Assembly: GCF_028330985.1 (NCBI RefSeq)
Contig: NZ_JAQMUE010000079.1
Span: forward strand, 1 to 64,000
Origin: Roseofilum reptotaenium CS-1145
GTDB lineage: Bacteria; Cyanobacteriota; Cyanobacteriia; Cyanobacteriales; Desertifilaceae
Direction: 5' to 3'
Length of the DNA: 64,000 nucleotides
The notes under the pieces are model-generated. The model was not told the DNA's origin. It saw nothing but the letters and a program-made list of their open reading frames with translations, and ran no database searches. The position numbers and the translations under genes are program-made. This document shows positions 1 through 64,000 of this stretch, piece by piece (the first letter of the stretch is position 1; each line of letters begins with the position of its first letter).

Positions 1-38
1 TATCCTATGTTTTTTGAAAGTGGCTATTGTGAAATAGC

Positions 39-374
39 TTAAAGTCCTATAAATTCGTTAAAGTTGCATTGGGAGCTTCCGAGTTGATGATGGGGTAAAA
101 ACCTTATGCTCAAAGGTTTTAATGGTTTTAGGAGATGTCTAATAGATAAACTACGAATCTCGTGTCTTTCGCGCTGTTCGGGAAGGTAAATTTCCGGCGA
201 TGCTGGTAAGGACAATTTTCCGAGTTGATATTTAATCATCGCTTCCCAAACCGAAACTACGCTGAGATAAACGTCGTTATCTTGATTGCTAATCGCATTA
301 CGACATCTGTCATCCAGTTGGCGATTGTTCGTAATCAGCCAGAGAAAAATATGAGTATCCAAGAGGATTTTCAT
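39..374 (-). pseudogene. VapC-like PIN-domain toxin, truncated
   Basis: The N-terminus (MKILLDTHIFLWLI) carries the first PIN-domain aspartate, and SVVSVWEAMIKYQLGKL carries the conserved glutamate region. Family members continue after an LPPHHxDPFDRML motif to about 125-130 residues. Here the reading is lost just after FLPHHQ, and the remaining residues do not resemble the family, so the DPFDR acidic motif is missing at 111 aa. The start overlaps the stop of the upstream antitoxin by 4 nt, the usual coupling for these pairs. The PIN assignment is firm; loss of RNase activity is inferred from the missing motif. I found no continuation in the other frames down to the window edge. Confidence 0.7.
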
Positions 375-616
375 GGATTTTCAAACAAGTTAATAATTTC
401 TTCAGGAAGAGGATCGTTAAAATCATCAGGCACAACAAATTTACCCTCACACAAACCAATAGGACGAGGTTCTTTCTGAGGTGAGTTGGTTGATATCGGT
501 TGAATTTCAGCAATCGGCCGATCTTCCTGAGTAATGATTAAGCGATTACCCTCTTGAATTAATTGGATAAATCCAGATAAATTTTGTTGAATTTCATCTA
601 TGTTTAGGCTAATCAT
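371..616 (-). CDS. Phd/YefM-family antitoxin
   Basis: An 81-residue protein with the short N-terminal fold of Phd/YefM antitoxins (MISLNIDEIQQNLSGFIQLI, then RLIITQEDRPIAEIQP). It is followed by an acidic, proline-rich tail that would wrap the toxin. Family members bind their own promoter as dimers and neutralise the partner ribonuclease. The gene overlaps the downstream PIN toxin by 4 nt, so the two are translationally coupled. No strong Shine-Dalgarno sequence is visible before the ATG. Because the toxin looks truncated, the antitoxin may be a leftover. The family call is confident; the specific partner class (VapB-type) rests on context. Confidence 0.8.
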   Translation of the reverse strand: MISLNIDEIQQNLSGFIQLIQEGNRLIITQEDRPIAEIQPISTNSPQKEPRPIGLCEGKFVVPDDFNDPLPEEIINLFENP

Positions 617-689
617 GGTTTGTTTGAGTTTGATGATTGGTTAAGGTGGTGGGATAAGGAGATAGAGGGATGGAAGTAGAACAGAGATC

Positions 690-726
690 CTGTAGGTGTG
701 TTAGTTAAGCGCAGGACACCCTACGA
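690..726. repeat. Degenerate GTAGGGTG-type palindromic repeat
   Basis: Imperfect inverted repeat with a TGTAGGTGTG left arm and a GACACCCTAC right arm around a TTAGTTAAGCGCAG centre. It resembles the GTAGGGTGCGTTA...ACGCACCCTAC palindromes scattered through many cyanobacterial genomes. It lies between the winged-helix gene and the antitoxin gene. Function unknown. Confidence 0.45.
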
Positions 727-748
727 CAATATCCTGCCACCTTACTCC

Positions 749-1147
749 CTATGCACTCTCTGAGCCAGAATCATTAGATTCGAGTTCTTTCTCTTTGATG
801 CGCTTCAGGCTTTGATCTACTTTTTGCCGTTCTTTTTCAATCCCTTCACTACTCGGTTCAGGGGGTTTCCATTGCTCTCTTGGGGCAAGCGTATAAGTAT
901 AAGTTTTACCTTTTCGATTTTCCGTTGATTGTTCAATCATTCCTTGCTTTTCTAGATATCTGAGGGCGTATTGTGTCTTACGGACACTCATTTTACAAAT
1001 TTCAGCAATCTTCTTCACAGTGGAATAGCATGTGCCTCGCCGAGCAATATGAGCGTAAATACGGAATTCGTAAGGTTTTAATCCGTATAAATCCAAATCC
1101 GCATGGACAAACATGATTGAATTTGATGATTGAGTTTTAGTGTTCAT
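749..1147 (-). CDS. Winged helix-turn-helix DNA-binding protein
   Basis: A 132-residue protein with a compact winged-helix domain at about residues 20-95. It includes the turn segment VKKIAEICKMSVRKTQYALR and the wing ENRKGKTYTYTLAP. The C-terminal 35 residues are charged and low-complexity, ending SNDSGSESA. The fold resembles the HTH_36-like domains found in replication-associated or phage/plasmid regulators, so it is probably a sequence-specific DNA binder. The promoter has a good -10 (TATAAT) and two direct repeats (see 1163-1195), which suggests autoregulation. A second, decayed copy of its 3' end lies at 2682-2750. The true cellular role is not known. Confidence 0.65.
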   Translation of the reverse strand: MNTKTQSSNSIMFVHADLDLYGLKPYEFRIYAHIARRGTCYSTVKKIAEICKMSVRKTQYALRYLEKQGMIEQSTENRKGKTYTYTLAPREQWKPPEPSSEGIEKERQKVDQSLKRIKEKELESNDSGSESA

Positions 1148-1162
1148 GATTACTTCTGCATC

Positions 1163-1201
1163 TTGTGCATATTATATGCTGCACTTTGTGCATATAAAGT
1201 A
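1163..1201 (-). promoter_or_regulatory. Promoter with paired operator-like repeats upstream of the winged-helix gene
   Basis: On the minus strand, a CTTTAT -35-like element sits 17 bp before a TATAAT -10 (plus-strand 1171-1176), about 24 nt upstream of the ATG. Two copies of TTGTGCATAT (plus strand 1163-1172 and 1186-1195, 23 bp apart) and the small palindrome TGCACAAAGTGCA overlap or flank the promoter. This arrangement fits an operator for the adjacent DNA-binding protein; the autoregulation is inferred. Confidence 0.5.
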
Positions 1202-1340
1202 TATCCAAAATCTGAGATATATTCAATAGAAATTAAATTATATATTAGATGAAAGCTTCATTAATACTTTTAACGTTATTTACTTAGGGTGCATAAAATT
1301 CAGACTTACCAAAGTCCGTGCATCCCATTAAGATAGAAAA

Positions 1341-1372
1341 AAGAAGCAGGCTGCGCCAACAGCCCGCTTCTT
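1341..1372 (-). terminator. Strong hairpin, terminator-like on the minus strand
   Basis: A 13-bp stem (AAGAAGCAGGCTG, 1341-1353, with CAGCCCGCTTCTT, 1360-1372; one G-T pair) encloses a 6-nt loop. Read on the minus strand it is followed directly by TTTTCT, as in a rho-independent terminator. No minus-strand gene ends just upstream, so it may end an unrecognised short transcript or be a mobile palindrome. A second hairpin (CTTCGGC/GCCGAAG, 1387-1405) follows it. Confidence 0.45.
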
Positions 1373-1414
1373 CTGAAAACTCTATTCTTCGGCAGATCGC
1401 CGAAGCAATTTCAT

Positions 1415-1801
1415 ATGGTCTATCATAACCGATCTGGTCAGCCAGATCAAACCCCCAAGGTTGAACTTTTTGTCAACTGTATGGAAACTATCGCACAAGT
1501 TACCGATGAACCCCTTAAAGCGGAATCTGTGGAGTTGCTTGTACAATCAATTTTCACTCCGAAAGAGAGCTTCTCTCAAAAGGGTTATGCGGTAGAACAA
1601 CAGAGTTTCTCTGAAAAGCGCCATGCGGTAGAACAGCGTGGAATCCAGCTTACTCCTGATTTAGTGAACTTGATCGGTCGTACATCAGAAAACCAGTTGC
1701 AAAAAGCCCTGGCTATCTATGATACTTACGGCTCTCCAGTTTATTCTCCTTCAGGGCTATTCTTTACCCTACTGAAGAATGAATCTTCTGCAAGTTCCTA
1801 G
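1415..1801 (+). CDS. Uncharacterised protein with a 12-residue internal tandem repeat
   Basis: I do not recognise a family for this 128-residue protein. Residues about 51-74 hold two near-identical 12-residue units (SFSQKGYAVEQQ and SFSEKRHAVEQR) encoded by a 36-bp tandem DNA repeat. The C-terminal half is predicted helical. The frame stays open upstream of the ATG through the hairpin at 1387-1405, and no ribosome-binding site is visible, so the start is uncertain and the gene could be the 3' part of an older one. It is divergent from the winged-helix gene, from which it is separated by a repeat-rich intergenic stretch of about 270 bp. Confidence 0.4.
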   Translation: MVYHNRSGQPDQTPKVELFVNCMETIAQVTDEPLKAESVELLVQSIFTPKESFSQKGYAVEQQSFSEKRHAVEQRGIQLTPDLVNLIGRTSENQLQKALAIYDTYGSPVYSPSGLFFTLLKNESSASS

Positions 1802-1831
1802 ATAAGCTGTAATTTGATACTCTGCTGAGTT

Positions 1832-1894
1832 GTAGGGTGGGCAAGCCTATCAGGTGCCAATTACCTTCTCTAGCTGTAGCTTGCCACACCCTAC
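1832..1894. repeat. Small inverted-repeat element (MITE/REP-like)
   Basis: Arms GTAGGGTGGGCAAGC (1832-1846) and GCTTGCCACACCCTAC (1879-1894) are complementary apart from one bulged base and enclose about 32 bp. It sits just upstream of the UPF0175/DUF3368 pair. The left arm recurs at 2639-2650 inside the toxin's abnormal tail. This is the form of the non-autonomous palindromic elements common in cyanobacteria. Confidence 0.55.
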
Positions 1895-1934
1895 TAAAGC
1901 TAATACGATAACCCCTAGATTCTAAGGATATGAA

Positions 1935-2207
1935 ATGGTGAAAATTACGCTTGACCTTCCTGATGAACTTATTCAGCATTTTAACCTCAACCATTTGACT
2001 CGTGAGATTTTGGAAGCTTTAGTCGTGCAAGCCTATCAGGCCGAAAAAATTACCAGTGCGGAAGTCGGTCGCATTTTAGGTTTGCCTTCTCGTTGGGATG
2101 TTGATGCTTTTTTGAAGCAGCATAAGGCTGATTTGCATTATGACGAGGCTGATTTGCAGCAGGATAGGGAAACCCTTCGCCAACTCCGTTATGATCGTCG
2201 TTTCTGA
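1935..2207 (+). CDS. UPF0175 family antitoxin
   Basis: The 90-residue sequence has the UPF0175 layout: an N-terminal beta strand (MVKITLDLPDEL), the helical TREILEALVVQAYQAEKI, and the helix-turn-helix-like ITSAEVGRILGLPSRWDVDA. The tail is acidic. The ATG is preceded by AAGGA at good spacing. UPF0175 genes usually precede a DUF3368 PIN-like toxin, as here, with a 17-nt overlap. The role is toxin neutralisation and probably autorepression; this follows from family context rather than from catalytic residues. Confidence 0.8.
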   Translation: MVKITLDLPDELIQHFNLNHLTREILEALVVQAYQAEKITSAEVGRILGLPSRWDVDAFLKQHKADLHYDEADLQQDRETLRQLRYDRRF

Positions 2208-2778
2208 TACTTCGCCGATCAACTATTTACTCCTGATTGGCCAGATTGACCTGCTCCCCAACTTGTTTGAGCAAATTATTATTCCTGATGTGGTTCGGGA
2301 TGAAATGCAGGATGCCTCCGCACCAGCAGTTGTACGTCAATGGAGTGCCAATCCTCCTTCCTGGCTTACCATTCAAGTTGTTTCCAGGCTCGACGAAACC
2401 CTCAATTCTCTCGATCGCGGCGAACAAGCTGCGATTAGTCTAGCCCAAACCCTACCAGCAGACCTACTGATTATCGATGAACGCTTGGGGAGACGCATAG
2501 CGAGCGATCGCAAAATTCCTGTTATCGGCACTCTGGGAATCTTGGATGAAGCAGCATGTCCAGGTTTAGTCGAGCTTTCAGAGGCGATCTCCCAGATCTC
2601 AGCCCAGATATTCAAGCGATCTCTCAATTACAACAGTGGTAGGGTGGGCAGGAGCATAAGCCATATGATTCAAATTTTACCACAATATCCGGGCTACCTT
2701 ACTCCCGATACAGTTTCTGAGCCAGAATCATTAGATTCGAGTTCTTCCTCACATACTGCCCTTTCCTCCTATTATTAG
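2191..2778 (+). CDS. DUF3368 PIN-like toxin with an abnormal C-terminus
   Basis: The start is placed at the ATG giving MIVVSDTSPINYLLLIGQ, which overlaps the antitoxin by 17 nt. PIN acidic positions are visible: the N-terminal Asp, LDRGEQAAISLA with its Glu, and LLIIDERLGRRIA with DE. Normal members end about 160 residues in, shortly after LGILDEAAxxGLVELSEAI. Here the family resemblance stops near residue 137, and another 58 unrelated residues follow to position 2778. That tail is encoded by a GTAGGGTGGGCA repeat arm and by antisense sequence of a winged-helix gene remnant (2682-2750). A frameshift, deletion or insertion has probably replaced the native C-terminus. The catalytic core appears intact, so activity is possible. 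Confidence 0.7.
   Translation: MIVVSDTSPINYLLLIGQIDLLPNLFEQIIIPDVVRDEMQDASAPAVVRQWSANPPSWLTIQVVSRLDETLNSLDRGEQAAISLAQTLPADLLIIDERLGRRIASDRKIPVIGTLGILDEAACPGLVELSEAISQISAQIFKRSLNYNSGRVGRSISHMIQILPQYPGYLTPDTVSEPESLDSSSSSHTALSSYY
2682..2750. repeat. Second copy of the 3' end of the winged-helix gene
   Basis: About 69 bp here match 726-793 at high identity, including an uninterrupted shared block from CTGAGCCAGAATC to GAGTTCTT. At 726-793 the sequence is the end and downstream flank of the minus-strand winged-helix gene. Here only that piece remains, lying inside the toxin frame. It is best read as the scar of a duplication or recombination. Confidence 0.65.
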
Positions 2779-2849
2779 CTTCACTTTACAAATTTTTCTT
2801 ATCTTCTTGTCTTTCTTTAACCAATGGATTTAATATTTCTTTTGCAAAA

Positions 2850-3299
2850 TCAAAGAAGATACTCCCACCAGGTCTCATAGTTTGAAAACTTAGTTAAAAG
2901 AATTTTCCTTGCTGGCTTTAATGTTTCTTTGCGTAATGATATTATTGTGATGTGTGGATTCCCGATATAAAGCTTATATTTATCAAGCCTAGGATCTCCA
3001 AAGCTACTACTAGATACTTCAGTAATATCCTCCCAAGGAATGAACAAAGAAGGATAAATAGGAGGAGTTAGGGAAAGAAATAAACCTTCGTCGCAGATAC
3101 CAACATTTAAGATGCTATACAGACTCATAGAACCCACAGAGCCATCTTCCCATCTTGATAAAACCATTGAATCTGGTTTTCGTGCTTTATAGTGTTTTGC
3201 TAATCCTCTCCAACCACTCAGAATAAAGAACAAGTATTGGAAGGGAATCGCTAAAAGAGAGAAAAGTAGGGAATCGATAAGAAATTTTTTGAGTATCAT
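2850..3299 (-). CDS. Uncharacterised membrane-anchored protein
   Basis: A 149-residue protein with one clear hydrophobic segment at about residues 7-30 (FLIDSLLFSLLAIPFQYLFF). It is followed by a basic stretch and a C-terminal soluble half rich in beta strands (LFIPWEDITEVSSSSFGD, KLYIGNPHITIISL). The layout is of a single-pass protein with a PH-like or YcxB-like cytosolic domain, but I do not recognise the family. It lies downstream of chlH on the same strand, separated by a palindrome at 3355-3387, and is probably not cotranscribed with it. Confidence 0.5.
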   Translation of the reverse strand: MILKKFLIDSLLFSLLAIPFQYLFFILSGWRGLAKHYKARKPDSMVLSRWEDGSVGSMSLYSILNVGICDEGLFLSLTPPIYPSLFIPWEDITEVSSSSFGDPRLDKYKLYIGNPHITIISLRKETLKPARKILLTKFSNYETWWEYLL

Positions 3300-3354
3300 T
3301 TTTCCATTGGGTCTACCTCAAGACAAGTTTCTTTTTTTCCTGACTCCGGCCAGT

Positions 3355-3387
3355 GTAGGGGTGCTTTACGAGATGAAACGCCCCTAC
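3355..3387. repeat. GTAGGGG...CCCCTAC palindrome downstream of chlH
   Basis: Arms GTAGGGGTG (3355-3363) and CGCCCCTAC (3379-3387) pair with one wobble around a 15-nt loop. It lies 44 bp beyond the chlH stop. It may help end or stabilise chlH mRNA, although no T-run follows directly. It also fits the small-repeat class seen elsewhere in this window. Confidence 0.4.
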
Positions 3388-3430
3388 AACTGGAGTCTCT
3401 TTGTTATGTCAAAGGACTATGAAACCCAAT

Positions 3431-6400
3431 CTAATCATCAATCCCTTCAATGCGGTCTTCTGCCTCCTGATACAACTGGCGCAGACGGTCGAGGTTTTCC
3501 TCACTGGTTTCCCAGTATCCGCGACCATTCACCTCTAGGAGAGTGCTAACCACTTTGCGAAAGGAATGGGGATTGAGGTTGAGCAACCGCTTACACATGG
3601 CTTCATCCTTGATGAAGGTGTCGTTGGTTTCCTCATACACCCAGTTGTCCACCGCTCCCGCAGTGGCACTCCATCCGGAAGTGTTCACCAGGCGCTTGGA
3701 CAACTCGCGCACCCCTTCATAGCCGTGGGAGAGCATTCCCTCGTACCATTTGGGATTGAGCAGTTTTGTCCGCGCATCCAGGCGTACGGTTTCCGACAAG
3801 GAGCGCACCTGACCTTTAGCGGTGGTGGTATCGGCAATATAGGCAGCCGGTTGCTTACCATCTTTCCGCAGGGAACTCACCACTTTGGTGGGGTCGCTGT
3901 CGAAATAGTGGGAAACATCGGTCAAGCTAATTTCAGAAGAGTCTAAGTTCTGGAACGTGACTTCCGCACTCTTGAGGGAAGACTCGAACACCTGACGGCT
4001 TTCCTTCATGATGCCAGGATTATCGGCATCAAAGGCGAAGGATTTGCGGTTCAGATACATTTCCTGAAGTTCAGTTTCTTCTTCCCAAGAGGAATTTTCC
4101 ACTGCCAGGTTAACGTTAGAAGAATAGGAACCACTGGCGTTGGAATACACCCGACTGGCGGCTTGACGGAGGTTAATGCCTAACTCTTCCGCTTGCTGCA
4201 TGGCATGTTTGCGGACAAAGTTCATCTCTGCCGGTTCGTCTGCTTCCGCAGCCATTTTCACGGCTTTATCCATCAGTGCCATTTGATTGACAAACAGATC
4301 TCGGAAGACTCCAGAGCAGTTGACGACGACATCAATCCGGGGCCGTCCCAATTCTTCTAGGGGAATCAATTCCAGTTTATTCACCCGTCCCAAGGCATCG
4401 GGAACGGGTTTCGCCCCGACAAACCAGAGGATTTGAGCCAAAGATTCGCCAAAGGTTTTAATGTTGTCGGTTCCCCAGAGAACCGTAGCAATAGTTTCCG
4501 GGAGTTGGCCGTTATTGGTGGCTTTATGGCGCTCCAGAAGTTGATCCACCACCCGTTTAGCAGACTTGATAGCTGCTTCCGTGGGAATGGACTGGGGATC
4601 GAGGGCGTGAATATTTTTACCCGTGGGCAATACATCGGGGTTACGGATGGGGTCGCCACCGGGCCCGGGAAGGATATATTGACCTTCGAGAGCGGACAAT
4701 AGACCGCCCAACTCGTTATCGGCACAGACCTGTTCGAGACAGAATTCTAGATATTCCATCAGGGTTTTCAAGCTGGCTTCATCGACGTTGGTGTAGCCCA
4801 ATTCATGGAGTTTGGCGATCCAGGGTGCTTTTTTACCCATGTTGAAGAAGTTCAACTTGGACACCAAGGAGACCCGACCTTCGGCGTTGGTTTGTTCTTC
4901 GACGAGGGCAGTAACGGCGGCACGGGTGGCTTGGACGATTTGGTTATAGAGTTCTACGTCTTCGAGAACTCCTAAATCGCTGCTTTCATAGATTTGGTCG
5001 ATGTCGCGGTCGATACTGCGAGCGACGATCCGGGGCAGGCTTTCGATGCCATCTTCGGGGCGATCGATGTTGGCGATGTTGACTAAAGTGGCGATCGCCT
5101 CGGTCGCCGTCGGTGGTTTCCCGACCACATGCAAGCCACAGGGTAACAACCGCGACTCAATTTCCATCAGTTTGTTGTACACCTGACCGACGAGATTATC
5201 CCGTTCTTCAGCCGATAAGGTCGTCCCATCATCGGGTAGAGCAATATCCTGCTCCAGATTCACCTGGCGGCATTTCTCGATAATTGTCAGTACAATTTGT
5301 TCGCCCCTGGGGGTCTCCTTGAGCTGCTGATAGGAGCCGATTAACTCGCTCAGTTCAGCTAAACCTCTATACAAGCCCGCATTTTCGGCTGGGGGAGTCA
5401 GATAGGAAATAGTGGCTGCATAACCTCGGCGTTTGGCGATCGTCGCCTCCGAAGGGTTATTCGCCGCGTAGTAGTACAAGTTCGGAATCGAACCAATCAG
5501 ATTATCCGGGTAGCATTCGCCCGACATCCCCATCTGTTTCCCGGGCATGAATTCTAGGGAGCCATGGGTTCCGAAGTGCAGAACGGCATCCGCGCCCCAA
5601 ATTCTCTCTAGATAGGTGTAGTAAGCCGCAAACCCATGGTGGGGAGAAGCCGATCGCGAGAACAACAGCCGCATGGGGTCACCTTCATAACCAAATGTGG
5701 GCTGTACCCCGATAAACAGGTTGCCGAAATGTTTCCCGTACACCAACAGATTTTGACCGTCGCTGTTCAGATGTCCCGGAGGGGGGCCCCAGTTTTCCTC
5801 TAGACGCTCGGAATAGGGAGTCAGGCGCTCGTATTCTGCCACGGACATGCGATGGGCAATATTCAACTCTGGGGAAGCATATTGAGCGCTGGCATCGTGG
5901 ATCACTGCTTCCATCAGATCTTTGGGCGATTCGGGCAGTTCGCCAATATCATAGCCATTATCTCGCAGGGCACGAACCACTTCGTAGATGCTGCCAAATA
6001 CATCTAAATAAGCTGCTGTTCCCACATTCCCCTTATCGGGGGGGAAGCTAAAGACGGTGATCGCGATTTTCTTATCCAGTTTGGGTTTGCGCCGCAGATT
6101 AGCCCATTTGAGGGCACGAGCAGCAACCGACTCGATCCTATCTTGAAGGGCGATCGCCTTTCCAGTGGCTGCATCTCTTCCCGATAAAATAATCGGTTCA
6201 ATGGCTCCATCCAATTCAGGAATGGCAATCTGAAGCGCCACCTGTACCGGGTGCAGTCCCAGCTCGGAGGCTTCCCACTCTTCCGTCGTTTGGAAAACCA
6301 AAGGCAGAGCCACCATATAAGGGCGGTTGAGGCGCTTGAGACTCTCTACCGCTTTAGGATGGTCTTGCCGAGCTGGCCCGCCTACGAGGGCAAACCCAGT

Positions 6401-7531
6401 TAAGGAAATTACCGTATCGACGATGGGTTTTTCCGTGCGTTGATTCCAGAAATAGGCATCCACGGGTTTGGAGAAGTCTAAACCCCCAGCAAATGTGCTG
6501 ATAACTCTGGCTCCTCGGCATTCGAGTTCTTGGACAATGGCCACATAATGGGCATCATCACCCGTAACCAAATGGCTGCGCTGCAACACCAGACCTACAC
6601 AGGGAGCAAGGGGGTCTTTAATGTCATCGTTGATGTCATCCCGACTGCTGTACCAATCCCAATATTCCTGTTGGTCTTCAAACATTTTCGGGGCCATGGG
6701 ATGCCAGATACCCATATCTGGATAGACCACCGGGTCAGAGTAGCTCAGTTTCTGCTCGCTATCGAGAACATACTTATCCGCCAACATCAGCACGAAGTTG
6801 GTCAAGTTTTCGGGAGATCCACCCAGCCAATATTGGAACGAGAGCATGAAATTTCGGGCATCCTGAGCCTTTTCGATCGGCATGTACTTCAGGACTTTGG
6901 GCAGGGTACGCAGCAGTTTGAGCATTCCGTCTTGGAAAGAGGAACCGCTCGACTCCTTACGTTTTTTCATGAACGAGGCGATCGCACTCTTCGATTGCCC
7001 CAATTGCGCCATACTAAAGCTACCGAGCTTATTCAAGCGCATCACTTGGGGCATGGAAGGGAAGATCACCGCCGCATCCAGTCGATCGCGATGGGGGGCA
7101 ACCGTGGCGACAATGCGATCGGCCAGGTCTTCAATGAAAATCAAGGAGCCAATAAAGATATTAGCCGTCTCCATATCCCGCTCAAACTCAGCATAGTTTT
7201 CCGGGTTACGTAGCTCTTCAATCAAGTACCCGCTCAGTTCTATACCAACTTGATTTTGATGTTTGGCCGCACTGCGGTTAATCGTTTGAGCCGCTTGGGT
7301 AAGGGCACTTTGGTATTGTGCCTCCATGACGATGTACACAATTTTGATAATTTTCCGCCCCTCGACCACCTTCTCAATGACTGGGGGAGCAGACGATAGG
7401 TCTGGAGAATCCATCTCTTGGGTGACCAGTTCTGCGGCGATCGCCTTCAGGGTTTCCCTATCTATGCCATTAGCTGGCTCTGTTTCTGGTACGGTGACAC
7501 GACGAATGTTGGATTTAACCTGGGTGTACAT
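3431..7531 (-). CDS. chlH: Magnesium chelatase subunit H
   Basis: This is the large porphyrin-binding subunit of Mg-chelatase. With ChlI and ChlD it inserts Mg2+ into protoporphyrin IX, the first committed step to chlorophyll. The start chosen gives [12 protein letters not shown], which matches known ChlH N-termini and follows GAGGAAC at suitable spacing; a longer in-frame start exists but is unlikely. The protein is 1366 aa, close to the family's 1330-1400. Residues about 60-220 form the N-terminal ChlH domain ([15 protein letters not shown]). The rest is the CobN/Mg-chelatase fold with hallmark [19 protein letters not shown] and [16 protein letters not shown]. The chlM gene for the next pathway step lies 6 kb away. 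ChlI and ChlD are not in the window. Confidence 0.96.
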
Positions 7532-7985
7532 ATTGGAGGTTCCTCTACGATCCTTATTCCCTTTGGTATGTATTTCGGCTACCGCCGACATGAATATGAT
7601 TCCGACTAGGGGGGAGGTTTCCCGTATCCGCTCTGGGGCGGGAGACACCAAATAGATATTGTAAGATACCCCTACTCTATTACCCCATTATCTGGGGAAT
7701 GGGTCATTTTTTTTAACCATAACTCGTTAGGGTAACGTGAATACGACCTTTTCAGCAATTTTAACCCTTCTGGAGTACCACAACGGTCTGGCTCTCTGCT
7801 GGCAAAGGGTGCTGATTGCTGAGTAAGGGAGGTCGCGATCGGGCGATCAGTAGATTTTTTGATCAAAGAAGACATAAACTCCAACTCAATTAGGGTTGAC
7901 CCAAGCCAACTGGATAACATCCTACAGCAGTCTTATCAATCCTTTTGAGTTATAATGAAGAAAATTAGGTTATTTTTTTATTAAA
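7532..7985. other. Upstream region of chlH without a convincing gene
   Basis: About 450 bp between the divergent chlH and antitoxin genes. It contains a short CCCCA/TGGGG hairpin (about 7682-7696) followed by a T-rich run, and AT-rich promoter-like stretches on both sides. It probably holds the chlH promoter and a long leader, but I cannot pick a -10/-35 pair with confidence. The only sizeable open frame (7672-7920, minus) has no protein-like features. Confidence 0.4.
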
Positions 7986-8285
7986 ATGAGTCCAAAAATA
8001 GAAGCAGTTATGCAAGCGATTAATCGGTTATCATTGCAAGAACAAGAGCAGCTTCTAAGCCGGTTACAAACTCATTACAGGTCTTCTGATGAGATCAGCG
8101 ATCTGGAAAACAAGAATGCTGAGTTTTGGCAAGGAGTATCTCTATCTCAGTTAATGAAACATCAACATCCGAGAACATTTCAGGATGCCCAGGAATGGGT
8201 AGCTGAGTTTTGGCCAGAAGAAGATACAGTTGAAGATTTTTTAAGGTTTCTTAGGGAACAAAGGGAAAGAAATTCGGATAGTTAA
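7986..8285 (+). CDS. Putative antitoxin upstream of a PIN toxin
   Basis: A 99-residue acidic protein. The N-terminal helix (KIEAVMQAINRLSLQEQEQLLSRL) is typical of small cyanobacterial antitoxin-like proteins encoded before PIN toxins. The C-terminal half (FQDAQEWVAEFWPEEDTVED) is strongly acidic and would suit binding to a basic RNase. It ends 33 bp before the PIN-domain gene on the same strand. I infer the antitoxin role mainly from that neighbour and the size. Confidence 0.6.
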   Translation: MSPKIEAVMQAINRLSLQEQEQLLSRLQTHYRSSDEISDLENKNAEFWQGVSLSQLMKHQHPRTFQDAQEWVAEFWPEEDTVEDFLRFLREQRERNSDS

Positions 8286-8318
8286 TCCCAGAAACACACA
8301 GAGTTGAAAAGGTATCGT

Positions 8319-8717
8319 ATGGCGGTGATTTTAATTGATACAGATATCAGTTCTTTTATCTTCAAGGGTAGTGATTATGCCCAACCCTATATGCCGCTTT
8401 TGATTGGTCATCAATTAGCTCTTTCTTTTATGACTGTAGCTGAACTGTTTCAATGGGCCATACTTCGTCAGTGGGGCGATCTCCGACAGCTACAATTAGA
8501 ATCTTATTTATCGAATTACTTGGTCATTCCCACCGATCAACCCCTGTGTCTTCAGTGGGCAAAAATTCGGGGAAGTCGCCAAAGAATAGGAAAGCCCATT
8601 TCGCCCCAAGATGTCTGGGTTGCAGCCACTGCGTTACGCCACGATCTGCCCTTAGTTACTCACAATGTGAAAGATTTTTTAGATATTCCCAATCTACGCT
8701 TGCTCACTCCAACTTAA
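8319..8717 (+). CDS. PIN-domain ribonuclease toxin (VapC-type)
   Basis: The start is placed at the ATG giving MAVILIDTDISSFIF, preceded by AAAAGG. All PIN acidic positions are visible: Asp in LIDTDISS, Glu in TVAELFQWA, Asp in ISPQDVWVAATAL, and the C-terminal LVTHNVKDFLDIPNL. At 132 aa it is full length. VapC toxins cut tRNA or rRNA when freed from the antitoxin; the actual target cannot be told from sequence. The gene converges with the membrane ATPase gene and is only 6 bp from its end, so the two 3' ends may interfere. Confidence 0.85.
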   Translation: MAVILIDTDISSFIFKGSDYAQPYMPLLIGHQLALSFMTVAELFQWAILRQWGDLRQLQLESYLSNYLVIPTDQPLCLQWAKIRGSRQRIGKPISPQDVWVAATALRHDLPLVTHNVKDFLDIPNLRLLTPT

Positions 8718-8723
8718 AATTCC

Positions 8724-11489
8724 CTAGGTTTTCTCAGTTTCAACCCAACGACGAAATAACTCAACAATAATCTTGATTTTGCCATTTTCTTCGATAACTA
8801 CATCATGCTTTTCTAAGCAAGTGAGAGCTACTTCTAATGTTTCTACATCAAGGTTTGTGGTTTGGCTAAGGGTTTCTCGATCCAGTCCAGTGGGATAGGG
8901 AGCAAGAGCGCGTAAAATTTCTTGTTGTCCAGGTTCTCCTTGAGCGGCTTGCTTCCAAACTCCATCGAAATAGTAACGTCCTTGTTCTAAAACATTGTCA
9001 ATCACCCCATTCAGATCCGCTAAGGTAAACTGAGGATCGCGGGAATATCCCTGTTCAAATACTTGATCGTTATAGCGTCCTACTAATTGAAACCCAATTA
9101 CGTTGACTAAATAGGGTTGTCCCGCAGTCAAGTTATAAATTTCATCAATCGTTTCGGGTTGGTAGTCTAAGGGAAAATCTTCATCTTCTGGGTTAGCAAG
9201 AATAACCGCAGTTGCTCCCCTTGTCATAAAGCTAACTCGAATGGGGATCACACTGGCAAAGAAAGGTTGAAAATAATCTGCTGTCATTTCGTCTAAAGTA
9301 TGTAATCCAGCTAAAGCAAATGTGATGTTTTGACTTTGTTGAATACTGCTACGCAAGAACTCCATAAAGTCTGGATCAATTTTTCCATCATTAATTAAGT
9401 ATTCAATAGATTCAAACTCATCTAGAGCAATAATCAGTCTGTTCTGTCCTAGCTGTTTTTCAACCTTTCGTAAGTAGCGTCTGAAGGTGCGATAAGGATG
9501 CTTTGATAATTGCTCCTCATTAGGAGGAGCAATTTCAAGGACTTCAGAAATTTCATCACTAATCCCAATCAAAATTTCTGCTAAATTCTTCTCTAATGCT
9601 TGTAAATTAATATAAGCCAGCTTTACCCTTGAGCCAAGAGCAGTAGAAACATTGCGTAAAATGGAAGTCTTACCCATACGTCGATGGCCAAATAGAACAA
9701 CCGACTCTAACTTTTCTCCCATTATCCAATGTTCTTCCAGTTTTCGCATAATATCTTCCCGTCCCACAAACCGTTTACCGATAACTGGACTACCGATACT
9801 ATAGGGATTATGAACCGGTTCCGTAATACTAAAATCGCCTATCTTGGCTGTTTCCTGAAGGAGAATATCTTGCCAATTTTCACTAATCTGAACAATTAAT
9901 CCCCGTTCAACTTCTGGCAAGCAGTCCTGTTGATTGATAATGGTCGTTACTTCTGCTAAAGCACGATTTAATGCCGAAGAACGGGTTGATCTAGATGGAC
10001 TACGTTGGACTAAGTGTATATCTTCAATAGTACGATGGAGACGTTCAATTGCGTCCCAGCTAGTAGGACGTAATAGTGGTTCTGGCGGAATAGTAGATAA
10101 TGCACATTCGCTTAGACTATAAACGTCTTTTACTTCACTAAAGATTGCCAATTTATCAGCAAAGTAAAACATCTGTTGCCCATAATACGAATCTTGTACA
10201 ATGCCAAAACACTCTCTAGCTAGGTTGGCGTTTTTGGTGTACAAACACCAGAAAGCACTCATAACTAAAGATGTACGGTAATTGGATTTAGGATTATTTA
10301 AAAGATTTGAACCTATTCTTAATAATACATTTGGACAATAGATTGATAATTGGGAAATAAATTCAATAATTTCATCAGGATCTTTGCCATCTAAGAATAT
10401 TCTAATTGTTCTTTCTAAAGTAGGGAACTGAAGAGTATAAGTTGCTATTTGCTCTAAGTTCATTAATCCAATATACCAGTCTTGTCTTAGTGAATTAATT
10501 AACTTAGAAGACAAAAATGGCATGGTAATTTGTGTAACATGAGGAATCCATCGAAGTTTTTTTTTATTAATAAATACACTGACAATCCATTCATCCAAAT
10601 GTAAGCCTATGAATAATAGAAAAATATGATAATCATGTGGCATAAAAAATCTAATAATAAATATGACTATTAACCAAGATGTAACAGTGCCTAAAAATCT
10701 ACCTAACTTGATAGCCAATGCTAGAGACTTCAGACGAGATATTTGACTAGGACTAGGCTTATCATATATCGGACTTTTGTGATCTTCAATTAATTTCACT
10801 GTAATGTCAGAATAAAGTGATTTACTAGAAGGTTCTTCTCTATTTGATATCCACTTATATACAAGTATTGTTGCTACAAATAGATACAAAACTGACCAAG
10901 TAAAAAAAACTATTGATGACATAGCCACAATCCCACCCAAAACACTGGTCATTAGAATAATAATGTTAGACAAAAAGCCAAATTCTGGTGCATATAAAAA
11001 TTTATTTAAAAATAAATAGACAAACAGAAAATACAGTAAAAATGTAACCCTAAATACTACGGTTGCTATAATTGGGTATGATAGTGTCTTTAGTATTTCA
11101 TTGAATTCAATATATGCATAATTGAAAGAAATATTTAAATTTAATAATATAAAACATAAACAAAACAATATCCAAAAAGATGTAATCACGATCTGTATAT
11201 TAAGCTGCAAAATAAGCCTATTCGGTACCTTGCTTAATTGCCGTTTCAGCGATTGAAAAAGTCTGAAACGGCGAAGATAACTTCTTACAGGCTTGAGGAT
11301 TTGAATTAATCGAGGTGTCCTGATATTAGATTGTGGATTGCAAAACTTCCTCTTGTACCATATCAATGCTTGAGGAAAATAGAAAATCCAGTACAACAAG
11401 CGCAAGTAATCTAAAGGATTCCAAAGCTGTAGAGGTCGATTCAGTTTTGGTTCTAAATCTAAACAAAGAATTGGTTTTGAATCAGTCAT
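8724..11489 (-). CDS. Membrane-anchored AAA/STAND-like ATPase with C-terminal winged helix
   Basis: The ATG at 11489 follows GGAGGAG; a GTG five codons earlier is less likely. The protein is 921 aa. Residues about 85-205 and 255-300 contain several transmembrane segments. A middle helical region follows, then FVGREDIMRKLEEH and an ATPase core with Walker A GHRRMGKTS (about 600-608) and Walker B LIIALDEFESI (about 683). The C-terminal 80 residues (LDRETLSQTTNLDVETLEVAL) look like a winged helix. Such ATPases act as signalling switches or effectors. The upstream ATPase gene lies 19 bp away on the same strand, so they form an operon. The combination of a multi-pass N-terminus and this core is unusual, and the function is unknown. 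Confidence 0.75.
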   Translation of the reverse strand: MTDSKPILCLDLEPKLNRPLQLWNPLDYLRLLYWIFYFPQALIWYKRKFCNPQSNIRTPRLIQILKPVRSYLRRFRLFQSLKRQLSKVPNRLILQLNIQIVITSFWILFCLCFILLNLNISFNYAYIEFNEILKTLSYPIIATVVFRVTFLLYFLFVYLFLNKFLYAPEFGFLSNIIILMTSVLGGIVAMSSIVFFTWSVLYLFVATILVYKWISNREEPSSKSLYSDITVKLIEDHKSPIYDKPSPSQISRLKSLALAIKLGRFLGTVTSWLIVIFIIRFFMPHDYHIFLLFIGLHLDEWIVSVFINKKKLRWIPHVTQITMPFLSSKLINSLRQDWYIGLMNLEQIATYTLQFPTLERTIRIFLDGKDPDEIIEFISQLSIYCPNVLLRIGSNLLNNPKSNYRTSLVMSAFWCLYTKNANLARECFGIVQDSYYGQQMFYFADKLAIFSEVKDVYSLSECALSTIPPEPLLRPTSWDAIERLHRTIEDIHLVQRSPSRSTRSSALNRALAEVTTIINQQDCLPEVERGLIVQISENWQDILLQETAKIGDFSITEPVHNPYSIGSPVIGKRFVGREDIMRKLEEHWIMGEKLESVVLFGHRRMGKTSILRNVSTALGSRVKLAYINLQALEKNLAEILIGISDEISEVLEIAPPNEEQLSKHPYRTFRRYLRKVEKQLGQNRLIIALDEFESIEYLINDGKIDPDFMEFLRSSIQQSQNITFALAGLHTLDEMTADYFQPFFASVIPIRVSFMTRGATAVILANPEDEDFPLDYQPETIDEIYNLTAGQPYLVNVIGFQLVGRYNDQVFEQGYSRDPQFTLADLNGVIDNVLEQGRYYFDGVWKQAAQGEPGQQEILRALAPYPTGLDRETLSQTTNLDVETLEVALTCLEKHDVVIEENGKIKIIVELFRRWVETEKT

Positions 11490-11508
11490 ATTTTTCTCCT
11501 CCACTCAA

Positions 11509-12537
11509 TCAAAAAGGAATGCTTTTCCAGAAATCATACATTTCGTAGCACTTTTGCATCAAACGCTGAGGATGTCCTTTCGTTTCGGCAATGATTTGCA
11601 CAATCTCCTCTTCTGTAAACCTAAATTGTGTTGGCTCTAAGCGCGATTCAATAAATGAACGAGATGTTGATTCATTCCATCGTTCTAGCTTTTGGGGTAA
11701 ACAAATATTTGCTAAGGGTGAAGTTCCCACTTCTGAATCTTCATCGGCAAAGATGATATCCAACGATTGACTCGCTGCGAAAACTAATTTGATTAATCCA
11801 TGTTCTGCAAATCCTCGTAATTTATCGCGAATTTCCCAGGTAAATCCATCGCTTCTCATTTTCTCAACTTCATCAATCAGTAGCAGTAGTCGATGTTTCT
11901 TTAACACACGCTTCAATTGATAGCCTCTAACTTGTTCAATTTGTAACTCGTCACATAAATTGCAGTAGAATTCATCTTCGTTTTCTAGATCCTGTAAGTT
12001 TAAGTAAATGGGTTGGGTTTGCAGTTGTGTTAATTGTTCCGTCTCTCGGCTCATTTGCTTGAGTAGTGAGGACTTGCCAATTTGTCGTTCTCCAATTAAC
12101 GCTACACCCCCACTAGCATGTAATTTTTCAAATATATCTCTGGTATCTCGCTCTCGATTGAAAAAATGTCTGGGATCGTTAATTGCACCTGTTAGAGGAG
12201 TAAAAGGATTACCTGATGGATGAACGCTACTCATTTGTATTTGAGGCTCTCCAACCCATGATAATTGATACGGTTTGTAAAAATGATCCAGAGATGACTT
12301 GAGATTTTTTTTCTCAACTTTTTTCCCAATAACTTTACTACACTTTTTACAAATTCCACTCCCTATTGCACGAATAGAATCATCCTGATAGCGATAGCAA
12401 ATCGTATCTTTTATCTCTGGATAGGTATGACCATTCCACATACCATAAAAAACTTGTTGCTCAACATCTGTAAAATCTGAGCCAATTTTCATCAAATCAT
12501 CTTGTAGACGAGTAAAGGCTTCTTCTGGAGTCATCAT
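11509..12537 (-). CDS. HTH-AAA ATPase of the vWA-MoxR-associated/conflict-system type
   Basis: The start is set at MMTPEEAFTRLQ; a GTG 22 codons upstream is possible. The protein is 342 aa. Residues about 3-85 resemble the N-terminal helix-turn-helix domain shared by many cyanobacterial STAND, NACHT and vWA-MoxR-associated proteins (VFYGMWNGHTYPEI, GSGICKKCSKVIGKKV). The ATPase core has FFNRERD (125-131), Walker A GERQIGKSS (149-157) and Walker B LLLLIDEVEKM (217-227). No effector domain is fused, so it may sense or transduce and act through its operon partner, the membrane ATPase. The divergent nuclease gene starts about 170 bp away. Confidence 0.75.
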   Translation of the reverse strand: MMTPEEAFTRLQDDLMKIGSDFTDVEQQVFYGMWNGHTYPEIKDTICYRYQDDSIRAIGSGICKKCSKVIGKKVEKKNLKSSLDHFYKPYQLSWVGEPQIQMSSVHPSGNPFTPLTGAINDPRHFFNRERDTRDIFEKLHASGGVALIGERQIGKSSLLKQMSRETEQLTQLQTQPIYLNLQDLENEDEFYCNLCDELQIEQVRGYQLKRVLKKHRLLLLIDEVEKMRSDGFTWEIRDKLRGFAEHGLIKLVFAASQSLDIIFADEDSEVGTSPLANICLPQKLERWNESTSRSFIESRLEPTQFRFTEEEIVQIIAETKGHPQRLMQKCYEMYDFWKSIPF

Positions 12538-12706
12538 AGCTAATTTTGGTAACTGTAGTAGGGAAAATGAGGTAAAGTCGATCCTTTTCTCACATTTTCC
12601 CACAAAATCTTACACAACCTAAAGTATATCTTCCCACATTCCCTTACAGACAAATCTGGGCATCAGGGAGAAGATAGGGTTATTGATTTCAAAGGTAATA
12701 AAAATC

Positions 12707-13408
12707 ATGACTAAATCTCAAGTGTGGTCTGATGCTCCCCTTCCTCCTTATACCGCCCAATCTCAATGCGAAAATGGCATTAGTTATATGATCGATCGCT
12801 ATGGTAATCCGCTTCCTAGCTATACTTCTATTGTGCGAGCGACTCAATCTGCTGCTGATAAGGCACGTCTGTTTCAGTGGCGGCGACGCATTGGACAAGC
12901 TGAAGCCAGTCGCATTTGTGCTATTTCTCGGCAACGGGGAATTTTAGGACACCAACACCTCAAGCACTACTGGCAGGGTCAACCTGTTGTCTGTCCTCCA
13001 CTCATTACTGAGCATTGGGATCATTTATTGCCCTATTTAGAGCAGATTCAGCAGGTTAGGCTAATTGAAGGCAACCTATTTCACTTTTATGAAGGCTATG
13101 CAGGTCGTGTAGATTGTGTCGCCAGTTGGGGTAATATCCCTTGTGTGATTGATTTCAAATTCTGCGATCGTCTAAAACCCATTTACCCTGATCAGTGTTT
13201 ACAATTAGCGGCCTATTGTGGTGCAGTAAATCGTCAATATGGCTTAAAACACAACTTACAAATCACTCATGCTTTACTGATTCGCTCCACTCCCGATCTA
13301 GCCGATATCACATTATTTGAACCTCAAAAAATGAGCTATTTTTGGCATCAATGGCAAGCACGAGTCGCTCAATTTTGGCAAATACAAAATTCTTCAATCT
13401 CAGCTTAG
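12707..13408 (+). CDS. PD-(D/E)XK nuclease, MGME1/RecB-like
   Basis: A 233-residue protein. The C-terminal half has the PD-(D/E)XK exonuclease motifs in order: Glu in IEGNLFHFYEGYAGRVD, the GRVD aspartate (about 133), VIDFKF with the D-x-K pair (about 148-150), and QLAAY as motif IV. These bind the metal and attack the phosphodiester in single-strand-preferring exonucleases such as MGME1. The start used is the ATG giving MTKSQVWSD; an in-frame ATG eight codons earlier is possible. It is divergent from the ATPase pair and could be part of the same module, though solitary copies of this family also occur in cyanobacteria. Confidence 0.8.
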   Translation: MTKSQVWSDAPLPPYTAQSQCENGISYMIDRYGNPLPSYTSIVRATQSAADKARLFQWRRRIGQAEASRICAISRQRGILGHQHLKHYWQGQPVVCPPLITEHWDHLLPYLEQIQQVRLIEGNLFHFYEGYAGRVDCVASWGNIPCVIDFKFCDRLKPIYPDQCLQLAAYCGAVNRQYGLKHNLQITHALLIRSTPDLADITLFEPQKMSYFWHQWQARVAQFWQIQNSSISA

Positions 13409-13523
13409 AATTCAGTGCCAGATTTAAAAAGACTAATTTTTGCTCTGAGAAACCGTAACTCGATCGTGGTATCCTAAACAGTTGGAGACTTTCCCATCCT
13501 GTGTACAACTTCCTGTAATTCCT

Positions 13524-14228
13524 ATGACCCTGGCAGAAGAGAAAAACCTAGTAGACGATAAGACCATTGTCAAAGACTACTTTAACCAAACTGGTTTTGA
13601 CCGATGGCGGAAAATTTACGGTACAGATGAGGTGAACCGCGTTCAACTCGATATCCGTAAAGGCCATCAGCAAACGGTAGACACAGTTTTAGACTGGCTA
13701 AAAGCTGATAATAACCTCAGTGAACTGTCCATCTGTGATGCTGGATGTGGAGTCGGGAGCCTCAGCATTCCCTTGGTTGAAGCTGGCGCTCAGGTTTTTG
13801 CCAGTGATATCTCGGAAAAAATGGTGGGTGAAGCCCAAACTCGCGCTCAAGATACTTTAGACAATCTGAATAATATTCAGTTTAAGACCCAAGATTTGGA
13901 GCAACTGGACGGCGAATATCATAGCGTCATTTGCCTGGATGTGCTGATTCATTATCCCCATGAGAAAGCGGATGAAATGATTGGTCATCTCTGCTCTTTG
14001 GCTAAATCACGGGTGATTCTCAGTTTTGCGCCGAAAACTTGTGCTTTGGCAATTCTGAAGAAAATTGGTAGCTTTTTCCCTGGCCCTTCTAAGACGACTC
14101 GTGCTTATATGCATAAGGAAAAGGATGTGATTGCCAGTTTAGAGAAATATGGCTTTAAGGTGCAACGAAATGCGATGACGAAAACTCGGTTTTATTACTC
14201 TCGTATTTTAGAAGCGACTCGTTCTTAG
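13524..14228 (+). CDS. chlM: Magnesium-protoporphyrin IX methyltransferase
   Basis: Transfers a methyl group from SAM to the 13-propionate of Mg-protoporphyrin IX, directly after Mg-chelatase. The start used gives MTLAEEKNLVDDKTIVKDYF, comparable to known ChlM N-termini; a TTG further upstream is rejected. The SAM-binding motif DAGCGVGSLSIPL is at residues 72-84, and the family signature TGFDRWRKIYG is near the N-terminus. The 234-aa length is typical. Known ChlM proteins are stimulated by ChlH, whose gene lies upstream on the other strand. A palindrome at 14240-14270 separates chlM from the converging gene. Confidence 0.95.
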   Translation: MTLAEEKNLVDDKTIVKDYFNQTGFDRWRKIYGTDEVNRVQLDIRKGHQQTVDTVLDWLKADNNLSELSICDAGCGVGSLSIPLVEAGAQVFASDISEKMVGEAQTRAQDTLDNLNNIQFKTQDLEQLDGEYHSVICLDVLIHYPHEKADEMIGHLCSLAKSRVILSFAPKTCALAILKKIGSFFPGPSKTTRAYMHKEKDVIASLEKYGFKVQRNAMTKTRFYYSRILEATRS

Positions 14229-14239
14229 ATGGATAAACA

Positions 14240-14270
14240 GAAACCCGGTTTCGAGCAGAAACTGGGTTCC
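14240..14270. terminator. Palindrome between converging genes, bidirectional terminator-like
   Basis: GAAACCCGGTTT (14240-14251) and AAACTGGGTTCC (14259-14270) pair almost fully around a 7-nt loop. It lies between the 3' ends of chlM and the SnoaL-like gene. The AGAAACCCGGTTTCT motif recurs in many cyanobacterial genomes, so it is both a repeat and a plausible terminator. Confidence 0.5.
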
Positions 14271-14280
14271 TGAGTCGCAA

Positions 14281-14670
14281 TTAACTCCCTTTGAGTTGGG
14301 CAATAAGTCCGGGTTCATCCCAATAGGAAGCTAACGCTGTTATTTTACCCGCTTCATTGAATTCAAATACACTGATTCCTTCCGCTTGGGCTGTTTTCCC
14401 AGTTTTAGCAATGACGTTCATTTGCCATTTGACGGCTGCACCTGTACCGGAAATAAACGGAGTTTCAGGCGTGATTTCTAGACGGTCATAAAATTGGGCT
14501 AGAAATTGGAAAAATGCAGTCGCTTTTTCATGGGCGATGACTGGTGGTTTGCCCACTGGATCGGCAATGGTGGCATCGGGGGTAAAGAGTTCAGACCACC
14601 CTTCGGGGTTCATGGCACTCATTTGGGTGAAGTAACCCTTAAGGGTGGTTTGCATGAGTTCAGGAGACAT
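14281..14670 (-). CDS. SnoaL-like / NTF2-like fold protein
   Basis: A 129-residue protein beginning MSPELMQTTLKGYFTQM; a TTG seven codons upstream is rejected. The sequence follows the NTF2/SnoaL alpha+beta barrel: the N-terminal helix, a WSELFTPDATIADPVG segment lining the pocket, AVKWQMNVIAKTGK, and EGISVFEFNEAGKITALASYWD. Members include ketosteroid isomerases and polyketide cyclases, but most cyanobacterial copies have no known substrate. It converges with chlM and is separated from the DUF819 gene on its own strand. The fold call is good; the reaction is unknown. Confidence 0.75.
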   Translation of the reverse strand: MSPELMQTTLKGYFTQMSAMNPEGWSELFTPDATIADPVGKPPVIAHEKATAFFQFLAQFYDRLEITPETPFISGTGAAVKWQMNVIAKTGKTAQAEGISVFEFNEAGKITALASYWDEPGLIAQLKGS

Positions 14671-14733
14671 AGAAATGGGGGTGGAAATCAACAGGAATAG
14701 CTTACCAAATTATTAATTATTAAGGCTTAATGA

Positions 14734-15879
14734 TTAGGAGAGTAAATGTCCCAAAATGAGACTAATGGGATTAGCCAAAACAGAGCCAACTGTGCCACAA
14801 ATAATGGCGGGGATAATCAGGGTTTCCCAACGTTGAGCGACGGCCATGGCAACGCCTAGGGTGGCGCTGCCAATACTGGCATTGGAGGCAATGAGAATAT
14901 CCGCCCATTCAATGTTGAGGAGTTTTCCAGCAAGGAGGATAATCGCGAGGTGAGTGAGGAGGATAATACCAGCAAATTGCAGCAGTATGGGGTTAAGTGC
15001 CAGAAGTTCTGGGATGCTGGTGGTGGCTCCTAGGGTAGAGAAAAAGAGAAGGATCGCGAGTGCGCCAAATTCTTCGATTCCAGCGAGGCGATCGCTCGTT
15101 GTAGAAAAAACCTGAGTTAAAATAATCACGATAATGGCGGTGAAAAATAGTTCACTACCGGGTAAGCGAATAAAAGCAGCGATCGCATAGCCGAGTAGAG
15201 CAGACATCCCACTAGCGGCTAAGGCTAGGGCTAAATCAAAACGGGTGGGAGCTGTTTGTTTGAGAATGGTGGGGACGGGAGCGCTGCCAAAGCGAATTCC
15301 CCAATCCTCTTGATGGGGGCTAAAGAAGCGACGGATACCAGGGATGATAGAGATAAGGAGCCAGAAGAGAATAAAGAGACTGGCAATCAGGCGATCGATC
15401 GTGTTAATCGTTTCCAGGGGAATAGATCCTTGAAAGTCTAGGGCAGAAGCAACATCGGCGGCATTGAGGGAGTTACCGATATACTGAGCAACAAAAATAG
15501 CGGCCAGTTTTCCCCTTTCGTCTCCTAAGGGTAAGAGGATTAAGCCCAGGATAGAGCCTAAGATTGTGCCACCCATGCCACAAGCAAACACCAGGAGAGT
15601 AGCTTTGGCATGGGTGGCTAGTTCCCGTAAATTAATTTGGGAGAGAATGAGGGGAATGGCTAGCGTGATGCCGTAAGTCGCAATGACGGTATAAATGGGG
15701 GCACTGGTGGGAGTCACTCCCAGATGACTACAGAGACTCGCCAGACACAGAACCAGCAGAGCAGCTAGGGGGGGCGTTCCTCGGCGAGTTTGTTCGGCCC
15801 AATAGCCAACGGCACAGAGGGCAAGCAGGATAGCTCCTAGAATGAGATTGGAGTTGGGAAGGATAAAGGGATCAATCAT
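14734..15879 (-). CDS. DUF819 family integral membrane protein
   Basis: A 381-residue, very hydrophobic protein with about ten transmembrane segments. It has the DUF819 (YjcL-like) signature region VAQYIGNSLNAADVASAL and the C-terminal SNASIGSATLGVAMAVAQRW. DUF819 proteins are presumed transporters, perhaps for small anions or amino acids. Its start overlaps the stop of the DUF1611 gene by 4 nt, so it is the last gene of a coupled three-gene operon with the epimerase. That context suggests it may move the substrate or product of those enzymes; this is inference. Confidence 0.8.
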   Translation of the reverse strand: MIDPFILPNSNLILGAILLALCAVGYWAEQTRRGTPPLAALLVLCLASLCSHLGVTPTSAPIYTVIATYGITLAIPLILSQINLRELATHAKATLLVFACGMGGTILGSILGLILLPLGDERGKLAAIFVAQYIGNSLNAADVASALDFQGSIPLETINTIDRLIASLFILFWLLISIIPGIRRFFSPHQEDWGIRFGSAPVPTILKQTAPTRFDLALALAASGMSALLGYAIAAFIRLPGSELFFTAIIVIILTQVFSTTSDRLAGIEEFGALAILLFFSTLGATTSIPELLALNPILLQFAGIILLTHLAIILLAGKLLNIEWADILIASNASIGSATLGVAMAVAQRWETLIIPAIICGTVGSVLANPISLILGHLLS

Positions 15880-16946
15880 CCAGAGGTTGAGTTAGGGTTG
15901 AGAAGGGTATCTAGGAGGCAATCAGCACTATAGCGGATGGGGTCTGTACAGGGAAGTCCGGTAAGGTTTTGGATCTCGACGATCGCGCGATCGGCTTCTT
16001 CTTTGCTAAATTTATGGGTATTGAGAGCGATCGCCTTTACCTGTACCGGTTCAGTTGCTCCCGCTACACTCGCCACCCGCTCATAAAGATCAATCACATC
16101 AGGAAGCGGTGGAATAGCCACCTGGGGAGCATGACGGATATGGGTTTGTCCCCAACGATGTACCAAAATTAGACCCGTCGGTTGAGACCCTCGAATTAAG
16201 GGCAAGGTAGCGGTAGAACTGGGATGCAACAATGACCCTTGACCCTCAATATGGAGAATATCAGCCTCAGCGCCATAGGTTAACACCTGCTGTTCAATAG
16301 CTCCCGCCGCAAAATCCACTCGTACCGCATCCAAAGGCACTCCCTTACCCGCAATCATAATTCCCGCCTGTCCTGTGCCGATAAAATGGGACTTCAACCC
16401 ACGCTGTTGGGAGGCTCGATGCAATTCTAAGCTCGTGGACATTTTACCAATGGACATATCTGTACCCACTGTCAGCACCCGGGTATTGGTTAACTCTCGT
16501 GCTTTAGCTCTGCCAATGGTTAAATTTTTCGGTTCTTGACGAATATCCCAAATCATTTGCCCCAATTTCAGAAAAGATTGAAATTGGGGCGCAAGGGGAG
16601 TATGGAGTCCATTGACTACAGAAAGTCCAGCTTCAACCGCTTGCTGAATGTCGTTCACCCAAGGTTCTGGCAAAGCACCACCAGAGGGAGCTATACCGAT
16701 CGCTAATACTTCGGGTTCATAGGGGAGTGCTTCGCTTATATTGGCCACAATGGGGATATTACAGCTTATGCCAAATTCTTCTGGCGATCGTCCCCCACTC
16801 TCTTCATCAATCAAAACCACAATATTCGCTTCACTATAGCGAATCAGGGACTGTCCCGTTTTACCAGCGGTTCCTTGAAGTCCACCATGGAGTAAAATCG
16901 CCACGCGACGGTTTGGGGCGAGTAAATTAGGGAAATCAACCATCAT
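15876..16946 (-). CDS. DUF1611 protein, DgcN-like acyltransferase candidate
   Basis: A 356-residue DUF1611 protein: an N-terminal Rossmann-like domain (RVAILLHGGLQG, VAIGIAPSGGALPEPW) and a C-terminal P-loop-like domain (VLTVGTDMSIGKMSTSLELH, HIEGQGSLLHPS). In marine bacteria a DUF1611 protein, DgcN, has been described as an N-acetyltransferase in D-glutamate catabolism working with the enolase-superfamily racemase DgcA. The same two families are adjacent here. The start overlaps the end of the epimerase gene by 11 nt and its end overlaps DUF819 by 4 nt. The family is confident; a D-amino-acid or dipeptide role is inferred. Confidence 0.8.
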   Translation of the reverse strand: MMVDFPNLLAPNRRVAILLHGGLQGTAGKTGQSLIRYSEANIVVLIDEESGGRSPEEFGISCNIPIVANISEALPYEPEVLAIGIAPSGGALPEPWVNDIQQAVEAGLSVVNGLHTPLAPQFQSFLKLGQMIWDIRQEPKNLTIGRAKARELTNTRVLTVGTDMSIGKMSTSLELHRASQQRGLKSHFIGTGQAGIMIAGKGVPLDAVRVDFAAGAIEQQVLTYGAEADILHIEGQGSLLHPSSTATLPLIRGSQPTGLILVHRWGQTHIRHAPQVAIPPLPDVIDLYERVASVAGATEPVQVKAIALNTHKFSKEEADRAIVEIQNLTGLPCTDPIRYSADCLLDTLLNPNSTSG

Positions 16947-17991
16947 GACGAATTACTCCTAAACCAGGTTGAGTATTGAGCATCAGGCGAGAATTTTCTA
17001 GAGTAGCTCCCATAAAGGGGTCATCAATCAAGTTCAGATGGCTATCTAAGTCCAGATAATCTACTAGGGGGCCCAAATGAGCGGCCGCTGTATTCGACAA
17101 ACTGCTGTCTGAGTAACACCCTAACATCACTTGTAAGCCACAAGCGCGGGCCGTGTGGATCATGGCCATAGCTTCACTGAGTCCCCCAGCTTTCATCAGT
17201 TTGATGTTAATGCCGTGAATGCGATCGGCCAAGAGGGGAATATCAAGGCGGGTGTAACAGCTTTCATCTACGAAGATGGGTAGGGGCGATTTTTCATAGA
17301 GTTGAGCTAAATCTTGTTCCTGACCCGGAGGTAGGGGTTGTTCTATGTACTCAATCCCCCATTCTTTCAGGGTTTGAGCCATGGTAATCGCTTCCCTTAA
17401 GTTCCATCCCCCATTCGCGTCCACGTAGACCTTACAGCCTTCAGGAACCACCTTTAGAAGGGCGTTCAACATGGCGCGATCTGCGTCTATCCCTTCCGGA
17501 CTACCCAGTTTAACCTTCAGACATTGCACAGAGGTAAGTTCTAACCAATGGCGCAGTCGTTCTTGAGCCGCTTCTGGACTGCTAATGCCAACCGTAACCG
17601 AGGTAGCAGGCATGTGCTGGCGATCCAATCCCCACAGTTGCCACAGGGGACACCCTACTGATTTTCCGAGCCAATCATAAAACGCCATATCTAGAGCCGC
17701 TTGCACCGCAGAAGGTAGAGAAAGTCCAGATTTAGCTAGAGTGACTCGGATTTTCTGCCGCTCTAGGGGATTGAAGGGTTGGAGAATCGGTACAATTTCC
17801 TCCAAAGCTGCTATGATCTCTCCAGTCTTCTGACTCTTGCCTCCTGTGGAAAACGGAGTGGCTTCTCCCCATCCCGTAATTCCATCATGTTCGAGGCTCA
17901 CCCAGATATTGGTGTTTTTGGTATGGCTCCCCCGACTAATGTTCAGGGCAAAGCGTTTATGGACTGTGAAAGGGGTAATCCGGATTTGCAT
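16936..17991 (-). CDS. Enolase-superfamily dipeptide (L-Ala-D/L-Glu) epimerase or racemase
   Basis: A 351-residue protein starting MQIRITPFTVHKRFAL; the longer GTG start is unlikely. It has the muconate-lactonizing subgroup layout: an N-terminal capping domain (GWGEATPF), then a barrel with the catalytic lysine pair in CLKVKLG, metal ligands in YVDANGG, EYIEQPL and FVDESC, and the second base lysine in INIKLMKAGG. These residues fit 1,1-proton transfer as in L-Ala-D/L-Glu epimerase, which recycles peptidoglycan peptides, or DgcA-like N-acyl amino acid racemase. It is the first gene of the operon with DUF1611 and DUF819. The exact substrate cannot be read from the sequence. Confidence 0.85.
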   Translation of the reverse strand: MQIRITPFTVHKRFALNISRGSHTKNTNIWVSLEHDGITGWGEATPFSTGGKSQKTGEIIAALEEIVPILQPFNPLERQKIRVTLAKSGLSLPSAVQAALDMAFYDWLGKSVGCPLWQLWGLDRQHMPATSVTVGISSPEAAQERLRHWLELTSVQCLKVKLGSPEGIDADRAMLNALLKVVPEGCKVYVDANGGWNLREAITMAQTLKEWGIEYIEQPLPPGQEQDLAQLYEKSPLPIFVDESCYTRLDIPLLADRIHGINIKLMKAGGLSEAMAMIHTARACGLQVMLGCYSDSSLSNTAAAHLGPLVDYLDLDSHLNLIDDPFMGATLENSRLMLNTQPGLGVIRHDG

Positions 17992-18168
17992 CAGTATAAG
18001 TCTGCTCAAGTTTTTTTGAGCGTAATCTGGAAATAGAGATTCGACCACTGTATACAGAGGAGACAGGATCAGAACCTTTGGAAATTTTTCTAAAGTTGTG
18101 CTACTGTCTACGGTTGATTACTGTTTTATCTTCCAAGGTTAAACTTTTCTAGAGCCATAGGCGATCGT

Positions 18169-19002
18169 ATGAGTTATTCCAGTCAAACGGAAATTGTAAT
18201 AGAAGCCGGAAGGACAGAGCGGGAATATTGGAAAGACCTGTGGCGCTACCGCGAGTTATTCTACTTTTTGGCATGGCGAGATATCCTGGTTCGGTACAAG
18301 CAAACGGCGATCGGTATTTCGTGGGCATTAATTCGCCCTTTTTTAACTATGGTTGTGTTTACCATAGTCTTTGGTAAACTAGCCGGATTACCTTCAGATG
18401 GAGCGCCTTACCCCATCCTTGTATTTGCAGCCATGCTCCCCTGGCAATTCTTTGCAAGCGCCCTAGCTGAATGCAGCAATAGCCTTATTGGAAATGCCAA
18501 CTTGATCTCCAAAATTTATTTCCCTCGCCTCATTGTTCCCACTAGCGCAGTCATTGTTAGCTTTGTGGATTTCTTAGTTTCTGGAATAATTTTACTAGGA
18601 CTAATGGCCTGGTACAGTTTTGTTCCTTCCTGGAAAATCCTACTCTTACCATTTTTTATATTAATTGCCTTCGCTGCTGCTATGGGCGCAGGCTTATGGT
18701 TAGCCTCTTTAAACGTTCAGTATAGAGATTTTCGCTATGTAGTTCCCTTTCTTGTCCAATTCGGGTTATACATCTCTCCTGTTGGTTTTAGTAGCAATAT
18801 TGTTCCCGATCAATGGCGTTTGATCTATTCATTAAACCCAATGGTCGGAGTCATCGACGGATTTCGCTGGGCTATTTTAGGCAATGAATCTCAGCTTTAC
18901 TTGCCTGGCTTCGTCTTGTCTGTAATTCTAGTCGGCTACCTTTGTATAGGAGGGATCTGGTATTTCCGCAAAATGGAACGTACTTTTGCTGATGTCATTT
19001 AA
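18169..19002 (+). CDS. ABC-2 type polysaccharide export permease (Wzm-like)
   Basis: A 277-residue inner-membrane protein with six predicted transmembrane helices. It has the ABC-2 permease signature (LVRYKQTAIGISWALIRPFL, FAAMLPWQFFASAL, SKIYFPRLIVP, LNPMVGVIDGFRWA). With its ATPase partner it exports lipid-linked glycans, as Wzm/Wzt or TagGH do. The downstream ATPase gene begins within its stop codon (TAATG), so the two are coupled. It opens the 38-kb polysaccharide locus. Confidence 0.92.
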   Translation: MSYSSQTEIVIEAGRTEREYWKDLWRYRELFYFLAWRDILVRYKQTAIGISWALIRPFLTMVVFTIVFGKLAGLPSDGAPYPILVFAAMLPWQFFASALAECSNSLIGNANLISKIYFPRLIVPTSAVIVSFVDFLVSGIILLGLMAWYSFVPSWKILLLPFFILIAFAAAMGAGLWLASLNVQYRDFRYVVPFLVQFGLYISPVGFSSNIVPDQWRLIYSLNPMVGVIDGFRWAILGNESQLYLPGFVLSVILVGYLCIGGIWYFRKMERTFADVI

Positions 19003-20315
19003 TGAGGGAGGGATTGAAAAGCGTGTCTGATAGGATAATCCGAGTAGAGAATTTAGGGAAAACATATATAATTCGCCACCAGCAAAAGGAACCCTATACT
19101 GCTCTCAGAGATGTGATTACCAATGGGGTAAAGTCCTTTGCGGGTAATCTGGTCAAAGGACAGACTCAGAGGCTAGATAATCCCTTACGTGAGGAATTCT
19201 GGGCTTTAAAAGATGTATCGTTTGAGATTCAAAGAGGGGATCGCGTTGGAATAATTGGCCGAAACGGTGCAGGGAAATCAACTTTACTAAAAATTTTAAG
19301 CCGTATCACTGAACCCACAAAAGGAAAAATTAATATTAAAGGCAGAGTGGCTAGTTTGTTAGAAGTCGGCACTGGATTTCATCCCGAACTAACTGGGCGA
19401 GAGAATATTTATCTCAATGGTGCCATTTTAGGCATGAGCAAGGTAGAAATCAAGAAAAAGTTCGATGAAATTGTAGCATTTGCAGAAGTAGAAAAATTTT
19501 TAGATACACCTGTAAAAAGATACTCCTCTGGGATGTATGTTAGATTAGCTTTTGCAGTAGCCGCGCATCTGGAGCCAGAAATATTAATTGTAGATGAGGT
19601 GTTAGCAGTAGGAGATATGCAATTTCAGAAAAAATGTTTAGGAAAAATGGAAGATGTTAGCAAAGAAGGTAGAACTTTGTTATTTGTCTCTCATAATATG
19701 CACACCGTATCTTCATTGTGCAATCAAGCTATTTTTTTGAAGCAAGGACAGATAGTATGCCAAGGGTATACAAAAGATATTATTGAAAAATATTTGCTAT
19801 CAGGATTAAATCATGCAGGTGAAGTTTTATGGAATTTTGATGAATCTCCTAGTCACGAATTAGTTAAACTTCATGCTGTTCGAGTCTTAAACCAAAAACA
19901 CCAATTAGCACATGAAATTTCAATTGCAGAAGAAGTTATCCTAGAGATGGAGTTTTGGTGTCTCAAAAAAACGAGATTGTCTTGTCACTTTCATATCTAT
20001 AGCCAAGATGGAATCTTAATATTTGTGACTACTAATATGCACGATGTATGGGGGCAAAGAGAGTACACTCCAGGTCTATACAAATGTGGATGCGTTATTC
20101 CAGGCAACTTTTTAAATGAAGGAAGACATCATGTTACGCTGTACATCTCAGAGGATACAACTGGGTTTGCTTACATAGAAATGAAAGAAGTAGTTTTATT
20201 TCATATGGTAGAAGTAGAACACCACAAAGGGCGCGGTAACTTCCGTGGGAATAAATGGTCTGGATTAGTTAGACCAGTTTTGCCGTGGACTGGAATGAGG
20301 GTAGAAGATTTATAG
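19002..20315 (+). CDS. ABC exporter ATPase with C-terminal glycan-binding domain (Wzt-like)
   Basis: A 437-residue protein. Residues about 8-250 form the nucleotide-binding domain: Walker A IGRNGAGKSTLL, signature YSSGMYVRLAFA, Walker B ILIVDEVLAVGD, and the switch histidine in LFVSHNMH. Residues about 290-430 are a beta-rich domain like the Wzt-C module that recognises the completed O-antigen end. That suggests export is tied to a specific, probably terminally modified, glycan. The start used overlaps the permease stop. A GTG at 19023 (MSDRIIRVENLG) is a credible alternative because GGGAGGG precedes it. Confidence 0.92.
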   Translation: MREGLKSVSDRIIRVENLGKTYIIRHQQKEPYTALRDVITNGVKSFAGNLVKGQTQRLDNPLREEFWALKDVSFEIQRGDRVGIIGRNGAGKSTLLKILSRITEPTKGKINIKGRVASLLEVGTGFHPELTGRENIYLNGAILGMSKVEIKKKFDEIVAFAEVEKFLDTPVKRYSSGMYVRLAFAVAAHLEPEILIVDEVLAVGDMQFQKKCLGKMEDVSKEGRTLLFVSHNMHTVSSLCNQAIFLKQGQIVCQGYTKDIIEKYLLSGLNHAGEVLWNFDESPSHELVKLHAVRVLNQKHQLAHEISIAEEVILEMEFWCLKKTRLSCHFHIYSQDGILIFVTTNMHDVWGQREYTPGLYKCGCVIPGNFLNEGRHHVTLYISEDTTGFAYIEMKEVVLFHMVEVEHHKGRGNFRGNKWSGLVRPVLPWTGMRVEDL

Positions 20316-20484
20316 TGTATTGAAGTGATGTAGAATATATACTACTATCTATAAAAAATAGGGTCATTATTAATTGAAAATCTCCGTCTCCTAAAATCAT
20401 CAAAGTATCCCAATTTATGCTATTTAGCGATTGTCAAAATTCAAAATTGTTCGTAATTCGTTTTTCGAGGATGAAATTCGATTG

Positions 20485-20643
20485 GCCGTAAAATACTGAT
20501 TGCTGGTGCAGCCGGTTATTTGGGTTCTATAATCTGTGAGCATCTACTAGATTCTGAACATCAGGTAACAGCAATTGATAACTTAATGTATGGGCAAAAT
20601 TGTCTGTATTGGAGGGGGAAACAGCTAGAATTACTTCCTCCAT
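20485..20643 (+). pseudogene. Truncated copy of the downstream SDR epimerase gene
   Basis: The frame reads GRKILIAGAAGYLGSIICEH and continues for about 22 more residues matching the first 40 residues of the SDR at 22062 (GAAGYLGSVICEHLLDAGY). A stop at 20472 lies just upstream, no start codon is present, homology ends near 20610, and a TAA follows at 20641. This is a 5' fragment left by duplication, separated from the intact copy by the SGNH gene. The rest of 20316-20743 is AT-rich with nothing recognisable. Confidence 0.75.
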
Positions 20644-20743
20644 AAAATAAAGAATATTGCGTATTCTCCAGTGTTTCTTGAAAGGGAGAGTCTCAAACTA
20701 AACATAACGAAAAAGTGTAAAAAAAGTTAGGATAGATGAGAAA

Positions 20744-21931
20744 ATGAAGGATAAAATTCGTTTAGTATTGATAAATTTGTTCGTGACTCATATAATCATT
20801 ATGAGTCTGAATTTATTGAGTATTATCGTACTATTTGTGAGTGGAGAGATAAAAGGATTGCCTTCCAGAGAGCAGGCGGACGAGAAATGGGACCAAATGA
20901 GAGCAAATTTACCTAATTATGACGACCATAACCGAGAATTGATCGAACTTCATTTTCGAGAATATCGGCAACAAAAACCACTATATCAATCATATATTGG
21001 CTGGAGCCTGAAACCTTTTAAAGGAAAAACGATAAATATAGACAATAACGGAGATAGGATACATGAGGGCATTAGTGTCGATAAGAGTAATAAATCTGTT
21101 TATTTTTTTGGAGGATCAACACTTTGGGGTGAGGGTGCACCAGATAGTGAGACAATTCCGGCTCTGTTTAGTTTGATTTCAGGATTCCCCTCCTACAACA
21201 AAGGAGATCTAGGCTTGAATAGTCGTCAAGGAGTGGCTAGATTAATTAATCTTTTATCTCAAGGTGAAAAAATAGATTTTGCTATCTTTTATGATGGAGT
21301 TAATGATGTTGCTGCTGCTTGTCTGGCTGGACTAAGAGCAAACGATCATTATAATGCTTCAATCTATAGGGAACGAATAGAAAAGGGAAGAAAATCCCTG
21401 AAAAATGATACTTTAAAGCTATATTTAAACGGTAGTGAATTTGTGCAAGCTCTAGATTGGGCTTTGTTCTTTGGCACTAGAAACTTAGCGGCAAAAATTA
21501 ATCAAAAGATATTTAATCGGTCAACAGTGGAAAGTTCTGTTGATGATTTCTATGTGTGTGATAACTCTTCGGAGCGGGCTCAAAGGGTTGCGGAGTCACT
21601 AGTTAATCATTGGGAAATAGCCCAGAAGATAGCAGAGGACTACGACATCGATTTTTTGGCGATCTTGCAGCCAGTTGCTCACGTTGGCAGCGCAAATTTA
21701 ACTCAGATAACCTTTAATGAATTGCAGCAGGAAGAGGCATTGCAGTACAGAACAGTGTATCCCCTGATTAAAGAGATCATGCAAAAGCGTGGACATAAGT
21801 GGATAGTAGATTACACAGAGATGTTTTCCCGTGATGAGTACATCTACATTGATTTTTGCCATGTGTCTCCCAATGGTAACCTGATAATAGCGGAGCAGAT
21901 TTATAAAGATATTAAGTCTTATCTGGAATAA
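20744..21931 (+). CDS. Membrane-anchored SGNH/GDSL-like hydrolase or acyltransferase
   Basis: A 395-residue protein with one N-terminal transmembrane segment (residues about 6-32) and a large extracytoplasmic domain. SGNH blocks are visible: the serine in YFFGGSTLWGEG (about 118-129), the Asn in FAIFYDGVNDVAA (about 180-192), and the Asp/His pair in IDFCHVSPNGN (about 369-379). Proteins of this type in glycan loci add or remove O-acyl groups. Its place between the exporter and the heptose genes suggests it modifies the same glycan outside the membrane. No close functional homologue is recognised. Confidence 0.7.
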   Translation: MKDKIRLVLINLFVTHIIIMSLNLLSIIVLFVSGEIKGLPSREQADEKWDQMRANLPNYDDHNRELIELHFREYRQQKPLYQSYIGWSLKPFKGKTINIDNNGDRIHEGISVDKSNKSVYFFGGSTLWGEGAPDSETIPALFSLISGFPSYNKGDLGLNSRQGVARLINLLSQGEKIDFAIFYDGVNDVAAACLAGLRANDHYNASIYRERIEKGRKSLKNDTLKLYLNGSEFVQALDWALFFGTRNLAAKINQKIFNRSTVESSVDDFYVCDNSSERAQRVAESLVNHWEIAQKIAEDYDIDFLAILQPVAHVGSANLTQITFNELQQEEALQYRTVYPLIKEIMQKRGHKWIVDYTEMFSRDEYIYIDFCHVSPNGNLIIAEQIYKDIKSYLE

Positions 21932-22061
21932 GCTTGAATAGAACGGGAGTAGGGATAAAGGAAATGGATGAAAAATCAAGAGGGTTGCTAAGAGGTATGA
22001 AAGAATCGAAAAACATGGTACTTTGTGATAAGAAAAAGTAAAGAATACGGGTTGGGAGAAA

Positions 22062-23000
22062 ATGAAAAGACAAGTAATTGTTACAGGAGCAGCAGGTTAT
22101 TTGGGTTCTGTCATCTGCGAACATCTGCTAGATGCTGGCTACAAAGTAAGCGCAATTGATAACTTGGCTTATGGAAAAAATTCTCTTTTTCATCTTTGTG
22201 CTAATCCGGACTTTGATTTTGTTCGAGGCGATGCACGAGATGAAGAAGTTATGCAGGGTCTGATTAAAGAAGCAGATGTCATCATCCCCCTAGCTGCCGT
22301 CGTCGGAGCCCCCGCGTGCAAGCGCGATCCCTGGCTAGCCAAATCAACTAATCTGGAAGCCATACAATTAATTAACCGCTTGCGGAGTCCCGAGCAGTTA
22401 GTTGTGTATCCAACTACCAACAGCGGTTATGGAACCCAATCTGGCGAAACGTATTGCACCGAAGAGACTCCTCTGGAACCGATATCTCTGTATGGGCAAA
22501 CGAAAGTGCAAGCGGAACAGGAAGTGCTTGATAGTCCCAATGCAATTACTTTACGCCTTGCTACAGTATTTGGCATGTCTCCCCGAATGCGTTTGGATTT
22601 ACTTGTAAACCACTTTACCTATGCAGCGGTGACCGATGGCTATATTGTCCTTTTTGAAAAAGACTTCAAGCGGAACTATATCCATATCCGAGATGTAGCG
22701 GATTGCATGATTCACTGCATCAACAATTCAGAGAAGATGGTTGGCCGTCCCTACAATGCAGGACTGGATGCAGCTAACCTATCGAAGGAAGAGTTGGCGC
22801 TGAAGGTTAAAGAGTATGTGCCAAACTTTTACCTTCATTTTGCTCCCATTGGTACCGACCCAGACAAGCGTAACTATATTGTGTCCAATCAACGATTGCG
22901 TGAGGCTGGTTTTGAGGCGAAGCGATCGCTTGATGAAGGTATCCAAGAATTGCTCAAAGGCTATCGCATGATGGGCCGAATGCCGTTCAAGAATATTTAA
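22062..23000 (+). CDS. NAD-dependent epimerase/dehydratase (extended SDR)
   Basis: A 312-residue extended SDR. It has the nucleotide-binding GAAGYLGSVICEHL near the N-terminus, a D-N-L segment after beta-2, the active site SLYGQTK (YxxxK), and the C-terminal sugar-nucleotide region KRNYIHIRDVADC. It acts on a nucleotide sugar; epimerisation or 4-keto reduction is likely. It directly precedes hddC, so its substrate is probably GDP-heptose or a derivative. A broken copy lies at 20485-20643. Confidence 0.8.
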   Translation: MKRQVIVTGAAGYLGSVICEHLLDAGYKVSAIDNLAYGKNSLFHLCANPDFDFVRGDARDEEVMQGLIKEADVIIPLAAVVGAPACKRDPWLAKSTNLEAIQLINRLRSPEQLVVYPTTNSGYGTQSGETYCTEETPLEPISLYGQTKVQAEQEVLDSPNAITLRLATVFGMSPRMRLDLLVNHFTYAAVTDGYIVLFEKDFKRNYIHIRDVADCMIHCINNSEKMVGRPYNAGLDAANLSKEELALKVKEYVPNFYLHFAPIGTDPDKRNYIVSNQRLREAGFEAKRSLDEGIQELLKGYRMMGRMPFKNI

Positions 23001-23011
23001 ACTTCTCACTG

Positions 23012-23734
23012 ATGACAGTACCTGAACTTGCAGAAACTCAAGCAGTTATATTGGCTGGAGGCTTAGGAACGCGTTTACGATCTGTCGTTTCAGATCGCCC
23101 CAAAGTCCTGGCTAAAGTTGGAGATCGGCCTTTCATGGTCTACCTATTGGAGCAGTTGAGTGCGGCTGGAGTTCAGAAAGTTATATTATGTACTGGATAC
23201 TTAGGCGATCAGGTACAAACCACCTTTGAAACCAGCTCTCATCAGCTCGATCTGATCTATTCTCAGGAACTCTCCCCATTGGGAACGGGAGGAGCATTGA
23301 GACTGGCCCTGGACTATATCCAATCTGATTCGGTGTTAGTGATGAATGGTGATTCTTTTTGCGAGATTAGTATTGGCGAGTTTTGGCTCTCTCATGCCGA
23401 TCGCCAAACCGATGTCACAATTGCGTTAACTCAGGTCTCAGACACCAGTCGCTACGGTCGCGTTGAAGTTGATAGTGCGGGAAAAATCCTCAATTTTGCC
23501 GAAAAAGGGAATAGCACGAGTGTAGGTTGGATTAATGCTGGTATTTATTTGATCAAGCGAGAATTAATATCAGAGATTCCGAGGGATCAGGTTATTTCTT
23601 TAGAACAGGAAATCTTACCCAACTGGATCGAGCATAAATCAGTCTATAGCTACCCAACTCAGGGGAAGTTTATCGATATTGGAACCCCAACTAGTTATGC
23701 TCTAGCACAGTCATTTTTGGGGGAGGAACCGTAG
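23012..23734 (+). CDS. hddC: D-glycero-alpha-D-manno-heptose-1-phosphate guanylyltransferase
   Basis: A 240-residue nucleotidyltransferase with the signature AVILAGGLGTRLRSVVSDRP and catalytic LVMNGDSFCEI. It transfers GMP from GTP to heptose 1-phosphate, giving GDP-D-glycero-alpha-D-manno-heptose. The sequence alone would only support a sugar-1-P nucleotidyltransferase. The HddC assignment follows from adjacency to gmhB, gmhA and hddA, the complete set for the GDP-heptose route. It ends 2 bp before gmhB. Confidence 0.87.
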   Translation: MTVPELAETQAVILAGGLGTRLRSVVSDRPKVLAKVGDRPFMVYLLEQLSAAGVQKVILCTGYLGDQVQTTFETSSHQLDLIYSQELSPLGTGGALRLALDYIQSDSVLVMNGDSFCEISIGEFWLSHADRQTDVTIALTQVSDTSRYGRVEVDSAGKILNFAEKGNSTSVGWINAGIYLIKRELISEIPRDQVISLEQEILPNWIEHKSVYSYPTQGKFIDIGTPTSYALAQSFLGEEP

Positions 23735-23736
23735 CG

Positions 23737-24318
23737 ATGAAACCAAAACCTTTTGTCTTGCTAGACCGGGATGGAACAATAATCAGGGAGTGTCACTACC
23801 TTTCTGACCCCAATTTAGTAGAATTACTTCCTAGTGCAGCCGAAGGAATGCGGAAAATGCAAGAAATGGGATTGGGGATAGCAGCCATCACTAATCAATC
23901 AGCAATTGGTCGAGGGTACTTCAATCTAAGCCGTTTGGCAGAAATTCATCAACGATTATCTGCACTATTAGCAGCAGAAGGGGTCCACTTAGATGGTATC
24001 TACTTTTGTCCCCACCGGCCGGATGAAACCTGTCAATGTCGCAAACCCAAAACGGGTATGGTAGAACGAGCAGCAGAAGAGCTGAATTTTGATCTTCCAT
24101 CGAGTTATGTTATCGGTGATAAACCTTGCGATATCGAATTAGGAAATAATATAGGCGCTACCACGTTTCTCGTCCGTACTGGTTACGGCTCTAAATTTGC
24201 TAGAGATGGAATGGTTAACTGTAATTATGTGGTGGACAACTTGTTAGAAGCGGCAACAATAATTGAAGAAAAACTTATCCTAGAGAAGAGGAAAATGGTC
24301 GATGCCCCTAGAAGTTGA
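23737..24318 (+). CDS. gmhB: D-glycero-D-manno-heptose 1,7-bisphosphate 7-phosphatase
   Basis: A 193-residue HAD phosphatase. The nucleophile motif FVLLDRDGTIIRE is at residues 6-18, motif II threonine in ITNQSAIGRGYF, and motif IV VIGDKPCDIELG. The zinc-binding loop CPHRPDETCQCRKP is typical of GmhB. It removes the 7-phosphate before guanylylation. GGAGG precedes the ATG. The 3' end overlaps gmhA by 17 nt. Confidence 0.92.
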   Translation: MKPKPFVLLDRDGTIIRECHYLSDPNLVELLPSAAEGMRKMQEMGLGIAAITNQSAIGRGYFNLSRLAEIHQRLSALLAAEGVHLDGIYFCPHRPDETCQCRKPKTGMVERAAEELNFDLPSSYVIGDKPCDIELGNNIGATTFLVRTGYGSKFARDGMVNCNYVVDNLLEAATIIEEKLILEKRKMVDAPRS

Positions 24319-24898
24319 AGAGCAAAAGGAACGAATACGAAACCATCTGCTCGGTAGTATTTGGGTCAAACAACAAGTTGTTGAACAATGCCTGGACTCG
24401 ATTTTAATTGCAGCCGATCTAATCACTCATACCTTTAGACTAGGTGGCAAGTTATTACTATGTGGTAATGGAGGGAGTGCGGCGGATTGCCAACACATGG
24501 CATCAGAACTGGTGAGTCGCTTAACCAAAGCCTTTGAGCGCCCTGGACTGCCAGCGATCGCCTTAACAACCGATACCTCCTACTTAACCGCTTTTACAAA
24601 CGATTGCGGTTATGAAGGCGTGTTTGAGCGGCAAGTTCAAGCATTAGGGAAACCCCAAGATACCCTCATCGGAATTAGTACCAGTGGCAATTCCCCAAAC
24701 ATTATTAGGGCTATTACAAAAGCCAATGAGCGAGAGATCCTAACCATTGCCTTAACCGGTAATAAAGGTGGACAACTTTTAGGAATTGCCCGGCAATCCA
24801 TTGTAGTCCCCAGCACAGATACCCAATATATTCAAGAATCTCATCTGGCGATCGAACATATCCTCTGCGACCTAGTCGAACAGCAATTATTTGGCTAG
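24302..24898 (+). CDS. gmhA: Sedoheptulose 7-phosphate isomerase
   Basis: A 198-residue SIS-fold isomerase. GNGGSAADCQHMASELVSR is the GmhA signature, and the second phosphate-binding SIS loop is GISTSGNSPNIIRA. It converts sedoheptulose 7-phosphate from the pentose phosphate pathway to D-glycero-D-manno-heptose 7-phosphate, the entry step for the heptose genes around it. Coupled to gmhB by a 17-nt overlap. Confidence 0.94.
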   Translation: MPLEVEEQKERIRNHLLGSIWVKQQVVEQCLDSILIAADLITHTFRLGGKLLLCGNGGSAADCQHMASELVSRLTKAFERPGLPAIALTTDTSYLTAFTNDCGYEGVFERQVQALGKPQDTLIGISTSGNSPNIIRAITKANEREILTIALTGNKGGQLLGIARQSIVVPSTDTQYIQESHLAIEHILCDLVEQQLFG

Positions 24899-24938
24899 GT
24901 AGAGAGTAACATATTTATAAACACCAGGAACAATTTTC

Positions 24939-26033
24939 ATGATCATTAGTAGAACTCCCTTTAGAATATCCTTTCTCGGCGGTGGAACCGACTACCCCGG
25001 TTGGTATCGACAGCATGGGGGTGCAGTATTAGCATCAACCATTGATAAATACTGCTATTTGAGCTGTCGTTACCTACCTCCCTTTTTTGAACACCGAAAT
25101 AGGGTTGTATGGTCAAAGATTGAGAGTTGCCAAACACTTGAAGAAATCACCCATCCATCTGTTCGCGAAGTATTGAAATATTTGGATATTACCCGAGGGG
25201 TAGAAATTCACCACGACGGAGATTTACCAGCGCGCAGTGGTATGGGTTCAAGTTCTGCCTTCACTGTAGGATTGCTTAATGCTCTTTATGCTCTCAAGGG
25301 CAATATATCTAGCAAACATCAATTAGTGAAAGAAAGTATTTATATTGAGCAAGAAATTCTCCAAGAAACTGTTGGTTCTCAGGATCAGGTGTCAGCAGCG
25401 TATGGAGGGTTTAACCACATTACCTTTCTACCCAATGGCGAAATCTCTGTCAGACCCATTACAATTTCTCAACAACGTTTTGAGGAGTTCAATTCCTATC
25501 TCATGCTTTTCTACAGTGGTATTAAACGAACAGCTTCTGATGTTGCTAATAGCTATGTGAATGGTATAGACAGTCGCAAAAGACAACTGCGTATTCTCAA
25601 AGATTTAGTCGAAGAAGGTTTGTCTATTATTAACAGTGGTCAAGACTTAGCTAATTTTGGAGAATTACTACATGAAGCTTGGCAAGTAAAACGCAGTTTG
25701 AGTGAGAAAGTTTCTAATTCTCACATTGATGGACTTTACGCACAAGCTCGCGCAGCCGGTGCAATTGGTGGTAAGCTGACCGGTGCAGGCGGTGGTGGTT
25801 TTTTACTCTTGTTTGTTCCGCCTGATAAGCAAAAAGAGGTTCAAGCAAATTTAAACCATCTGATTCATGTCCCATTCAAACTTGAATTTTCTGGAAGCCA
25901 AATTATCTTTTTTGACCGAGAAGTAGATTATTCGGTTGAAGCTACCAATCGCCAGAATGACTCAGTTGCCGTTTTCCAGGAACTAGACACTCTAGAGAAT
26001 GGAGTTAAAACTTTAGAAAGTACATCGGTTTAG
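24939..26033 (+). CDS. hddA: D-glycero-alpha-D-manno-heptose 7-phosphate 1-kinase
   Basis: A 364-residue GHMP kinase. It has the N-terminal MIISRTPFRISFLGGGTDYP, the ATP loop LPARSGMGSSSAFTVGLLNA (about 96-115), and motif 3 IGGKLTGAGGGGFLLLFV. HddA phosphorylates the heptose 7-phosphate at C1 in alpha configuration, giving the 1,7-bisphosphate for GmhB. A GHMP kinase with no HldE-type protein nearby points to the GDP-D-manno-heptose rather than the ADP-L,D-heptose route. AGGAAC precedes the ATG. Confidence 0.93.
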   Translation: MIISRTPFRISFLGGGTDYPGWYRQHGGAVLASTIDKYCYLSCRYLPPFFEHRNRVVWSKIESCQTLEEITHPSVREVLKYLDITRGVEIHHDGDLPARSGMGSSSAFTVGLLNALYALKGNISSKHQLVKESIYIEQEILQETVGSQDQVSAAYGGFNHITFLPNGEISVRPITISQQRFEEFNSYLMLFYSGIKRTASDVANSYVNGIDSRKRQLRILKDLVEEGLSIINSGQDLANFGELLHEAWQVKRSLSEKVSNSHIDGLYAQARAAGAIGGKLTGAGGGGFLLLFVPPDKQKEVQANLNHLIHVPFKLEFSGSQIIFFDREVDYSVEATNRQNDSVAVFQELDTLENGVKTLESTSV

Positions 26034-26090
26034 TCATCGTATTGTTAGTCATTATCTGTCAATTTAGTCTAGCCTACCCAATCAGTACCT

Positions 26091-27086
26091 ATGACCAACC
26101 CTCAAGAGATTAATCGCGTACTCATTACCGGAATTTCTGGTTCTGGAGGCTCTTATCTGGCCGAATATATTGTTAACCATCACCCCCATGTAGAAATTCA
26201 TGGAATGTCCCGATGGCATAGTACAACCACCCAAGATAATTTAGCAGCTATTCGAGATAAAGTAATCGTTCACGAAACCGATCTAACTGACTTTGGCTCG
26301 GTTTTTTCTGCTCTACAAAAAGTCAAGCCGGATGCTGTTTTTCACTTAGCAGCTCATGCTAATGTCAGGGCTTCTTTTACGACTCCTAATGCAGTTTTAA
26401 CGAATAATATTATCGGAACTAGCAATCTTTTTGAAGCGATTCGACTAGCGGAAATAAATCCCATCATTCAACTGTGCAGTACCTCAGAGGTCTACGGTCA
26501 AGTCGATCCTAAATACGTGCCGATTACAGAAGAAACACCGATGCGGCCAGCCAGCCCTTATGCTGTTTCTAAAGTTGCTCAAGATATGCTAGGCTTCACT
26601 TATTTCACTAGCTACAAAATGCCGATTATACGGACTCGGATGTTTACCTATCTCAATCCCCGACGCACAGATTTATTTGCTACAGCATTTGCCAAGCAAG
26701 TGGCATGGATCGAGCGAGGACTACAAAAAGAAATGGTTCATGGCAATCTCGATTCCGTTCGGACGATTATTGATGTTCGTGACGCGATGGGTGCTTATTG
26801 GGTTGCGATTCAGAGATGTAAACCAGGAGAGGTGTATAACATCGGTGGTATTACTAACATGAAAGTAGGGGAATTTCTAGAACGACTCATTGGCTTGAGC
26901 GATGTAAAAATTCCCAGGAGAACTGACCCTAATTTACTGCGACCTGCTGATGTCACCTTGCAAATTCCTTCTGTCGATAAGTTCATTGAGGAAACGGGTT
27001 GGCAACCTCAATACACTTTTGAAGAAAGTTTACAAGACTTACTCAGTTATTGGAGGAAGGAGGCTGATAAAGCAGCACTATCATAA
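26091..27086 (+). CDS. GDP-mannose 4,6-dehydratase-like enzyme, probable GDP-heptose 4,6-dehydratase
   Basis: A 331-residue extended SDR with dehydratase-type motifs: GISGSGGSYLAEYI for NAD(P), CSTSEVYGQV with the Ser-Glu pair, and SPYAVSKVAQD for YxxxK. Related enzymes convert GDP-mannose to GDP-4-keto-6-deoxymannose. DmhA-type enzymes do the same on GDP-D-glycero-D-manno-heptose. Its place right after the complete GDP-heptose set makes the heptose form the likely substrate. It would supply the 4-keto-6-deoxy intermediate for the 3-dehydratase and TPP enzyme downstream. Confidence 0.82.
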   Translation: MTNPQEINRVLITGISGSGGSYLAEYIVNHHPHVEIHGMSRWHSTTTQDNLAAIRDKVIVHETDLTDFGSVFSALQKVKPDAVFHLAAHANVRASFTTPNAVLTNNIIGTSNLFEAIRLAEINPIIQLCSTSEVYGQVDPKYVPITEETPMRPASPYAVSKVAQDMLGFTYFTSYKMPIIRTRMFTYLNPRRTDLFATAFAKQVAWIERGLQKEMVHGNLDSVRTIIDVRDAMGAYWVAIQRCKPGEVYNIGGITNMKVGEFLERLIGLSDVKIPRRTDPNLLRPADVTLQIPSVDKFIEETGWQPQYTFEESLQDLLSYWRKEADKAALS

Positions 27087-27143
27087 AACCGGATAAAAGC
27101 AGAAGATATATCTAGTTTATCGAGCTTAGACGTAGTTAACTAA

Positions 27144-28067
27144 ATGGAGAACAATAAAGCAATGGTAGGGAAAACTGACAATAAAATAGCCAGTGCGATC
27201 GAGGACACTCGGGACAAAATAGATTTGAGTCAACGCAGTCTGTTAAGTGAAGGAGTCCAAAAAATATCCTATCCGCTAAATCGATTTGATTTTCGAGGAG
27301 AAATTACTAGACTCCTAATTCAAAAAGGGTTCATAGACAAGGCAGTTCCTCTAGAAGAGCTAAATACCCATATTCCTTATCAACAGCAGGTTGTAGACCA
27401 AAACCTACTTTGTGAAGTGGGGAAGACTTTCTACGAAACTAGCGTTCTCCTGAGAAACCTCCATTTTGAACTGCAAAAATACTTAGCAGAAGAGGTTTTA
27501 GGCTTTGATTTCATTTGCCAAGAAATTCCCACTGTTCGGTTTCATTTCCCGGTGCCTTTAATTGAGGCTTATCGTTCTTCAGAAGGAGTATATCTTGGCC
27601 ATCACAGCGATACAATGCTGGGTCACCCGTTTGCAGAAATCAACTGCTGGTTTCCATTGACTGAATGCTCGCAAACTAACGCCTTGCAACTCTCTTCGTT
27701 AGAGGATGAAAAGTCCATTCTTGAGAGTTTATGTCAAGACATTGCATATGATGCTGATACTTATCATAAGCAGGGTAGAAATTTATTCTATCAAAAACTC
27801 ATAAAGGAAGATGAGTATCGCCAGTTGGTCATCAATAGCTGCCATCCAGTGGCCATGCAATATGGTGAATTGCTATTGTTCGATCCCCGATGCATTCACG
27901 GCCCGGCAGAAAACCAGGAAGAACGGACAAGAGTCAGTATGGATTTTCGTATCATTCCCCTAGAGAGTTATGAGAAAATGACTAGAGAATATCGAAGCCA
28001 AGGACGGAGCGGTCGTAAATTTGCCCGAGGAGATGTTTTCTTTGAAAAAAGTGCAAAACAGTTATGA
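27144..28067 (+). CDS. 2OG-Fe(II) oxygenase-like protein (phytanoyl-CoA dioxygenase/StrG type)
   Basis: A 307-residue protein. The iron facial triad is visible as H-x-D in GHHSDTMLGHP and the distal histidine in LLFDPRCIHGPAEN, followed by RTRVSMDFRI with the 2-oxoglutarate-binding arginine. It resembles StrG-like proteins found in sugar biosynthesis clusters. It could hydroxylate or oxidise the heptose or a decorating group. The first 45 residues are charged and not conserved-looking, and the ATG seven codons in is an alternative start. The reaction is not known. Confidence 0.7.
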   Translation: MENNKAMVGKTDNKIASAIEDTRDKIDLSQRSLLSEGVQKISYPLNRFDFRGEITRLLIQKGFIDKAVPLEELNTHIPYQQQVVDQNLLCEVGKTFYETSVLLRNLHFELQKYLAEEVLGFDFICQEIPTVRFHFPVPLIEAYRSSEGVYLGHHSDTMLGHPFAEINCWFPLTECSQTNALQLSSLEDEKSILESLCQDIAYDADTYHKQGRNLFYQKLIKEDEYRQLVINSCHPVAMQYGELLLFDPRCIHGPAENQEERTRVSMDFRIIPLESYEKMTREYRSQGRSGRKFARGDVFFEKSAKQL

Positions 28068-28102
28068 TAAATTGCCGAATGAGCTAATGAGAGGAGTCAC
28101 TA

Positions 28103-29044
28103 ATGGATGAAGAATTTTACCGATCGCTATACGAAATCCGCCGAGTAGAAGAAGAAATTGCTCGTATCTACCCTACTGATAAAATTAAGAGTCCTGTTCA
28201 TCTCTCTATTGGTCAAGAAGCCGTGAGCGTCGGTGTTTGTCAAGCCTTGAGACCTGATGATATTGTCTTTGGAACCTATCGCGGTCATGCCCTGTATCTG
28301 GCTAAAGGTGGCGATCTTAAACAAATGATTGCCGAGCTGTATGGTAAAGCTACTGGATGTGCGCGAGGAAAAGGTGGGTCGATGCATCTGATCGAAACCT
28401 CGGTTGGGATGATGGGAACCTCTGCTGTCGTGGGCACTACAATTCCCCAAGCGGTTGGCTATGCCTATGCCTTGAAATACCAGAAGAAAGATTCCATTGT
28501 GGTCAGCTTTTTTGGTGATGGTGCTGTAGAAGAAGGCGTGTTTGCAGAAAGTATCAACTTCGCCGCTCTGAAAAAGTTGCCCATTATCTTTATCTGTGAG
28601 AATAACCTCTACGCTATCCATACCCATCAACAGCAGCGACAACCCATATCAAATATATGCGATCGCGTTCGCAGCTACGGAATCCCGGCAGAACGCATTG
28701 AAGATAACGATGCGATCGCCCTACACAAAAAAGTTAGCCAAACCGTAGAAGCCTTACGCAAGGGTCAGCCTGGGCCGTTCTTCTTCGAGTGCATGACCTA
28801 CCGCTGGAAAGAACATGTTGGGCCCAATGAGGATTTCCACTTAGGGTATAGAACCCAAGCTGAAGCTCAACCTTGGATCGAAAATGACCCTATAAAACGA
28901 CTAGGAGAAAAGCTAGAGGTCCAGCAACGTCAGCAAATTGAAACTGAAGTTGAAGCTCGGATTCAGGAAGCCTTCGCTTTTGCTGAAGACTCTCCCTTCC
29001 CCGACACCAGCGAACTGTACGCTCATGTATTTAAGGAGGGCTAA
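28103..29044 (+). CDS. TPP-dependent E1 component, alpha subunit, in a sugar cluster
   Basis: A 313-residue E1-alpha of the 2-oxoacid dehydrogenase type. The TPP/Mg motif runs from FFGDGAVEEG (about 136-145) to FICENNLYAIHT (about 164-175), and GKGGSMHL and EDNDAIAL are family features. A real pyruvate dehydrogenase needs E2 and E3, and none are here. Precedent: AviB1/AviB2 of avilamycin are E1-alpha/beta homologues that attach a two-carbon unit from pyruvate to a 4-keto sugar. I infer the same chemistry on GDP-4-keto-dideoxyheptose. GAGGAG precedes the ATG, and the stop overlaps the beta subunit gene (TAATG). Confidence 0.85.
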   Translation: MDEEFYRSLYEIRRVEEEIARIYPTDKIKSPVHLSIGQEAVSVGVCQALRPDDIVFGTYRGHALYLAKGGDLKQMIAELYGKATGCARGKGGSMHLIETSVGMMGTSAVVGTTIPQAVGYAYALKYQKKDSIVVSFFGDGAVEEGVFAESINFAALKKLPIIFICENNLYAIHTHQQQRQPISNICDRVRSYGIPAERIEDNDAIALHKKVSQTVEALRKGQPGPFFFECMTYRWKEHVGPNEDFHLGYRTQAEAQPWIENDPIKRLGEKLEVQQRQQIETEVEARIQEAFAFAEDSPFPDTSELYAHVFKEG

Positions 29045-30093
29045 TGATGGAACGTACCCTGAGCTATACAGAAGCCGTGTGCGAAGCAACCGACCAAGAA
29101 ATGGGTCGCGATCCTTCTGTCATTCTCTTTGGGCTTGATGTTGATGATCCCAAAGCCATCTTAGGAACCACCAAAGGTCTAGTAGACAAATATGGACCAG
29201 AGCGAGTGTTTGGTACACCCTTATCTGAAGATGCGATGACCGGCGCAGCCATTGGTATGGCTCTCGCTGGAGTGCGACCCATTCACGTCCATATTCGTAT
29301 GGATTTTTTAATGCTGGCCATGAACCAGTTGGTTAATATCGCTGCTAAGAGCCGGTATATGTATGCTGATCTAGTCTCGGTTCCACTGGTCGTAAGGTCT
29401 CTGATTGGCAAAAGTTGGGGCCAGGGGGCGCAGCATTCGCAAGGATTGTACTCCTACTTCATGCATGTTCCTGGCTTGAAAGTGGTAGCTCCAACCACCC
29501 CTTACGATGCTAAGGGCTGTCTGATTGCAGCCATTCGGGATGACGATCCGGTAATGTTCGTTGAACACCGAATTCTCCACTATCAAAAAGGCCCGGTACC
29601 GGAATCTGCTTATACTGTAGAACCAGGCAAAGCCAGAATTACAGCCCCTGGGGAAGACGTGACCCTAGTTGGCATTTCTTACATGCAAGTGGAGTGTTTG
29701 CGGGCCCAGCGCTATCTTGAAGATATTGGCATCCAAGCAGAAGTAATCGATCCAATTTGGTTAAGTCCTCTGGATATCGATACCATTGTCCAATCTGTCC
29801 GTAAAACCAGACGGTTATGTGTTGTAGATAATGGTTGGACAAGCTGTGGTGCCAGTGCCGAGATTATCGCTCAAGTTACCGAGCGTTTGCAAGGCGAGGG
29901 TGATATTAGAGTAAAGCGGATGGGTTTTGCCCCCGTAACTTGTCCGACTACTCCCAATTTGGAAGCTGAGTTTTATCCTAATGGGCGCAAAATTGCGGCG
30001 ACTGCCTTTGATTTGGTTAAAGGTGATGCCACCGGTTGGTTCCCAGAAGAGCGAGATGACCTCAAAGATATTGAATTTAAAGGGCCTTTCTAA
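29044..30093 (+). CDS. TPP-dependent E1 component, beta subunit
   Basis: A 349-residue transketolase-like beta subunit. It has RTLSYTEAVCEATDQEM, the cofactor-activating glutamate region in PLSEDAMTGAAIGMALAG, and the C-terminal domain with LCVVDNGWTSCGASAEI. It pairs with the alpha subunit just upstream to form the alpha2beta2 TPP enzyme. AAGGAGG lies before the two adjacent ATGs (29044 or 29047). Nothing in the sequence shows an E2-binding partner in the cluster, which supports a stand-alone acyl-transfer role. Confidence 0.85.
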   Translation: MMERTLSYTEAVCEATDQEMGRDPSVILFGLDVDDPKAILGTTKGLVDKYGPERVFGTPLSEDAMTGAAIGMALAGVRPIHVHIRMDFLMLAMNQLVNIAAKSRYMYADLVSVPLVVRSLIGKSWGQGAQHSQGLYSYFMHVPGLKVVAPTTPYDAKGCLIAAIRDDDPVMFVEHRILHYQKGPVPESAYTVEPGKARITAPGEDVTLVGISYMQVECLRAQRYLEDIGIQAEVIDPIWLSPLDIDTIVQSVRKTRRLCVVDNGWTSCGASAEIIAQVTERLQGEGDIRVKRMGFAPVTCPTTPNLEAEFYPNGRKIAATAFDLVKGDATGWFPEERDDLKDIEFKGPF

Positions 30094-30101
30094 AGAGAAT
30101 A

Positions 30102-31298
30102 ATGGTAGAAACAACGATGACTGAGAAAAAACTTAATTGGCCCTTGATGAAAAATAATATTACCAGGGCAGACTTAGATGCAGCGATCGCCTTTCTCCAG
30201 CAGGACGATCCGATTTTGACCCAATCTAAACAGGTTAAGGCCTTCGAGCAAGAATGGTCGGATTGGTTGGGAGTTAAGTATAGCGTCTTCGTTAACTCTG
30301 GCTCCTCAGCCAATCAAATTACCATAGCAGCTCTGAGAGAAACCCAGGGACTAGGAGAAGTCATCGTCCCGACTTTGACTTGGGTGTCTGATATTGCCTC
30401 AACGATCCAAGCAGGATTTAAGCCTGTATTTGTCGATATCAACCCACGAACCTTGGGGATGGACTGCGAGCAAGTACTGCAAAAAATCACGCCCCAAACG
30501 AAAGCTGTATTTATGACTCATGTTCTTGGATACAACGGGTTAAGCCAAAAATTGCTTGATGAGTTAGCAGCGCGGAATATTCCCTTGATTGAAGATGTTT
30601 GCGAATCCTATGGAGCAACATTCAACGGACAGAAATTAGGCAGTTTTGGCTGGGTCTCTAATTTTTCCTTCTATTACGCTCACCATATGAGTACCATCGA
30701 AGGAGGGATGGTTTCCACCAACGACCCTGACCTCTATCAGAAGTTACGCATGTTTCGCTCCCATGGAATGGTACGAGAAGCAACCTCAGAGTCCCTTAAG
30801 CAAGAGTATTATCAGAATTACCCCGATCTAAATCCAGACTTTATTTTTGCCTTTCCTGCCTATAATGTCCGGAGTACAGAGTTGAATGCAGTGATTGGGC
30901 GATCGCAATTGAAGCGACTCGATGATAATAATAAGATTCGTACTGAAAATTTGCATTTATTCTTGGATAATCTGGACTCGAATAAATATCAAACTGACTT
31001 TGATACGGAAGGCAGTTGTAATTATGCCTTTACCCTGATTTTGAAAGACCCTGACCCAGAATTATCGGCAAGAGTACAACAAACCATGCGTCAGTTGGGT
31101 GTGGAATTTCGCCGAGGAACCGCAGGGGGTGGGAACCAAACGCGCCAACCTTATTTAAGAGGTTTCTTAGGGGAAAAAGAATGGGAAAAGTATCCTAAGG
31201 TAGACCACGTGCATTTTTATGGCTTCTATATTGGTAACTACCCCGATCTGGAGAAACAGAAGATCAGTGAACTCTGTGCAATTCTGAATCAAGTGTAG
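30102..31298 (+). CDS. ColD/RfbH-type PLP-dependent nucleotide-sugar 3-dehydratase
   Basis: A 398-residue DegT/DnrJ/EryC1-fold protein. It has VNSGSSANQIT for the cofactor phosphate, LIEDVCESYGATFNG with the ring-binding Asp, and AYNVRSTELNAVIGRSQLKR. The site that holds the PLP lysine in aminotransferases reads FYYAHHMSTIEGG, with histidine at residue 194. Lys-to-His is the hallmark of ColD and RfbH, which remove the C3 hydroxyl of 4-keto-6-deoxy sugars rather than transaminate. The GDP-linked ColD is the better parallel because of the GDP-heptose genes. It would give GDP-4-keto-3,6-dideoxyheptose. Confidence 0.85.
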   Translation: MVETTMTEKKLNWPLMKNNITRADLDAAIAFLQQDDPILTQSKQVKAFEQEWSDWLGVKYSVFVNSGSSANQITIAALRETQGLGEVIVPTLTWVSDIASTIQAGFKPVFVDINPRTLGMDCEQVLQKITPQTKAVFMTHVLGYNGLSQKLLDELAARNIPLIEDVCESYGATFNGQKLGSFGWVSNFSFYYAHHMSTIEGGMVSTNDPDLYQKLRMFRSHGMVREATSESLKQEYYQNYPDLNPDFIFAFPAYNVRSTELNAVIGRSQLKRLDDNNKIRTENLHLFLDNLDSNKYQTDFDTEGSCNYAFTLILKDPDPELSARVQQTMRQLGVEFRRGTAGGGNQTRQPYLRGFLGEKEWEKYPKVDHVHFYGFYIGNYPDLEKQKISELCAILNQV

Positions 31299-31330
31299 TA
31301 TAACCAAGTAAATGGGAGAGGAGGAGTTTG

Positions 31331-32338
31331 ATGAATCAATCGACTGACTTTTACAAGAATAAGAAAGTGGTCATTACCGGCGCTAGCGGATTACTAGGAC
31401 GGCATTTAATTCCGGACTTACTAGAGGCTGGAGCTTCAGTGAGAGCAGTTATTCACAAACGTCCTTTTCCCATAGATGATCCCAGAGTAGAAGTAGTTAA
31501 AGCAGATCTGACGCAGCAGGAAGATTGCGATCTTGTCATGGAAGGTATGGATATTGCTTGTTTGTCTGCTTCTGTAACTGTAGGAGCAGCTCAAGCCATT
31601 AAAAATCCAATACTGGCGGTTACATCTAATTTAATTGTCGGCGCGTGTTCTCTACAAGCAGCATGTTTGGCTGGAATAAAACGGGTTCTTTTGGTCAGCA
31701 GCACAACAACCTATCCTGCTTACTCTAGACCCGTTAAAGAAGCAGAAGTTTTTCTCGAACAACCCCATCCGGCATATCAAGGGGTGGGAAATATGAAACG
31801 TTATTTAGAAACTTTAGCTAAATTTTACCACGACCAATATGGCATGGACATTGCTATAGTGCGCCCTGTGCCCTTCTATGGTCCCTATGATAATTTTGAT
31901 TTTGAAACCTGTCACGTCATTCCCTCCCTTATTCGTAAAGCGGTAGAAAAACAAGACCCCTTTGAAGTGTGGGGAACGGGTAAAGATATTCGCGATTTTC
32001 TGCATGTGAAAGATGTAGCAAGGGGCTGCTTGTTAGCCTTGGAAAAGTATCCTGATTATAGTGGAATAAATCTAGGATCAGGCCGCAGTGTATCTATTGC
32101 GGAACTGGCAGAGAAAATCCTCAAACTATCTGGTCATGATATATCTCTGACTCTTGCCCCTTCTAAACCTTCCACTATCCCCGTGCGACTAGTTGATGTT
32201 AGTAAAGCGAAAGAAAAACTTGGATTTGTCTCTGAAATTGACTTAGAATCAGGACTTTCGGATACCATTAGTTGGTTTACTGAAAATCGTCAGCATATTC
32301 TGGACACAATTGATAGATCTAAAAATAAAGTAAAATAG
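31331..32338 (+). CDS. SDR-family protein, atypical active site (first of two paralogues)
   Basis: A 335-residue extended SDR. It has VVITGASGLLGRHLIPDLLE for the cofactor, LLVSSTTTYPAYS with the Ser/Thr position, and KDIRDFLHVKDVARG at the C-terminal substrate domain. Where YxxxK is expected the sequence is AYQGVGNMKRYLE: the lysine is present, but the position four before it is Val, with the nearest Tyr seven before. It shares AIVRPVPFYGPYDNFDFE with the related protein at 34462. It probably acts on the GDP-dideoxyheptose series, but an ordinary reductase or epimerase mechanism is doubtful. The ATG after AGGAGGAG is chosen. Confidence 0.7.
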   Translation: MNQSTDFYKNKKVVITGASGLLGRHLIPDLLEAGASVRAVIHKRPFPIDDPRVEVVKADLTQQEDCDLVMEGMDIACLSASVTVGAAQAIKNPILAVTSNLIVGACSLQAACLAGIKRVLLVSSTTTYPAYSRPVKEAEVFLEQPHPAYQGVGNMKRYLETLAKFYHDQYGMDIAIVRPVPFYGPYDNFDFETCHVIPSLIRKAVEKQDPFEVWGTGKDIRDFLHVKDVARGCLLALEKYPDYSGINLGSGRSVSIAELAEKILKLSGHDISLTLAPSKPSTIPVRLVDVSKAKEKLGFVSEIDLESGLSDTISWFTENRQHILDTIDRSKNKVK

Positions 32339-32378
32339 TAGGTTTTAAGTAATAAATTTTAAGGAGGATATAAAAGTC

Positions 32379-34373
32379 ATGAATAACATCAAAGTTGGGT
32401 TAGTTCAGATTAACAATAGCTTTTCGGGGCAAAATTACTTACCTTACGCTGTTGGGATATTACAAGCTTATGCTCAGAAATACGCTCAAAAACCAGAACG
32501 ATATGAGTTTATGCTACCTGTTTACTCAAGAGTTCCGGTCAGAGAAGCGGTAGAAAATCTCCAAGACGCATCAATTGTTGCCTTTAGTACTTATGTCTGG
32601 AATATAAAGATTTCTCTGGAAATTGCTAGACGAATTAAGCAGGATTATCCAGAAACCCTGATTGTGTTTGGTGGTCCCCAAGTTCCCGATCGCTGTGAAG
32701 CCTTTCTCAGACAAAATCCATTCATTGATGTGGCTTGTCATGGAGAAGGAGAGGTTGTATTTCTAGAACTTCTGGAAAGTTATCCAGAATGCAACTGGGG
32801 GGAGATTCCTTCAATTAGTTTTATCGATAAAACAGGGGAGTTCATCCATCATCCCAAAGGATCGAGAATTCAAGATATCTCGATCGTTCCTTCCCCATTT
32901 CTGGAAGGGGTATTCGAGCCAATCATGAAAGCCAATCCCCAAGAGCGCTGGATTGCGTTATGGGAAACTAATCGAGGCTGTCCGTTCTCTTGCACCTACT
33001 GTGATTGGGGATCGTCAACTCAGAGTAAAGTGTTCCGCTTCGATATGGAAAGGTTGTTCAGAGAGGTAGACTGGTTTGCTGAAAATAAGATTGAGTATAT
33101 CTTCTGCTGCGATGCGAATTATGGCATTTTGCCCAGAGATTTAGAACTGACTCAATATGTAGCAGAAACCAAAGCTAAGTATGGCTATCCCCATGCCCTG
33201 TCGGTTCAGAATACCAAAAATGCGACTGAACGGTCTTACAAAGTGCAGAAACTGCTCTCAGATTCGGGGTTGAATAAAGGGGTGGCGCTCGCCATGCAGT
33301 CCATGGATAAAGGGGCATTGAAAAATATTAAACGCCATAATATTTCCCTGGATTCGTTCCAAGAGCTGCAACGGCGTTTCACCCAGGATAGAGTAGAAAC
33401 CTATTCCGATCTAATCCTAGCTCTTCCAGGAGAAACCTATGAGACCTTCTTTGATGGCATTTCTGAGGCGATCGCCAATGGGCAACATAATCGGATTCAA
33501 TTTAATAATCTCTCTATCTTACCCAATGCGGAAATGGGCGATCCGGAATATCAGAAAAAATATGGGATGGTAACGGTAGAATCTAATATCGTTAACATGC
33601 ATGGTTCCTTAATAGAATCCGATGATGATATCTGTGAGACTCAACAACTGGTGATTGCGACTAATACCATGGCGAAAGAGGAATGGTGCAAAACGCGATC
33701 GCTCTGCTGGATGGTAGCATTGCTTTACTTCGACAAAATACTGCAAATTCCCCTATTGTTGTTGCATGAAATCTGCTCCTTCAGTTTCCGGGAATTATTT
33801 GAAGTATTCACCGAACGTTCTTTGGAAGAATTCCCGATTTTTGAAGAAATTAACGCTTTCTTTAGGAAAACCGCACAAGATATTCAGAATGGAGGCGAAG
33901 AATATTGTCAATCTAAGGAATGGTTAAATGTGTGGTGGCCGGCTGATGAATACATTTTTATCAAACTGAGTGTGGAAAAGAAATGGGATGAGTTTTATAA
34001 AGAAGCAAAGCTACTGCTAACGCGGTTTATGGAAGAGAAATTTATTAACATGCCTTTGATTTTACACGAGAGTATCCGATTGAATCGAAGTCTAATCAAT
34101 CAACCCTTCCAGACCGAAGATATAGAATTGGAGTTATGGCACAACATTTGGGAAGTGTATCAAGCGGCTCGCCGAGGGGTCAAAATCCCCTTGGAACAAC
34201 AAACTCGGACTTATCATATCGAACGGGTGGCCGGTACAAAGCAATCTTGGGAAGATTGGTATCGAGAAGTGGTTTGGTGGGGAAATAAAAAAGGAGCTTA
34301 CCTGTACAAAAATGTAACAGCGACAGTCCAAGAATCATCCCCAGAGAGAACTGATTTACCCAATGCTAGTTGA
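32379..34373 (+). CDS. B12-binding-type radical SAM protein
   Basis: A 664-residue protein. Residues about 1-160 form a Rossmann-like domain of the cobalamin-binding type (LIVFGGPQVPDR, CHGEGEVVFLELL). The radical SAM core follows, with the cluster motif RGCPFSCTYCDWG (cysteines at about 201, 205, 208) and a barrel running to about 430. The last 230 residues are helical and unassigned. Class B members are mostly methyltransferases acting on unactivated carbon; others cyclise or rearrange. Located amid sugar-nucleotide enzymes, it may C-methylate the deoxyheptose. AAGGAGG precedes the ATG. Cobalamin binding is inferred from the domain layout; I do not see the DxHxG motif. Confidence 0.82.
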   Translation: MNNIKVGLVQINNSFSGQNYLPYAVGILQAYAQKYAQKPERYEFMLPVYSRVPVREAVENLQDASIVAFSTYVWNIKISLEIARRIKQDYPETLIVFGGPQVPDRCEAFLRQNPFIDVACHGEGEVVFLELLESYPECNWGEIPSISFIDKTGEFIHHPKGSRIQDISIVPSPFLEGVFEPIMKANPQERWIALWETNRGCPFSCTYCDWGSSTQSKVFRFDMERLFREVDWFAENKIEYIFCCDANYGILPRDLELTQYVAETKAKYGYPHALSVQNTKNATERSYKVQKLLSDSGLNKGVALAMQSMDKGALKNIKRHNISLDSFQELQRRFTQDRVETYSDLILALPGETYETFFDGISEAIANGQHNRIQFNNLSILPNAEMGDPEYQKKYGMVTVESNIVNMHGSLIESDDDICETQQLVIATNTMAKEEWCKTRSLCWMVALLYFDKILQIPLLLLHEICSFSFRELFEVFTERSLEEFPIFEEINAFFRKTAQDIQNGGEEYCQSKEWLNVWWPADEYIFIKLSVEKKWDEFYKEAKLLLTRFMEEKFINMPLILHESIRLNRSLINQPFQTEDIELELWHNIWEVYQAARRGVKIPLEQQTRTYHIERVAGTKQSWEDWYREVVWWGNKKGAYLYKNVTATVQESSPERTDLPNAS

Positions 34374-34461
34374 ATGAAGTTAAAAATCTAGGCTGAATTG
34401 TTTCTCGAATTCGACACGATCCAGCCATTGACTTAAAAGTTTAGGAGAGACAGAGTAACAC

Positions 34462-35430
34462 ATGTTTGCAGGAAAGAATATTCTAGTGGCTGGCGGCACA
34501 GGAATGATAGGTATTCCCCTAGTAGAAATGCTAATTGAGCGTGGAGCTAAAGTCAGAATTGCCTCTTTAGACGATCCATCCAGAGCGCATCCAGAAGCCG
34601 AGTTTATGCAACTCAACCTCATGCCATTTGAGAATTGTTTAAAAGTTTGCCAGGGAATGGATTATGTCTTTAACCTTTTGGGAGTAAAAGGATCGCCAGC
34701 AGTAACGAGAACTAAGCCAGCAAGCTTTTTCGTTCCCACCATCACCATGGACACGAATATGATGGAAGCGGCACGACAATGTGAGGTGGAGCGATTTCTA
34801 TTTACTAGCTCTGTTGGTGTCTATTCTCCCGCAGAGGTACTCTATGAAGATGATGTTTGGCAAACCTTTCCATCACCGAACGATCGCTTCGCAGGATGGG
34901 CCAAACGGATGGGAGAACTGCAAGCTGAAGCTTACAAAATCCAGTACGGTTGGGATAAAATTGCGATCGTTCGACCGACTAATATTTACGGCTCTTACGA
35001 TAACTTTGACCTAGAGAATGCCATGGTCGTTCCTTCTCTGATCAAGCGAGCAATCGATGGCGAAAATCCCATGGTAGTCTGGGGAGATGGTTCAACAGAA
35101 AGGGATTTTATGCACGCTAGAGATGTGGCTCGGGGAATGCTCTTAGCGATGGAAAATGCGAATTGCCAACCAATTAACCTAGGTAGCGGTGTAGGAGTTT
35201 CAATTAAGCAATTAGTTGAGATTATTCTTAGTTATCTTGACAAAAAACCAGAAATTATTTGGGATACATCTAAGCCGAAAGGCGATCGTAAACGAGTTTT
35301 AGATATGGCTCGCGCTAAATCTCTTGGTTTTGAACAAACTATCTCTATAGAGGAAGGAGTCAAAGAAGTTATGGAGTGGTACAAACAAAACAGAGATTTT
35401 TCTGGTCAACGGTATGATGTATTTAAGTGA
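34462..35430 (+). CDS. SDR-family protein, atypical active site (second paralogue)
   Basis: A 322-residue extended SDR. It has ILVAGGTGMIGIPLVEMLIE, FLFTSSVGVYSPAE, and the active-site stretch NDRFAGWAKRMGELQAE. As in its relative at 31331, the residue four before the lysine is not Tyr (it is Ala, with Phe one further). AIVRPTNIYGSYDNFDLE and ERDFMHARDVARG match the paralogue. The two flank the radical SAM gene and probably act on consecutive or alternative nucleotide-sugar intermediates. AGGAGAG lies upstream of the ATG. Confidence 0.7.
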   Translation: MFAGKNILVAGGTGMIGIPLVEMLIERGAKVRIASLDDPSRAHPEAEFMQLNLMPFENCLKVCQGMDYVFNLLGVKGSPAVTRTKPASFFVPTITMDTNMMEAARQCEVERFLFTSSVGVYSPAEVLYEDDVWQTFPSPNDRFAGWAKRMGELQAEAYKIQYGWDKIAIVRPTNIYGSYDNFDLENAMVVPSLIKRAIDGENPMVVWGDGSTERDFMHARDVARGMLLAMENANCQPINLGSGVGVSIKQLVEIILSYLDKKPEIIWDTSKPKGDRKRVLDMARAKSLGFEQTISIEEGVKEVMEWYKQNRDFSGQRYDVFK

Positions 35431-35437
35431 GAAATCG

Positions 35438-36019
35438 ATGGATCGAACCGAACCTCTATTAGAATGGGAGACGCTTCACAGTAAAGAAGCATTTGTCGCT
35501 CACCCTTGGATTAGACTTTCCGTACAGCAGGTTAAGCTCCCCAATGGGAAAGTTGTTGACGACTACCACCAGATCCAACTGGGAGACCACGTAGCAATTG
35601 TTGCCCATACTGATGAAGGCAAAATCCTGATGGAACGGCAATATAAACATGGGGTAGGTAAAGTTAGTCTAATCTTACCAGGGGGATTGATCGAAGGAGA
35701 TGAACAGCCTCTAGAAGCAGCTAAACGAGAACTGTTAGAAGAAACAGGCTATACAACTGAGCGGTGGGAAAGTCTAGGGAATTTCGTGGCTAATGCTAAC
35801 TATGGTTGTGGTAAGATACACCTGTTTGTTGCTCGCAATATCAGGCAAGTGGCCGAACCGGATTCTGGAGATCTGGAAGAGATGCAACTAGTGTTGATGT
35901 CACCTGATGAGTTAGTGGCAGCAATTCACCAAGGGGAGCTTATGGTTATGGGAGCGGTGATGGCGATCGCGTTAGCAACCAATTTATCTATTTATCCTCA
36001 TTTAATAACTGCCCAATAA
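35438..36019 (+). CDS. Nudix hydrolase (nucleotide-sugar/ADP-ribose pyrophosphatase type)
   Basis: The complete Nudix box is present: G in LPGGLIEGDE, then the REL-L-EE-TGY helix, fitting GX5EX7REUXEEXGU. Flanking parts resemble ADP-ribose pyrophosphatases (HVAIVAHTDEGKILMERQY). At about 193 aa it is full length. It lies directly after the sugar-modifying SDR gene and may hydrolyse a nucleotide sugar or clear a misformed intermediate. The start is uncertain: ATGs at 35414 and 35417 overlap the previous gene, while the one used follows its stop by 8 nt. Confidence 0.85.
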   Translation: MDRTEPLLEWETLHSKEAFVAHPWIRLSVQQVKLPNGKVVDDYHQIQLGDHVAIVAHTDEGKILMERQYKHGVGKVSLILPGGLIEGDEQPLEAAKRELLEETGYTTERWESLGNFVANANYGCGKIHLFVARNIRQVAEPDSGDLEEMQLVLMSPDELVAAIHQGELMVMGAVMAIALATNLSIYPHLITAQ

Positions 36020-36068
36020 TAATGGAAGATTATGCTCATACTTAATTAATACCATTCTGGTAAAGAAC

Positions 36069-37229
36069 ATGTCTTTGTATATTTATAAACCAATCGATAA
36101 CCCCCAGCACATTAGTATTCTATTTCCGACTAGAAATCGAACTCATTACCTGGACAATCTTTTTGATTCATTAGAGGAAAATACAGGAAAAAAAGAACTT
36201 GTAGATATATGGATCTATGTCGATCATGATGATCTCGTAACCATAGATTACTTGGAGTCTGGAGTTAAAGAGAAGTATAGCTTTGCGATTCACTATGTTG
36301 TTGGTGATCGTACAGTTAGCCAAGGAGAAATGAGCAATATTCTCCGCGAGAAATGTACGATCCATCCTGGTATATATGGAATTGGAGGCGATAAGCTATT
36401 ATTTATCACTCCTGGATGGGATAAGTTGATTAGAGAAGAGTTTAATAAATATCCTGATAGAATTGCATTTGTGTCTGTCACTGACTCCCATCATGGAGAA
36501 CACTTTGGTGCTTATGGGTTCCTGAGTGCAGAATGGCTAAATCAGACGGGAGAGTTTTTAACGGAATATTTTCCTGCTTGGGGAGGTGATTTATGGATAA
36601 ATCAGATAGCTTCTATGATAGGGAGGAACATTCAACTAGATATTAAAATAGATTTACAAGGTGGCAAAGGCAAAACAGCTCGATTAAGGAACTGGTTATT
36701 TTGGAAGAGGTTCTTCAATGATACCTTGATGGAGCGAGTAGAACAAGCCGAACAGCTAAGAAGAGTAATTTATCCTGAAAAAAATGCCGAATATTACCAA
36801 AATGTTGCGGAAGGGAATAAAATCATTGAGGATTTTCAGAACTATCTGAAATTTGAAAGAGAACATGACATCATTGATTTAGAGCTTTGGTGTAGCTCTC
36901 CAGAGACTCTCAAGTCGAAACCGAACGAACACTATCTCTTGAATGAAACACGTGCTATTGAGAGATTGAAGCAGATCTTATTTAGATATCTGAAGCAAGG
37001 GAATATTTTTGCCGCGATCCGTATTTTATTGCATATATTGGGATCATATCATTATCTCAAGGATTTTGAGTACAACCGAGTCCTGTTTATGGCTAACTTT
37101 AGACTTGTATTTAGATTCTATAATGCTCTGACGCGACCCTCTAAGTATTCAGAATATACCATTCGTATTTATCGATGGCTGAAGCAGTCATTAAATCATA
37201 AATCTGTTTTTATTGATCGAGAGTTTTAA
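36069..37229 (+). CDS. Glycosyltransferase family 2-like protein
   Basis: A 386-residue protein. The N-terminal 130 residues look like a GT-A nucleotide-sugar domain (HISILFPTRNRTHYLDNLFD, YVDHDD as the acidic motif, GIGGDKLLFITPGWD). The C-terminal half is basic and helical with a hydrophobic stretch around IFAAIRILLHILG. It probably adds one sugar to the glycan at the cytoplasmic membrane face. Donor and acceptor are unknown. From here to 52.3 kb the locus is mostly glycosyltransferases and methyltransferases. Confidence 0.65.
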   Translation: MSLYIYKPIDNPQHISILFPTRNRTHYLDNLFDSLEENTGKKELVDIWIYVDHDDLVTIDYLESGVKEKYSFAIHYVVGDRTVSQGEMSNILREKCTIHPGIYGIGGDKLLFITPGWDKLIREEFNKYPDRIAFVSVTDSHHGEHFGAYGFLSAEWLNQTGEFLTEYFPAWGGDLWINQIASMIGRNIQLDIKIDLQGGKGKTARLRNWLFWKRFFNDTLMERVEQAEQLRRVIYPEKNAEYYQNVAEGNKIIEDFQNYLKFEREHDIIDLELWCSSPETLKSKPNEHYLLNETRAIERLKQILFRYLKQGNIFAAIRILLHILGSYHYLKDFEYNRVLFMANFRLVFRFYNALTRPSKYSEYTIRIYRWLKQSLNHKSVFIDREF

Positions 37230-37238
37230 ATAAAAGTA

Positions 37239-38603
37239 ATGCCTAAAATCCTTTCGGTTTGCTATAACTTTGTTCCAGAAATTACGCCAACAACAATACG
37301 GGCGAGTAAAATTATGCAGCACCTGGAAGGGAGTTGGACAATTGAGGTAATTACTAGAGCAGAATCGAGTTGTGTAGGGCGCTCAATTATTACTCATTCA
37401 ATTCAGGATTGGTATCCTAGAACTCTGGTAGAAGTGTTTCATAAACTGAGGTTGACGAAAATATGGAATTTTGGGGTCCCATTCAATGGAGAACAAGCGT
37501 TTTTTTGGGTGATTCCTGCAATTCTCAAAGCACATCAGTTAATTCAGGATGAAAGGCCAGATCTAGTTGTGGTCTTTATGATGCCTTATTCTGTAGGATG
37601 GATTGGCTTAGTCTTGAAATGGTTGACTGGTATACCAGTAGTTTTCAACTTTGATGATTCTCCTACTTGTACCGATATGAGTGGGAATTCTTTTCATAGC
37701 TTGTTCCATTATAAAATGGCAGTATGGATGGAAAATTTTTACATTCGCAATTCTGATGCCACGATTTATGTTTCTCAACGCAATCTAGATCGAGTTAAGA
37801 AAAAACAGCCCCTAGCGGATCAAAACAAGCTTCACTTAGTTCGATACGGGGCCGATCCAGAAGATTTTAAATATTCCCAAATTCATACAGATGATGAACA
37901 TTTTAAAATTGCCTATATCGGTTTTATGGGTGGCTGGTTTGAGTTCTATCATAGTGACGATGAAAAACAGAAATTATGGAGAAAAATCTCTCGGTTTTTG
38001 CAAAACATTGGAGAATATAGGCTACTAGAATTGGATTTAAAGACTTCAAGTCCAATGTTTTTAGGTCAAGCAGTGAAGCAGGCAATCACCGATCATCCAG
38101 AATGGGATAAGCGGATTAAAATAGATCTCTATGGTAGTCTCTATCCCAAATATGTCACAGACCGCGCTCTAGAGAACCAAAACTTAAGTGATATTGTTTT
38201 TATCCACGATGCTGTCCCTAATAAAGAAGCCATGCAAATTGCTTGTTCCTGCGATCTATTATTTATGACGCTACCTGCACGTCCGGATGGTGCGGAATCG
38301 GGAGGACGGATATCGGCGAAAACCTATGAGTATTTAATGACTGACAGGCCCATTCTGGCGGGTGTTTCTCCTGGTGAAAATTACGATTATTTACAAGGTA
38401 AGAACGGGGTTTGGATTGTTCATCCGAAAGATGTATCGGGGATGACAGAAGTTATCACTCAGTTAGTCAGCGAAAAATTTGCTGGAAATCCTCGGATTTG
38501 CGATCGCACTTCCATTCATCCAGAATTAAGTTATGCTAACCGAGCAGGCCAGTTTGCAAATGTTTTAGATACAGTTTTGTCTCAAAAATCCTTGAATTCT
38601 TGA
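37239..38603 (+). CDS. Glycosyltransferase family 4-like (GT-B)
   Basis: A 454-residue GT-B protein. The N-terminal acceptor domain contains a hydrophobic region VVVFMMPYSVGWIGLVLKWL. The C-terminal donor domain has RPDGAESGGRISAKTYEYLM as the nucleotide-binding region and PILAGVSPGENYDYL after it. The layout fits retaining transferases of surface glycan synthesis. The donor is not deducible. The stop overlaps a possible TTG start of the next gene. Confidence 0.78.
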   Translation: MPKILSVCYNFVPEITPTTIRASKIMQHLEGSWTIEVITRAESSCVGRSIITHSIQDWYPRTLVEVFHKLRLTKIWNFGVPFNGEQAFFWVIPAILKAHQLIQDERPDLVVVFMMPYSVGWIGLVLKWLTGIPVVFNFDDSPTCTDMSGNSFHSLFHYKMAVWMENFYIRNSDATIYVSQRNLDRVKKKQPLADQNKLHLVRYGADPEDFKYSQIHTDDEHFKIAYIGFMGGWFEFYHSDDEKQKLWRKISRFLQNIGEYRLLELDLKTSSPMFLGQAVKQAITDHPEWDKRIKIDLYGSLYPKYVTDRALENQNLSDIVFIHDAVPNKEAMQIACSCDLLFMTLPARPDGAESGGRISAKTYEYLMTDRPILAGVSPGENYDYLQGKNGVWIVHPKDVSGMTEVITQLVSEKFAGNPRICDRTSIHPELSYANRAGQFANVLDTVLSQKSLNS

Positions 38604-38626
38604 CAGCAATAACATATTCTAATCCG

Positions 38627-39526
38627 ATGAATCCATTGAAAAAACTATTGACTTTTACAGAGACTTCATTAACTCATGTGCATTTGAAGTGGTGGGATGT
38701 GCAAAATTCTATTGGGAAGTATAGAGTTCAGCCCTACTCTCCCCGATATTGGTGGACTAGACAAGAATTGGTTTCGCAACTTTGTGAAGCGACTCTATGT
38801 ACACTCGATAGTTGGAACGATCTGATATACAAATCTCATTTCCAATTTTACGATGAGCGATTAGTTGAATATTCCTGGGCAATGAAACAAATAACTCGGC
38901 TTGGTAATAGCGATCGCTTTTTGGATGTGGGTTGCGTCATGAATACCCCATATACCTTGAGTAAATTGATGTATCAATTTGCTGATATTCATTTGTTGAA
39001 TTTGGTCAGCGAACCCTTAGCGATGCAGGGCCGGATTTCGTTTCATTCTCAAGATATCCGCTCCTGCGATCTTCCCGATAACTCATTTGACTGCATTACT
39101 TGTATTTCCACCCTAGAGCATGTGGGAGGCGATAATAAATACAATGACTTTTCCGCCAATGGATCGGCAGAAATCACTTTAGAGAGCGATCCTTTAGATC
39201 GCCAAGGGCTGTGGAAACCGGCTTTTACGGCTTTACTCAAACTCATCAAGCCCGATGGACTGCTGTTAGTCACGATGCCTTGTGGCTCTGAAAAACAAGG
39301 GGTATGGCAAAAGGGAGAATATCGCCTAGGAATAGAGGAGTTAGCAGAATTTCATACCCTTGCTGCTCAGTTTAATCGCCAGGTTAAGCTCACTTTGATG
39401 AAGAAAAGCACGATGGGATGGCAAGAAACTAGTGTGGAAGCCATCAATAGCGATCGCGATCCCCAAGAGCAACTTCGTTCTTTCGGCGCAGATGTGGTCG
39501 TTTTAGTGGAAACTCTAATCGAATAG
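38627..39526 (+). CDS. SAM-dependent methyltransferase (class I)
   Basis: A 299-residue protein. Motif I is RFLDVGCVMNTPYTL, with CVMN in place of the usual GxG. The motif IV region is NSFDCITCISTLEHVGG, and LIKPDGLLLVTMPCGSE follows. The fold is that of class I methyltransferases used for O-methylation in glycan clusters. A TTG start at 38600 overlapping the previous stop is possible. Substrate unknown. Confidence 0.75.
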   Translation: MNPLKKLLTFTETSLTHVHLKWWDVQNSIGKYRVQPYSPRYWWTRQELVSQLCEATLCTLDSWNDLIYKSHFQFYDERLVEYSWAMKQITRLGNSDRFLDVGCVMNTPYTLSKLMYQFADIHLLNLVSEPLAMQGRISFHSQDIRSCDLPDNSFDCITCISTLEHVGGDNKYNDFSANGSAEITLESDPLDRQGLWKPAFTALLKLIKPDGLLLVTMPCGSEKQGVWQKGEYRLGIEELAEFHTLAAQFNRQVKLTLMKKSTMGWQETSVEAINSDRDPQEQLRSFGADVVVLVETLIE

Positions 39527-39546
39527 ATAGGGGCAAATAGCATATT

Positions 39547-40659
39547 ATGAAGGTTGTTTACATTACTCCCACGTACTTTAGCGATCGCTCTCTGATTGGT
39601 GGAGCAGAGCGATATGCGAGTACTCTAGCTTGCCTGATGGCCGAGCATGTCGATACAACATTGGTCAGTTTTGGCCCACATCGCCAAAGTTATGAGGAAG
39701 ATAACCTGAATATTGAGATTTTTCCGGTCAAAACTCCTATCCACGGAAATATGATGAATGCCATTCACATTGGCTATATCAGTTCGTTACTTAATGCAAC
39801 CATTATCCACATTCATCACATCTACACCCTCGTTTCTGATGTAAGTTGTTTAATAGGACATTTTCTTGGTAAACGAGTCTTTGTCACCGATCATGGTGGA
39901 GGGGGATCTCTAGTCATTAATCATAAGCTACCTGTATTCCGCTGCTATACAAACCTTGTGGCTCAATCTGAGTACACTCTCGGTTCTATTAATGATCAAC
40001 TTAGTCAAAAAGCAGTCACGATTAAAGGTGGAGTTGATACTAACTGGTTTTATCCAACATCTACAGTTAAGAAAGAAAAAAAGATTCTATTTGTCGGTAG
40101 AATCATTCCCCATAAAGGCATTAATTATTTAATTGAAGGTTTTAAACTTTTAGCATTTTCAGATTATAAATTGACCATTGTTGGCCGCATTAAGGGAGAT
40201 ATAAGCCAAAGATTTTATAGATATCTAAGGAAAATCGCGGAAGGACTGCCAGTTGAATTTATTCAAGATGCTGATGATTGCCGCTTGTTACACGAATATC
40301 GCAGTGCTATTGTAACAGTGTTGCCCTCTGTCCACACCAACTGCTATGGTGACTATACTTCCGTTCCAGAATTGATGGGGTTTACGCTGTTGGAATCTCA
40401 AGCATGTGGTACACCGGTTATATGTACCGATGCAGGCGCTATGCATGAGTTTGTCGATCATGGTAGGACAGGACTAGTTGTAAAGCAAAATTCCGGCCAG
40501 GCAATCGCCAAGGCTCTACAGCACCTTATTCAATTATCATCCCAAGACTATCAAGAATATCAAAAACACTCTATAGAATGGATTGCCAATAATTTTAGTT
40601 GGTCAATCGTTGTGAAAAAGCATTTAGAACTTTACCAAGGTATTGCAAACTCCCTATGA
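39547..40659 (+). CDS. Glycosyltransferase family 4
   Basis: A 370-residue GT-B enzyme. It has the glycine-rich SDRSLIGGAERYASTLACLM near the N-terminus, the hinge region KKILFVGRIIPHKGINYLIE, and the donor-site E-x7-E in GFTLLESQACGTPVICTDAG. These are standard GT4 features. The final ATGA overlaps the next gene, so the two are coupled. The transferred sugar is unknown. Confidence 0.9.
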   Translation: MKVVYITPTYFSDRSLIGGAERYASTLACLMAEHVDTTLVSFGPHRQSYEEDNLNIEIFPVKTPIHGNMMNAIHIGYISSLLNATIIHIHHIYTLVSDVSCLIGHFLGKRVFVTDHGGGGSLVINHKLPVFRCYTNLVAQSEYTLGSINDQLSQKAVTIKGGVDTNWFYPTSTVKKEKKILFVGRIIPHKGINYLIEGFKLLAFSDYKLTIVGRIKGDISQRFYRYLRKIAEGLPVEFIQDADDCRLLHEYRSAIVTVLPSVHTNCYGDYTSVPELMGFTLLESQACGTPVICTDAGAMHEFVDHGRTGLVVKQNSGQAIAKALQHLIQLSSQDYQEYQKHSIEWIANNFSWSIVVKKHLELYQGIANSL

Positions 40660-41831
40660 ATCAGTCCTTAAGAATTTTAATGGTACTCCATGTACCTTGG
40701 GACCGAAATTTAGGCGGTTCAAGAGTTCAGTTAGAATTAGCAGATGAGTTTTGTAAAATGGGACATCAGGTTGAGAAATTTGATGTTAATGATGCGTTTC
40801 CCGATGCTCAATCATCACGAATATCTGAGTTGATTCGTCCTAGTTTTTCAACTAAAGCTAAAGAATTCATCCAAGCTAATGGTAAGTCCTTCGATGTCAT
40901 TGATGCTCATCAAGGAAATGTGCCGTTCTCTAAAGCAGAATTGAACTTTCAGGGATTACTAGTTGCACGATCCGTAGGCTTGTATGCCTTTTGCGAGGAC
41001 TATTTTAAACTCGAAGAAGTCAAGTGGCCACAGAAAAAAAAAGGAAACCCAATTACAAAAGTTCTGCGTTCTTGGAGGAAACAGAGAGAGTTTCCCTACT
41101 ACTTAAGCAGCTTAAAAACCTGTGACTTAATTAATCTCCCCAATGGGGATGAACTAAACTATGTACGAGATATTCTAGGACTTGGTTACAAATCTGTCTT
41201 TTTTCCCTTTGGACTCTCTGAGCAGCGGCAGAGGGCTTTTTTTCAAGCTACCCAACCGGGTGGGATCAGGCTCCTTAATAAACAAGTCGCATTTATCGGC
41301 TACTGGACACCTCGTAAAGGATCTAAAGATTGGCCAGAGATTATTATGAGGACAAAAGCTCAAGTACCTGATGTACGCTTTCTATTTTTAGGAACTGGTT
41401 TAAGCCCTCAAGAAGTATTGCAGGATCTCAACATGCCAGCTTATGATTGGATAGAAATAATCCCGAGTTATGAAAGCAATATGCTGCCACAACTCCTATC
41501 TGAGGCAACCATAGGTGCTTTTCCTAGTTATATGGAGGGTTTTGGATTCGCTGTATTAGAAAAGCTTGCTTGCGGTTTGCCTACGATTGCCTACGATATC
41601 CCAGGTCCTCGCGATATGTTACGCCCTTTAGATCCTTCTCTGATGATTCCTGTTGGAGACCTAGGGAAATTTACGGCGAAATTGATTGAATTGCTTCAGT
41701 TAGATGAAAAAAAATACAATCAGTTATCTCAAAATTGCCATAAAGTTTCATCCATTTTTTCTTGGCCAAAAATCGCTAAAGACCACTTGCAACTTTATTC
41801 ACAATATCTACAATCTATTCAGAAAAATTGA
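40656..41831 (+). CDS. Glycosyltransferase family 4
   Basis: A 391-residue GT-B enzyme starting MNQSLRILMVLHVPWDRNLG. It has the QVAFIGYWTPRKGSKDWPEI hinge region and donor-binding SYMEGFGFAVLEKLACGLPT with its E-x7-E pattern. The start is fixed by the ATGA overlap with the previous gene. It is one of a run of similar transferases, each probably making one linkage of the repeat unit. Confidence 0.88.
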   Translation: MNQSLRILMVLHVPWDRNLGGSRVQLELADEFCKMGHQVEKFDVNDAFPDAQSSRISELIRPSFSTKAKEFIQANGKSFDVIDAHQGNVPFSKAELNFQGLLVARSVGLYAFCEDYFKLEEVKWPQKKKGNPITKVLRSWRKQREFPYYLSSLKTCDLINLPNGDELNYVRDILGLGYKSVFFPFGLSEQRQRAFFQATQPGGIRLLNKQVAFIGYWTPRKGSKDWPEIIMRTKAQVPDVRFLFLGTGLSPQEVLQDLNMPAYDWIEIIPSYESNMLPQLLSEATIGAFPSYMEGFGFAVLEKLACGLPTIAYDIPGPRDMLRPLDPSLMIPVGDLGKFTAKLIELLQLDEKKYNQLSQNCHKVSSIFSWPKIAKDHLQLYSQYLQSIQKN

Positions 41832-41902
41832 GAATTTCCCAAACTTATACCTGTCGCTGATTCAGTAAAACTTAGTCCAAAAACTTGAGGAGTCTATTTT
41901 CA

Positions 41903-42514
41903 ATGCACCCAAACAGCAAACTACTTTTTCAAAAATATGCCAAGTCCTTATTCAAGGATAATATGAGAGTTCTAGAAATTGGACCGGAGGGACATCCATC
42001 AACTTACCAAGAAATAGTGGGAAATGACACAATCACTTGGGAAACCCTAGATATGATATCGAATGAAGAATTAACCTATAGAGTAGATAGTGAGTATGCT
42101 TATCCGATTGCCAGTGAGACCTTTGATATCATTATCTCAGGTCAGGTAATAGAACATATTAGAAAAGTTTGGCTTTGGGTCGAAGAGTTATCTAGGATCT
42201 CTAAAGTAGGAGGTAAAGTCATTACAATTGGTCCTGTAAGCTGGCCTTATCACGAAGCCCCTGTTGATTGCTGGAGAATTCATCCAGAAGGGATGAAAGC
42301 TCTTTATGAACATGCAGGGCTTAACGTTGAACTGAGTATATCGGAAACGTTAGAAGTCACATCAACGGCCAGTAGACGAATGGTTCCAGCAACATCATTT
42401 ATCCCACAACCTATCTATAAAAGTGTCGTGAAGAGATTATTAGGGTGGCCAATTCCTTACTCTATCGATACAATTACAATCGGGGTTAAAGAATTTGAAT
42501 CGGGGAAAAATTAA
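41903..42514 (+). CDS. SAM-dependent methyltransferase
   Basis: A 203-residue class I methyltransferase. Motif I is MRVLEIGPEGHPSTYQ, the central acidic motif is TFDIIISGQVIEHIRKVWLW, and KVGGKVITIGPVSWPYHEAP follows. GPVSWPYH(E/S)AP-type loops recur in glycan-cluster methyltransferases, and the protein at 50421 has a related PYHSAPADYWR. The ATG after GAGGAG is chosen over a TTG upstream. Substrate unknown, probably a sugar hydroxyl. Confidence 0.82.
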   Translation: MHPNSKLLFQKYAKSLFKDNMRVLEIGPEGHPSTYQEIVGNDTITWETLDMISNEELTYRVDSEYAYPIASETFDIIISGQVIEHIRKVWLWVEELSRISKVGGKVITIGPVSWPYHEAPVDCWRIHPEGMKALYEHAGLNVELSISETLEVTSTASRRMVPATSFIPQPIYKSVVKRLLGWPIPYSIDTITIGVKEFESGKN

Positions 42515-42547
42515 CGTTTTACCAAGACCAAGTGGTGGAGAGTTTTT

Positions 42548-43303
42548 ATGTTAGGTAAAATCTCGCGTAGTTATGCTGTTATGCAATTGACAAGAAGGTA
42601 CTTTCGCCCAAGTCAGGTACCAGAAACTTGTAATTACTATATTAATGGGGTTCAGAGAACTATTTGTGGTCAATATGCTCTTACTATGCTAATGGCAATT
42701 GTGCTAAATGATTGCTATGGACTTAAACGGTTTAAGTCCATAGATAATATTGTTGATATTGGAGCCAATATTGGTGTTTTTTCAGTTCATGCGGCTACTC
42801 TCTTCCCTCAAACTAAAATTTACGCTTATGAACCTTGTTCGCAAGTACTGCCTGACTTAGAGAAAAATTTACAGGACTTGAATGTGGAAATCTCTTCTTA
42901 TGCTGTGGGACGAACTACTAAAAAAGTAAACCTCACTTTCCAAGAAGATTTGACCGCTTCTTCTATCTTAATGACAGGAGAAGATTCATCTCAAAAATCT
43001 CAGTGCCAGATGATTGCTTTTGATGAAGTTACTGCTCAATTAGGAGGAAGTATTGGCTTGCTCAAGCTGGACTGTGAAGGATCTGAATATGAAATACTGA
43101 AATCTATTTCCTTGGAAAAAGTAAAATATGTTGTAGGAGAATTTCATACGTGTCAAAGTGGATATCCAGAATTAGGGCTAGAACTGCTTAAAGAACGTGG
43201 ATTTGTGATAGATAATTGGACTCCATTTCCAGATGGTAAAGCTGGTGAATTTTGGGCAAGCAATATTCGGAATACTCCCCAGGAGAAAGCTTGGTTAGTA
43301 TAG
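42548..43303 (+). CDS. FkbM-family methyltransferase
   Basis: A 251-residue protein with FkbM features: NIVDIGANIGVFSVHAATLF as motif I, IYAYEPCSQVLPDLEKNL next, and IGLLKLDCEGSEYEILKSI as the family signature. FkbM enzymes O-methylate sugars or polyketides using SAM. GGAG lies upstream of the ATG. The 3' end runs up to the following GT2 gene. Confidence 0.88.
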   Translation: MLGKISRSYAVMQLTRRYFRPSQVPETCNYYINGVQRTICGQYALTMLMAIVLNDCYGLKRFKSIDNIVDIGANIGVFSVHAATLFPQTKIYAYEPCSQVLPDLEKNLQDLNVEISSYAVGRTTKKVNLTFQEDLTASSILMTGEDSSQKSQCQMIAFDEVTAQLGGSIGLLKLDCEGSEYEILKSISLEKVKYVVGEFHTCQSGYPELGLELLKERGFVIDNWTPFPDGKAGEFWASNIRNTPQEKAWLV

Positions 43304-43320
43304 TTTTCTATGGTGCGATC

Positions 43321-44199
43321 ATGTCTAATCACTCAGAAAAAATCACCCTAAGTGTCGCTTTAGTCACTCGGAACCGCCCAGAACTCTTAAGTCAATGTTT
43401 AGAAAGTTTGCGATCGCAAAGCATTCAGCCTTTTGAAGTAATCGTTTCCGATGATTCCGATCTGGAAATTGCACCGGAAATAGAAGCGATAGCAAAGGGT
43501 TGGAACTGTCAATATATTACCGGCCCTCGTCGAGGTTTACAAGCTAATCTTAATAATGCAGTTGACGCTTGTCACGGAACCCATGTTCGTATAGTTAATG
43601 ACGATCATACATTTCCTGAAAATCATTTTAAAATCATCCAAAATCTATTAGAGTCCGATCCTAATAGCATTTGGACTTTAGGTGAATATTGTGAAATTCC
43701 TGGAACTCAATCTCTCTTCCAGTTACCAGGAGAAATTCAACCTCGTGGCTTTCACAAACCCATAGAGAATTTTGATGACTGTATGGGGATTAGCGGTGGA
43801 GCTTCTATTTATCCTAGGAAAATATTTGAGTACCACCACTTTTTAGAAGCTTTTGGATATGTTTGTGATTTAGAGTTTGGCCCCAGGCTAAAAGCGTTAG
43901 GGTACAGAATCAGGTACTGTTCAGAAACTCACGTCATTCACCAAACACCTATCATTATCCGAGATCCTAAAATGCTGTGTAAAGGTCACTTCCTTTTATC
44001 GTATCTCACTTACGCTTTCTATTTGCCAAATTTTTTGAAAAAATCTGAGTGTTTAATTTATTTTTGGTGGATTGCATTTCTAGGTTCTATAAATATCCGA
44101 AAAGCTGGTTTTACTTTTGTTGATTACCAGAAAACGAGAGAACTGGGTCAAAAGTATGGAAAACTATTTCAAACAGGAAAATACAACCAAATATTTTAA
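43321..44199 (+). CDS. Glycosyltransferase family 2
   Basis: A 292-residue GT-A enzyme starting MSNHSEKITLSVALVTRNRP. It has the nucleotide-binding EVIVSDDSDLEIA and the metal-binding VRIVNDDHTFPENH (DDH in place of DxD). A TTG start 23 codons upstream would overlap the FkbM gene and is less likely. It probably transfers one sugar of the repeat unit from a nucleotide donor. Confidence 0.88.
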   Translation: MSNHSEKITLSVALVTRNRPELLSQCLESLRSQSIQPFEVIVSDDSDLEIAPEIEAIAKGWNCQYITGPRRGLQANLNNAVDACHGTHVRIVNDDHTFPENHFKIIQNLLESDPNSIWTLGEYCEIPGTQSLFQLPGEIQPRGFHKPIENFDDCMGISGGASIYPRKIFEYHHFLEAFGYVCDLEFGPRLKALGYRIRYCSETHVIHQTPIIIRDPKMLCKGHFLLSYLTYAFYLPNFLKKSECLIYFWWIAFLGSINIRKAGFTFVDYQKTRELGQKYGKLFQTGKYNQIF

Positions 44200-44249
44200 A
44201 ATATATATAATTCTCAAGAAAAATTTTGATTTATTCAATAAATTAGTTT

Positions 44250-45389
44250 ATGAAAATATTGTCAATAAGCAACTGTCCCTTGGCTGAAAACTCTGGTTCA
44301 GGATATGTGATTACAAACTTTTGTTATGGCTTGCAACAACGAGGCCATGATGTAGATTTGTTTGGACCAGATTCTTACGAAGTTCTAAAGTTTTTTAAAG
44401 GTAGAGCTACTCATTATCGACAAACGATTGGTATGTTTTTATTTACAAAACGACAATTAACCAAGAAAAATTATGATATAGTTGAATTTTATGGTGGAGA
44501 ATCTTGGTTAATTGCCAGACTATTGAGTAGAAGTAGAAACAAAAATAAGTTACTCGTTAGTCACTCAAATGGATTGGAAACATATTTTTATCAAACCTTA
44601 ATTGAAGGTTCTCAGTACGGTTGGGTTGAAAATCCGTTGGCAAAATGGTATCAATTCAATCAAAGTGCTTGGTTCAAATATGCTTTTACCAGTGTGGATG
44701 CTATCGTAACGGTAAGTGAGAATGAACGCAATTATGCCGTTAAGCATCAATACCAGAATGAAGATAGAGTTATGGCGATAGAACCGTGCCTATTGAAAGA
44801 TTATTTAGGATTAACAGTTGAATTTGAAAGAAAAAAAATTATAGGATATTGTGGTTCTTGGATCGCACGGAAGGGAACTAAAGTTATTAGTAGTGATATC
44901 CCTCGGTTGCTGGTGGATTTTCCAGACTGTGTTTTCCAATTAATTGGAGTTGGAAAATCGTTTAATAAAGAAGAATACTTTCCTCTAGAATTATGCTCTC
45001 GAATAGAAGTCATACCTTTTGTTGCCAATAAAGAAGAACTGAAAGAAATATATAAAAGTCTATCGATTCTAGTTGTCCCCTCCATATATGAGAGCTTTGG
45101 ATTAGTCATGCCTGAAGCAATGGCTTGTGGTTGTGCAATTGTCGCAGCTAAAACTGGTTTTGTTGTTAGTCTCAAGAATAATCAAGAAGCGGTTGTTCTC
45201 GAACAGCCTTGTTCTCCATTTCTATATGAGGGAGTAAAACAACTTTTATTAAACGAATCATTGCGCCAGGAGATTGCCAAAAATGGATATCAACGGGTTC
45301 AATACTTACATTGGGATTGGGCAGTGAAGCAACTGGAAGCTCAGTATATAAGTTGGTTAGAAGAAGTTCGAAAGGAAAGTATTAAATGA
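44250..45389 (+). CDS. Glycosyltransferase family 4
   Basis: A 379-residue GT-B enzyme. It has SGYVITNFCYGLQQRGHDVD in the acceptor domain, IIGYCGSWIARKGTKVIS at the hinge, and SIYESFGLVMPEAMACGCAI as the donor E-x7-E motif. The AT-rich composition resembles the neighbouring glycan genes. The end overlaps the next gene by ATGA. Confidence 0.88.
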   Translation: MKILSISNCPLAENSGSGYVITNFCYGLQQRGHDVDLFGPDSYEVLKFFKGRATHYRQTIGMFLFTKRQLTKKNYDIVEFYGGESWLIARLLSRSRNKNKLLVSHSNGLETYFYQTLIEGSQYGWVENPLAKWYQFNQSAWFKYAFTSVDAIVTVSENERNYAVKHQYQNEDRVMAIEPCLLKDYLGLTVEFERKKIIGYCGSWIARKGTKVISSDIPRLLVDFPDCVFQLIGVGKSFNKEEYFPLELCSRIEVIPFVANKEELKEIYKSLSILVVPSIYESFGLVMPEAMACGCAIVAAKTGFVVSLKNNQEAVVLEQPCSPFLYEGVKQLLLNESLRQEIAKNGYQRVQYLHWDWAVKQLEAQYISWLEEVRKESIK

Positions 45390-46495
45390 CTGAAAAAGAA
45401 ATAAAAAATCAGCTAATAGCTTTACTTGGACAGCAACAAGCCTTAGCGGATGGAGTAGTAGACTATTGTACAAAATTGAAGCAGGCAATGGAAGGAGAAA
45501 ATGTACAGTTAACACGGCAATGGGTGCCTTGGAAAGAACAAGGATGGTTGAGAGCGCTAACCTGGCTATGGCAAGAAAGTGAGAGTTGGTATGGACAATG
45601 GGTAATCGTTCAGTATACAGCGGCTGCTTGGTCTAAATTAGCATTACCTATCCTATTCATAGTTGTTTTACAACTTCTACGAATTCGTCAGATTAGAGTT
45701 GCTATTATGTTTCATGAAGTCCAGGGGTATCCTGGAAATAATTTAAAAGCCAAAATTAGGAGTGCGATCCAAGTTTGGACAATTCGCACTGCCATGGAAA
45801 TGAGCGATCACTCAATTTTTAATATCGATCTAGAGCAATTAACCTGGCTCCCCGTTGCTTCATCTCAATGTACATTTATCCCTGTAGGTTCCAATATGCC
45901 GGAACCGGGCTTGATGACACTGAAGTCTAAGGCAGTCCCTTCTCAGAGGTATACAAAGACGGTGGTAGTATTTGGGATGACTAGTGTAGACATTACAGGA
46001 GATGAAGTTGAGGCGATCGCTGCTGCGATGTCCCAAACTGCGAAACATATTGATTCATTATGTCTGGTGACTCTAGGAAGAGGTTCAAAAGAAGCTGAAC
46101 CAGAACTTAGAGAAGCTTTAAAGGATACTAACGTGGAGATTTCCGTTCTAGGGTTACTCAAGCCAGAAGAAATTACTCAAGCGCTCATGGAAGCAGATGT
46201 GATGTTATTTGTACGGGGTGAAATTTGCTCTCGTAAAACCACGGCGATCGCCGGATTAAGCTGTGGACTTCCTATTGTGGCTTATCAAGGCACAGAAACC
46301 GCTCATCCCATTCCTGAAGCAGGAGTTTTACTCGTACCTACAGGCGATCTCCAAGGTTTAGCCTCTGCATTGACACAAGTCCTTCAAAATGACAAACTAT
46401 GGCTAGATCTCCATCAAAGGAGTCTCCACATTTACCAAAGCCATTTTGCTTGGGATGTAATTGCACAGCGTTTTATGGAAACCTTAAAACCATGA
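45386..46495 (+). CDS. GT-B glycosyltransferase with a hydrophobic central segment
   Basis: A 369-residue protein. The N-terminal 60 residues are polar. Residues about 70-95 are hydrophobic (WSKLALPILFIVVLQLL) and may attach it to the membrane. The C-terminal domain resembles GT4 donor domains (TVVVFGMTSVDITGDEVEAI, LFVRGEICSRKTTAIAGLSC). It is weaker in family match than its neighbours. It is coupled at both ends by 4-nt overlaps. Confidence 0.7.
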   Translation: MTEKEIKNQLIALLGQQQALADGVVDYCTKLKQAMEGENVQLTRQWVPWKEQGWLRALTWLWQESESWYGQWVIVQYTAAAWSKLALPILFIVVLQLLRIRQIRVAIMFHEVQGYPGNNLKAKIRSAIQVWTIRTAMEMSDHSIFNIDLEQLTWLPVASSQCTFIPVGSNMPEPGLMTLKSKAVPSQRYTKTVVVFGMTSVDITGDEVEAIAAAMSQTAKHIDSLCLVTLGRGSKEAEPELREALKDTNVEISVLGLLKPEEITQALMEADVMLFVRGEICSRKTTAIAGLSCGLPIVAYQGTETAHPIPEAGVLLVPTGDLQGLASALTQVLQNDKLWLDLHQRSLHIYQSHFAWDVIAQRFMETLKP

Positions 46496-47694
46496 TTTCA
46501 GAGAAAAAACGGGTATTATTAGTTTCTTCTCAACCCATTCAAAATCCAGCATCCCTACGCTTAATGGCCAAACATCCTAAATTGGATATCTTGGTCGCTT
46601 ACTGCACTTTGCCGGAAGAAAAATTACATACTGATTCACTACAAAATAACCCTGAATATATTACCAAATCCGTTTTTGATATCCCCCTCCTAGAAGGTTA
46701 TCCCTGGGTTTATATTCCCAATCGATCTCCTGTCCCTAATTTGGACCGTGCTTTTGGTCTAATCAACCCTGATTTGGTTAAATTAGTCCACGACTTTGAT
46801 TGCTGTGTAGTTTATGGCCATAACTATGTCACGTTTTGGATGGCGATTGCTGCAGCCAAACTAGCGAAGAAAACTTTGATTCTCTCTACAGATGCCACCT
46901 ATATAGAACCCATTTCTGGAGGGAACTGGAAAATTCCGATTAAGAAAAAAGTTTTACCCTTTCTCTATAATCAAATTGCTGATGCTGTGCTTGTACTTTC
47001 TACAGCCTCCAAACGATTCATTCATTCATTAGGTGTTCCTGAAGACCGAATTTTTATTACTCCCTATGTTGTCGATAATGACGTGATCGCTGAAACAGCG
47101 AGGAATTGTTCTCAGGGTACTATGCGATCACAATGGAATATTCCAGAAGATGCCACTGTAGTTGTCTTCTGTGCAAAATTTATTCCTCGAAAACGACCTC
47201 AAGACGTTATCGAAGCCTTTGCCAAGGCGAATATTTCTAATAGCTATTTACTGATGGTTGGAGATGGCCCCTTAGCAGATCACCTAAAAGCTCAAACAAA
47301 AGAGTTAGGAATTAAAGACCAAGTTTGTTTTCTGGGTTTAGTCAAATATTCCAACCTTCCCGAGGTTTATGCTTCCAGTAATATTCTTGCTTTTTCCTCA
47401 GAATATGAACCTTATGGGTTACCTGTTAATGAAGCCATGATTTGTGGTATACCCGTAGTCGTCAGCGATCGTATCGGTGCAGGTTACGATCTTGTAGAAG
47501 AAGGTAAAACTGGCTTTACCTACCCCTGTGGTGACATTGATGCCTTAACAGCTATCTTTAAACAAACTCTGACCCAACCTGACAAGCTTCGAGCTATGGG
47601 TATAGCAGCAAAAACTCGAATGGAAACCTGGTCACCTCGTGAAAATGTTGAAGGTTTAGTACAAGCCATTACAAAAGTTACCTCATTAGTCTAA
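46492..47694 (+). CDS. Glycosyltransferase family 4
   Basis: A 400-residue GT-B enzyme beginning MISEKKRVLLVSSQPIQNPA; the start is set by the ATGA overlap. It has VVVFCAKFIPRKRPQDVIEA at the hinge, YLLMVGDGPLADHLK, and the donor motif SEYEPYGLPVNEAMICGIPV. A typical member of the GT4 family. The sugar is unknown. Confidence 0.9.
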   Translation: MISEKKRVLLVSSQPIQNPASLRLMAKHPKLDILVAYCTLPEEKLHTDSLQNNPEYITKSVFDIPLLEGYPWVYIPNRSPVPNLDRAFGLINPDLVKLVHDFDCCVVYGHNYVTFWMAIAAAKLAKKTLILSTDATYIEPISGGNWKIPIKKKVLPFLYNQIADAVLVLSTASKRFIHSLGVPEDRIFITPYVVDNDVIAETARNCSQGTMRSQWNIPEDATVVVFCAKFIPRKRPQDVIEAFAKANISNSYLLMVGDGPLADHLKAQTKELGIKDQVCFLGLVKYSNLPEVYASSNILAFSSEYEPYGLPVNEAMICGIPVVVSDRIGAGYDLVEEGKTGFTYPCGDIDALTAIFKQTLTQPDKLRAMGIAAKTRMETWSPRENVEGLVQAITKVTSLV

Positions 47695-47706
47695 ATTGAT
47701 TGACCC

Positions 47707-49128
47707 ATGAAACTCCTGATTGCCTTAGTTGTTGTTAGTGTTATCTTTTATCTATCTTGTCTGGACTGGCGGCGATCAGTTAAATCCCTATTACTCCTGA
47801 TTCTTCTAGAAGGTGTGTTGAGAAAATGGATTTTGCCTCAAGCGAGCGAATTGATTTATTTCCTAAAAGATATTGTATTATTCGGGGCATATTTTCAATA
47901 TTATGGTCTGGCTAAAAATAAGTTACCCCAATTCAAAATTGAGTTTTTTAATATTTTCCTTCTTTTGTCATTTCTATGGTGTTTATTTCAAGTTTTTAAC
48001 CCTAGTTTGGGATCTTTTGTTGTGGGGATTTGGGGACTGAAAAACTACTTTTATTATGTACCTATCATCTGGATGTTACCTAATCTATTCGAATCAGAAG
48101 CAGAATTCAAGGAGTTTCTAAAACAACAATTGATATTTGTTATCCCGGTAGGTATTTTAGGAATTATCCAATTTTTTAGTCCAGCATCTAGCCCCATAAA
48201 CTCTTATGCGCCAGGATTGGAGCAATCTGGAGGAAATACTGCCCTATTTGGAGGTGGAGGGAATGTTAGGATTACAGGCGCTTTTTCCTATGTTAACACC
48301 TATATCCCTTACTTGTTATTTAACATAAGTATAGCCCTGATTTTTTTAGAAGAAAAGTTACAGCAAAAGGAGACACTCATTGTCATATCCAGTGGCATAT
48401 TACTCATTTTAAACTCCTTCATGACCGGTTCTCGAACCATCATATTTGCGGTAGGATTGCTGTTGATTGGTTATTTTTCCATCAAGAGTATTGGACAGTT
48501 CAATAAAGTTTGGCGTATCCTTCAATGGACTCTACCTCCAACTCTAATTTTAGTAGGACTAACTCCTGTTATATTTGCATCAGAAGTTGAAACGGTATTC
48601 GAGCGGATATTATTAACTTCTGACTTAAGAATTCGCCTACTTTTATTTGTAATTGAACCCATTAATAACTTGCAATTTAAACACTTCGATAGTTTTGGTA
48701 TTGGCTCCACTCACCAAGCAACACCTATATTGAGAAATATTTTAAATTTACCGATGGGTGAAATTATTCCCATAGGCTATGAATCGGAAATGGGGAGAAT
48801 TGTATTAGAAATAGGGCCAATTGGTTTTATCCTTTGGTATGCATTAAAAATAGCAGTTATGGCTGCACTGTTTTCTTTGTACTGGAAACTGAAGCGTCCT
48901 TTTTTGCGAAATCTGGCATTGATTGCCTTTCTTATGCAAATTATTTGGTTACCGAATCAGCATGTTTTCCACATTACTTATAACGTTTACTACTGGTGGA
49001 TGACTGGCTTTATCTATCTCCTACCTCATTTAGAAAAAATGGAAAATTGGCGAAAACAATATCAACAATATCAGATCGTCCATTCTTATGAACAGCTACC
49101 GTATTTCCCTGATTCATCCTACCGGTAA
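47707..49128 (+). CDS. O-antigen polymerase/ligase-like membrane protein (Wzy-like)
   Basis: A 473-residue protein with ten or more transmembrane segments and a large periplasmic loop around residues 150-200 (GLEQSGGNTALFGGGGNVRI). Such topology is shared by Wzy polymerases and O-antigen ligases. Its presence beside an ABC exporter is not the standard pairing, since Wzy normally works with a Wzx flippase, and none is seen here. It might join the glycan to a carrier outside the membrane. The 3' end overlaps the next gene by about 40 nt. Confidence 0.7.
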   Translation: MKLLIALVVVSVIFYLSCLDWRRSVKSLLLLILLEGVLRKWILPQASELIYFLKDIVLFGAYFQYYGLAKNKLPQFKIEFFNIFLLLSFLWCLFQVFNPSLGSFVVGIWGLKNYFYYVPIIWMLPNLFESEAEFKEFLKQQLIFVIPVGILGIIQFFSPASSPINSYAPGLEQSGGNTALFGGGGNVRITGAFSYVNTYIPYLLFNISIALIFLEEKLQQKETLIVISSGILLILNSFMTGSRTIIFAVGLLLIGYFSIKSIGQFNKVWRILQWTLPPTLILVGLTPVIFASEVETVFERILLTSDLRIRLLLFVIEPINNLQFKHFDSFGIGSTHQATPILRNILNLPMGEIIPIGYESEMGRIVLEIGPIGFILWYALKIAVMAALFSLYWKLKRPFLRNLALIAFLMQIIWLPNQHVFHITYNVYYWWMTGFIYLLPHLEKMENWRKQYQQYQIVHSYEQLPYFPDSSYR

Positions 49129-50338
49129 CCCTAACTCTCGTGAAGCTGCTTTGGCTCTAGCAGAAGGTGGTTTTTTGCATGAAATTATTACCACGATCGC
49201 CTACAATCCTAGTTCTAGCATTGCTGACCTTCTCAATCGACTGCCAACAAACCTCAGAGAGAAGATCTCTCAAGAACTCAGCCGGCGTACCTGGATACCC
49301 CCAGAAGGGATTACGATGCACTGCTACCCAGGGTGGGAAATTCTTCGAGTCGCCTTAGTTCGTACAGGTTTACCCCGTCGCTTCGGTCTTAATAATCAGC
49401 AATTAACTGACTGGATTTATACTTCTATCGATCGCCAAGTTTCCCAATCTCATCTGGATGGACTCCATGCTATTTACGCCTATGAAGATGGAGCAGCTAC
49501 TACATTTCAAGAAGCAAAAAAGCGAGGGATAATATGCCTATACGATCTTCCGATTCTCTTTTATCAAATGAGTCGAGATATTCAAGCACAAGAAGCTGAA
49601 CGATTCCCCGACCTAGCTCCAGCCCTACAAGCTACGAAAGAGCCTGAGTGGAAACTCAGGCGTAAAGAAGAAGAAGTTGAGTTGGCCGATCGCATTTTTG
49701 TTGCCTCCTCTATCACTCGTCAATCCTTACTCAATTTTGGTGTAAAGTCAGAAAAGATCAGTGTTATTCCCTATGGTGCGCCTCTAGACTATTTCCGTCC
49801 CCAACCAAAACCTGACGATATCTTTCGTGCTCTCTATGTCGGTCGTGTTGAACCTCGAAAAGGGATTCACTATTTGTTGAAAGCTTGGAAAAATTTAAGG
49901 AGGTTGGATGCAGAGCTCTGTTTAATTGGTGTTAATGAATTTCCATCTGGATGGCTCAATAAATATCAAGATATGTTTAGATATATTCCTCCGGTTCCTC
50001 ACTATACTCTCAATCAGTATTATAGCAGTGCTAGCGTCTTTATTTTTCCTTCTTTAGTTGAAGGATTTGGTTTAGTGATTCTAGAAGCTATGGCTTGTGG
50101 TATTCCCGTAATTACCACCCCGAATACAGCCGGTCCAGATATCATTACTGATGGAGTTGAAGGATTTATTATTCCTATTCGTGATAGTGACGCGTTGCAA
50201 GAAAAAATTGAATGGTGTATTGATAATCCTGTATCATTAAAAGCCATGGGAAAAGCTGCTCGTATAAAAGCTGAAAATTCAACGTGGAGTCAATATCGAA
50301 AAACACTCCAAAGTCAAGTGAGTGTTGTGTTGTCATAA
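49088..50338 (+). CDS. Glycosyltransferase family 4
   Basis: A 416-residue GT-B enzyme starting MNSYRISLIHPTGNPNSREA inside the 3' end of the Wzy-like gene. It has ALYVGRVEPRKGIHYLLKAW at the hinge and PSLVEGFGLVILEAMACGIP for donor binding. The 41-nt overlap suggests coupled translation. It is the last gene of the tight run from 36 kb; a 80-bp gap follows. Confidence 0.9.
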   Translation: MNSYRISLIHPTGNPNSREAALALAEGGFLHEIITTIAYNPSSSIADLLNRLPTNLREKISQELSRRTWIPPEGITMHCYPGWEILRVALVRTGLPRRFGLNNQQLTDWIYTSIDRQVSQSHLDGLHAIYAYEDGAATTFQEAKKRGIICLYDLPILFYQMSRDIQAQEAERFPDLAPALQATKEPEWKLRRKEEEVELADRIFVASSITRQSLLNFGVKSEKISVIPYGAPLDYFRPQPKPDDIFRALYVGRVEPRKGIHYLLKAWKNLRRLDAELCLIGVNEFPSGWLNKYQDMFRYIPPVPHYTLNQYYSSASVFIFPSLVEGFGLVILEAMACGIPVITTPNTAGPDIITDGVEGFIIPIRDSDALQEKIEWCIDNPVSLKAMGKAARIKAENSTWSQYRKTLQSQVSVVLS

Positions 50339-50420
50339 ATTCTTTTTTTTGCTATCATCTTAACAAGAGTGTACCCGCTCTACTTAAAAGAAATAACCAT
50401 TGAATGAGGTGAAAATAAAG

Positions 50421-51116
50421 ATGTGTGATCAATCTTGTATCGAATTCGCGAATAAAATTTTAAAGTCTGAAGATGTTCGAGGAAAATCAGTAATTGAAGT
50501 GGGTGCGTATGACATTAATGGTTCTTTAAGGTCTATGGTTGAAGCTTTAGAACCGTTGAGCTATAAAGGTGTGGATATTGCTATGGGGCCGGGAGTTGAC
50601 GAGGTATCTAATGCTGAGGATTTGGTGAAGCATTACGGTGCTGAACAATTCGATCTATTGATTTGTACAGAAGTGGTTGAGCACGTACAAGACTGGCGTA
50701 CGGTGATTAGCAATCTGAAAAATGTTTTGAAACCACATGGGATTTTGCTACTGACCACAAGATCAAAAGGCTTTCCTTACCATAGTGCTCCAGCGGATTA
50801 CTGGCGCTATCAAATTTCAGATATGGAGATAATATTTTCTGATTTTTCTATAGAAGTTTTGGAGAAAGATCCAGATCAGCCTGGTGTTTTTATCAAGGCA
50901 AGAAAGCCAGAGAACTTCCAAGAAAAAGACTTAACAGATCACCTTCTATACTCCATTGTTAAGCATAAAAAACTGATAACTATCAATGATGAGGAAGTAA
51001 ATCAGATTGATCGATATTGGAACGAGATAGAACTAGCCGTTAGGCGGAAATTGTCAATCTTATTACCTGAATCGACAAAAAGATTTGTTAAAAAGAAGAT
51101 ATTAAGAATTTTATAG
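50421..51116 (+). CDS. SAM-dependent methyltransferase
   Basis: A 231-residue class I methyltransferase starting MCDQSCIEFANKILK; GAGGTG precedes this ATG and a TTG upstream is rejected. Motif I is SVIEVGAYDINGSLRSM, the acidic motif is FDLLICTEVVEHVQDW, and FPYHSAPADYWRYQ resembles the loop in the protein at 41903. It probably methylates a sugar of the surface glycan. Confidence 0.8.
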   Translation: MCDQSCIEFANKILKSEDVRGKSVIEVGAYDINGSLRSMVEALEPLSYKGVDIAMGPGVDEVSNAEDLVKHYGAEQFDLLICTEVVEHVQDWRTVISNLKNVLKPHGILLLTTRSKGFPYHSAPADYWRYQISDMEIIFSDFSIEVLEKDPDQPGVFIKARKPENFQEKDLTDHLLYSIVKHKKLITINDEEVNQIDRYWNEIELAVRRKLSILLPESTKRFVKKKILRIL

Positions 51117-51131
51117 GGGATAAGATCGTAA

Positions 51132-52322
51132 GTGAATCGCCAAAAAACAAAACAGTTGAAATCAGTGTTTTTGCACTTGTGGTTCCCTAACTTATTTGAA
51201 TCAAAAGGTGGAATTCAGACATATTCTGCCTTCTTATTAAAGGCTCTAGAGAACTTATTCCCAGATATTAGCTATCATATTTTCCTAAAAAACGATAGGT
51301 ACTATATACCCAGGTATATGGGTTCAGAGAATACTGTATTTTACTGTTCTGGGGTTTTACCAAAGAGGGTTCGCACTATAGTATTTGCTGCTCAATTACT
51401 AGGATATGGAATATGGCAAAATCCTGGATTGGCGATCGCCACCCATTGTAATTTTGCCATAGTTGCTTACTGGTTGAAAAGGTTCTTCGGGATTCCCTAC
51501 TGGATTATTGCCCATGGTATAGAAGTTTGGAATATCGATCGCCCCAGCCTAAAAACCGCCCTCCAACACGCCGATCGCATTCTTGCCGTTAGTCACTATA
51601 CCCGCGATCGCCTCATTCAAGACCAAAACCTTAACCCCACAACCCTTAAAGTTCTACCCAACACCTTCGACCAAGAGACGTTCCATATTACCCCAAAACC
51701 CTCCTACCTTCTAGAACGCTATAACCTCCAGCCTAATCAACCCATCATTCTCACCGTCGCTCGTCTCGATCCCAACGAACAATACAAAGGCTACGATCGC
51801 ATCTTGCAGGCACTCCCCACCGTATTATCACACTGTCCCGATGCTCATTACCTCCTCGTAGGCAAAGGCGGCGATCGCGCCAGAGTCGAGCAAGTCATTC
51901 ACTCTCTCGATCTGATCCATCACGTCACTCTCACTGGCTTTATTCCTGACGAAGAACTCTGCGACCACTATAATCTATGTGATGTCTTTGCCATGCCTAG
52001 TAAAGGAGAAGGATTTGGTATCGTGTATCTAGAAGCCCTAGCCTGTGGAAAACCCACCTTGGGTGGAAATCAAGATGGGGCAATTGATGCCCTGTGTCAT
52101 GGCGAACTGGGAGCCTTAGTTAACCCGGATAATATAGAAGAAATTGCCCGAAACCTAACTCAAATCCTCCAGAAAACCTATCCTAATCCTCTCATGTACC
52201 AACCCGAGGTATTACGGCAAAAAGTTATAGAAATTTACGGGTTTGAACGCTTCAAACAAACACTCAACCAGCATCTATCGGAATTTTGGCAGCAAACAGG
52301 AAACACACCCAACAGAAGTTGA
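51132..52322 (+). CDS. Glycosyltransferase family 4, compositionally mosaic
   Basis: A 396-residue GT-B enzyme with a GTG start. It has ESKGGIQTYSAFLLKALENL in the acceptor domain, IILTVARLDPNEQYKGYDRI at the hinge, and SKGEGFGIVYLEALACGKPT for the donor. The first third of the gene is AT-rich like the genes before it. From about 51430 on it becomes visibly richer in G+C with repeated GCGATCGC and GATCGC words. This suggests a recombination junction inside the gene, although the protein reads through it intact. Confidence 0.88.
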   Translation: MNRQKTKQLKSVFLHLWFPNLFESKGGIQTYSAFLLKALENLFPDISYHIFLKNDRYYIPRYMGSENTVFYCSGVLPKRVRTIVFAAQLLGYGIWQNPGLAIATHCNFAIVAYWLKRFFGIPYWIIAHGIEVWNIDRPSLKTALQHADRILAVSHYTRDRLIQDQNLNPTTLKVLPNTFDQETFHITPKPSYLLERYNLQPNQPIILTVARLDPNEQYKGYDRILQALPTVLSHCPDAHYLLVGKGGDRARVEQVIHSLDLIHHVTLTGFIPDEELCDHYNLCDVFAMPSKGEGFGIVYLEALACGKPTLGGNQDGAIDALCHGELGALVNPDNIEEIARNLTQILQKTYPNPLMYQPEVLRQKVIEIYGFERFKQTLNQHLSEFWQQTGNTPNRS

Positions 52323-52408
52323 CAATCTAATCATTGCCTTCAATGGCTTGAGCAAAAGTGAAGCCAGTAAGCTAATTATTCCGGATTATCTGAAACAGGG
52401 TGGTAAAG

Positions 52409-53149
52409 ATGGATAGTGCCACCTTTCACAGAAATAATATGAATCTCAATAAAAATCAATCTCAGGAAGGAATTTGTTTACACATAGGTTGTGGAATCAA
52501 AGTTGTAGAAAGATGGAAAAATATAGATAGTTCTCCTAGTTTACGGTTGTCTAAATTCCCCTTTGTTGGCTCTAGTATTTGTCGTTTAATAGGCGCTCCA
52601 AATTGGCCAGAAATCGCCCAGTGTGGAGATGTTTTAAAAGGGATAAATATTCCTAACAGTAGCTGTGATTTGATTTATGCTGCTCATGTTTTTGAACACT
52701 TGAGTTATATCGACTTTTCTCAAGCATTAGATAATGTTTATAACTATTTAAAGCCTGGAGGAATTGTCCGTATTATAGTGCCAGATCTAGAAAAATATAT
52801 ACAAACTTACATAAAAAATCGCTCGGATAATCAACGAGAACATCAAGCAGCTTTTGAATTTATGTACCATTCCTTTATAGGACATCAGGGAAGCCGTAGT
52901 CATATTTATCAGCGAATCAAGGAAATATTCTCCAATTACAGACATCAATGGATGTGGGATATTCCCTCATTAAAAACAGCATTTGCTAATCAAGGTTTTA
53001 CTCAAATTCGTCAATGCCAGTATGGAGATTGGTTAGATTCAAGATTTGCATTAGTTGAAGTAGAAGAAGTTCATGTGGGTTCAATCTGTATTGAAGCAAT
53101 TAAACCAACTGGAACTATCAAGAATGATAGTTGTGCTACACTCAAGTAG
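52409..53149 (+). CDS. SAM-dependent methyltransferase
   Basis: A 246-residue protein. ICLHIGCGIKVVERWKNIDS is the motif I region, SCDLIYAAHVFEHLSYIDF the acidic motif, and YLKPGGIVRIIVPDLEKYI follows. This is the pattern of methyltransferases (and WcaG-like relatives) common in cyanobacterial glycan loci. GGGTGG precedes the ATG; an internal ATG ten codons in is possible. It is AT-rich compared with the asparagine synthase gene after it. Confidence 0.8.
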   Translation: MDSATFHRNNMNLNKNQSQEGICLHIGCGIKVVERWKNIDSSPSLRLSKFPFVGSSICRLIGAPNWPEIAQCGDVLKGINIPNSSCDLIYAAHVFEHLSYIDFSQALDNVYNYLKPGGIVRIIVPDLEKYIQTYIKNRSDNQREHQAAFEFMYHSFIGHQGSRSHIYQRIKEIFSNYRHQWMWDIPSLKTAFANQGFTQIRQCQYGDWLDSRFALVEVEEVHVGSICIEAIKPTGTIKNDSCATLK

Positions 53150-53188
53150 GCAATCATTAAGATATAAATCAGAGTTCATTAATCAATT

Positions 53189-55006
53189 ATGTGTGGAATT
53201 GCCGGTTGTATCGGTTATCCAGAACGTGATCGCCTAGAAACAGCGATCGCGTCAGCGATGCGGAGCATTATCGCCAAAATGCAGAATGCCCTCAAACATC
53301 GAGGTCCCGATGACCAGGGACTCTACATTTCTGGCGATCGCCAAGCCGGTTTAGCCCATACTCGTCTCTCCATTCTTGACCTTAGTCCTGCCGGCCATCA
53401 ACCCATGTCTACCGATCATGGGCGCTACTGGATCACCTTCAACGGCGAAATCTACAACTTTCGTCAACTCCGAGAAACCCTGATCGCCCAAGGCGAAATC
53501 TTCCACTCCCAAACCGATACCGAAGTTATCCTCAAACTCTACCAAAAACACGGCTCCAACTGCGTCAACCACCTTCGAGGCATGTTCGCCTTCGCCATCT
53601 GGGACGACCAAGAAAAAACCGCCTTTCTCGCCCGCGATCCCCTCGGCATCAAACCCCTATACTACTGGCAATCCGGGTCAACCCTCCTCTTTGCCTCCGA
53701 ACTGCGAACGCTCATCGCCTCCGGTTTACCCCCGAAAATCCTCAACCCCAAAGGACTGTATACCTATCTCATCAGTGGCTCCGTTTCTGAACCCGATACC
53801 CTAATTCAAGATATTAATGCTCTTCCTGCCGGTCATTGGCTGCAATGGAAAGCAGGGCAAACAACGCAACAACAATACTGGCAAATCCAGTTCAATCCCC
53901 AACCCATTCCCCCCACAGAAGCCAAAGAACAAGTTCGCCAAGCCCTGATTGACTCCATCAAATATCACTTTGTCAGCGACGTTCCCGTAGGTGTATTTCT
54001 CAGTGGGGGCATAGACTCCACCTCCCTCGTCGCCCTCGCTCGTCAAACCCAACTCGGTCAACTGCGAACCTACTCCATCGCCTTTGAAGAAAATCAATGG
54101 AACGAAGGCCCCATTGCTCAACGGATCGCCGAGACTTTTGAAACCGACCATACCGAGTATATCCTCACTTCAAAAGTCGCTCGGCAACTGATGAATCAGT
54201 TTATTGGGGCGATCGATCAACCCAGCATCGACGGTTTCAACACCTATTGCGTCTCCAAGATCGCCAGAGAACACGGTACAAAAGTCGCCCTATCCGGACT
54301 CGGTGGTGACGAACTCTTTGGCGGTTACAGCTCCTTTCAACAAGTCCCCAAAATGGTAGCTTGGGGAAAACGCCTCCAGTTCCTCCAACCCCTCAACCTT
54401 GGAAGACTCCTCAGTCAATGGACAAAAAATCCTAAACTGCAACGAATTAGCGACTTTCTCCAACATCCCCCCAACAGCTTCAACGCCTATCTCAGCTATC
54501 GCGGCATCTTTACCCATCCAGAAACCTTACAAATTCTCAATCACTTCTGCCCTCAGCAAGACACCTCTACTCTCAGACCCACTTTAGAAATTCCCCCTTG
54601 TCCCTCCCCAGAAGATGAAGTCAGCTTCTTAGAAATCAACCGCTATATGAGAAACCAACTTCTCCGCGATAGCGATGTCATGAGCATGGCATGGGGGTTA
54701 GAAGTTCGCGTTCCCTTCCTCGATCGCGTTATTCTAGACACCATTGACACCATTCCCCATTCCCTTAGACTCTCTCAAGGCAAACAACTCCTGATTCAAG
54801 CTGTCCCCGAACTGCCAGATTGGGTCATTAACAAACCCAAACAAGGATTTCTCTTTCCCTTCGATCGCTGGCTCAACGATCCAGAATGGAATGAACTCTT
54901 TCAGCTTAACTCCATTCCTCAACTCTCCCTTACTCCCTGGTATCGTCGCTGGAGTCTCGTTATTCTCCAGAAATGGTTATGCAATCTTGGTATTTCCCTC
55001 CCGTGA
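53189..55006 (+). CDS. asnB: Asparagine synthase (glutamine-hydrolysing)-like amidotransferase
   Basis: A 605-residue AsnB-type protein. Cys2 is the glutaminase nucleophile (MCGIAGCIG), followed by LKHRGPDDQGLY and ITFNGEIYNFRQLR. The synthetase domain has the PP-loop VFLSGGIDSTSLVALA and GLGGDELFGGYSSF. It makes asparagine from aspartate with glutamine nitrogen; in glycan clusters such proteins are thought to amidate uronic acids or other carboxylates. It is G+C-rich relative to the glycan genes before it. The 3' end overlaps the next gene. Confidence 0.88.
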   Translation: MCGIAGCIGYPERDRLETAIASAMRSIIAKMQNALKHRGPDDQGLYISGDRQAGLAHTRLSILDLSPAGHQPMSTDHGRYWITFNGEIYNFRQLRETLIAQGEIFHSQTDTEVILKLYQKHGSNCVNHLRGMFAFAIWDDQEKTAFLARDPLGIKPLYYWQSGSTLLFASELRTLIASGLPPKILNPKGLYTYLISGSVSEPDTLIQDINALPAGHWLQWKAGQTTQQQYWQIQFNPQPIPPTEAKEQVRQALIDSIKYHFVSDVPVGVFLSGGIDSTSLVALARQTQLGQLRTYSIAFEENQWNEGPIAQRIAETFETDHTEYILTSKVARQLMNQFIGAIDQPSIDGFNTYCVSKIAREHGTKVALSGLGGDELFGGYSSFQQVPKMVAWGKRLQFLQPLNLGRLLSQWTKNPKLQRISDFLQHPPNSFNAYLSYRGIFTHPETLQILNHFCPQQDTSTLRPTLEIPPCPSPEDEVSFLEINRYMRNQLLRDSDVMSMAWGLEVRVPFLDRVILDTIDTIPHSLRLSQGKQLLIQAVPELPDWVINKPKQGFLFPFDRWLNDPEWNELFQLNSIPQLSLTPWYRRWSLVILQKWLCNLGISLP

Positions 55007-56223
55007 ACAATCAATCTCTAAACATTCTCCATGTCATTCCCAGCGTCTCCCCTCTACGGGGCGGCCCCAGTTATGCTGTCATCAACATGGTTAAAGCCTT
55101 ACGGAAACAGGGAATCAACGCCGAAATTGCCACCACCGATGATAACGGAGCAACAGGACAACCCCTAGATGTTCCTTTAGGAAAACGAACAGACTATCAA
55201 GGCGTTCCCATTTACTTTTTTCCTGCCGGAAGTTCGTCAGGTGCCAGCTTAACTCAAGATAGAGGCTTTCTCTTTTCTTGGCCCCTCACCCAATGGTTAT
55301 GGAAGCATATCCAAGATTATGATTTGATTCATACCCATTATCTGTTTTCTTACGCTTCCACTTGTGCCGCTGTTATTGCCAAATACCACAAAACTCCCTA
55401 TATTCGGCGCACGATTGGTCAACTCTCCCCTTGGGCTTTAGCTCAAAGTCGTGGCAAAAAACAACTCTATAGCCTTCTTATCGAACGGCACAACCTCAAT
55501 CAAGCTGCCGCCATTCACTGTACCTCCGACGGAGAAGCCTTAGATGTTCGCAATTATGGCATTACCGCCCCTACCGTAACTATTTCCCTAGGAGTTGAAA
55601 TCCCAGAAATCCAACCTGATGCTAAAGCTGAACTACGGAAAAAATATGATATTCCTTTAGACGCGCCGATTATTTTATTTCTCTCTCGCCTGCATTATAA
55701 AAAACGCCCGGATCTTTTAATCGAAGCCCTTCACCAAGTTAAATCTAAACATCCTAACATTTACCTTTTGCTTGCTGGTTCTGGAGATCCTGAATATATC
55801 CAAGAATTAAATCAATTACTCCATCAATTAGACTTACAAAAATGCACCCGGTTTACTGGTTTTGTTACGGGCAAAGATAAAGATTTAGTCCTTCAAGGCT
55901 CTGATATTTTTGTCCTTCCTTCCTTTTCGGAAAATTTCGGTATTGCCGTAGTCGAAGCCTTGGCTGCTGGTTTGCCCGCGATCGTTACCCCAGAAGTACA
56001 AATTGCTCCAGAGATTGAGCAAGCAAATGCTGGGTTAGTTGTCGAAGGCAATAGAGAATCTGTCGCGAGTGCAATTACTCAGTTACTGGACTCAGATAAC
56101 CAGCAACTCGATCAGAAGGGTCAGACTTTAGTGAAACACTGCTATTCTTGGCCAGCCATTGCAGAAAAACTAGCTGACATTTATCTTCGTCTAATTCAGA
56201 AAAATATTAGATTATCCAATTAA
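54973..56223 (+). CDS. Glycosyltransferase family 4
   Basis: A 416-residue GT-B enzyme. It has HVIPSVSPLRGGPSYAVINM in the acceptor domain, IILFLSRLHYKKRPDLLIEA at the hinge, and PSFSENFGIAVVEALAAGLP for the donor. It ends the polysaccharide locus. The start is uncertain: ATG at 54973 or 54979, or a GTG at 55003 that overlaps the asnB stop as GTGA. Confidence 0.88.
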   Translation: MVMQSWYFPPVNNQSLNILHVIPSVSPLRGGPSYAVINMVKALRKQGINAEIATTDDNGATGQPLDVPLGKRTDYQGVPIYFFPAGSSSGASLTQDRGFLFSWPLTQWLWKHIQDYDLIHTHYLFSYASTCAAVIAKYHKTPYIRRTIGQLSPWALAQSRGKKQLYSLLIERHNLNQAAAIHCTSDGEALDVRNYGITAPTVTISLGVEIPEIQPDAKAELRKKYDIPLDAPIILFLSRLHYKKRPDLLIEALHQVKSKHPNIYLLLAGSGDPEYIQELNQLLHQLDLQKCTRFTGFVTGKDKDLVLQGSDIFVLPSFSENFGIAVVEALAAGLPAIVTPEVQIAPEIEQANAGLVVEGNRESVASAITQLLDSDNQQLDQKGQTLVKHCYSWPAIAEKLADIYLRLIQKNIRLSN

Positions 56224-56291
56224 GAAAAAAATGGACTACACCACTGACAAAGAGTTGGCTTGTCTAAAAGAATAAAGAGATTTTTGGGTTA

Positions 56292-56373
56292 TGGGCGGAG
56301 AGAGACTCGAACTCTCATACCCGGAGGTGCCACATTTTGAGTGTGGTGCGTCTACCAATTTCGCCATCCGCCC
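56292..56373 (-). tRNA. tRNA-Leu(CAA)
   Basis: The 82-nt cloverleaf has acceptor GGGCGGA/TCCGCCC, a D-arm with AATTGGTAGACGC, anticodon stem CCACA/TGTGG with loop CTCAAAA (anticodon CAA), a long variable arm of about 13 nt as in class II tRNAs, and TTCGAGT in the T-loop. No CCA is encoded. Confidence 0.93.
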
Positions 56374-56634
56374 TAGTATATAACTTTGTTATTATAACCT
56401 ATCTTTTGATTTTGCAACACCTTTTGACTATCTTATATTTTAGGCAACTTCTCCATCTCCCCTCCTGATGCGATTCTTCTGCTGTCACTCTCTGAGTAGA
56501 AAAGTCTATTTTGACTCTAAGTCACTCTAACCCTATGGGATATGTTAGAGTTTCTTGTTATTGAATATGTGCGATTAGAGAATAAAAAAACTAGTGCTGT
56601 TGATGAAAGGACACTATGCTTATATCTTTTCAAA

Positions 56635-56707
<73 letters not shown>

Positions 56708-56778
56708 TTATTTTGAATCCTTTACTAAGGTAACACTAAAAGAATTTAGTTGTCAATACCCTGAAGAAAAATTTCTGA

Positions 56779-56800
56779 GGGAAAGGCGATCGCCTTTCCC
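56779..56800 (-). terminator. Terminator hairpin containing a HIP1 octamer
   Basis: A perfect 22-bp palindrome with GGGAAAGG and CCTTTCCC arms around GCGATCGC. On the minus strand it starts 8 nt after the PPC-protein stop and is followed within a few bases by a T-rich tract (AAATTTTTCTT). It has the shape of a rho-independent terminator for that gene. Confidence 0.65.
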
Positions 56801-56807
56801 TTCTGCC

Positions 56808-57257
56808 CTAAATTGGACGTAAGCGAGTTAACTTCAAATTGAACTGACCTCCAGCCGTTTCACCAAAGGCACGCACCCGTACAATATACGTCCCTGACTT
56901 AGTAATCCGGGCAAAGAGCAGGGAATTGGTACTGCCATCAGGACCATCATCATTTTCAGCAACGGTGGTACCATCATCACCCAGCAAGGTGACAATGGTA
57001 TCAAACTGATCGGAATGCAGGTCAACTACTACATTATCCCCCTCATTCAAGTTGACCATGTAATCCCGTGCAAACCCTCCTTGACCAGTGGGAATATCCT
57101 TTTGCGAGAGGGTATCAGTAATTTCATTGCTCGTAAGTAATGGCTTGGGATTATAAATTTCTGATTGGGCCTGAGCTGCTGTCTGAAGACCGATCGCCAT
57201 CAACAGACTGAAGACGAAACGAATACCGCTACCTGGGGTAGCTAAAGAGTTAAGCAT
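56808..57257 (-). CDS. Exported PPC-domain protein
   Basis: A 149-residue protein with a signal peptide (hydrophobic core FVFSLLMAIGLQ, cleavage likely after QAQ or AQA near residue 30). It is followed by one bacterial pre-peptidase C-terminal domain of about 100 residues (DYMVNLNEGDNVVVDLHSDQ, FDTIVTLLGDDGTTVAENDD, SGTYIVRVRAFGETAGG). PPC domains are beta-sandwiches usually appended to secreted proteases, where they aid secretion or binding. Here the domain stands alone, so it may be a small extracellular binding module. Confidence 0.82.
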   Translation of the reverse strand: MLNSLATPGSGIRFVFSLLMAIGLQTAAQAQSEIYNPKPLLTSNEITDTLSQKDIPTGQGGFARDYMVNLNEGDNVVVDLHSDQFDTIVTLLGDDGTTVAENDDGPDGSTNSLLFARITKSGTYIVRVRAFGETAGGQFNLKLTRLRPI

Positions 57258-57341
57258 GAAACATCAAGTCAACTGATGGATTTTCTGTGAATATCTTAAA
57301 CTACGCTTTCAGGTAATCGCCAGTGTGGTCTGGCGTTCTGA

Positions 57342-59171
57342 TTAGGTTTCAATATTACCCCGACGAGCTACCGTACACCGGGGAGCAATCCACCATGGGC
57401 CGCCTTCATTCCCTCTCAAGTCGCATTGTTCGATGGGCCCTGCACCATTAGACGCAACATAAATCCCTTGTTTTTGGTTGCCATATAACCGGCATTGTTT
57501 CAAACTCAGGTTACTTTGTTTTTTGATATGTACACCTCGGCCGCCATTTTGGAAAATATCACAGAAGGACGCACTAGCGTGACCGGCTTCAGAAACTAAA
57601 ATCCCCTCGCCAGTCATTTGAGAAATTTGGCAATGTTCTAAATTTGCTTCAGCATGACGATCGCTTTTAACACCAATCGTCTGGCCATAAATCTGACAAA
57701 ATTCTAGGCTAGAGCGGCTATCTTGTGTCATCCAAACTCCATATTGGGAATCTCCAGCCACTTCACATCGACGTAGGGTGGCGTTCGTATTTTTGCCTTT
57801 GATGTAAATATTAGCCAGTCCGGTTCCGTGAATAGTACACTCTTCCAGGGTCAGGTTGCCATGGGTGATAGAGATAGCGTAGGGACTATGGAGACGTTGA
57901 CCCATGAAGCGACCGAGGAGATCGGCGCGGTGAATTTGTGTCCAGTTGCGGTAGTGAAAGGTTACACCCCGAATCAGGGCGCGATCGCCTTCCATTCGCA
58001 CGCAAGGGGCCAATTGACTCTCGATAATAATATCTTCCTTATTTCCTTCACCCATAATTTGTAAGGGTTTGTCAATTCGTAAACTTTCAGCATAAAAACC
58101 GGCACGGACTTTAATGATCGTATAGGGAAGGGCATTTTTAATCGCTTCATTCAGAGTGCGATAGTTAGCTGGCCCCAGTTTAGCCACGACTAGGGGCGGT
58201 GCGTCCAGGAATTCGGGATCGTCTTCTGAAGGTTGAGTAATCGTGGGCAGGTTATAGGGGCTACTATTGAGGTCATTGAGCGCTTCTTGGGCTGATTGAT
58301 AGCGATCGCCGATCGCCACCTGAGTCAGTTTATCCAAAACTCCCCCCAGGTTTTCACTGATAGGATTGCCCTGTAATTGGGTTTCGCGCCATAACCAACG
58401 TCCTTGACTGGGGTCGTAGAGGCGATCCGGTTCCACTCCCGTTAACAGACATAAACCGGTTACCCCTAAACTATATAAGTCACTGGCTGGATAGGTTTTA
58501 CCTGTGAGCATCTGTTCCAAGGGGGCGTAGCCTTGTGTGCCAATCCCTACGGTTCCCGTTTGGGCGATCGCCGTTTGGGCCAATTGCTTAGAAATACCAA
58601 AATCAATCAGGACAAAGCCTTCCGGAGCTGATTCTAGCCCCTGTCGGAGCATCAGATTTGCCGGTTTAATATCCCGGTGTATAATCTGACGATTATGGAT
58701 AAATTGCAGTACCGGTAAGAGTCCTTGGAGTAGATTCCTAATTTGAGCCTCTGTAAACGGGCCATTTTGCTGCAAACATTGGGCTAAATTCTGTCCAGGG
58801 ATAAACTCTTGGACTAAATAGCGTTGGTTCTCTTCTTGGAAAAAGTCCCATAAACTGGGGATTTGGGGATGGGCATCGAGATTGGTAAGCCGTTGGGCTT
58901 CCTGTTCAAACAGGGCGATCGCCTTTTCATACAAAACTGCATTCCCTTGTACTTTCGGCAGGGAAACCAAGTGTTTAATCGCACATTTTGCCTCCCCCCG
59001 TTCCCGATCCAGACCTAAGTACGTGCGAGCGCATCCACTGGTATTCGAGATTAATTGCATCACCTGATAGCGCCCTTTCAGCAACCGCAGTGCTGACCCA
59101 CAATTGAGGCAAAATTGGGTAGATAGTGGATTTTGGGGTTGGGAACACTCTGGGTTGAGACAGTAGCTCAT
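57342..59171 (-). CDS. Serine/threonine kinase fused to a right-handed beta-helix
   Basis: A 609-residue protein. Residues 1-25 form a zinc-ribbon (CLNPEC and FCLNCG). A Hanks-type kinase domain follows at about 33-300: ATP lysine in KCAIKHL, catalytic HRDIKPANLM, metal-binding LIDFGISKQ, and activation segment GTQGYAPLEQM. The glycine loop reads ISNTSGCARTYLG and lacks the usual GxGxxG. Residues about 330-600 are parallel beta-helix repeats (KVRAGFYAESLRIDKPLQIM, SQYGVWMTQDSRSSLEFCQI, KKQSNLSLKQCRLYGN). The beta-helix could bind a carbohydrate or another ligand. No transmembrane segment is evident, so the whole protein appears cytosolic. Confidence 0.85.
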   Translation of the reverse strand: MSYCLNPECSQPQNPLSTQFCLNCGSALRLLKGRYQVMQLISNTSGCARTYLGLDRERGEAKCAIKHLVSLPKVQGNAVLYEKAIALFEQEAQRLTNLDAHPQIPSLWDFFQEENQRYLVQEFIPGQNLAQCLQQNGPFTEAQIRNLLQGLLPVLQFIHNRQIIHRDIKPANLMLRQGLESAPEGFVLIDFGISKQLAQTAIAQTGTVGIGTQGYAPLEQMLTGKTYPASDLYSLGVTGLCLLTGVEPDRLYDPSQGRWLWRETQLQGNPISENLGGVLDKLTQVAIGDRYQSAQEALNDLNSSPYNLPTITQPSEDDPEFLDAPPLVVAKLGPANYRTLNEAIKNALPYTIIKVRAGFYAESLRIDKPLQIMGEGNKEDIIIESQLAPCVRMEGDRALIRGVTFHYRNWTQIHRADLLGRFMGQRLHSPYAISITHGNLTLEECTIHGTGLANIYIKGKNTNATLRRCEVAGDSQYGVWMTQDSRSSLEFCQIYGQTIGVKSDRHAEANLEHCQISQMTGEGILVSEAGHASASFCDIFQNGGRGVHIKKQSNLSLKQCRLYGNQKQGIYVASNGAGPIEQCDLRGNEGGPWWIAPRCTVARRGNIET

Positions 59172-59243
59172 GGATCAATTAATAATTACAATCCTTTAGA
59201 TTTCCGTGGCATCAGTTATCCCTTCAAAACTTACCCCAAAAAA

Positions 59244-59630
59244 GGGGGAAAAGTAAGTCATAAGCCGGATTCTGTTCTCCAAGATCCCGACAGAGATCTT
59301 GGGGGGAGTTATCTATCTGGGACATTTGTTGCCAAATGCCTCAAGCGGTTCATAATCCTGGAACAGGTAAAAGACCAACCGTTGTTCCATCTGCCTTGCT
59401 CCCAACCGGGGTTTACCGAGCCAGTACCTCTCGATACTGCTGGTGCGCTCTTACCGCACCCTTGCACCCTTGCCTGTATGCTTAATGCACCATCGGCGGT
59501 ATGTTTCTGTGGCACTCTCCTCACGATCGCTCGCACTGGGCGTTACCCAGCAAGTTTGGTCTTTCGGGAGTCCGGACTTTCCTCAGACCGAGTTCCCTCG
59601 ATCTGCAACGCCCTCCCTTACTTTTCCCTG
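59244..59630 (-). ncRNA. rnpB: RNase P RNA
   Basis: The minus strand carries the universal segments GAGGAAAGTCCGGACTCC near the 5' end and ACAGAAACATACCGCC downstream, plus AGAATCCGGCTTATGAC near the 3' end. The ends pair as P1 (GGGAAAAGTAAG, 59617-59628 in complement, with its partner at 59246-59257). The total of about 385 nt is normal for cyanobacterial type A RNase P RNA, the catalytic RNA that trims tRNA 5' leaders. Exact ends are estimated from the P1 stem. Confidence 0.95.
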
Positions 59631-59656
59631 TTATTAGTTTATCTAAATACGGGGTT

Positions 59657-59905
59657 CTAATATAATGTCCCCAATTCTGAACAATGCCAGGCCTCTGCCA
59701 GTACATGACTTAACCAACTGCGTTGCGAGGCATCCAAAAAGCCATCATCTGCTAAAATTTCTTCCTTGAGATCGTCTAAGGATTGACCTTGGGAACGGGA
59801 AATATTAATGACTCCGGCGATCGCCGCTGCCACTACTTCCTCATCTACAGGCTTGTGGCGCAAGGCTATGATATCTTGGGAATGCTGTGGAATCTTGTAG
59901 TTCAT
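59657..59905 (-). CDS. Small conserved-looking protein upstream of rnpB
   Basis: An 82-residue protein of mostly helical character (VDEEVVAAAIAGVINISRSQ, SLDDLKEEILADDGFLD, SWLSHVLAEAWHCSEL). I do not recognise a domain; the regular helices and normal composition argue that it is a real gene rather than chance. It is transcribed in the direction of rnpB, ending about 27 bp before it. Confidence 0.6.
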   Translation of the reverse strand: MNYKIPQHSQDIIALRHKPVDEEVVAAAIAGVINISRSQGQSLDDLKEEILADDGFLDASQRSWLSHVLAEAWHCSELGTLY

Positions 59906-60039
59906 CGTTATCTGAATCCGTTTTAATCAGTTGAAGAGAGCGTGAGAATGATGTAAACTTTTGTAACATTATTTTAATCACGTAATCGCGATAATAACAT
60001 ACTTTTTGATTTTGTCAAGATATTTTTAGTGATGCACCG

Positions 60040-62055
60040 ATGCAAGAACTCCTTTATTTAGAAATTCCCCAACCCAATACCTCTAGCGTACTGACTTGGT
60101 TACAGCAGCAGTACGACCCCCCCATCGGCGAGAAGTTCCTGACTCCAGATGGTTTTAGACTCCATTTCCCTCAACGAGACCCTCTGTCGATATTCGTTTG
60201 GTCAGTTCAGCGCACCACATACCTCAAACTCTTCCGTTGGTCAAACACTCCCATTCCCCAAGAAGGGCGAGTGATGAATCACCTAAAAAACCAGCTTCAG
60301 AGACAATTCCCCCATGAATACCCCGAACCCCCAGAAATCGATTTATCCAAACAGTCTATTTTTGAAGCTTTAGCGCCCTACTATCCACAAACGGTGCATT
60401 ATTTCCAGAAAATGCCCAGGGGAGAATATGACCTCAACCGGGTGTATTGGTGGGAAAAACGATGGCGAGAAAATGTGCGCAACCCCCAGATTCCGACTCC
60501 TGTCATTCGCCCCCTAGAAACTCCTTTATCTGAGGAGAATACCTACGATTTAATTTATATTGGCGGTGCATTGGGAGCCATTCATTCTGCACTCATGGCA
60601 GCACGAGGCTATCGGGTGTTATTGGTCGAACGTTTGCCCTATGGTCGGATGAATCGGGAATGGAATATTTCTAGGGATGAATTCGCCCAGTTAATTGAGT
60701 TAGGGTTGTTTACTCAAGAGGAATTTGAAGACTTAATTGCCCGGGAATATGTAGACGGGTTTAATAAGTTTTTTGATAGTAATAATCCGGAGAATCTGAA
60801 AGCCAAAGTTTTGCACACCCCCAAGGTCTTGAATATTGCTATGGCCTCCGATAAGCTGTTGGGCAGTTGTGGCGAGAAGTTTCTCAAAGCTGGCGGTGAA
60901 ATTCGGGATGAAACTGAATTTCAATATGCAGAAGTGGCAGATAATGGAGTCAGGTTAACCTTAAAGCATTTGGGAACTGGGGAAACATCCCAAGTACAAG
61001 GTCGCCTGCTGATTGATGCCATGGGGACGGCTTCTCCCATTGCCTGGCAGTTGAATGGAAATCGGGCGTTTGATAGCGTCTGTCCCACCGTGGGCGCGAT
61101 GATTGATGGGGGGTTTGAACCAGGGGTTTGGGATTCAGATTATGGGGATGTTTTGAATAGCCATGGAGATGTTTCTCGGGGAAGACAGTTGATTTGGGAG
61201 TTATTCCCTGGTGCAGGTCAGGAGTTAACGTTTTATCTGTTTCATTACCATCAAGTGCATCCGGATAATCCCGGTTCGTTGCTGGAAATGTATGAGGACT
61301 TTTTCACCATTTTGCCTGAATATCGACGCTGCGATCTGGAGAAATTAGTGTGGAAAAAGCCGACATTTGGCTATATTCCCGGTCATTTTAGTTTAGGAAA
61401 TAGCGATCGCAAGGTGGCCGGCAATCGCGTATTGGCAATCGGCGATGCGGCCTCGCTCCAGTCTCCCCTGGTCTTCACCGGGTTTGGCTCTTTGGTACGC
61501 AATCTGCCCCGCTTAACTGCACTTCTGGATGTGGCGCTCAAGTACGATCGACTCACCAGCAAAGACCTAGCTGCCATTCGCGCTTATCAAGATAATACTG
61601 CTGTCACCTGGCTTTTTTCTAAGGGGATGATGGTTCCCACCCATCGCCATATTCAACCCCAGCTTATTAACTCCATGTTGAATACGTTTTTCGGGTTATT
61701 AGCCGATGAACCCCCAGAAGTAGCCGATACTTTCATTAAAGATCGCACGACTTGGCTCTTATTTAATCGATTAGCCTTAAAAGCAGCCGTCAAAAACCCT
61801 GCCTTATTGCTGTGGATCTGGGAATTAGCTGGAGCAAAGGATATGTTGCGATGGTTATCCACGTACACCAGTTTTACCACCAAAGCCTTTATTCACGCCC
61901 TATTGCGTCCCTGGTTTCCCCAGTTTAGTCAATGGTGTGCGGGGTGGATGGGCGATCGCTATCCGGGGTTATGGTTAAAGATTTTAAGTTTAAACTACAG
62001 TCTCTCCGGCAATTGGGGCCAAGCCATTCAAGACTTAGAAACAAGCAAGAGATGA
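60040..62055 (+). CDS. cruA: Lycopene cyclase, CruA type
   Basis: A 671-residue flavoprotein. A unique N-terminal region of about 165 residues precedes the FAD-binding YDLIYIGGALGAIHSALMAA, then VLLVERLPYGRMNREWNISR, a segment shared by the CruA/CruP family. RVLAIGDAASLQSPLVFTGF is the C-terminal FAD motif. CruA-type enzymes cyclise lycopene to gamma- or beta-carotene at the membrane. CruP is the main alternative, but length and the GRMNREWNISRDEF context favour CruA. An AT-rich stretch of about 130 bp upstream probably holds the promoter. Confidence 0.8.
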   Translation: MQELLYLEIPQPNTSSVLTWLQQQYDPPIGEKFLTPDGFRLHFPQRDPLSIFVWSVQRTTYLKLFRWSNTPIPQEGRVMNHLKNQLQRQFPHEYPEPPEIDLSKQSIFEALAPYYPQTVHYFQKMPRGEYDLNRVYWWEKRWRENVRNPQIPTPVIRPLETPLSEENTYDLIYIGGALGAIHSALMAARGYRVLLVERLPYGRMNREWNISRDEFAQLIELGLFTQEEFEDLIAREYVDGFNKFFDSNNPENLKAKVLHTPKVLNIAMASDKLLGSCGEKFLKAGGEIRDETEFQYAEVADNGVRLTLKHLGTGETSQVQGRLLIDAMGTASPIAWQLNGNRAFDSVCPTVGAMIDGGFEPGVWDSDYGDVLNSHGDVSRGRQLIWELFPGAGQELTFYLFHYHQVHPDNPGSLLEMYEDFFTILPEYRRCDLEKLVWKKPTFGYIPGHFSLGNSDRKVAGNRVLAIGDAASLQSPLVFTGFGSLVRNLPRLTALLDVALKYDRLTSKDLAAIRAYQDNTAVTWLFSKGMMVPTHRHIQPQLINSMLNTFFGLLADEPPEVADTFIKDRTTWLLFNRLALKAAVKNPALLLWIWELAGAKDMLRWLSTYTSFTTKAFIHALLRPWFPQFSQWCAGWMGDRYPGLWLKILSLNYSLSGNWGQAIQDLETSKR

Positions 62056-62113
62056 TAAGGATTTGATATTAAAATCCGAAAAAGAGAAAGAAAGTTCAAA
62101 GCAAAAGAAAGGA

Positions 62114-62743
62114 TTATTTCGGATTTTTCCTCGACTCCATAGCCCAATGAATGCGTGCGCGAATGCTTGGCTCTTCTTCCTGGTGGGTAAGCTGCTGGAG
62201 GTGATGGAAGATTGGCTCGTGGAAGTTCGGATCGGCTGTTTCACTGAGAGAGCCTAACCCGACAACGGCGGCATAGCGCACGACCCATTCCGGATCTTCG
62301 GTAACTTGAAATAGGGTGTCCATAACTTGCTGTTGAGCAGCAGCCACTTCAGCAGAAGGCATTTTTTGCCATTGGATCGTACCGAGTCCCCTGGCAGCTC
62401 CACGACGGACACTCATCGAGAAGTCGTTCACAGCAGCATCGAGCAGGGTTTCTAAGGCTTGAGGATGACCAATTCCAGCCAGGGCACGAATGGCCCAAGC
62501 TCGCCCTCCATAGTTATAGTCATCGAGAAGTTCCAACAGGTCATTGACGGCTAAATCTCCGAGGGCAATTAAGCCATCAACGGCAGCAACGGCGGCTCCA
62601 GGGTTGTTGAAACTGAGAACTTGAATGAGGGTAGGGGCGGCTTCGGTGATTTGGGCGGCAGCTAACTGTTCTACAGCATCAACGAGGGTATCGGAAGAGT
62701 CGGCTTGGTCAACGGCTTCTAGAAGGCTGGATAGGGGAGACAT
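62114..62743 (-). CDS. cpcF: Phycocyanin alpha-84 phycocyanobilin lyase, CpcF subunit
   Basis: A 209-residue protein made of HEAT-like/PBS-lyase repeats (AAVAAVDGLIALGDLAVNDL, GGRAWAIRALAGIGHPQALE, VRRGAARGLGTIQW, WVVRYAAVVGLGSLSE). It lies 40 bp after cpcE on the same strand in the order cpcA-cpcE-cpcF known from phycobilisome operons. With CpcE it attaches phycocyanobilin to Cys84 of the phycocyanin alpha subunit. Confidence 0.88.
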   Translation of the reverse strand: MSPLSSLLEAVDQADSSDTLVDAVEQLAAAQITEAAPTLIQVLSFNNPGAAVAAVDGLIALGDLAVNDLLELLDDYNYGGRAWAIRALAGIGHPQALETLLDAAVNDFSMSVRRGAARGLGTIQWQKMPSAEVAAAQQQVMDTLFQVTEDPEWVVRYAAVVGLGSLSETADPNFHEPIFHHLQQLTHQEEEPSIRARIHWAMESRKNPK

Positions 62744-62782
62744 TTCAAATTGAACGCTTCGTGCTAGGGAATAGGGAATGGG

Positions 62783-63625
62783 TTAGAGGAGTGAGTCCAT
62801 GAGGGTCATGAGGTCGATTGCCGTTTGGCTCGGAGACTCTTGAGAATCGTTTGCTTGGAGATGATGCTCTAAGAGTCCTTTGAGGGAAATGAGTTTGAGA
62901 CTATTTTCGGCTAGGGTTTGGGCGATCGCCTCAGCAGCGGGTAAATAGCCGATCGCACCTAGATCGGACAGAACTGCGCGGCGCAGTTGGAGTTTATCTC
63001 CTTGCAGGGCAGCCACCAGGCGATCGCCATATTTCCGGTCTCCCGTTAACTGATAGAGGGCACGGGCAGCTCCGTATTGTTCAATTTCTAAAGGATGATT
63101 GAGAAAGGGTTCAATGTAGGGAATGGCTGCTTTCACCCCTAAAATTCCCAGGGTTTCGATTGTGGCATTGTAGGGTTGAGCCAGATGGGGACAGCCGGGA
63201 ATGGGTTGAGCTGCCTCAAGTCCACCTTCGAGCAGGTTTAACAGTTCCGGAATAGCCGCTTCAAAGTGGCCCAGATCGAGAGGTTCTCCCAGTTCTCCTA
63301 GGGCTTGGGCTGCGGTTTCTCGAACATAGAAATCTGGACAACGGAGGCACTCTACCAATGCTGGAATGACCTTCGGTTCCGCCAGTTTACCCAGGGCACG
63401 GGCGGCATTGCGTCGTAGAGCATAGCCCCCTTCTGGAGTGCGATCGCTGTCATCTTCTAAAGCCGCCACGAGGGCATCAATGGCTTCTGGTTCTTTGACT
63501 CGAAACCGTCCCAGCCACCAAGCCGCATAATATCGTTCTCCTTGGTCTCCCTGGAGTAGATTGGTAATGGCCTGGTCTACCGTCAGTTGAGGTGCGCCAG
63601 AACTTGATGAGGGGGTGTTAATCAT
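62783..63625 (-). CDS. cpcE: Phycocyanin alpha-84 phycocyanobilin lyase, CpcE subunit
   Basis: A 280-residue HEAT-repeat protein starting MINTPSSSSGAPQLTVDQAI; an upstream GTG in frame is rejected. Repeats include ERYYAAWWLGRFRVKEPEAI, LRRNAARALGKLAEPKVIPA, VRETAAQALGELGEPL and IEQYGAARALYQLTGDRKYG, typical of CpcE. It forms the CpcE/F heterodimer that binds and transfers the bilin. It lies downstream of cpcA, separated by a large hairpin. Confidence 0.9.
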   Translation of the reverse strand: MINTPSSSSGAPQLTVDQAITNLLQGDQGERYYAAWWLGRFRVKEPEAIDALVAALEDDSDRTPEGGYALRRNAARALGKLAEPKVIPALVECLRCPDFYVRETAAQALGELGEPLDLGHFEAAIPELLNLLEGGLEAAQPIPGCPHLAQPYNATIETLGILGVKAAIPYIEPFLNHPLEIEQYGAARALYQLTGDRKYGDRLVAALQGDKLQLRRAVLSDLGAIGYLPAAEAIAQTLAENSLKLISLKGLLEHHLQANDSQESPSQTAIDLMTLMDSLL

Positions 63626-63665
63626 GGCCAGGGGTAGAAACACAAGACATTTAAACACAACTGTG

Positions 63666-63720
63666 CCCGGAACTCTAAACAGATGTCAGCTTTCGACATT
63701 CACCTGTCTAAAGTTCCGGG
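63666..63720 (-). promoter_or_regulatory. Long hairpin between cpcA and cpcE
   Basis: A 17-bp stem (63666-63682 with 63704-63720) forms with two wobble pairs and CCCGG/CCGGG ends. An inner stem ATGTC/GACAT extends it. It begins about 20 bp after the cpcA stop, and no T-run follows. It may act as an attenuator or RNA-stabilising element that sets high cpcA and low cpcEF expression. Confidence 0.65.
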
Positions 63721-63740
63721 CCCTATCGCTCAAGCAATAA

Positions 63741-64000
63741 TTAGCTTAAAGCATTGATGGCATAGTCAATGTAGCCGTTAGCAGCAGTAGCACCATTTCC
63801 GGTTAAACCGTGGTTAGCTTTGATGTATTTCAGAGCTTCGATGTACCAACTGGGGGACAATTCAAAAGTCCGGTTGATTTCATCGATACCAGCAATCAGA
63901 TACTCATCCATGGGGCCAGTACCATTAGCGATTAAGCAGTAAGTAATCATCCGCAGGTAGTAACCAATGTCACGGGCACACTTGTCTTTACCCCGTTGAT
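63741..64000 (-). CDS. cpcA: Phycocyanin alpha subunit, C-terminal part
   Basis: The 3' end of cpcA; the gene continues beyond the window edge. The visible frame reads [20 protein letters not shown], in which the Cys of KCARD is the phycocyanobilin attachment site (Cys84). It continues through [20 protein letters not shown] and ends [10 protein letters not shown], the standard CpcA terminus. Phycocyanin alpha pairs with beta in the rods of the phycobilisome. The lyase genes cpcE and cpcF follow directly, with no rod-linker genes between. Confidence 0.97.

Follow-up and report, generated by a model that had tools for sequence, protein, structure and literature searches.

Heptose genes, a TPP enzyme pair and a ColD-type gene

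The window is the whole 64,000-nucleotide stretch analyzed here, from contig NZ_JAQMUE010000079.1 of Roseofilum reptotaenium CS-1145. On its plus strand, intact open reading frames from 23012 to 31298 encode HddC-, GmhB-, GmhA- and HddA-like proteins, a 4,6-dehydratase-like SDR, a TPP-binding E1 alpha/beta pair and a ColD-type enzyme. Genes for a 2OG-Fe(II) oxygenase-like protein, two further SDRs, a B12 radical-SAM enzyme and a NUDIX hydrolase also lie within 23012-36019. All the genes named for this interval in a first-pass annotation were found as intact plus-strand reading frames. Its left boundary, however, was too narrow and missed a C4-dehydrogenase-like gene at 22062-23000, which also belongs to the set. 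The set is found again in many phyla and is thus more than a chance association. The features are as follows.

22062..23000, + strand, GDP-heptose C4-dehydrogenase-like SDR of the Cj1427 type (phmmer against PDB, 6vo6, 369 bits)
23012..23734, + strand, HddC-like heptose-1-phosphate guanylyltransferase (NCBIfam HddC, 173 bits, cut-off 300; mannose-1-phosphate guanylyltransferase model, 180)
23737..24318, + strand, GmhB-like heptose bisphosphate phosphatase (NCBIfam PRK08942, 168 bits, cut-off 178)
24302..24898, + strand, GmhA-like sedoheptulose-7-phosphate isomerase (NCBIfam PRK13936, 213 bits, cut-off 276; TIGR00441, 190, cut-off 209)
24939..26033, + strand, HddA-like heptose-7-phosphate kinase (HddA is the top NCBIfam family, 136 bits, cut-off 600)
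26091..27086, + strand, GDP-heptose 4,6-dehydratase-like SDR (best PDB match 7us5, 190.0 bits; reductase 2pk3, 188.7)
27144..28067, + strand, 2OG-Fe(II) oxygenase-like accessory gene (NCBIfam TIGR04324, 63 bits, cut-off 150; Pfam PhyH, 20.3, cut-off 22)
28103..29044, + strand, TPP enzyme E1 alpha, proposed sugar-branching subunit (Pfam E1_dh, 223 bits; GDG...NN motif)
29044..30093, + strand, TPP enzyme E1 beta (Pfam Transket_pyr and Transketolase_C; PLSE and QHS motifs)
30102..31298, + strand, ColD-type PMP-dependent sugar 3-dehydratase (2gms ColD, 180.7 bits; His replaces the PLP lysine)
31328..32338, + strand, SDR related to GDP-fucose synthase, candidate ketoreductase/epimerase (best PDB match GDP-fucose synthetase, 117 bits)
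32379..34373, + strand, B12-binding radical SAM enzyme, candidate C-methyltransferase (NCBIfam KedN5 family, 292 bits, cut-off 700; CX3CX2C motif)
34462..35430, + strand, second SDR, candidate ketoreductase/epimerase (Pfam Epimerase, 156 bits; 36% identity to the SDR at 31328)
35414..36019, + strand, NUDIX hydrolase of uncertain role in the set (Pfam NUDIX, 58 bits)

The four GDP-heptose genes (HddC, GmhB, GmhA and HddA) are all present and adjacent. All of them scored below the curated NCBIfam equivalog cut-offs, and their names therefore depend on relative scores together with membership of the set. The ColD-like protein is a distant relative of ColD, with a score of 180.7 bits. When it was aligned to 2gms, a His was found at the site of the PLP lysine, where 3b8x differs from 2gms by an Asn; the HH motif was present in all 81 sequences of the ColD-like subfamily.

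Related loci and replacement of the TPP enzyme

With the ColD-like protein as the seed, 80 related loci were collected, 77 of them labelled as MAGs; 35 had 5 kb on both sides (full-flank loci). A TPP enzyme was found no more than 7 kb from the ColD-like gene in 71 of the 80 loci and in 33 of the 35 full-flank loci. Among the latter, hddA was present in 32, the C4-dehydrogenase type in 28 and hddC in 27, counted over the whole fetched locus with thresholds of our own choice (for example, 40% identity for hddA, 28% for hddC, 40% for the C4-dehydrogenase type and 55% for the 4,6-dehydratase). Prevalence figures are lower bounds, since the first screen scored only a part of the candidates in each genome. 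This co-conservation of hddA, the TPP enzyme and ColD supports the earlier proposal that the E1 pair and the ColD-type enzyme act on an intermediate derived from GDP-heptose. Four loci (L008, L017, L055 and L068) had no TPP enzyme despite at least 2 kb upstream of ColD. As a control, 20 hddA neighbourhoods without this ColD were used, and a TPP match was found in 2 of them. In one control (L135), no TPP enzyme was present within 11.6 kb, and E1 and split transketolase genes lay about 13-15 kb from its hddA on the same contig (L164).

The TPP slot is occupied by E1 pairs, split transketolases (20 loci), mini-E1 pairs or an AHAS-like enzyme. The TPP genes are directly 5' of ColD in the majority of loci, and in L050 and L056 the ColD gene sits between E1 alpha and E1 beta. 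The TPP enzyme has been replaced repeatedly: on the ColD tree, a quick one with 28 of its 78 branches open, the TPP class changed at least 19 times among 72 classified rows. With the unclassified rows omitted, the starred branches by themselves required no fewer than 4 changes for class A, 5 for class B and 6 for class C.

A search seeded with E1 revealed three Azospirillum plasmids carrying a C4-dehydrogenase-type SDR (55-56%), E1 alpha/beta and a His-type dehydratase, the last being different from that of the window (33-34% identity). Nothing was found at E 1e-60 in the plasmid search with the ColD-like protein. E1 relatives also occur in a polyketide-type cluster of Streptomyces that has no heptose genes, and 5 of the 13 E1-seeded regions, one of them only 4.4 kb long, contained no heptose-type gene. 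The radical-SAM and oxygenase genes of the window are not the usual ones for the family, with homologues in 3 and 0 of the 80 loci, respectively. No paper was found under the name "sporadic carbohydrate cluster".

Proposed pathway and alternative readings

We propose, with a probability of about two in three, that the product of the block is a GDP-linked 3-deoxy heptose that carries a two-carbon branch at C4 and is destined for a surface glycan. The 4-ketone would be produced by the C4-dehydrogenase-like SDR, by the 4,6-dehydratase-like SDR with loss of the 6-OH, or by both. The ColD-type enzyme would then remove the 3-OH via a PMP adduct at C4, and E1 alpha/beta would decarboxylate pyruvate on TPP and attach the resulting acetyl unit at the C4 ketone. 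The outcome would be a sugar of nine carbons that bears a tertiary alcohol. The SDRs may carry out reduction or epimerisation, and the B12 radical-SAM enzyme perhaps C-methylation; downstream glycosyltransferases and an ABC exporter would use the product. We infer every one of these reactions, the least certain points being pyruvate as the donor, C4 as the branch position and the 6-deoxy state.

For the product of 22062-23000, 6vo6 was the only close solved relative in a phmmer search against PDB (369 bits over the full length; next best, 86.5). We take 6vo6 to be Cj1427, the GDP-heptose C4-dehydrogenase, although its PDB title does not name Cj1427; the end-to-end similarity is far above that to other SDRs, and the Cj1427 assignment hangs on this identity. 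With such a gene present, a 4-keto GDP-heptose could therefore arise without 6-deoxygenation. The 26091-27086 SDR shares with 7us5 the motifs RW, PRRxD and SVRT..D.RD, which are absent from GMD, and retains S/T-x-E and Y..K. In a tree with long branches, it fell in a group with 7us5 and RMD that excluded GMD. Of the 80 related loci, 9 contained the window-type 4,6-dehydratase gene (3 of the 35 with full flanks), whereas homologues of the C4-dehydrogenase-like gene (at least 40% identity) occurred in 28 of the 35 full-flank loci as well as in the window.

We also looked for GMD in the genomes of 31 of the 80 loci, 5 of which have the cluster 4,6-dehydratase. A true GMD above the cut-off was present somewhere in 17 of these 31 genomes, almost all of them MAGs that may be incomplete. 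A GMD match of more than 100 bits was absent from 9 of the 26 genomes whose loci lack the cluster 4,6-dehydratase; one of these nine is Azonexus hydrophilus ZS02 (L075), which does not carry a MAG label. GMD was therefore rejected as a core step of the family, and 6-deoxygenation is thus not general. Because the 4,6-dehydratase gene is rare across the loci and the C4-dehydrogenase-like gene common, what the family makes in general is more likely a branched 3-deoxy heptose, and 6-deoxygenation would be an addition seen in the window. The 6-deoxy sugar of the first-pass annotation is hence plausible here but not part of the core. Against this stand the 17 genomes with a GMD above the cut-off; GMD-like genes that score below it also lie just beyond the fetched loci L005 and L007.

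The co-existence of C4-dehydrogenase-like and 4,6-dehydratase-like genes could also mean that the window makes at least two separate sugars, a 6-deoxy- or 3,6-dideoxyheptose by the 4,6-dehydratase route and another residue, with the E1 pair acting on just one of these, which might be a hexose. Both gene types occur in C. jejuni HS:3 and HS:4, for which PMC10680097 reports a capsule with two heptoses, and HddC also resembles mannose-1-phosphate guanylyltransferase. We consider this unlikely, since hddA, the TPP enzyme and ColD are found together across many phyla, in most cases with no window-type 4,6-dehydratase, and the cluster 4,6-dehydratase has motifs in common with the GDP-heptose enzyme but not with GMD.

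The TPP enzymes might instead build the sugar skeleton before activation, for example sedoheptulose 7-phosphate or a related ketose for GmhA, as the split transketolases in 20 loci could suggest. This is very improbable: E1 pairs and AHAS-like enzymes would yield 1-deoxy ketoses, which GmhA cannot convert to an aldose, and the TPP genes mostly adjoin ColD. A role in supplying sedoheptulose phosphate was rejected on the ground that the slot is also taken by E1-type and AHAS-type enzymes.

The cluster E1 alpha is 37% identical to the other E1 alpha of the genome and has the loop YRWKEHVGP in place of YRFRGHSLADP. The other E1 alpha and the only E2 of the genome are on other contigs, and no E2 was detected in the 80 related loci by tblastn with the genome's own E2 as the query, in agreement with the first-pass view of a stand-alone pair. 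In a tree built from the window and 25 of the 27 class A loci (L037 and L049, too short or without E1 alpha, were left out), the cluster E1s formed a separate clade. That the pair is the ordinary pyruvate dehydrogenase E1 feeding acetyl-CoA metabolism, as its E1 fold, its TPP motifs and its best PDB matches (PDH E1 subunits) might imply, is the least probable reading of all and was rejected in view of the second E1 alpha and the E2 elsewhere, the lack of E2 in the loci, the separate clade, the altered loop and the presence of transketolase-type and AHAS-like enzymes in its position in related loci.

Relation to known sugar pathways

According to PMC10440746, the GDP-3,6-dideoxyheptose pathway of C. 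jejuni HS:5 and HS:11 resembles the predicted one in its origin from GDP-heptose, its C4,6-dehydratase and its PLP-type C3-dehydratase, the C. jejuni C3-dehydratases being 62-67% identical to two characterised enzymes, one of them from E. coli O55:H7. As described there, however, it has no TPP enzyme and no branch, whereas the window has a TPP pair and a predicted branch. A C. jejuni-type pathway without a branching enzyme was rejected for the window, in which the TPP pair is part of the run and is conserved. Cj1427 together with a C3-dehydratase gives GDP-3-deoxy-4-keto-heptose in vitro (PMC10680097). The first-pass annotation regarded the predicted type of heptose as not known to be described; unbranched 3,6-dideoxyheptoses have already been described (PMC10440746), but our literature searches found no report combining a 3,6-dideoxyheptose with ThDP sugar branching.

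We would give even odds to a broader reading, a widespread and horizontally moving pathway family, in some 15 phyla, that makes GDP-linked, C4-branched 3-deoxy heptoses of nine carbons. Its branch would be swappable, with E1- or AHAS-type enzymes adding acetyl, split transketolases adding hydroxyacetyl and the mini-E1 pairs adding an unspecified C2 unit; a B12 radical-SAM enzyme would often modify the sugar as well. If true, GDP-heptose deoxygenation and ThDP sugar branching would be joined in a hidden class of higher-carbon branched bacterial surface sugars, of which the literature searches found no description, with a testable enzyme for each step, some from culturable strains. The loci would also offer a naturally occurring series of TPP enzymes, not orthologous to one another, which apparently carry out ketone carboligation on one acceptor type. 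Such a series would be useful for biocatalysis, and structures of ketone-accepting E1-type or transketolase enzymes are stated in PMC12247030 to be lacking.

The same source describes the branching of keto sugars by ThDP enzymes of the decarboxylase and E1 superfamilies and proposes it for transketolases. In yersiniose synthesis, a 3,6-dideoxy-4-keto sugar receives activated acetaldehyde from pyruvate, as proposed here (PMC12247030), but the substrate is a CDP-hexose and the enzyme, YerE, a single decarboxylase-type flavoprotein (PMC4753412). For miharamycin and amipurimycin, a split-gene transketolase has been proposed, without proof, to move a hydroxyacetyl group to a keto sugar, which resembles the class B loci; these are Streptomyces natural products, and heptose genes are not mentioned in the available account (PMC12247030). 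AviB1/AviB2, Pau11/Pau12 and KbDH alpha/beta are, like the window pair, of the E1 alpha/beta type and put a C2 unit from pyruvate on a keto sugar (PMC12247030, PMC4753412). The likeness drawn here is one of enzyme type, and their products are branched antibiotic sugars, whereas the neighbours of the window pair point to GDP-heptose.

Gene content of the window and its setting

The observation of the gene set made in the first-pass annotation is sound. The open reading frames that it named are present where it placed them, on a single strand, and the NCBIfam and Pfam calls were HddC, GmhB, GmhA, HddA, a GDP-mannose-dehydratase-like SDR, E1 alpha, E1 beta and a DegT/ColD-like protein. The four heptose proteins (HddC, GmhB, GmhA and HddA) score below the curated NCBIfam equivalog cut-offs, so they are named by relative score and by their clustering. 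Two further genes were absent from that account, a 2OG-oxygenase-like gene between the 4,6-dehydratase-like SDR and E1 alpha and a KedN5-like B12 radical-SAM gene (292 bits in NCBIfam). The most important item missing from it is a C4-dehydrogenase-type gene, listed here with the genes flanking the set.

22062-23000: C4-dehydrogenase-type gene; among solved structures, only 6vo6 is close to it (369 bits over the full length; next best, 86.5)
18169-20315, upstream of the set: ABC-2 membrane and ABC ATPase genes
Downstream, as far as 55006: GT4 and GT2 glycosyltransferases, methyltransferases and an asparagine-synthase-like gene

The PDB title of 6vo6 reads only "putative sugar-nucleotide epimerase/dehydratase"; we take the protein to be Cj1427. 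Such surroundings would fit a surface glycan that is exported.

The ColD-like protein matched ColD (2gms) at 180.7 bits and, by alignment, has His at the site occupied by His in 2gms and by Asn in 3b8x. The HH motif of its subfamily was found in all 81 members examined (the best 80 of 270 loci plus the window). E1 alpha carries the TPP motif GDG...NN, and E1 beta carries the PLSE and QHS motifs. At an E value of 1e-100, the ColD-like protein was found in at least 1 of 386 cyanobacterial genomes, namely that of the window, and in 2 of 19 relatives when this genome is counted among them, a sporadic distribution as expected for a mobile surface-glycan module. The nearest neighbor among the best 80 of 270 loci, L004, is 95-100% identical from the C4-dehydrogenase gene through ColD; no homologues of the oxygenase or the radical-SAM protein were seen in its 21 kb.

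Co-occurrence of ColD-like proteins with thiamine-dependent enzymes

The case for the central prediction, that a two-carbon unit is grafted onto a deoxygenated GDP-keto-heptose, is better than the window by itself could show. Genome contigs were searched with the ColD-like protein, and the best 80 loci of 270 related stretches (61-95% identical; 77 labeled as MAGs) were analyzed. One carrier without the MAG label is Nodosilinea nodulosa PCC 7104 (L007). A TPP-enzyme gene lay within 7 kb of ColD in 71 of these 80. Five of the nine remaining loci (L012, L025, L043, L064 and L069) stop at most 250 bases 5' of ColD; in the other four (L008, L017, L055 and L068), no TPP enzyme was seen in the 2 kb or more available 5' of ColD. 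Among the best 80, 51 loci had 2.5 kb on each side, and 48 of them had the TPP gene within 4 kb. Of the 35 loci that extend 5 kb to each side of ColD, 33 had a TPP gene within 7 kb of ColD and 32 had hddA anywhere in the locus. The same 35 loci contained the C4-dehydrogenase type (28), a B12 radical-SAM gene (28), hddC (27), gmhA (10), gmhB (9) and the window-type 4,6-dehydratase (3). TPP matches more than 4 kb away from ColD occurred in 3 loci across 563 kb. At two loci, L050 and L056, E1 alpha and E1 beta flank the ColD gene.

As a control, we used 20 cyanobacterial hddA neighborhoods without the ColD subfamily, from 20 of the 25 matching genomes besides the window's. A TPP match was found in two of them. 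One is an isolated transketolase-C match (27%); the other, a split transketolase, adjoins a different heptose cluster that has a C4-dehydrogenase-type gene (50%). In a further control region, L135, E1 and split transketolase genes lie about 13-15 kb from hddA on the same contig. Therefore, TPP genes beside heptose sets are not entirely limited to the ColD subfamily.

The TPP enzymes at the best 80 of 270 ColD loci are of unlike architectures. Class A, the E1 alpha/beta type, was found in 26 loci and in L056, which also has class B matches; in several loci the two chains are fused (about 680 aa). Class B is a split transketolase (20 loci, e.g., L060), class C a pair of a 200-aa E1 alpha-like protein and a 178-aa PYR-domain protein (23 loci, e.g., L081), and class D a 610-aa AHAS-like protein (L021). 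TPP binding by class C is less certain because G-x-M...EDN replaces the GDG...NN or DxN of the other classes. On a quick tree of ColD with 72 classified rows, the classes change at least 19 times (shuffled mean, 34.4), and the starred branches, taken by themselves, require 4, 5 and 6 changes for classes A, B and C, respectively. By record title and NCBI rank, carriers of a TPP gene fall into 15 named phyla and candidate division KSB1 (MAG titles can err). A 2025 review lists decarboxylase, E1-type and transketolase superfamilies for keto-sugar branching, the last only as proposed (PMC12247030).

A B12-binding radical SAM gene of about 510 aa travels with the pathway in 57 of the best 80 of 270 loci (e.g., L060:4659-6185); one example shares only about 22% identity with the window's radical-SAM protein over 313 residues.

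The E1 pair and pyruvate dehydrogenase

Besides the E1 alpha of the window, the genome carries a single further copy, on contig 64, and its one E2 lies on contig 83; neither is in the window. No relative of this E2 was found in the best 80 of 270 loci; the description of the pair as stand-alone therefore holds. In the 15 genomes searched, cluster E1 alphas were 64-98% identical to the window's, with the exception of the L056 cluster copy in genome G031 (45%), and non-cluster E1 alphas were at most 43% identical. In a tree of 42 E1 alphas (26 cluster, 16 labeled paralogue), the cluster rows formed a single starred group; one labeled paralogue, L098, fell inside it and is actually the cluster copy of L056. 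Cluster rows carry an EHVGP-like loop (variants QHVGP in L056 and EHVGS in L014), except for GHGGA in L066. The EHVG loop was found in none of the 15 other paralogues in the tree; the genome's own other copy and four cyanobacterial counterparts have GHSLADP, and the remaining paralogues vary.

With E1 alpha as the query, we found 6 plasmid records and at least 7 places outside the window in 386 cyanobacterial genomes. In 8 of the resulting 13 regions (L154-L166), a gene of heptose type lies close by (gmhA, hddC or the C4-dehydrogenase type; some at only 25-36% identity). Three, all from Azospirillum, combine a C4-dehydrogenase-type SDR (55-56%) and E1 alpha/beta with a His-type dehydratase only 33-34% identical to the window's ColD-like protein; the same gene set is therefore assembled around another dehydratase. 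In A. ramasamyi and A. lipoferum (strain 4B in L158), a single protein matches both HddC and GmhB (L154:8986-10284 and L158:5805-7076), a probable guanylyltransferase-phosphatase fusion.

The Streptomyces and A. oryzae regions count against specificity of this E1 for the heptose pathway. No heptose genes were found in the E1 regions of two Streptomyces plasmids (one record annotated, the other unannotated), and polyketide-type genes surround E1 in the annotated one. In the A. oryzae plasmid (L156:3726-16081), E1 alpha/beta is accompanied by HldE-like and GmhA-like genes together with two Lys-type aminotransferases; the region may encode a related pathway, for an amino sugar, on another heptose nucleotide.

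In Streptomyces griseofuscus plasmid pSGRIFU1 (L155:13917-15963), an E1 alpha/beta of the EHVGP-loop family lies in a polyketide-type cluster, with no E2 annotated within the region viewed. L156 also has radical SAM and NUDIX genes, and its HldE-like kinase and nucleotidyltransferase domains are in reversed order. L160 and L161, from 2.1-2.3 Mb genomes of the window's class, have fused E1 with gmhA-like and SDR genes; a further TPP enzyme, either a split transketolase or AHAS-like, lies nearby, and the ColD-like gene is absent.

Deoxygenation and the predicted product

The window's 4,6-dehydratase-like protein scored equally to 7us5, a GDP-heptose 4,6-dehydratase, and to the reductase 2pk3. 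Like 7us5, it carries PRRxD and SVRT motifs; it lacks the GPGQ of reductases and separates from true GMDs in a 100/100 split, for which the program warns of long branches. Its 42-44% homologues adjoin hddA (L134) or lie within 4 kb of it (L135). The window-type 4,6-dehydratase was found in 9 of the best 80 of 270 loci. GMD was above the cut-off in 17 of 31 examined genomes; among the 26 whose loci lack the window-type 4,6-dehydratase, 9 had no GMD match above 100 bits. In C. jejuni, a C4-dehydrogenase and a C3-dehydratase yield GDP-3-deoxy-4-keto-heptose in vitro, and HS:3/HS:4 have both kinds of 4-keto-forming enzyme (PMC10680097). For the general product of the pathway family, 3-deoxy is therefore the best description. 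In the window, 6-deoxygenation may be an addition, or two sugars may be made; the window's exact product remains a prediction.

According to the first-pass annotation, no heptose of this type is known to have been described. This stands for a C2-branched GDP-heptose, of which no description was found in titles and abstract openings (a search thin on subscription papers), but not for 3,6-dideoxyheptoses, which are already known (PMC10440746).

In two GMD genes, L167 (+ strand; genome of L013) and L168 (- strand; genome of L006), there are in-frame inserts of 351 and 357 aa, respectively, that start with Cys and end in HN before Ser; these look like putative inteins in a sugar-nucleotide enzyme.
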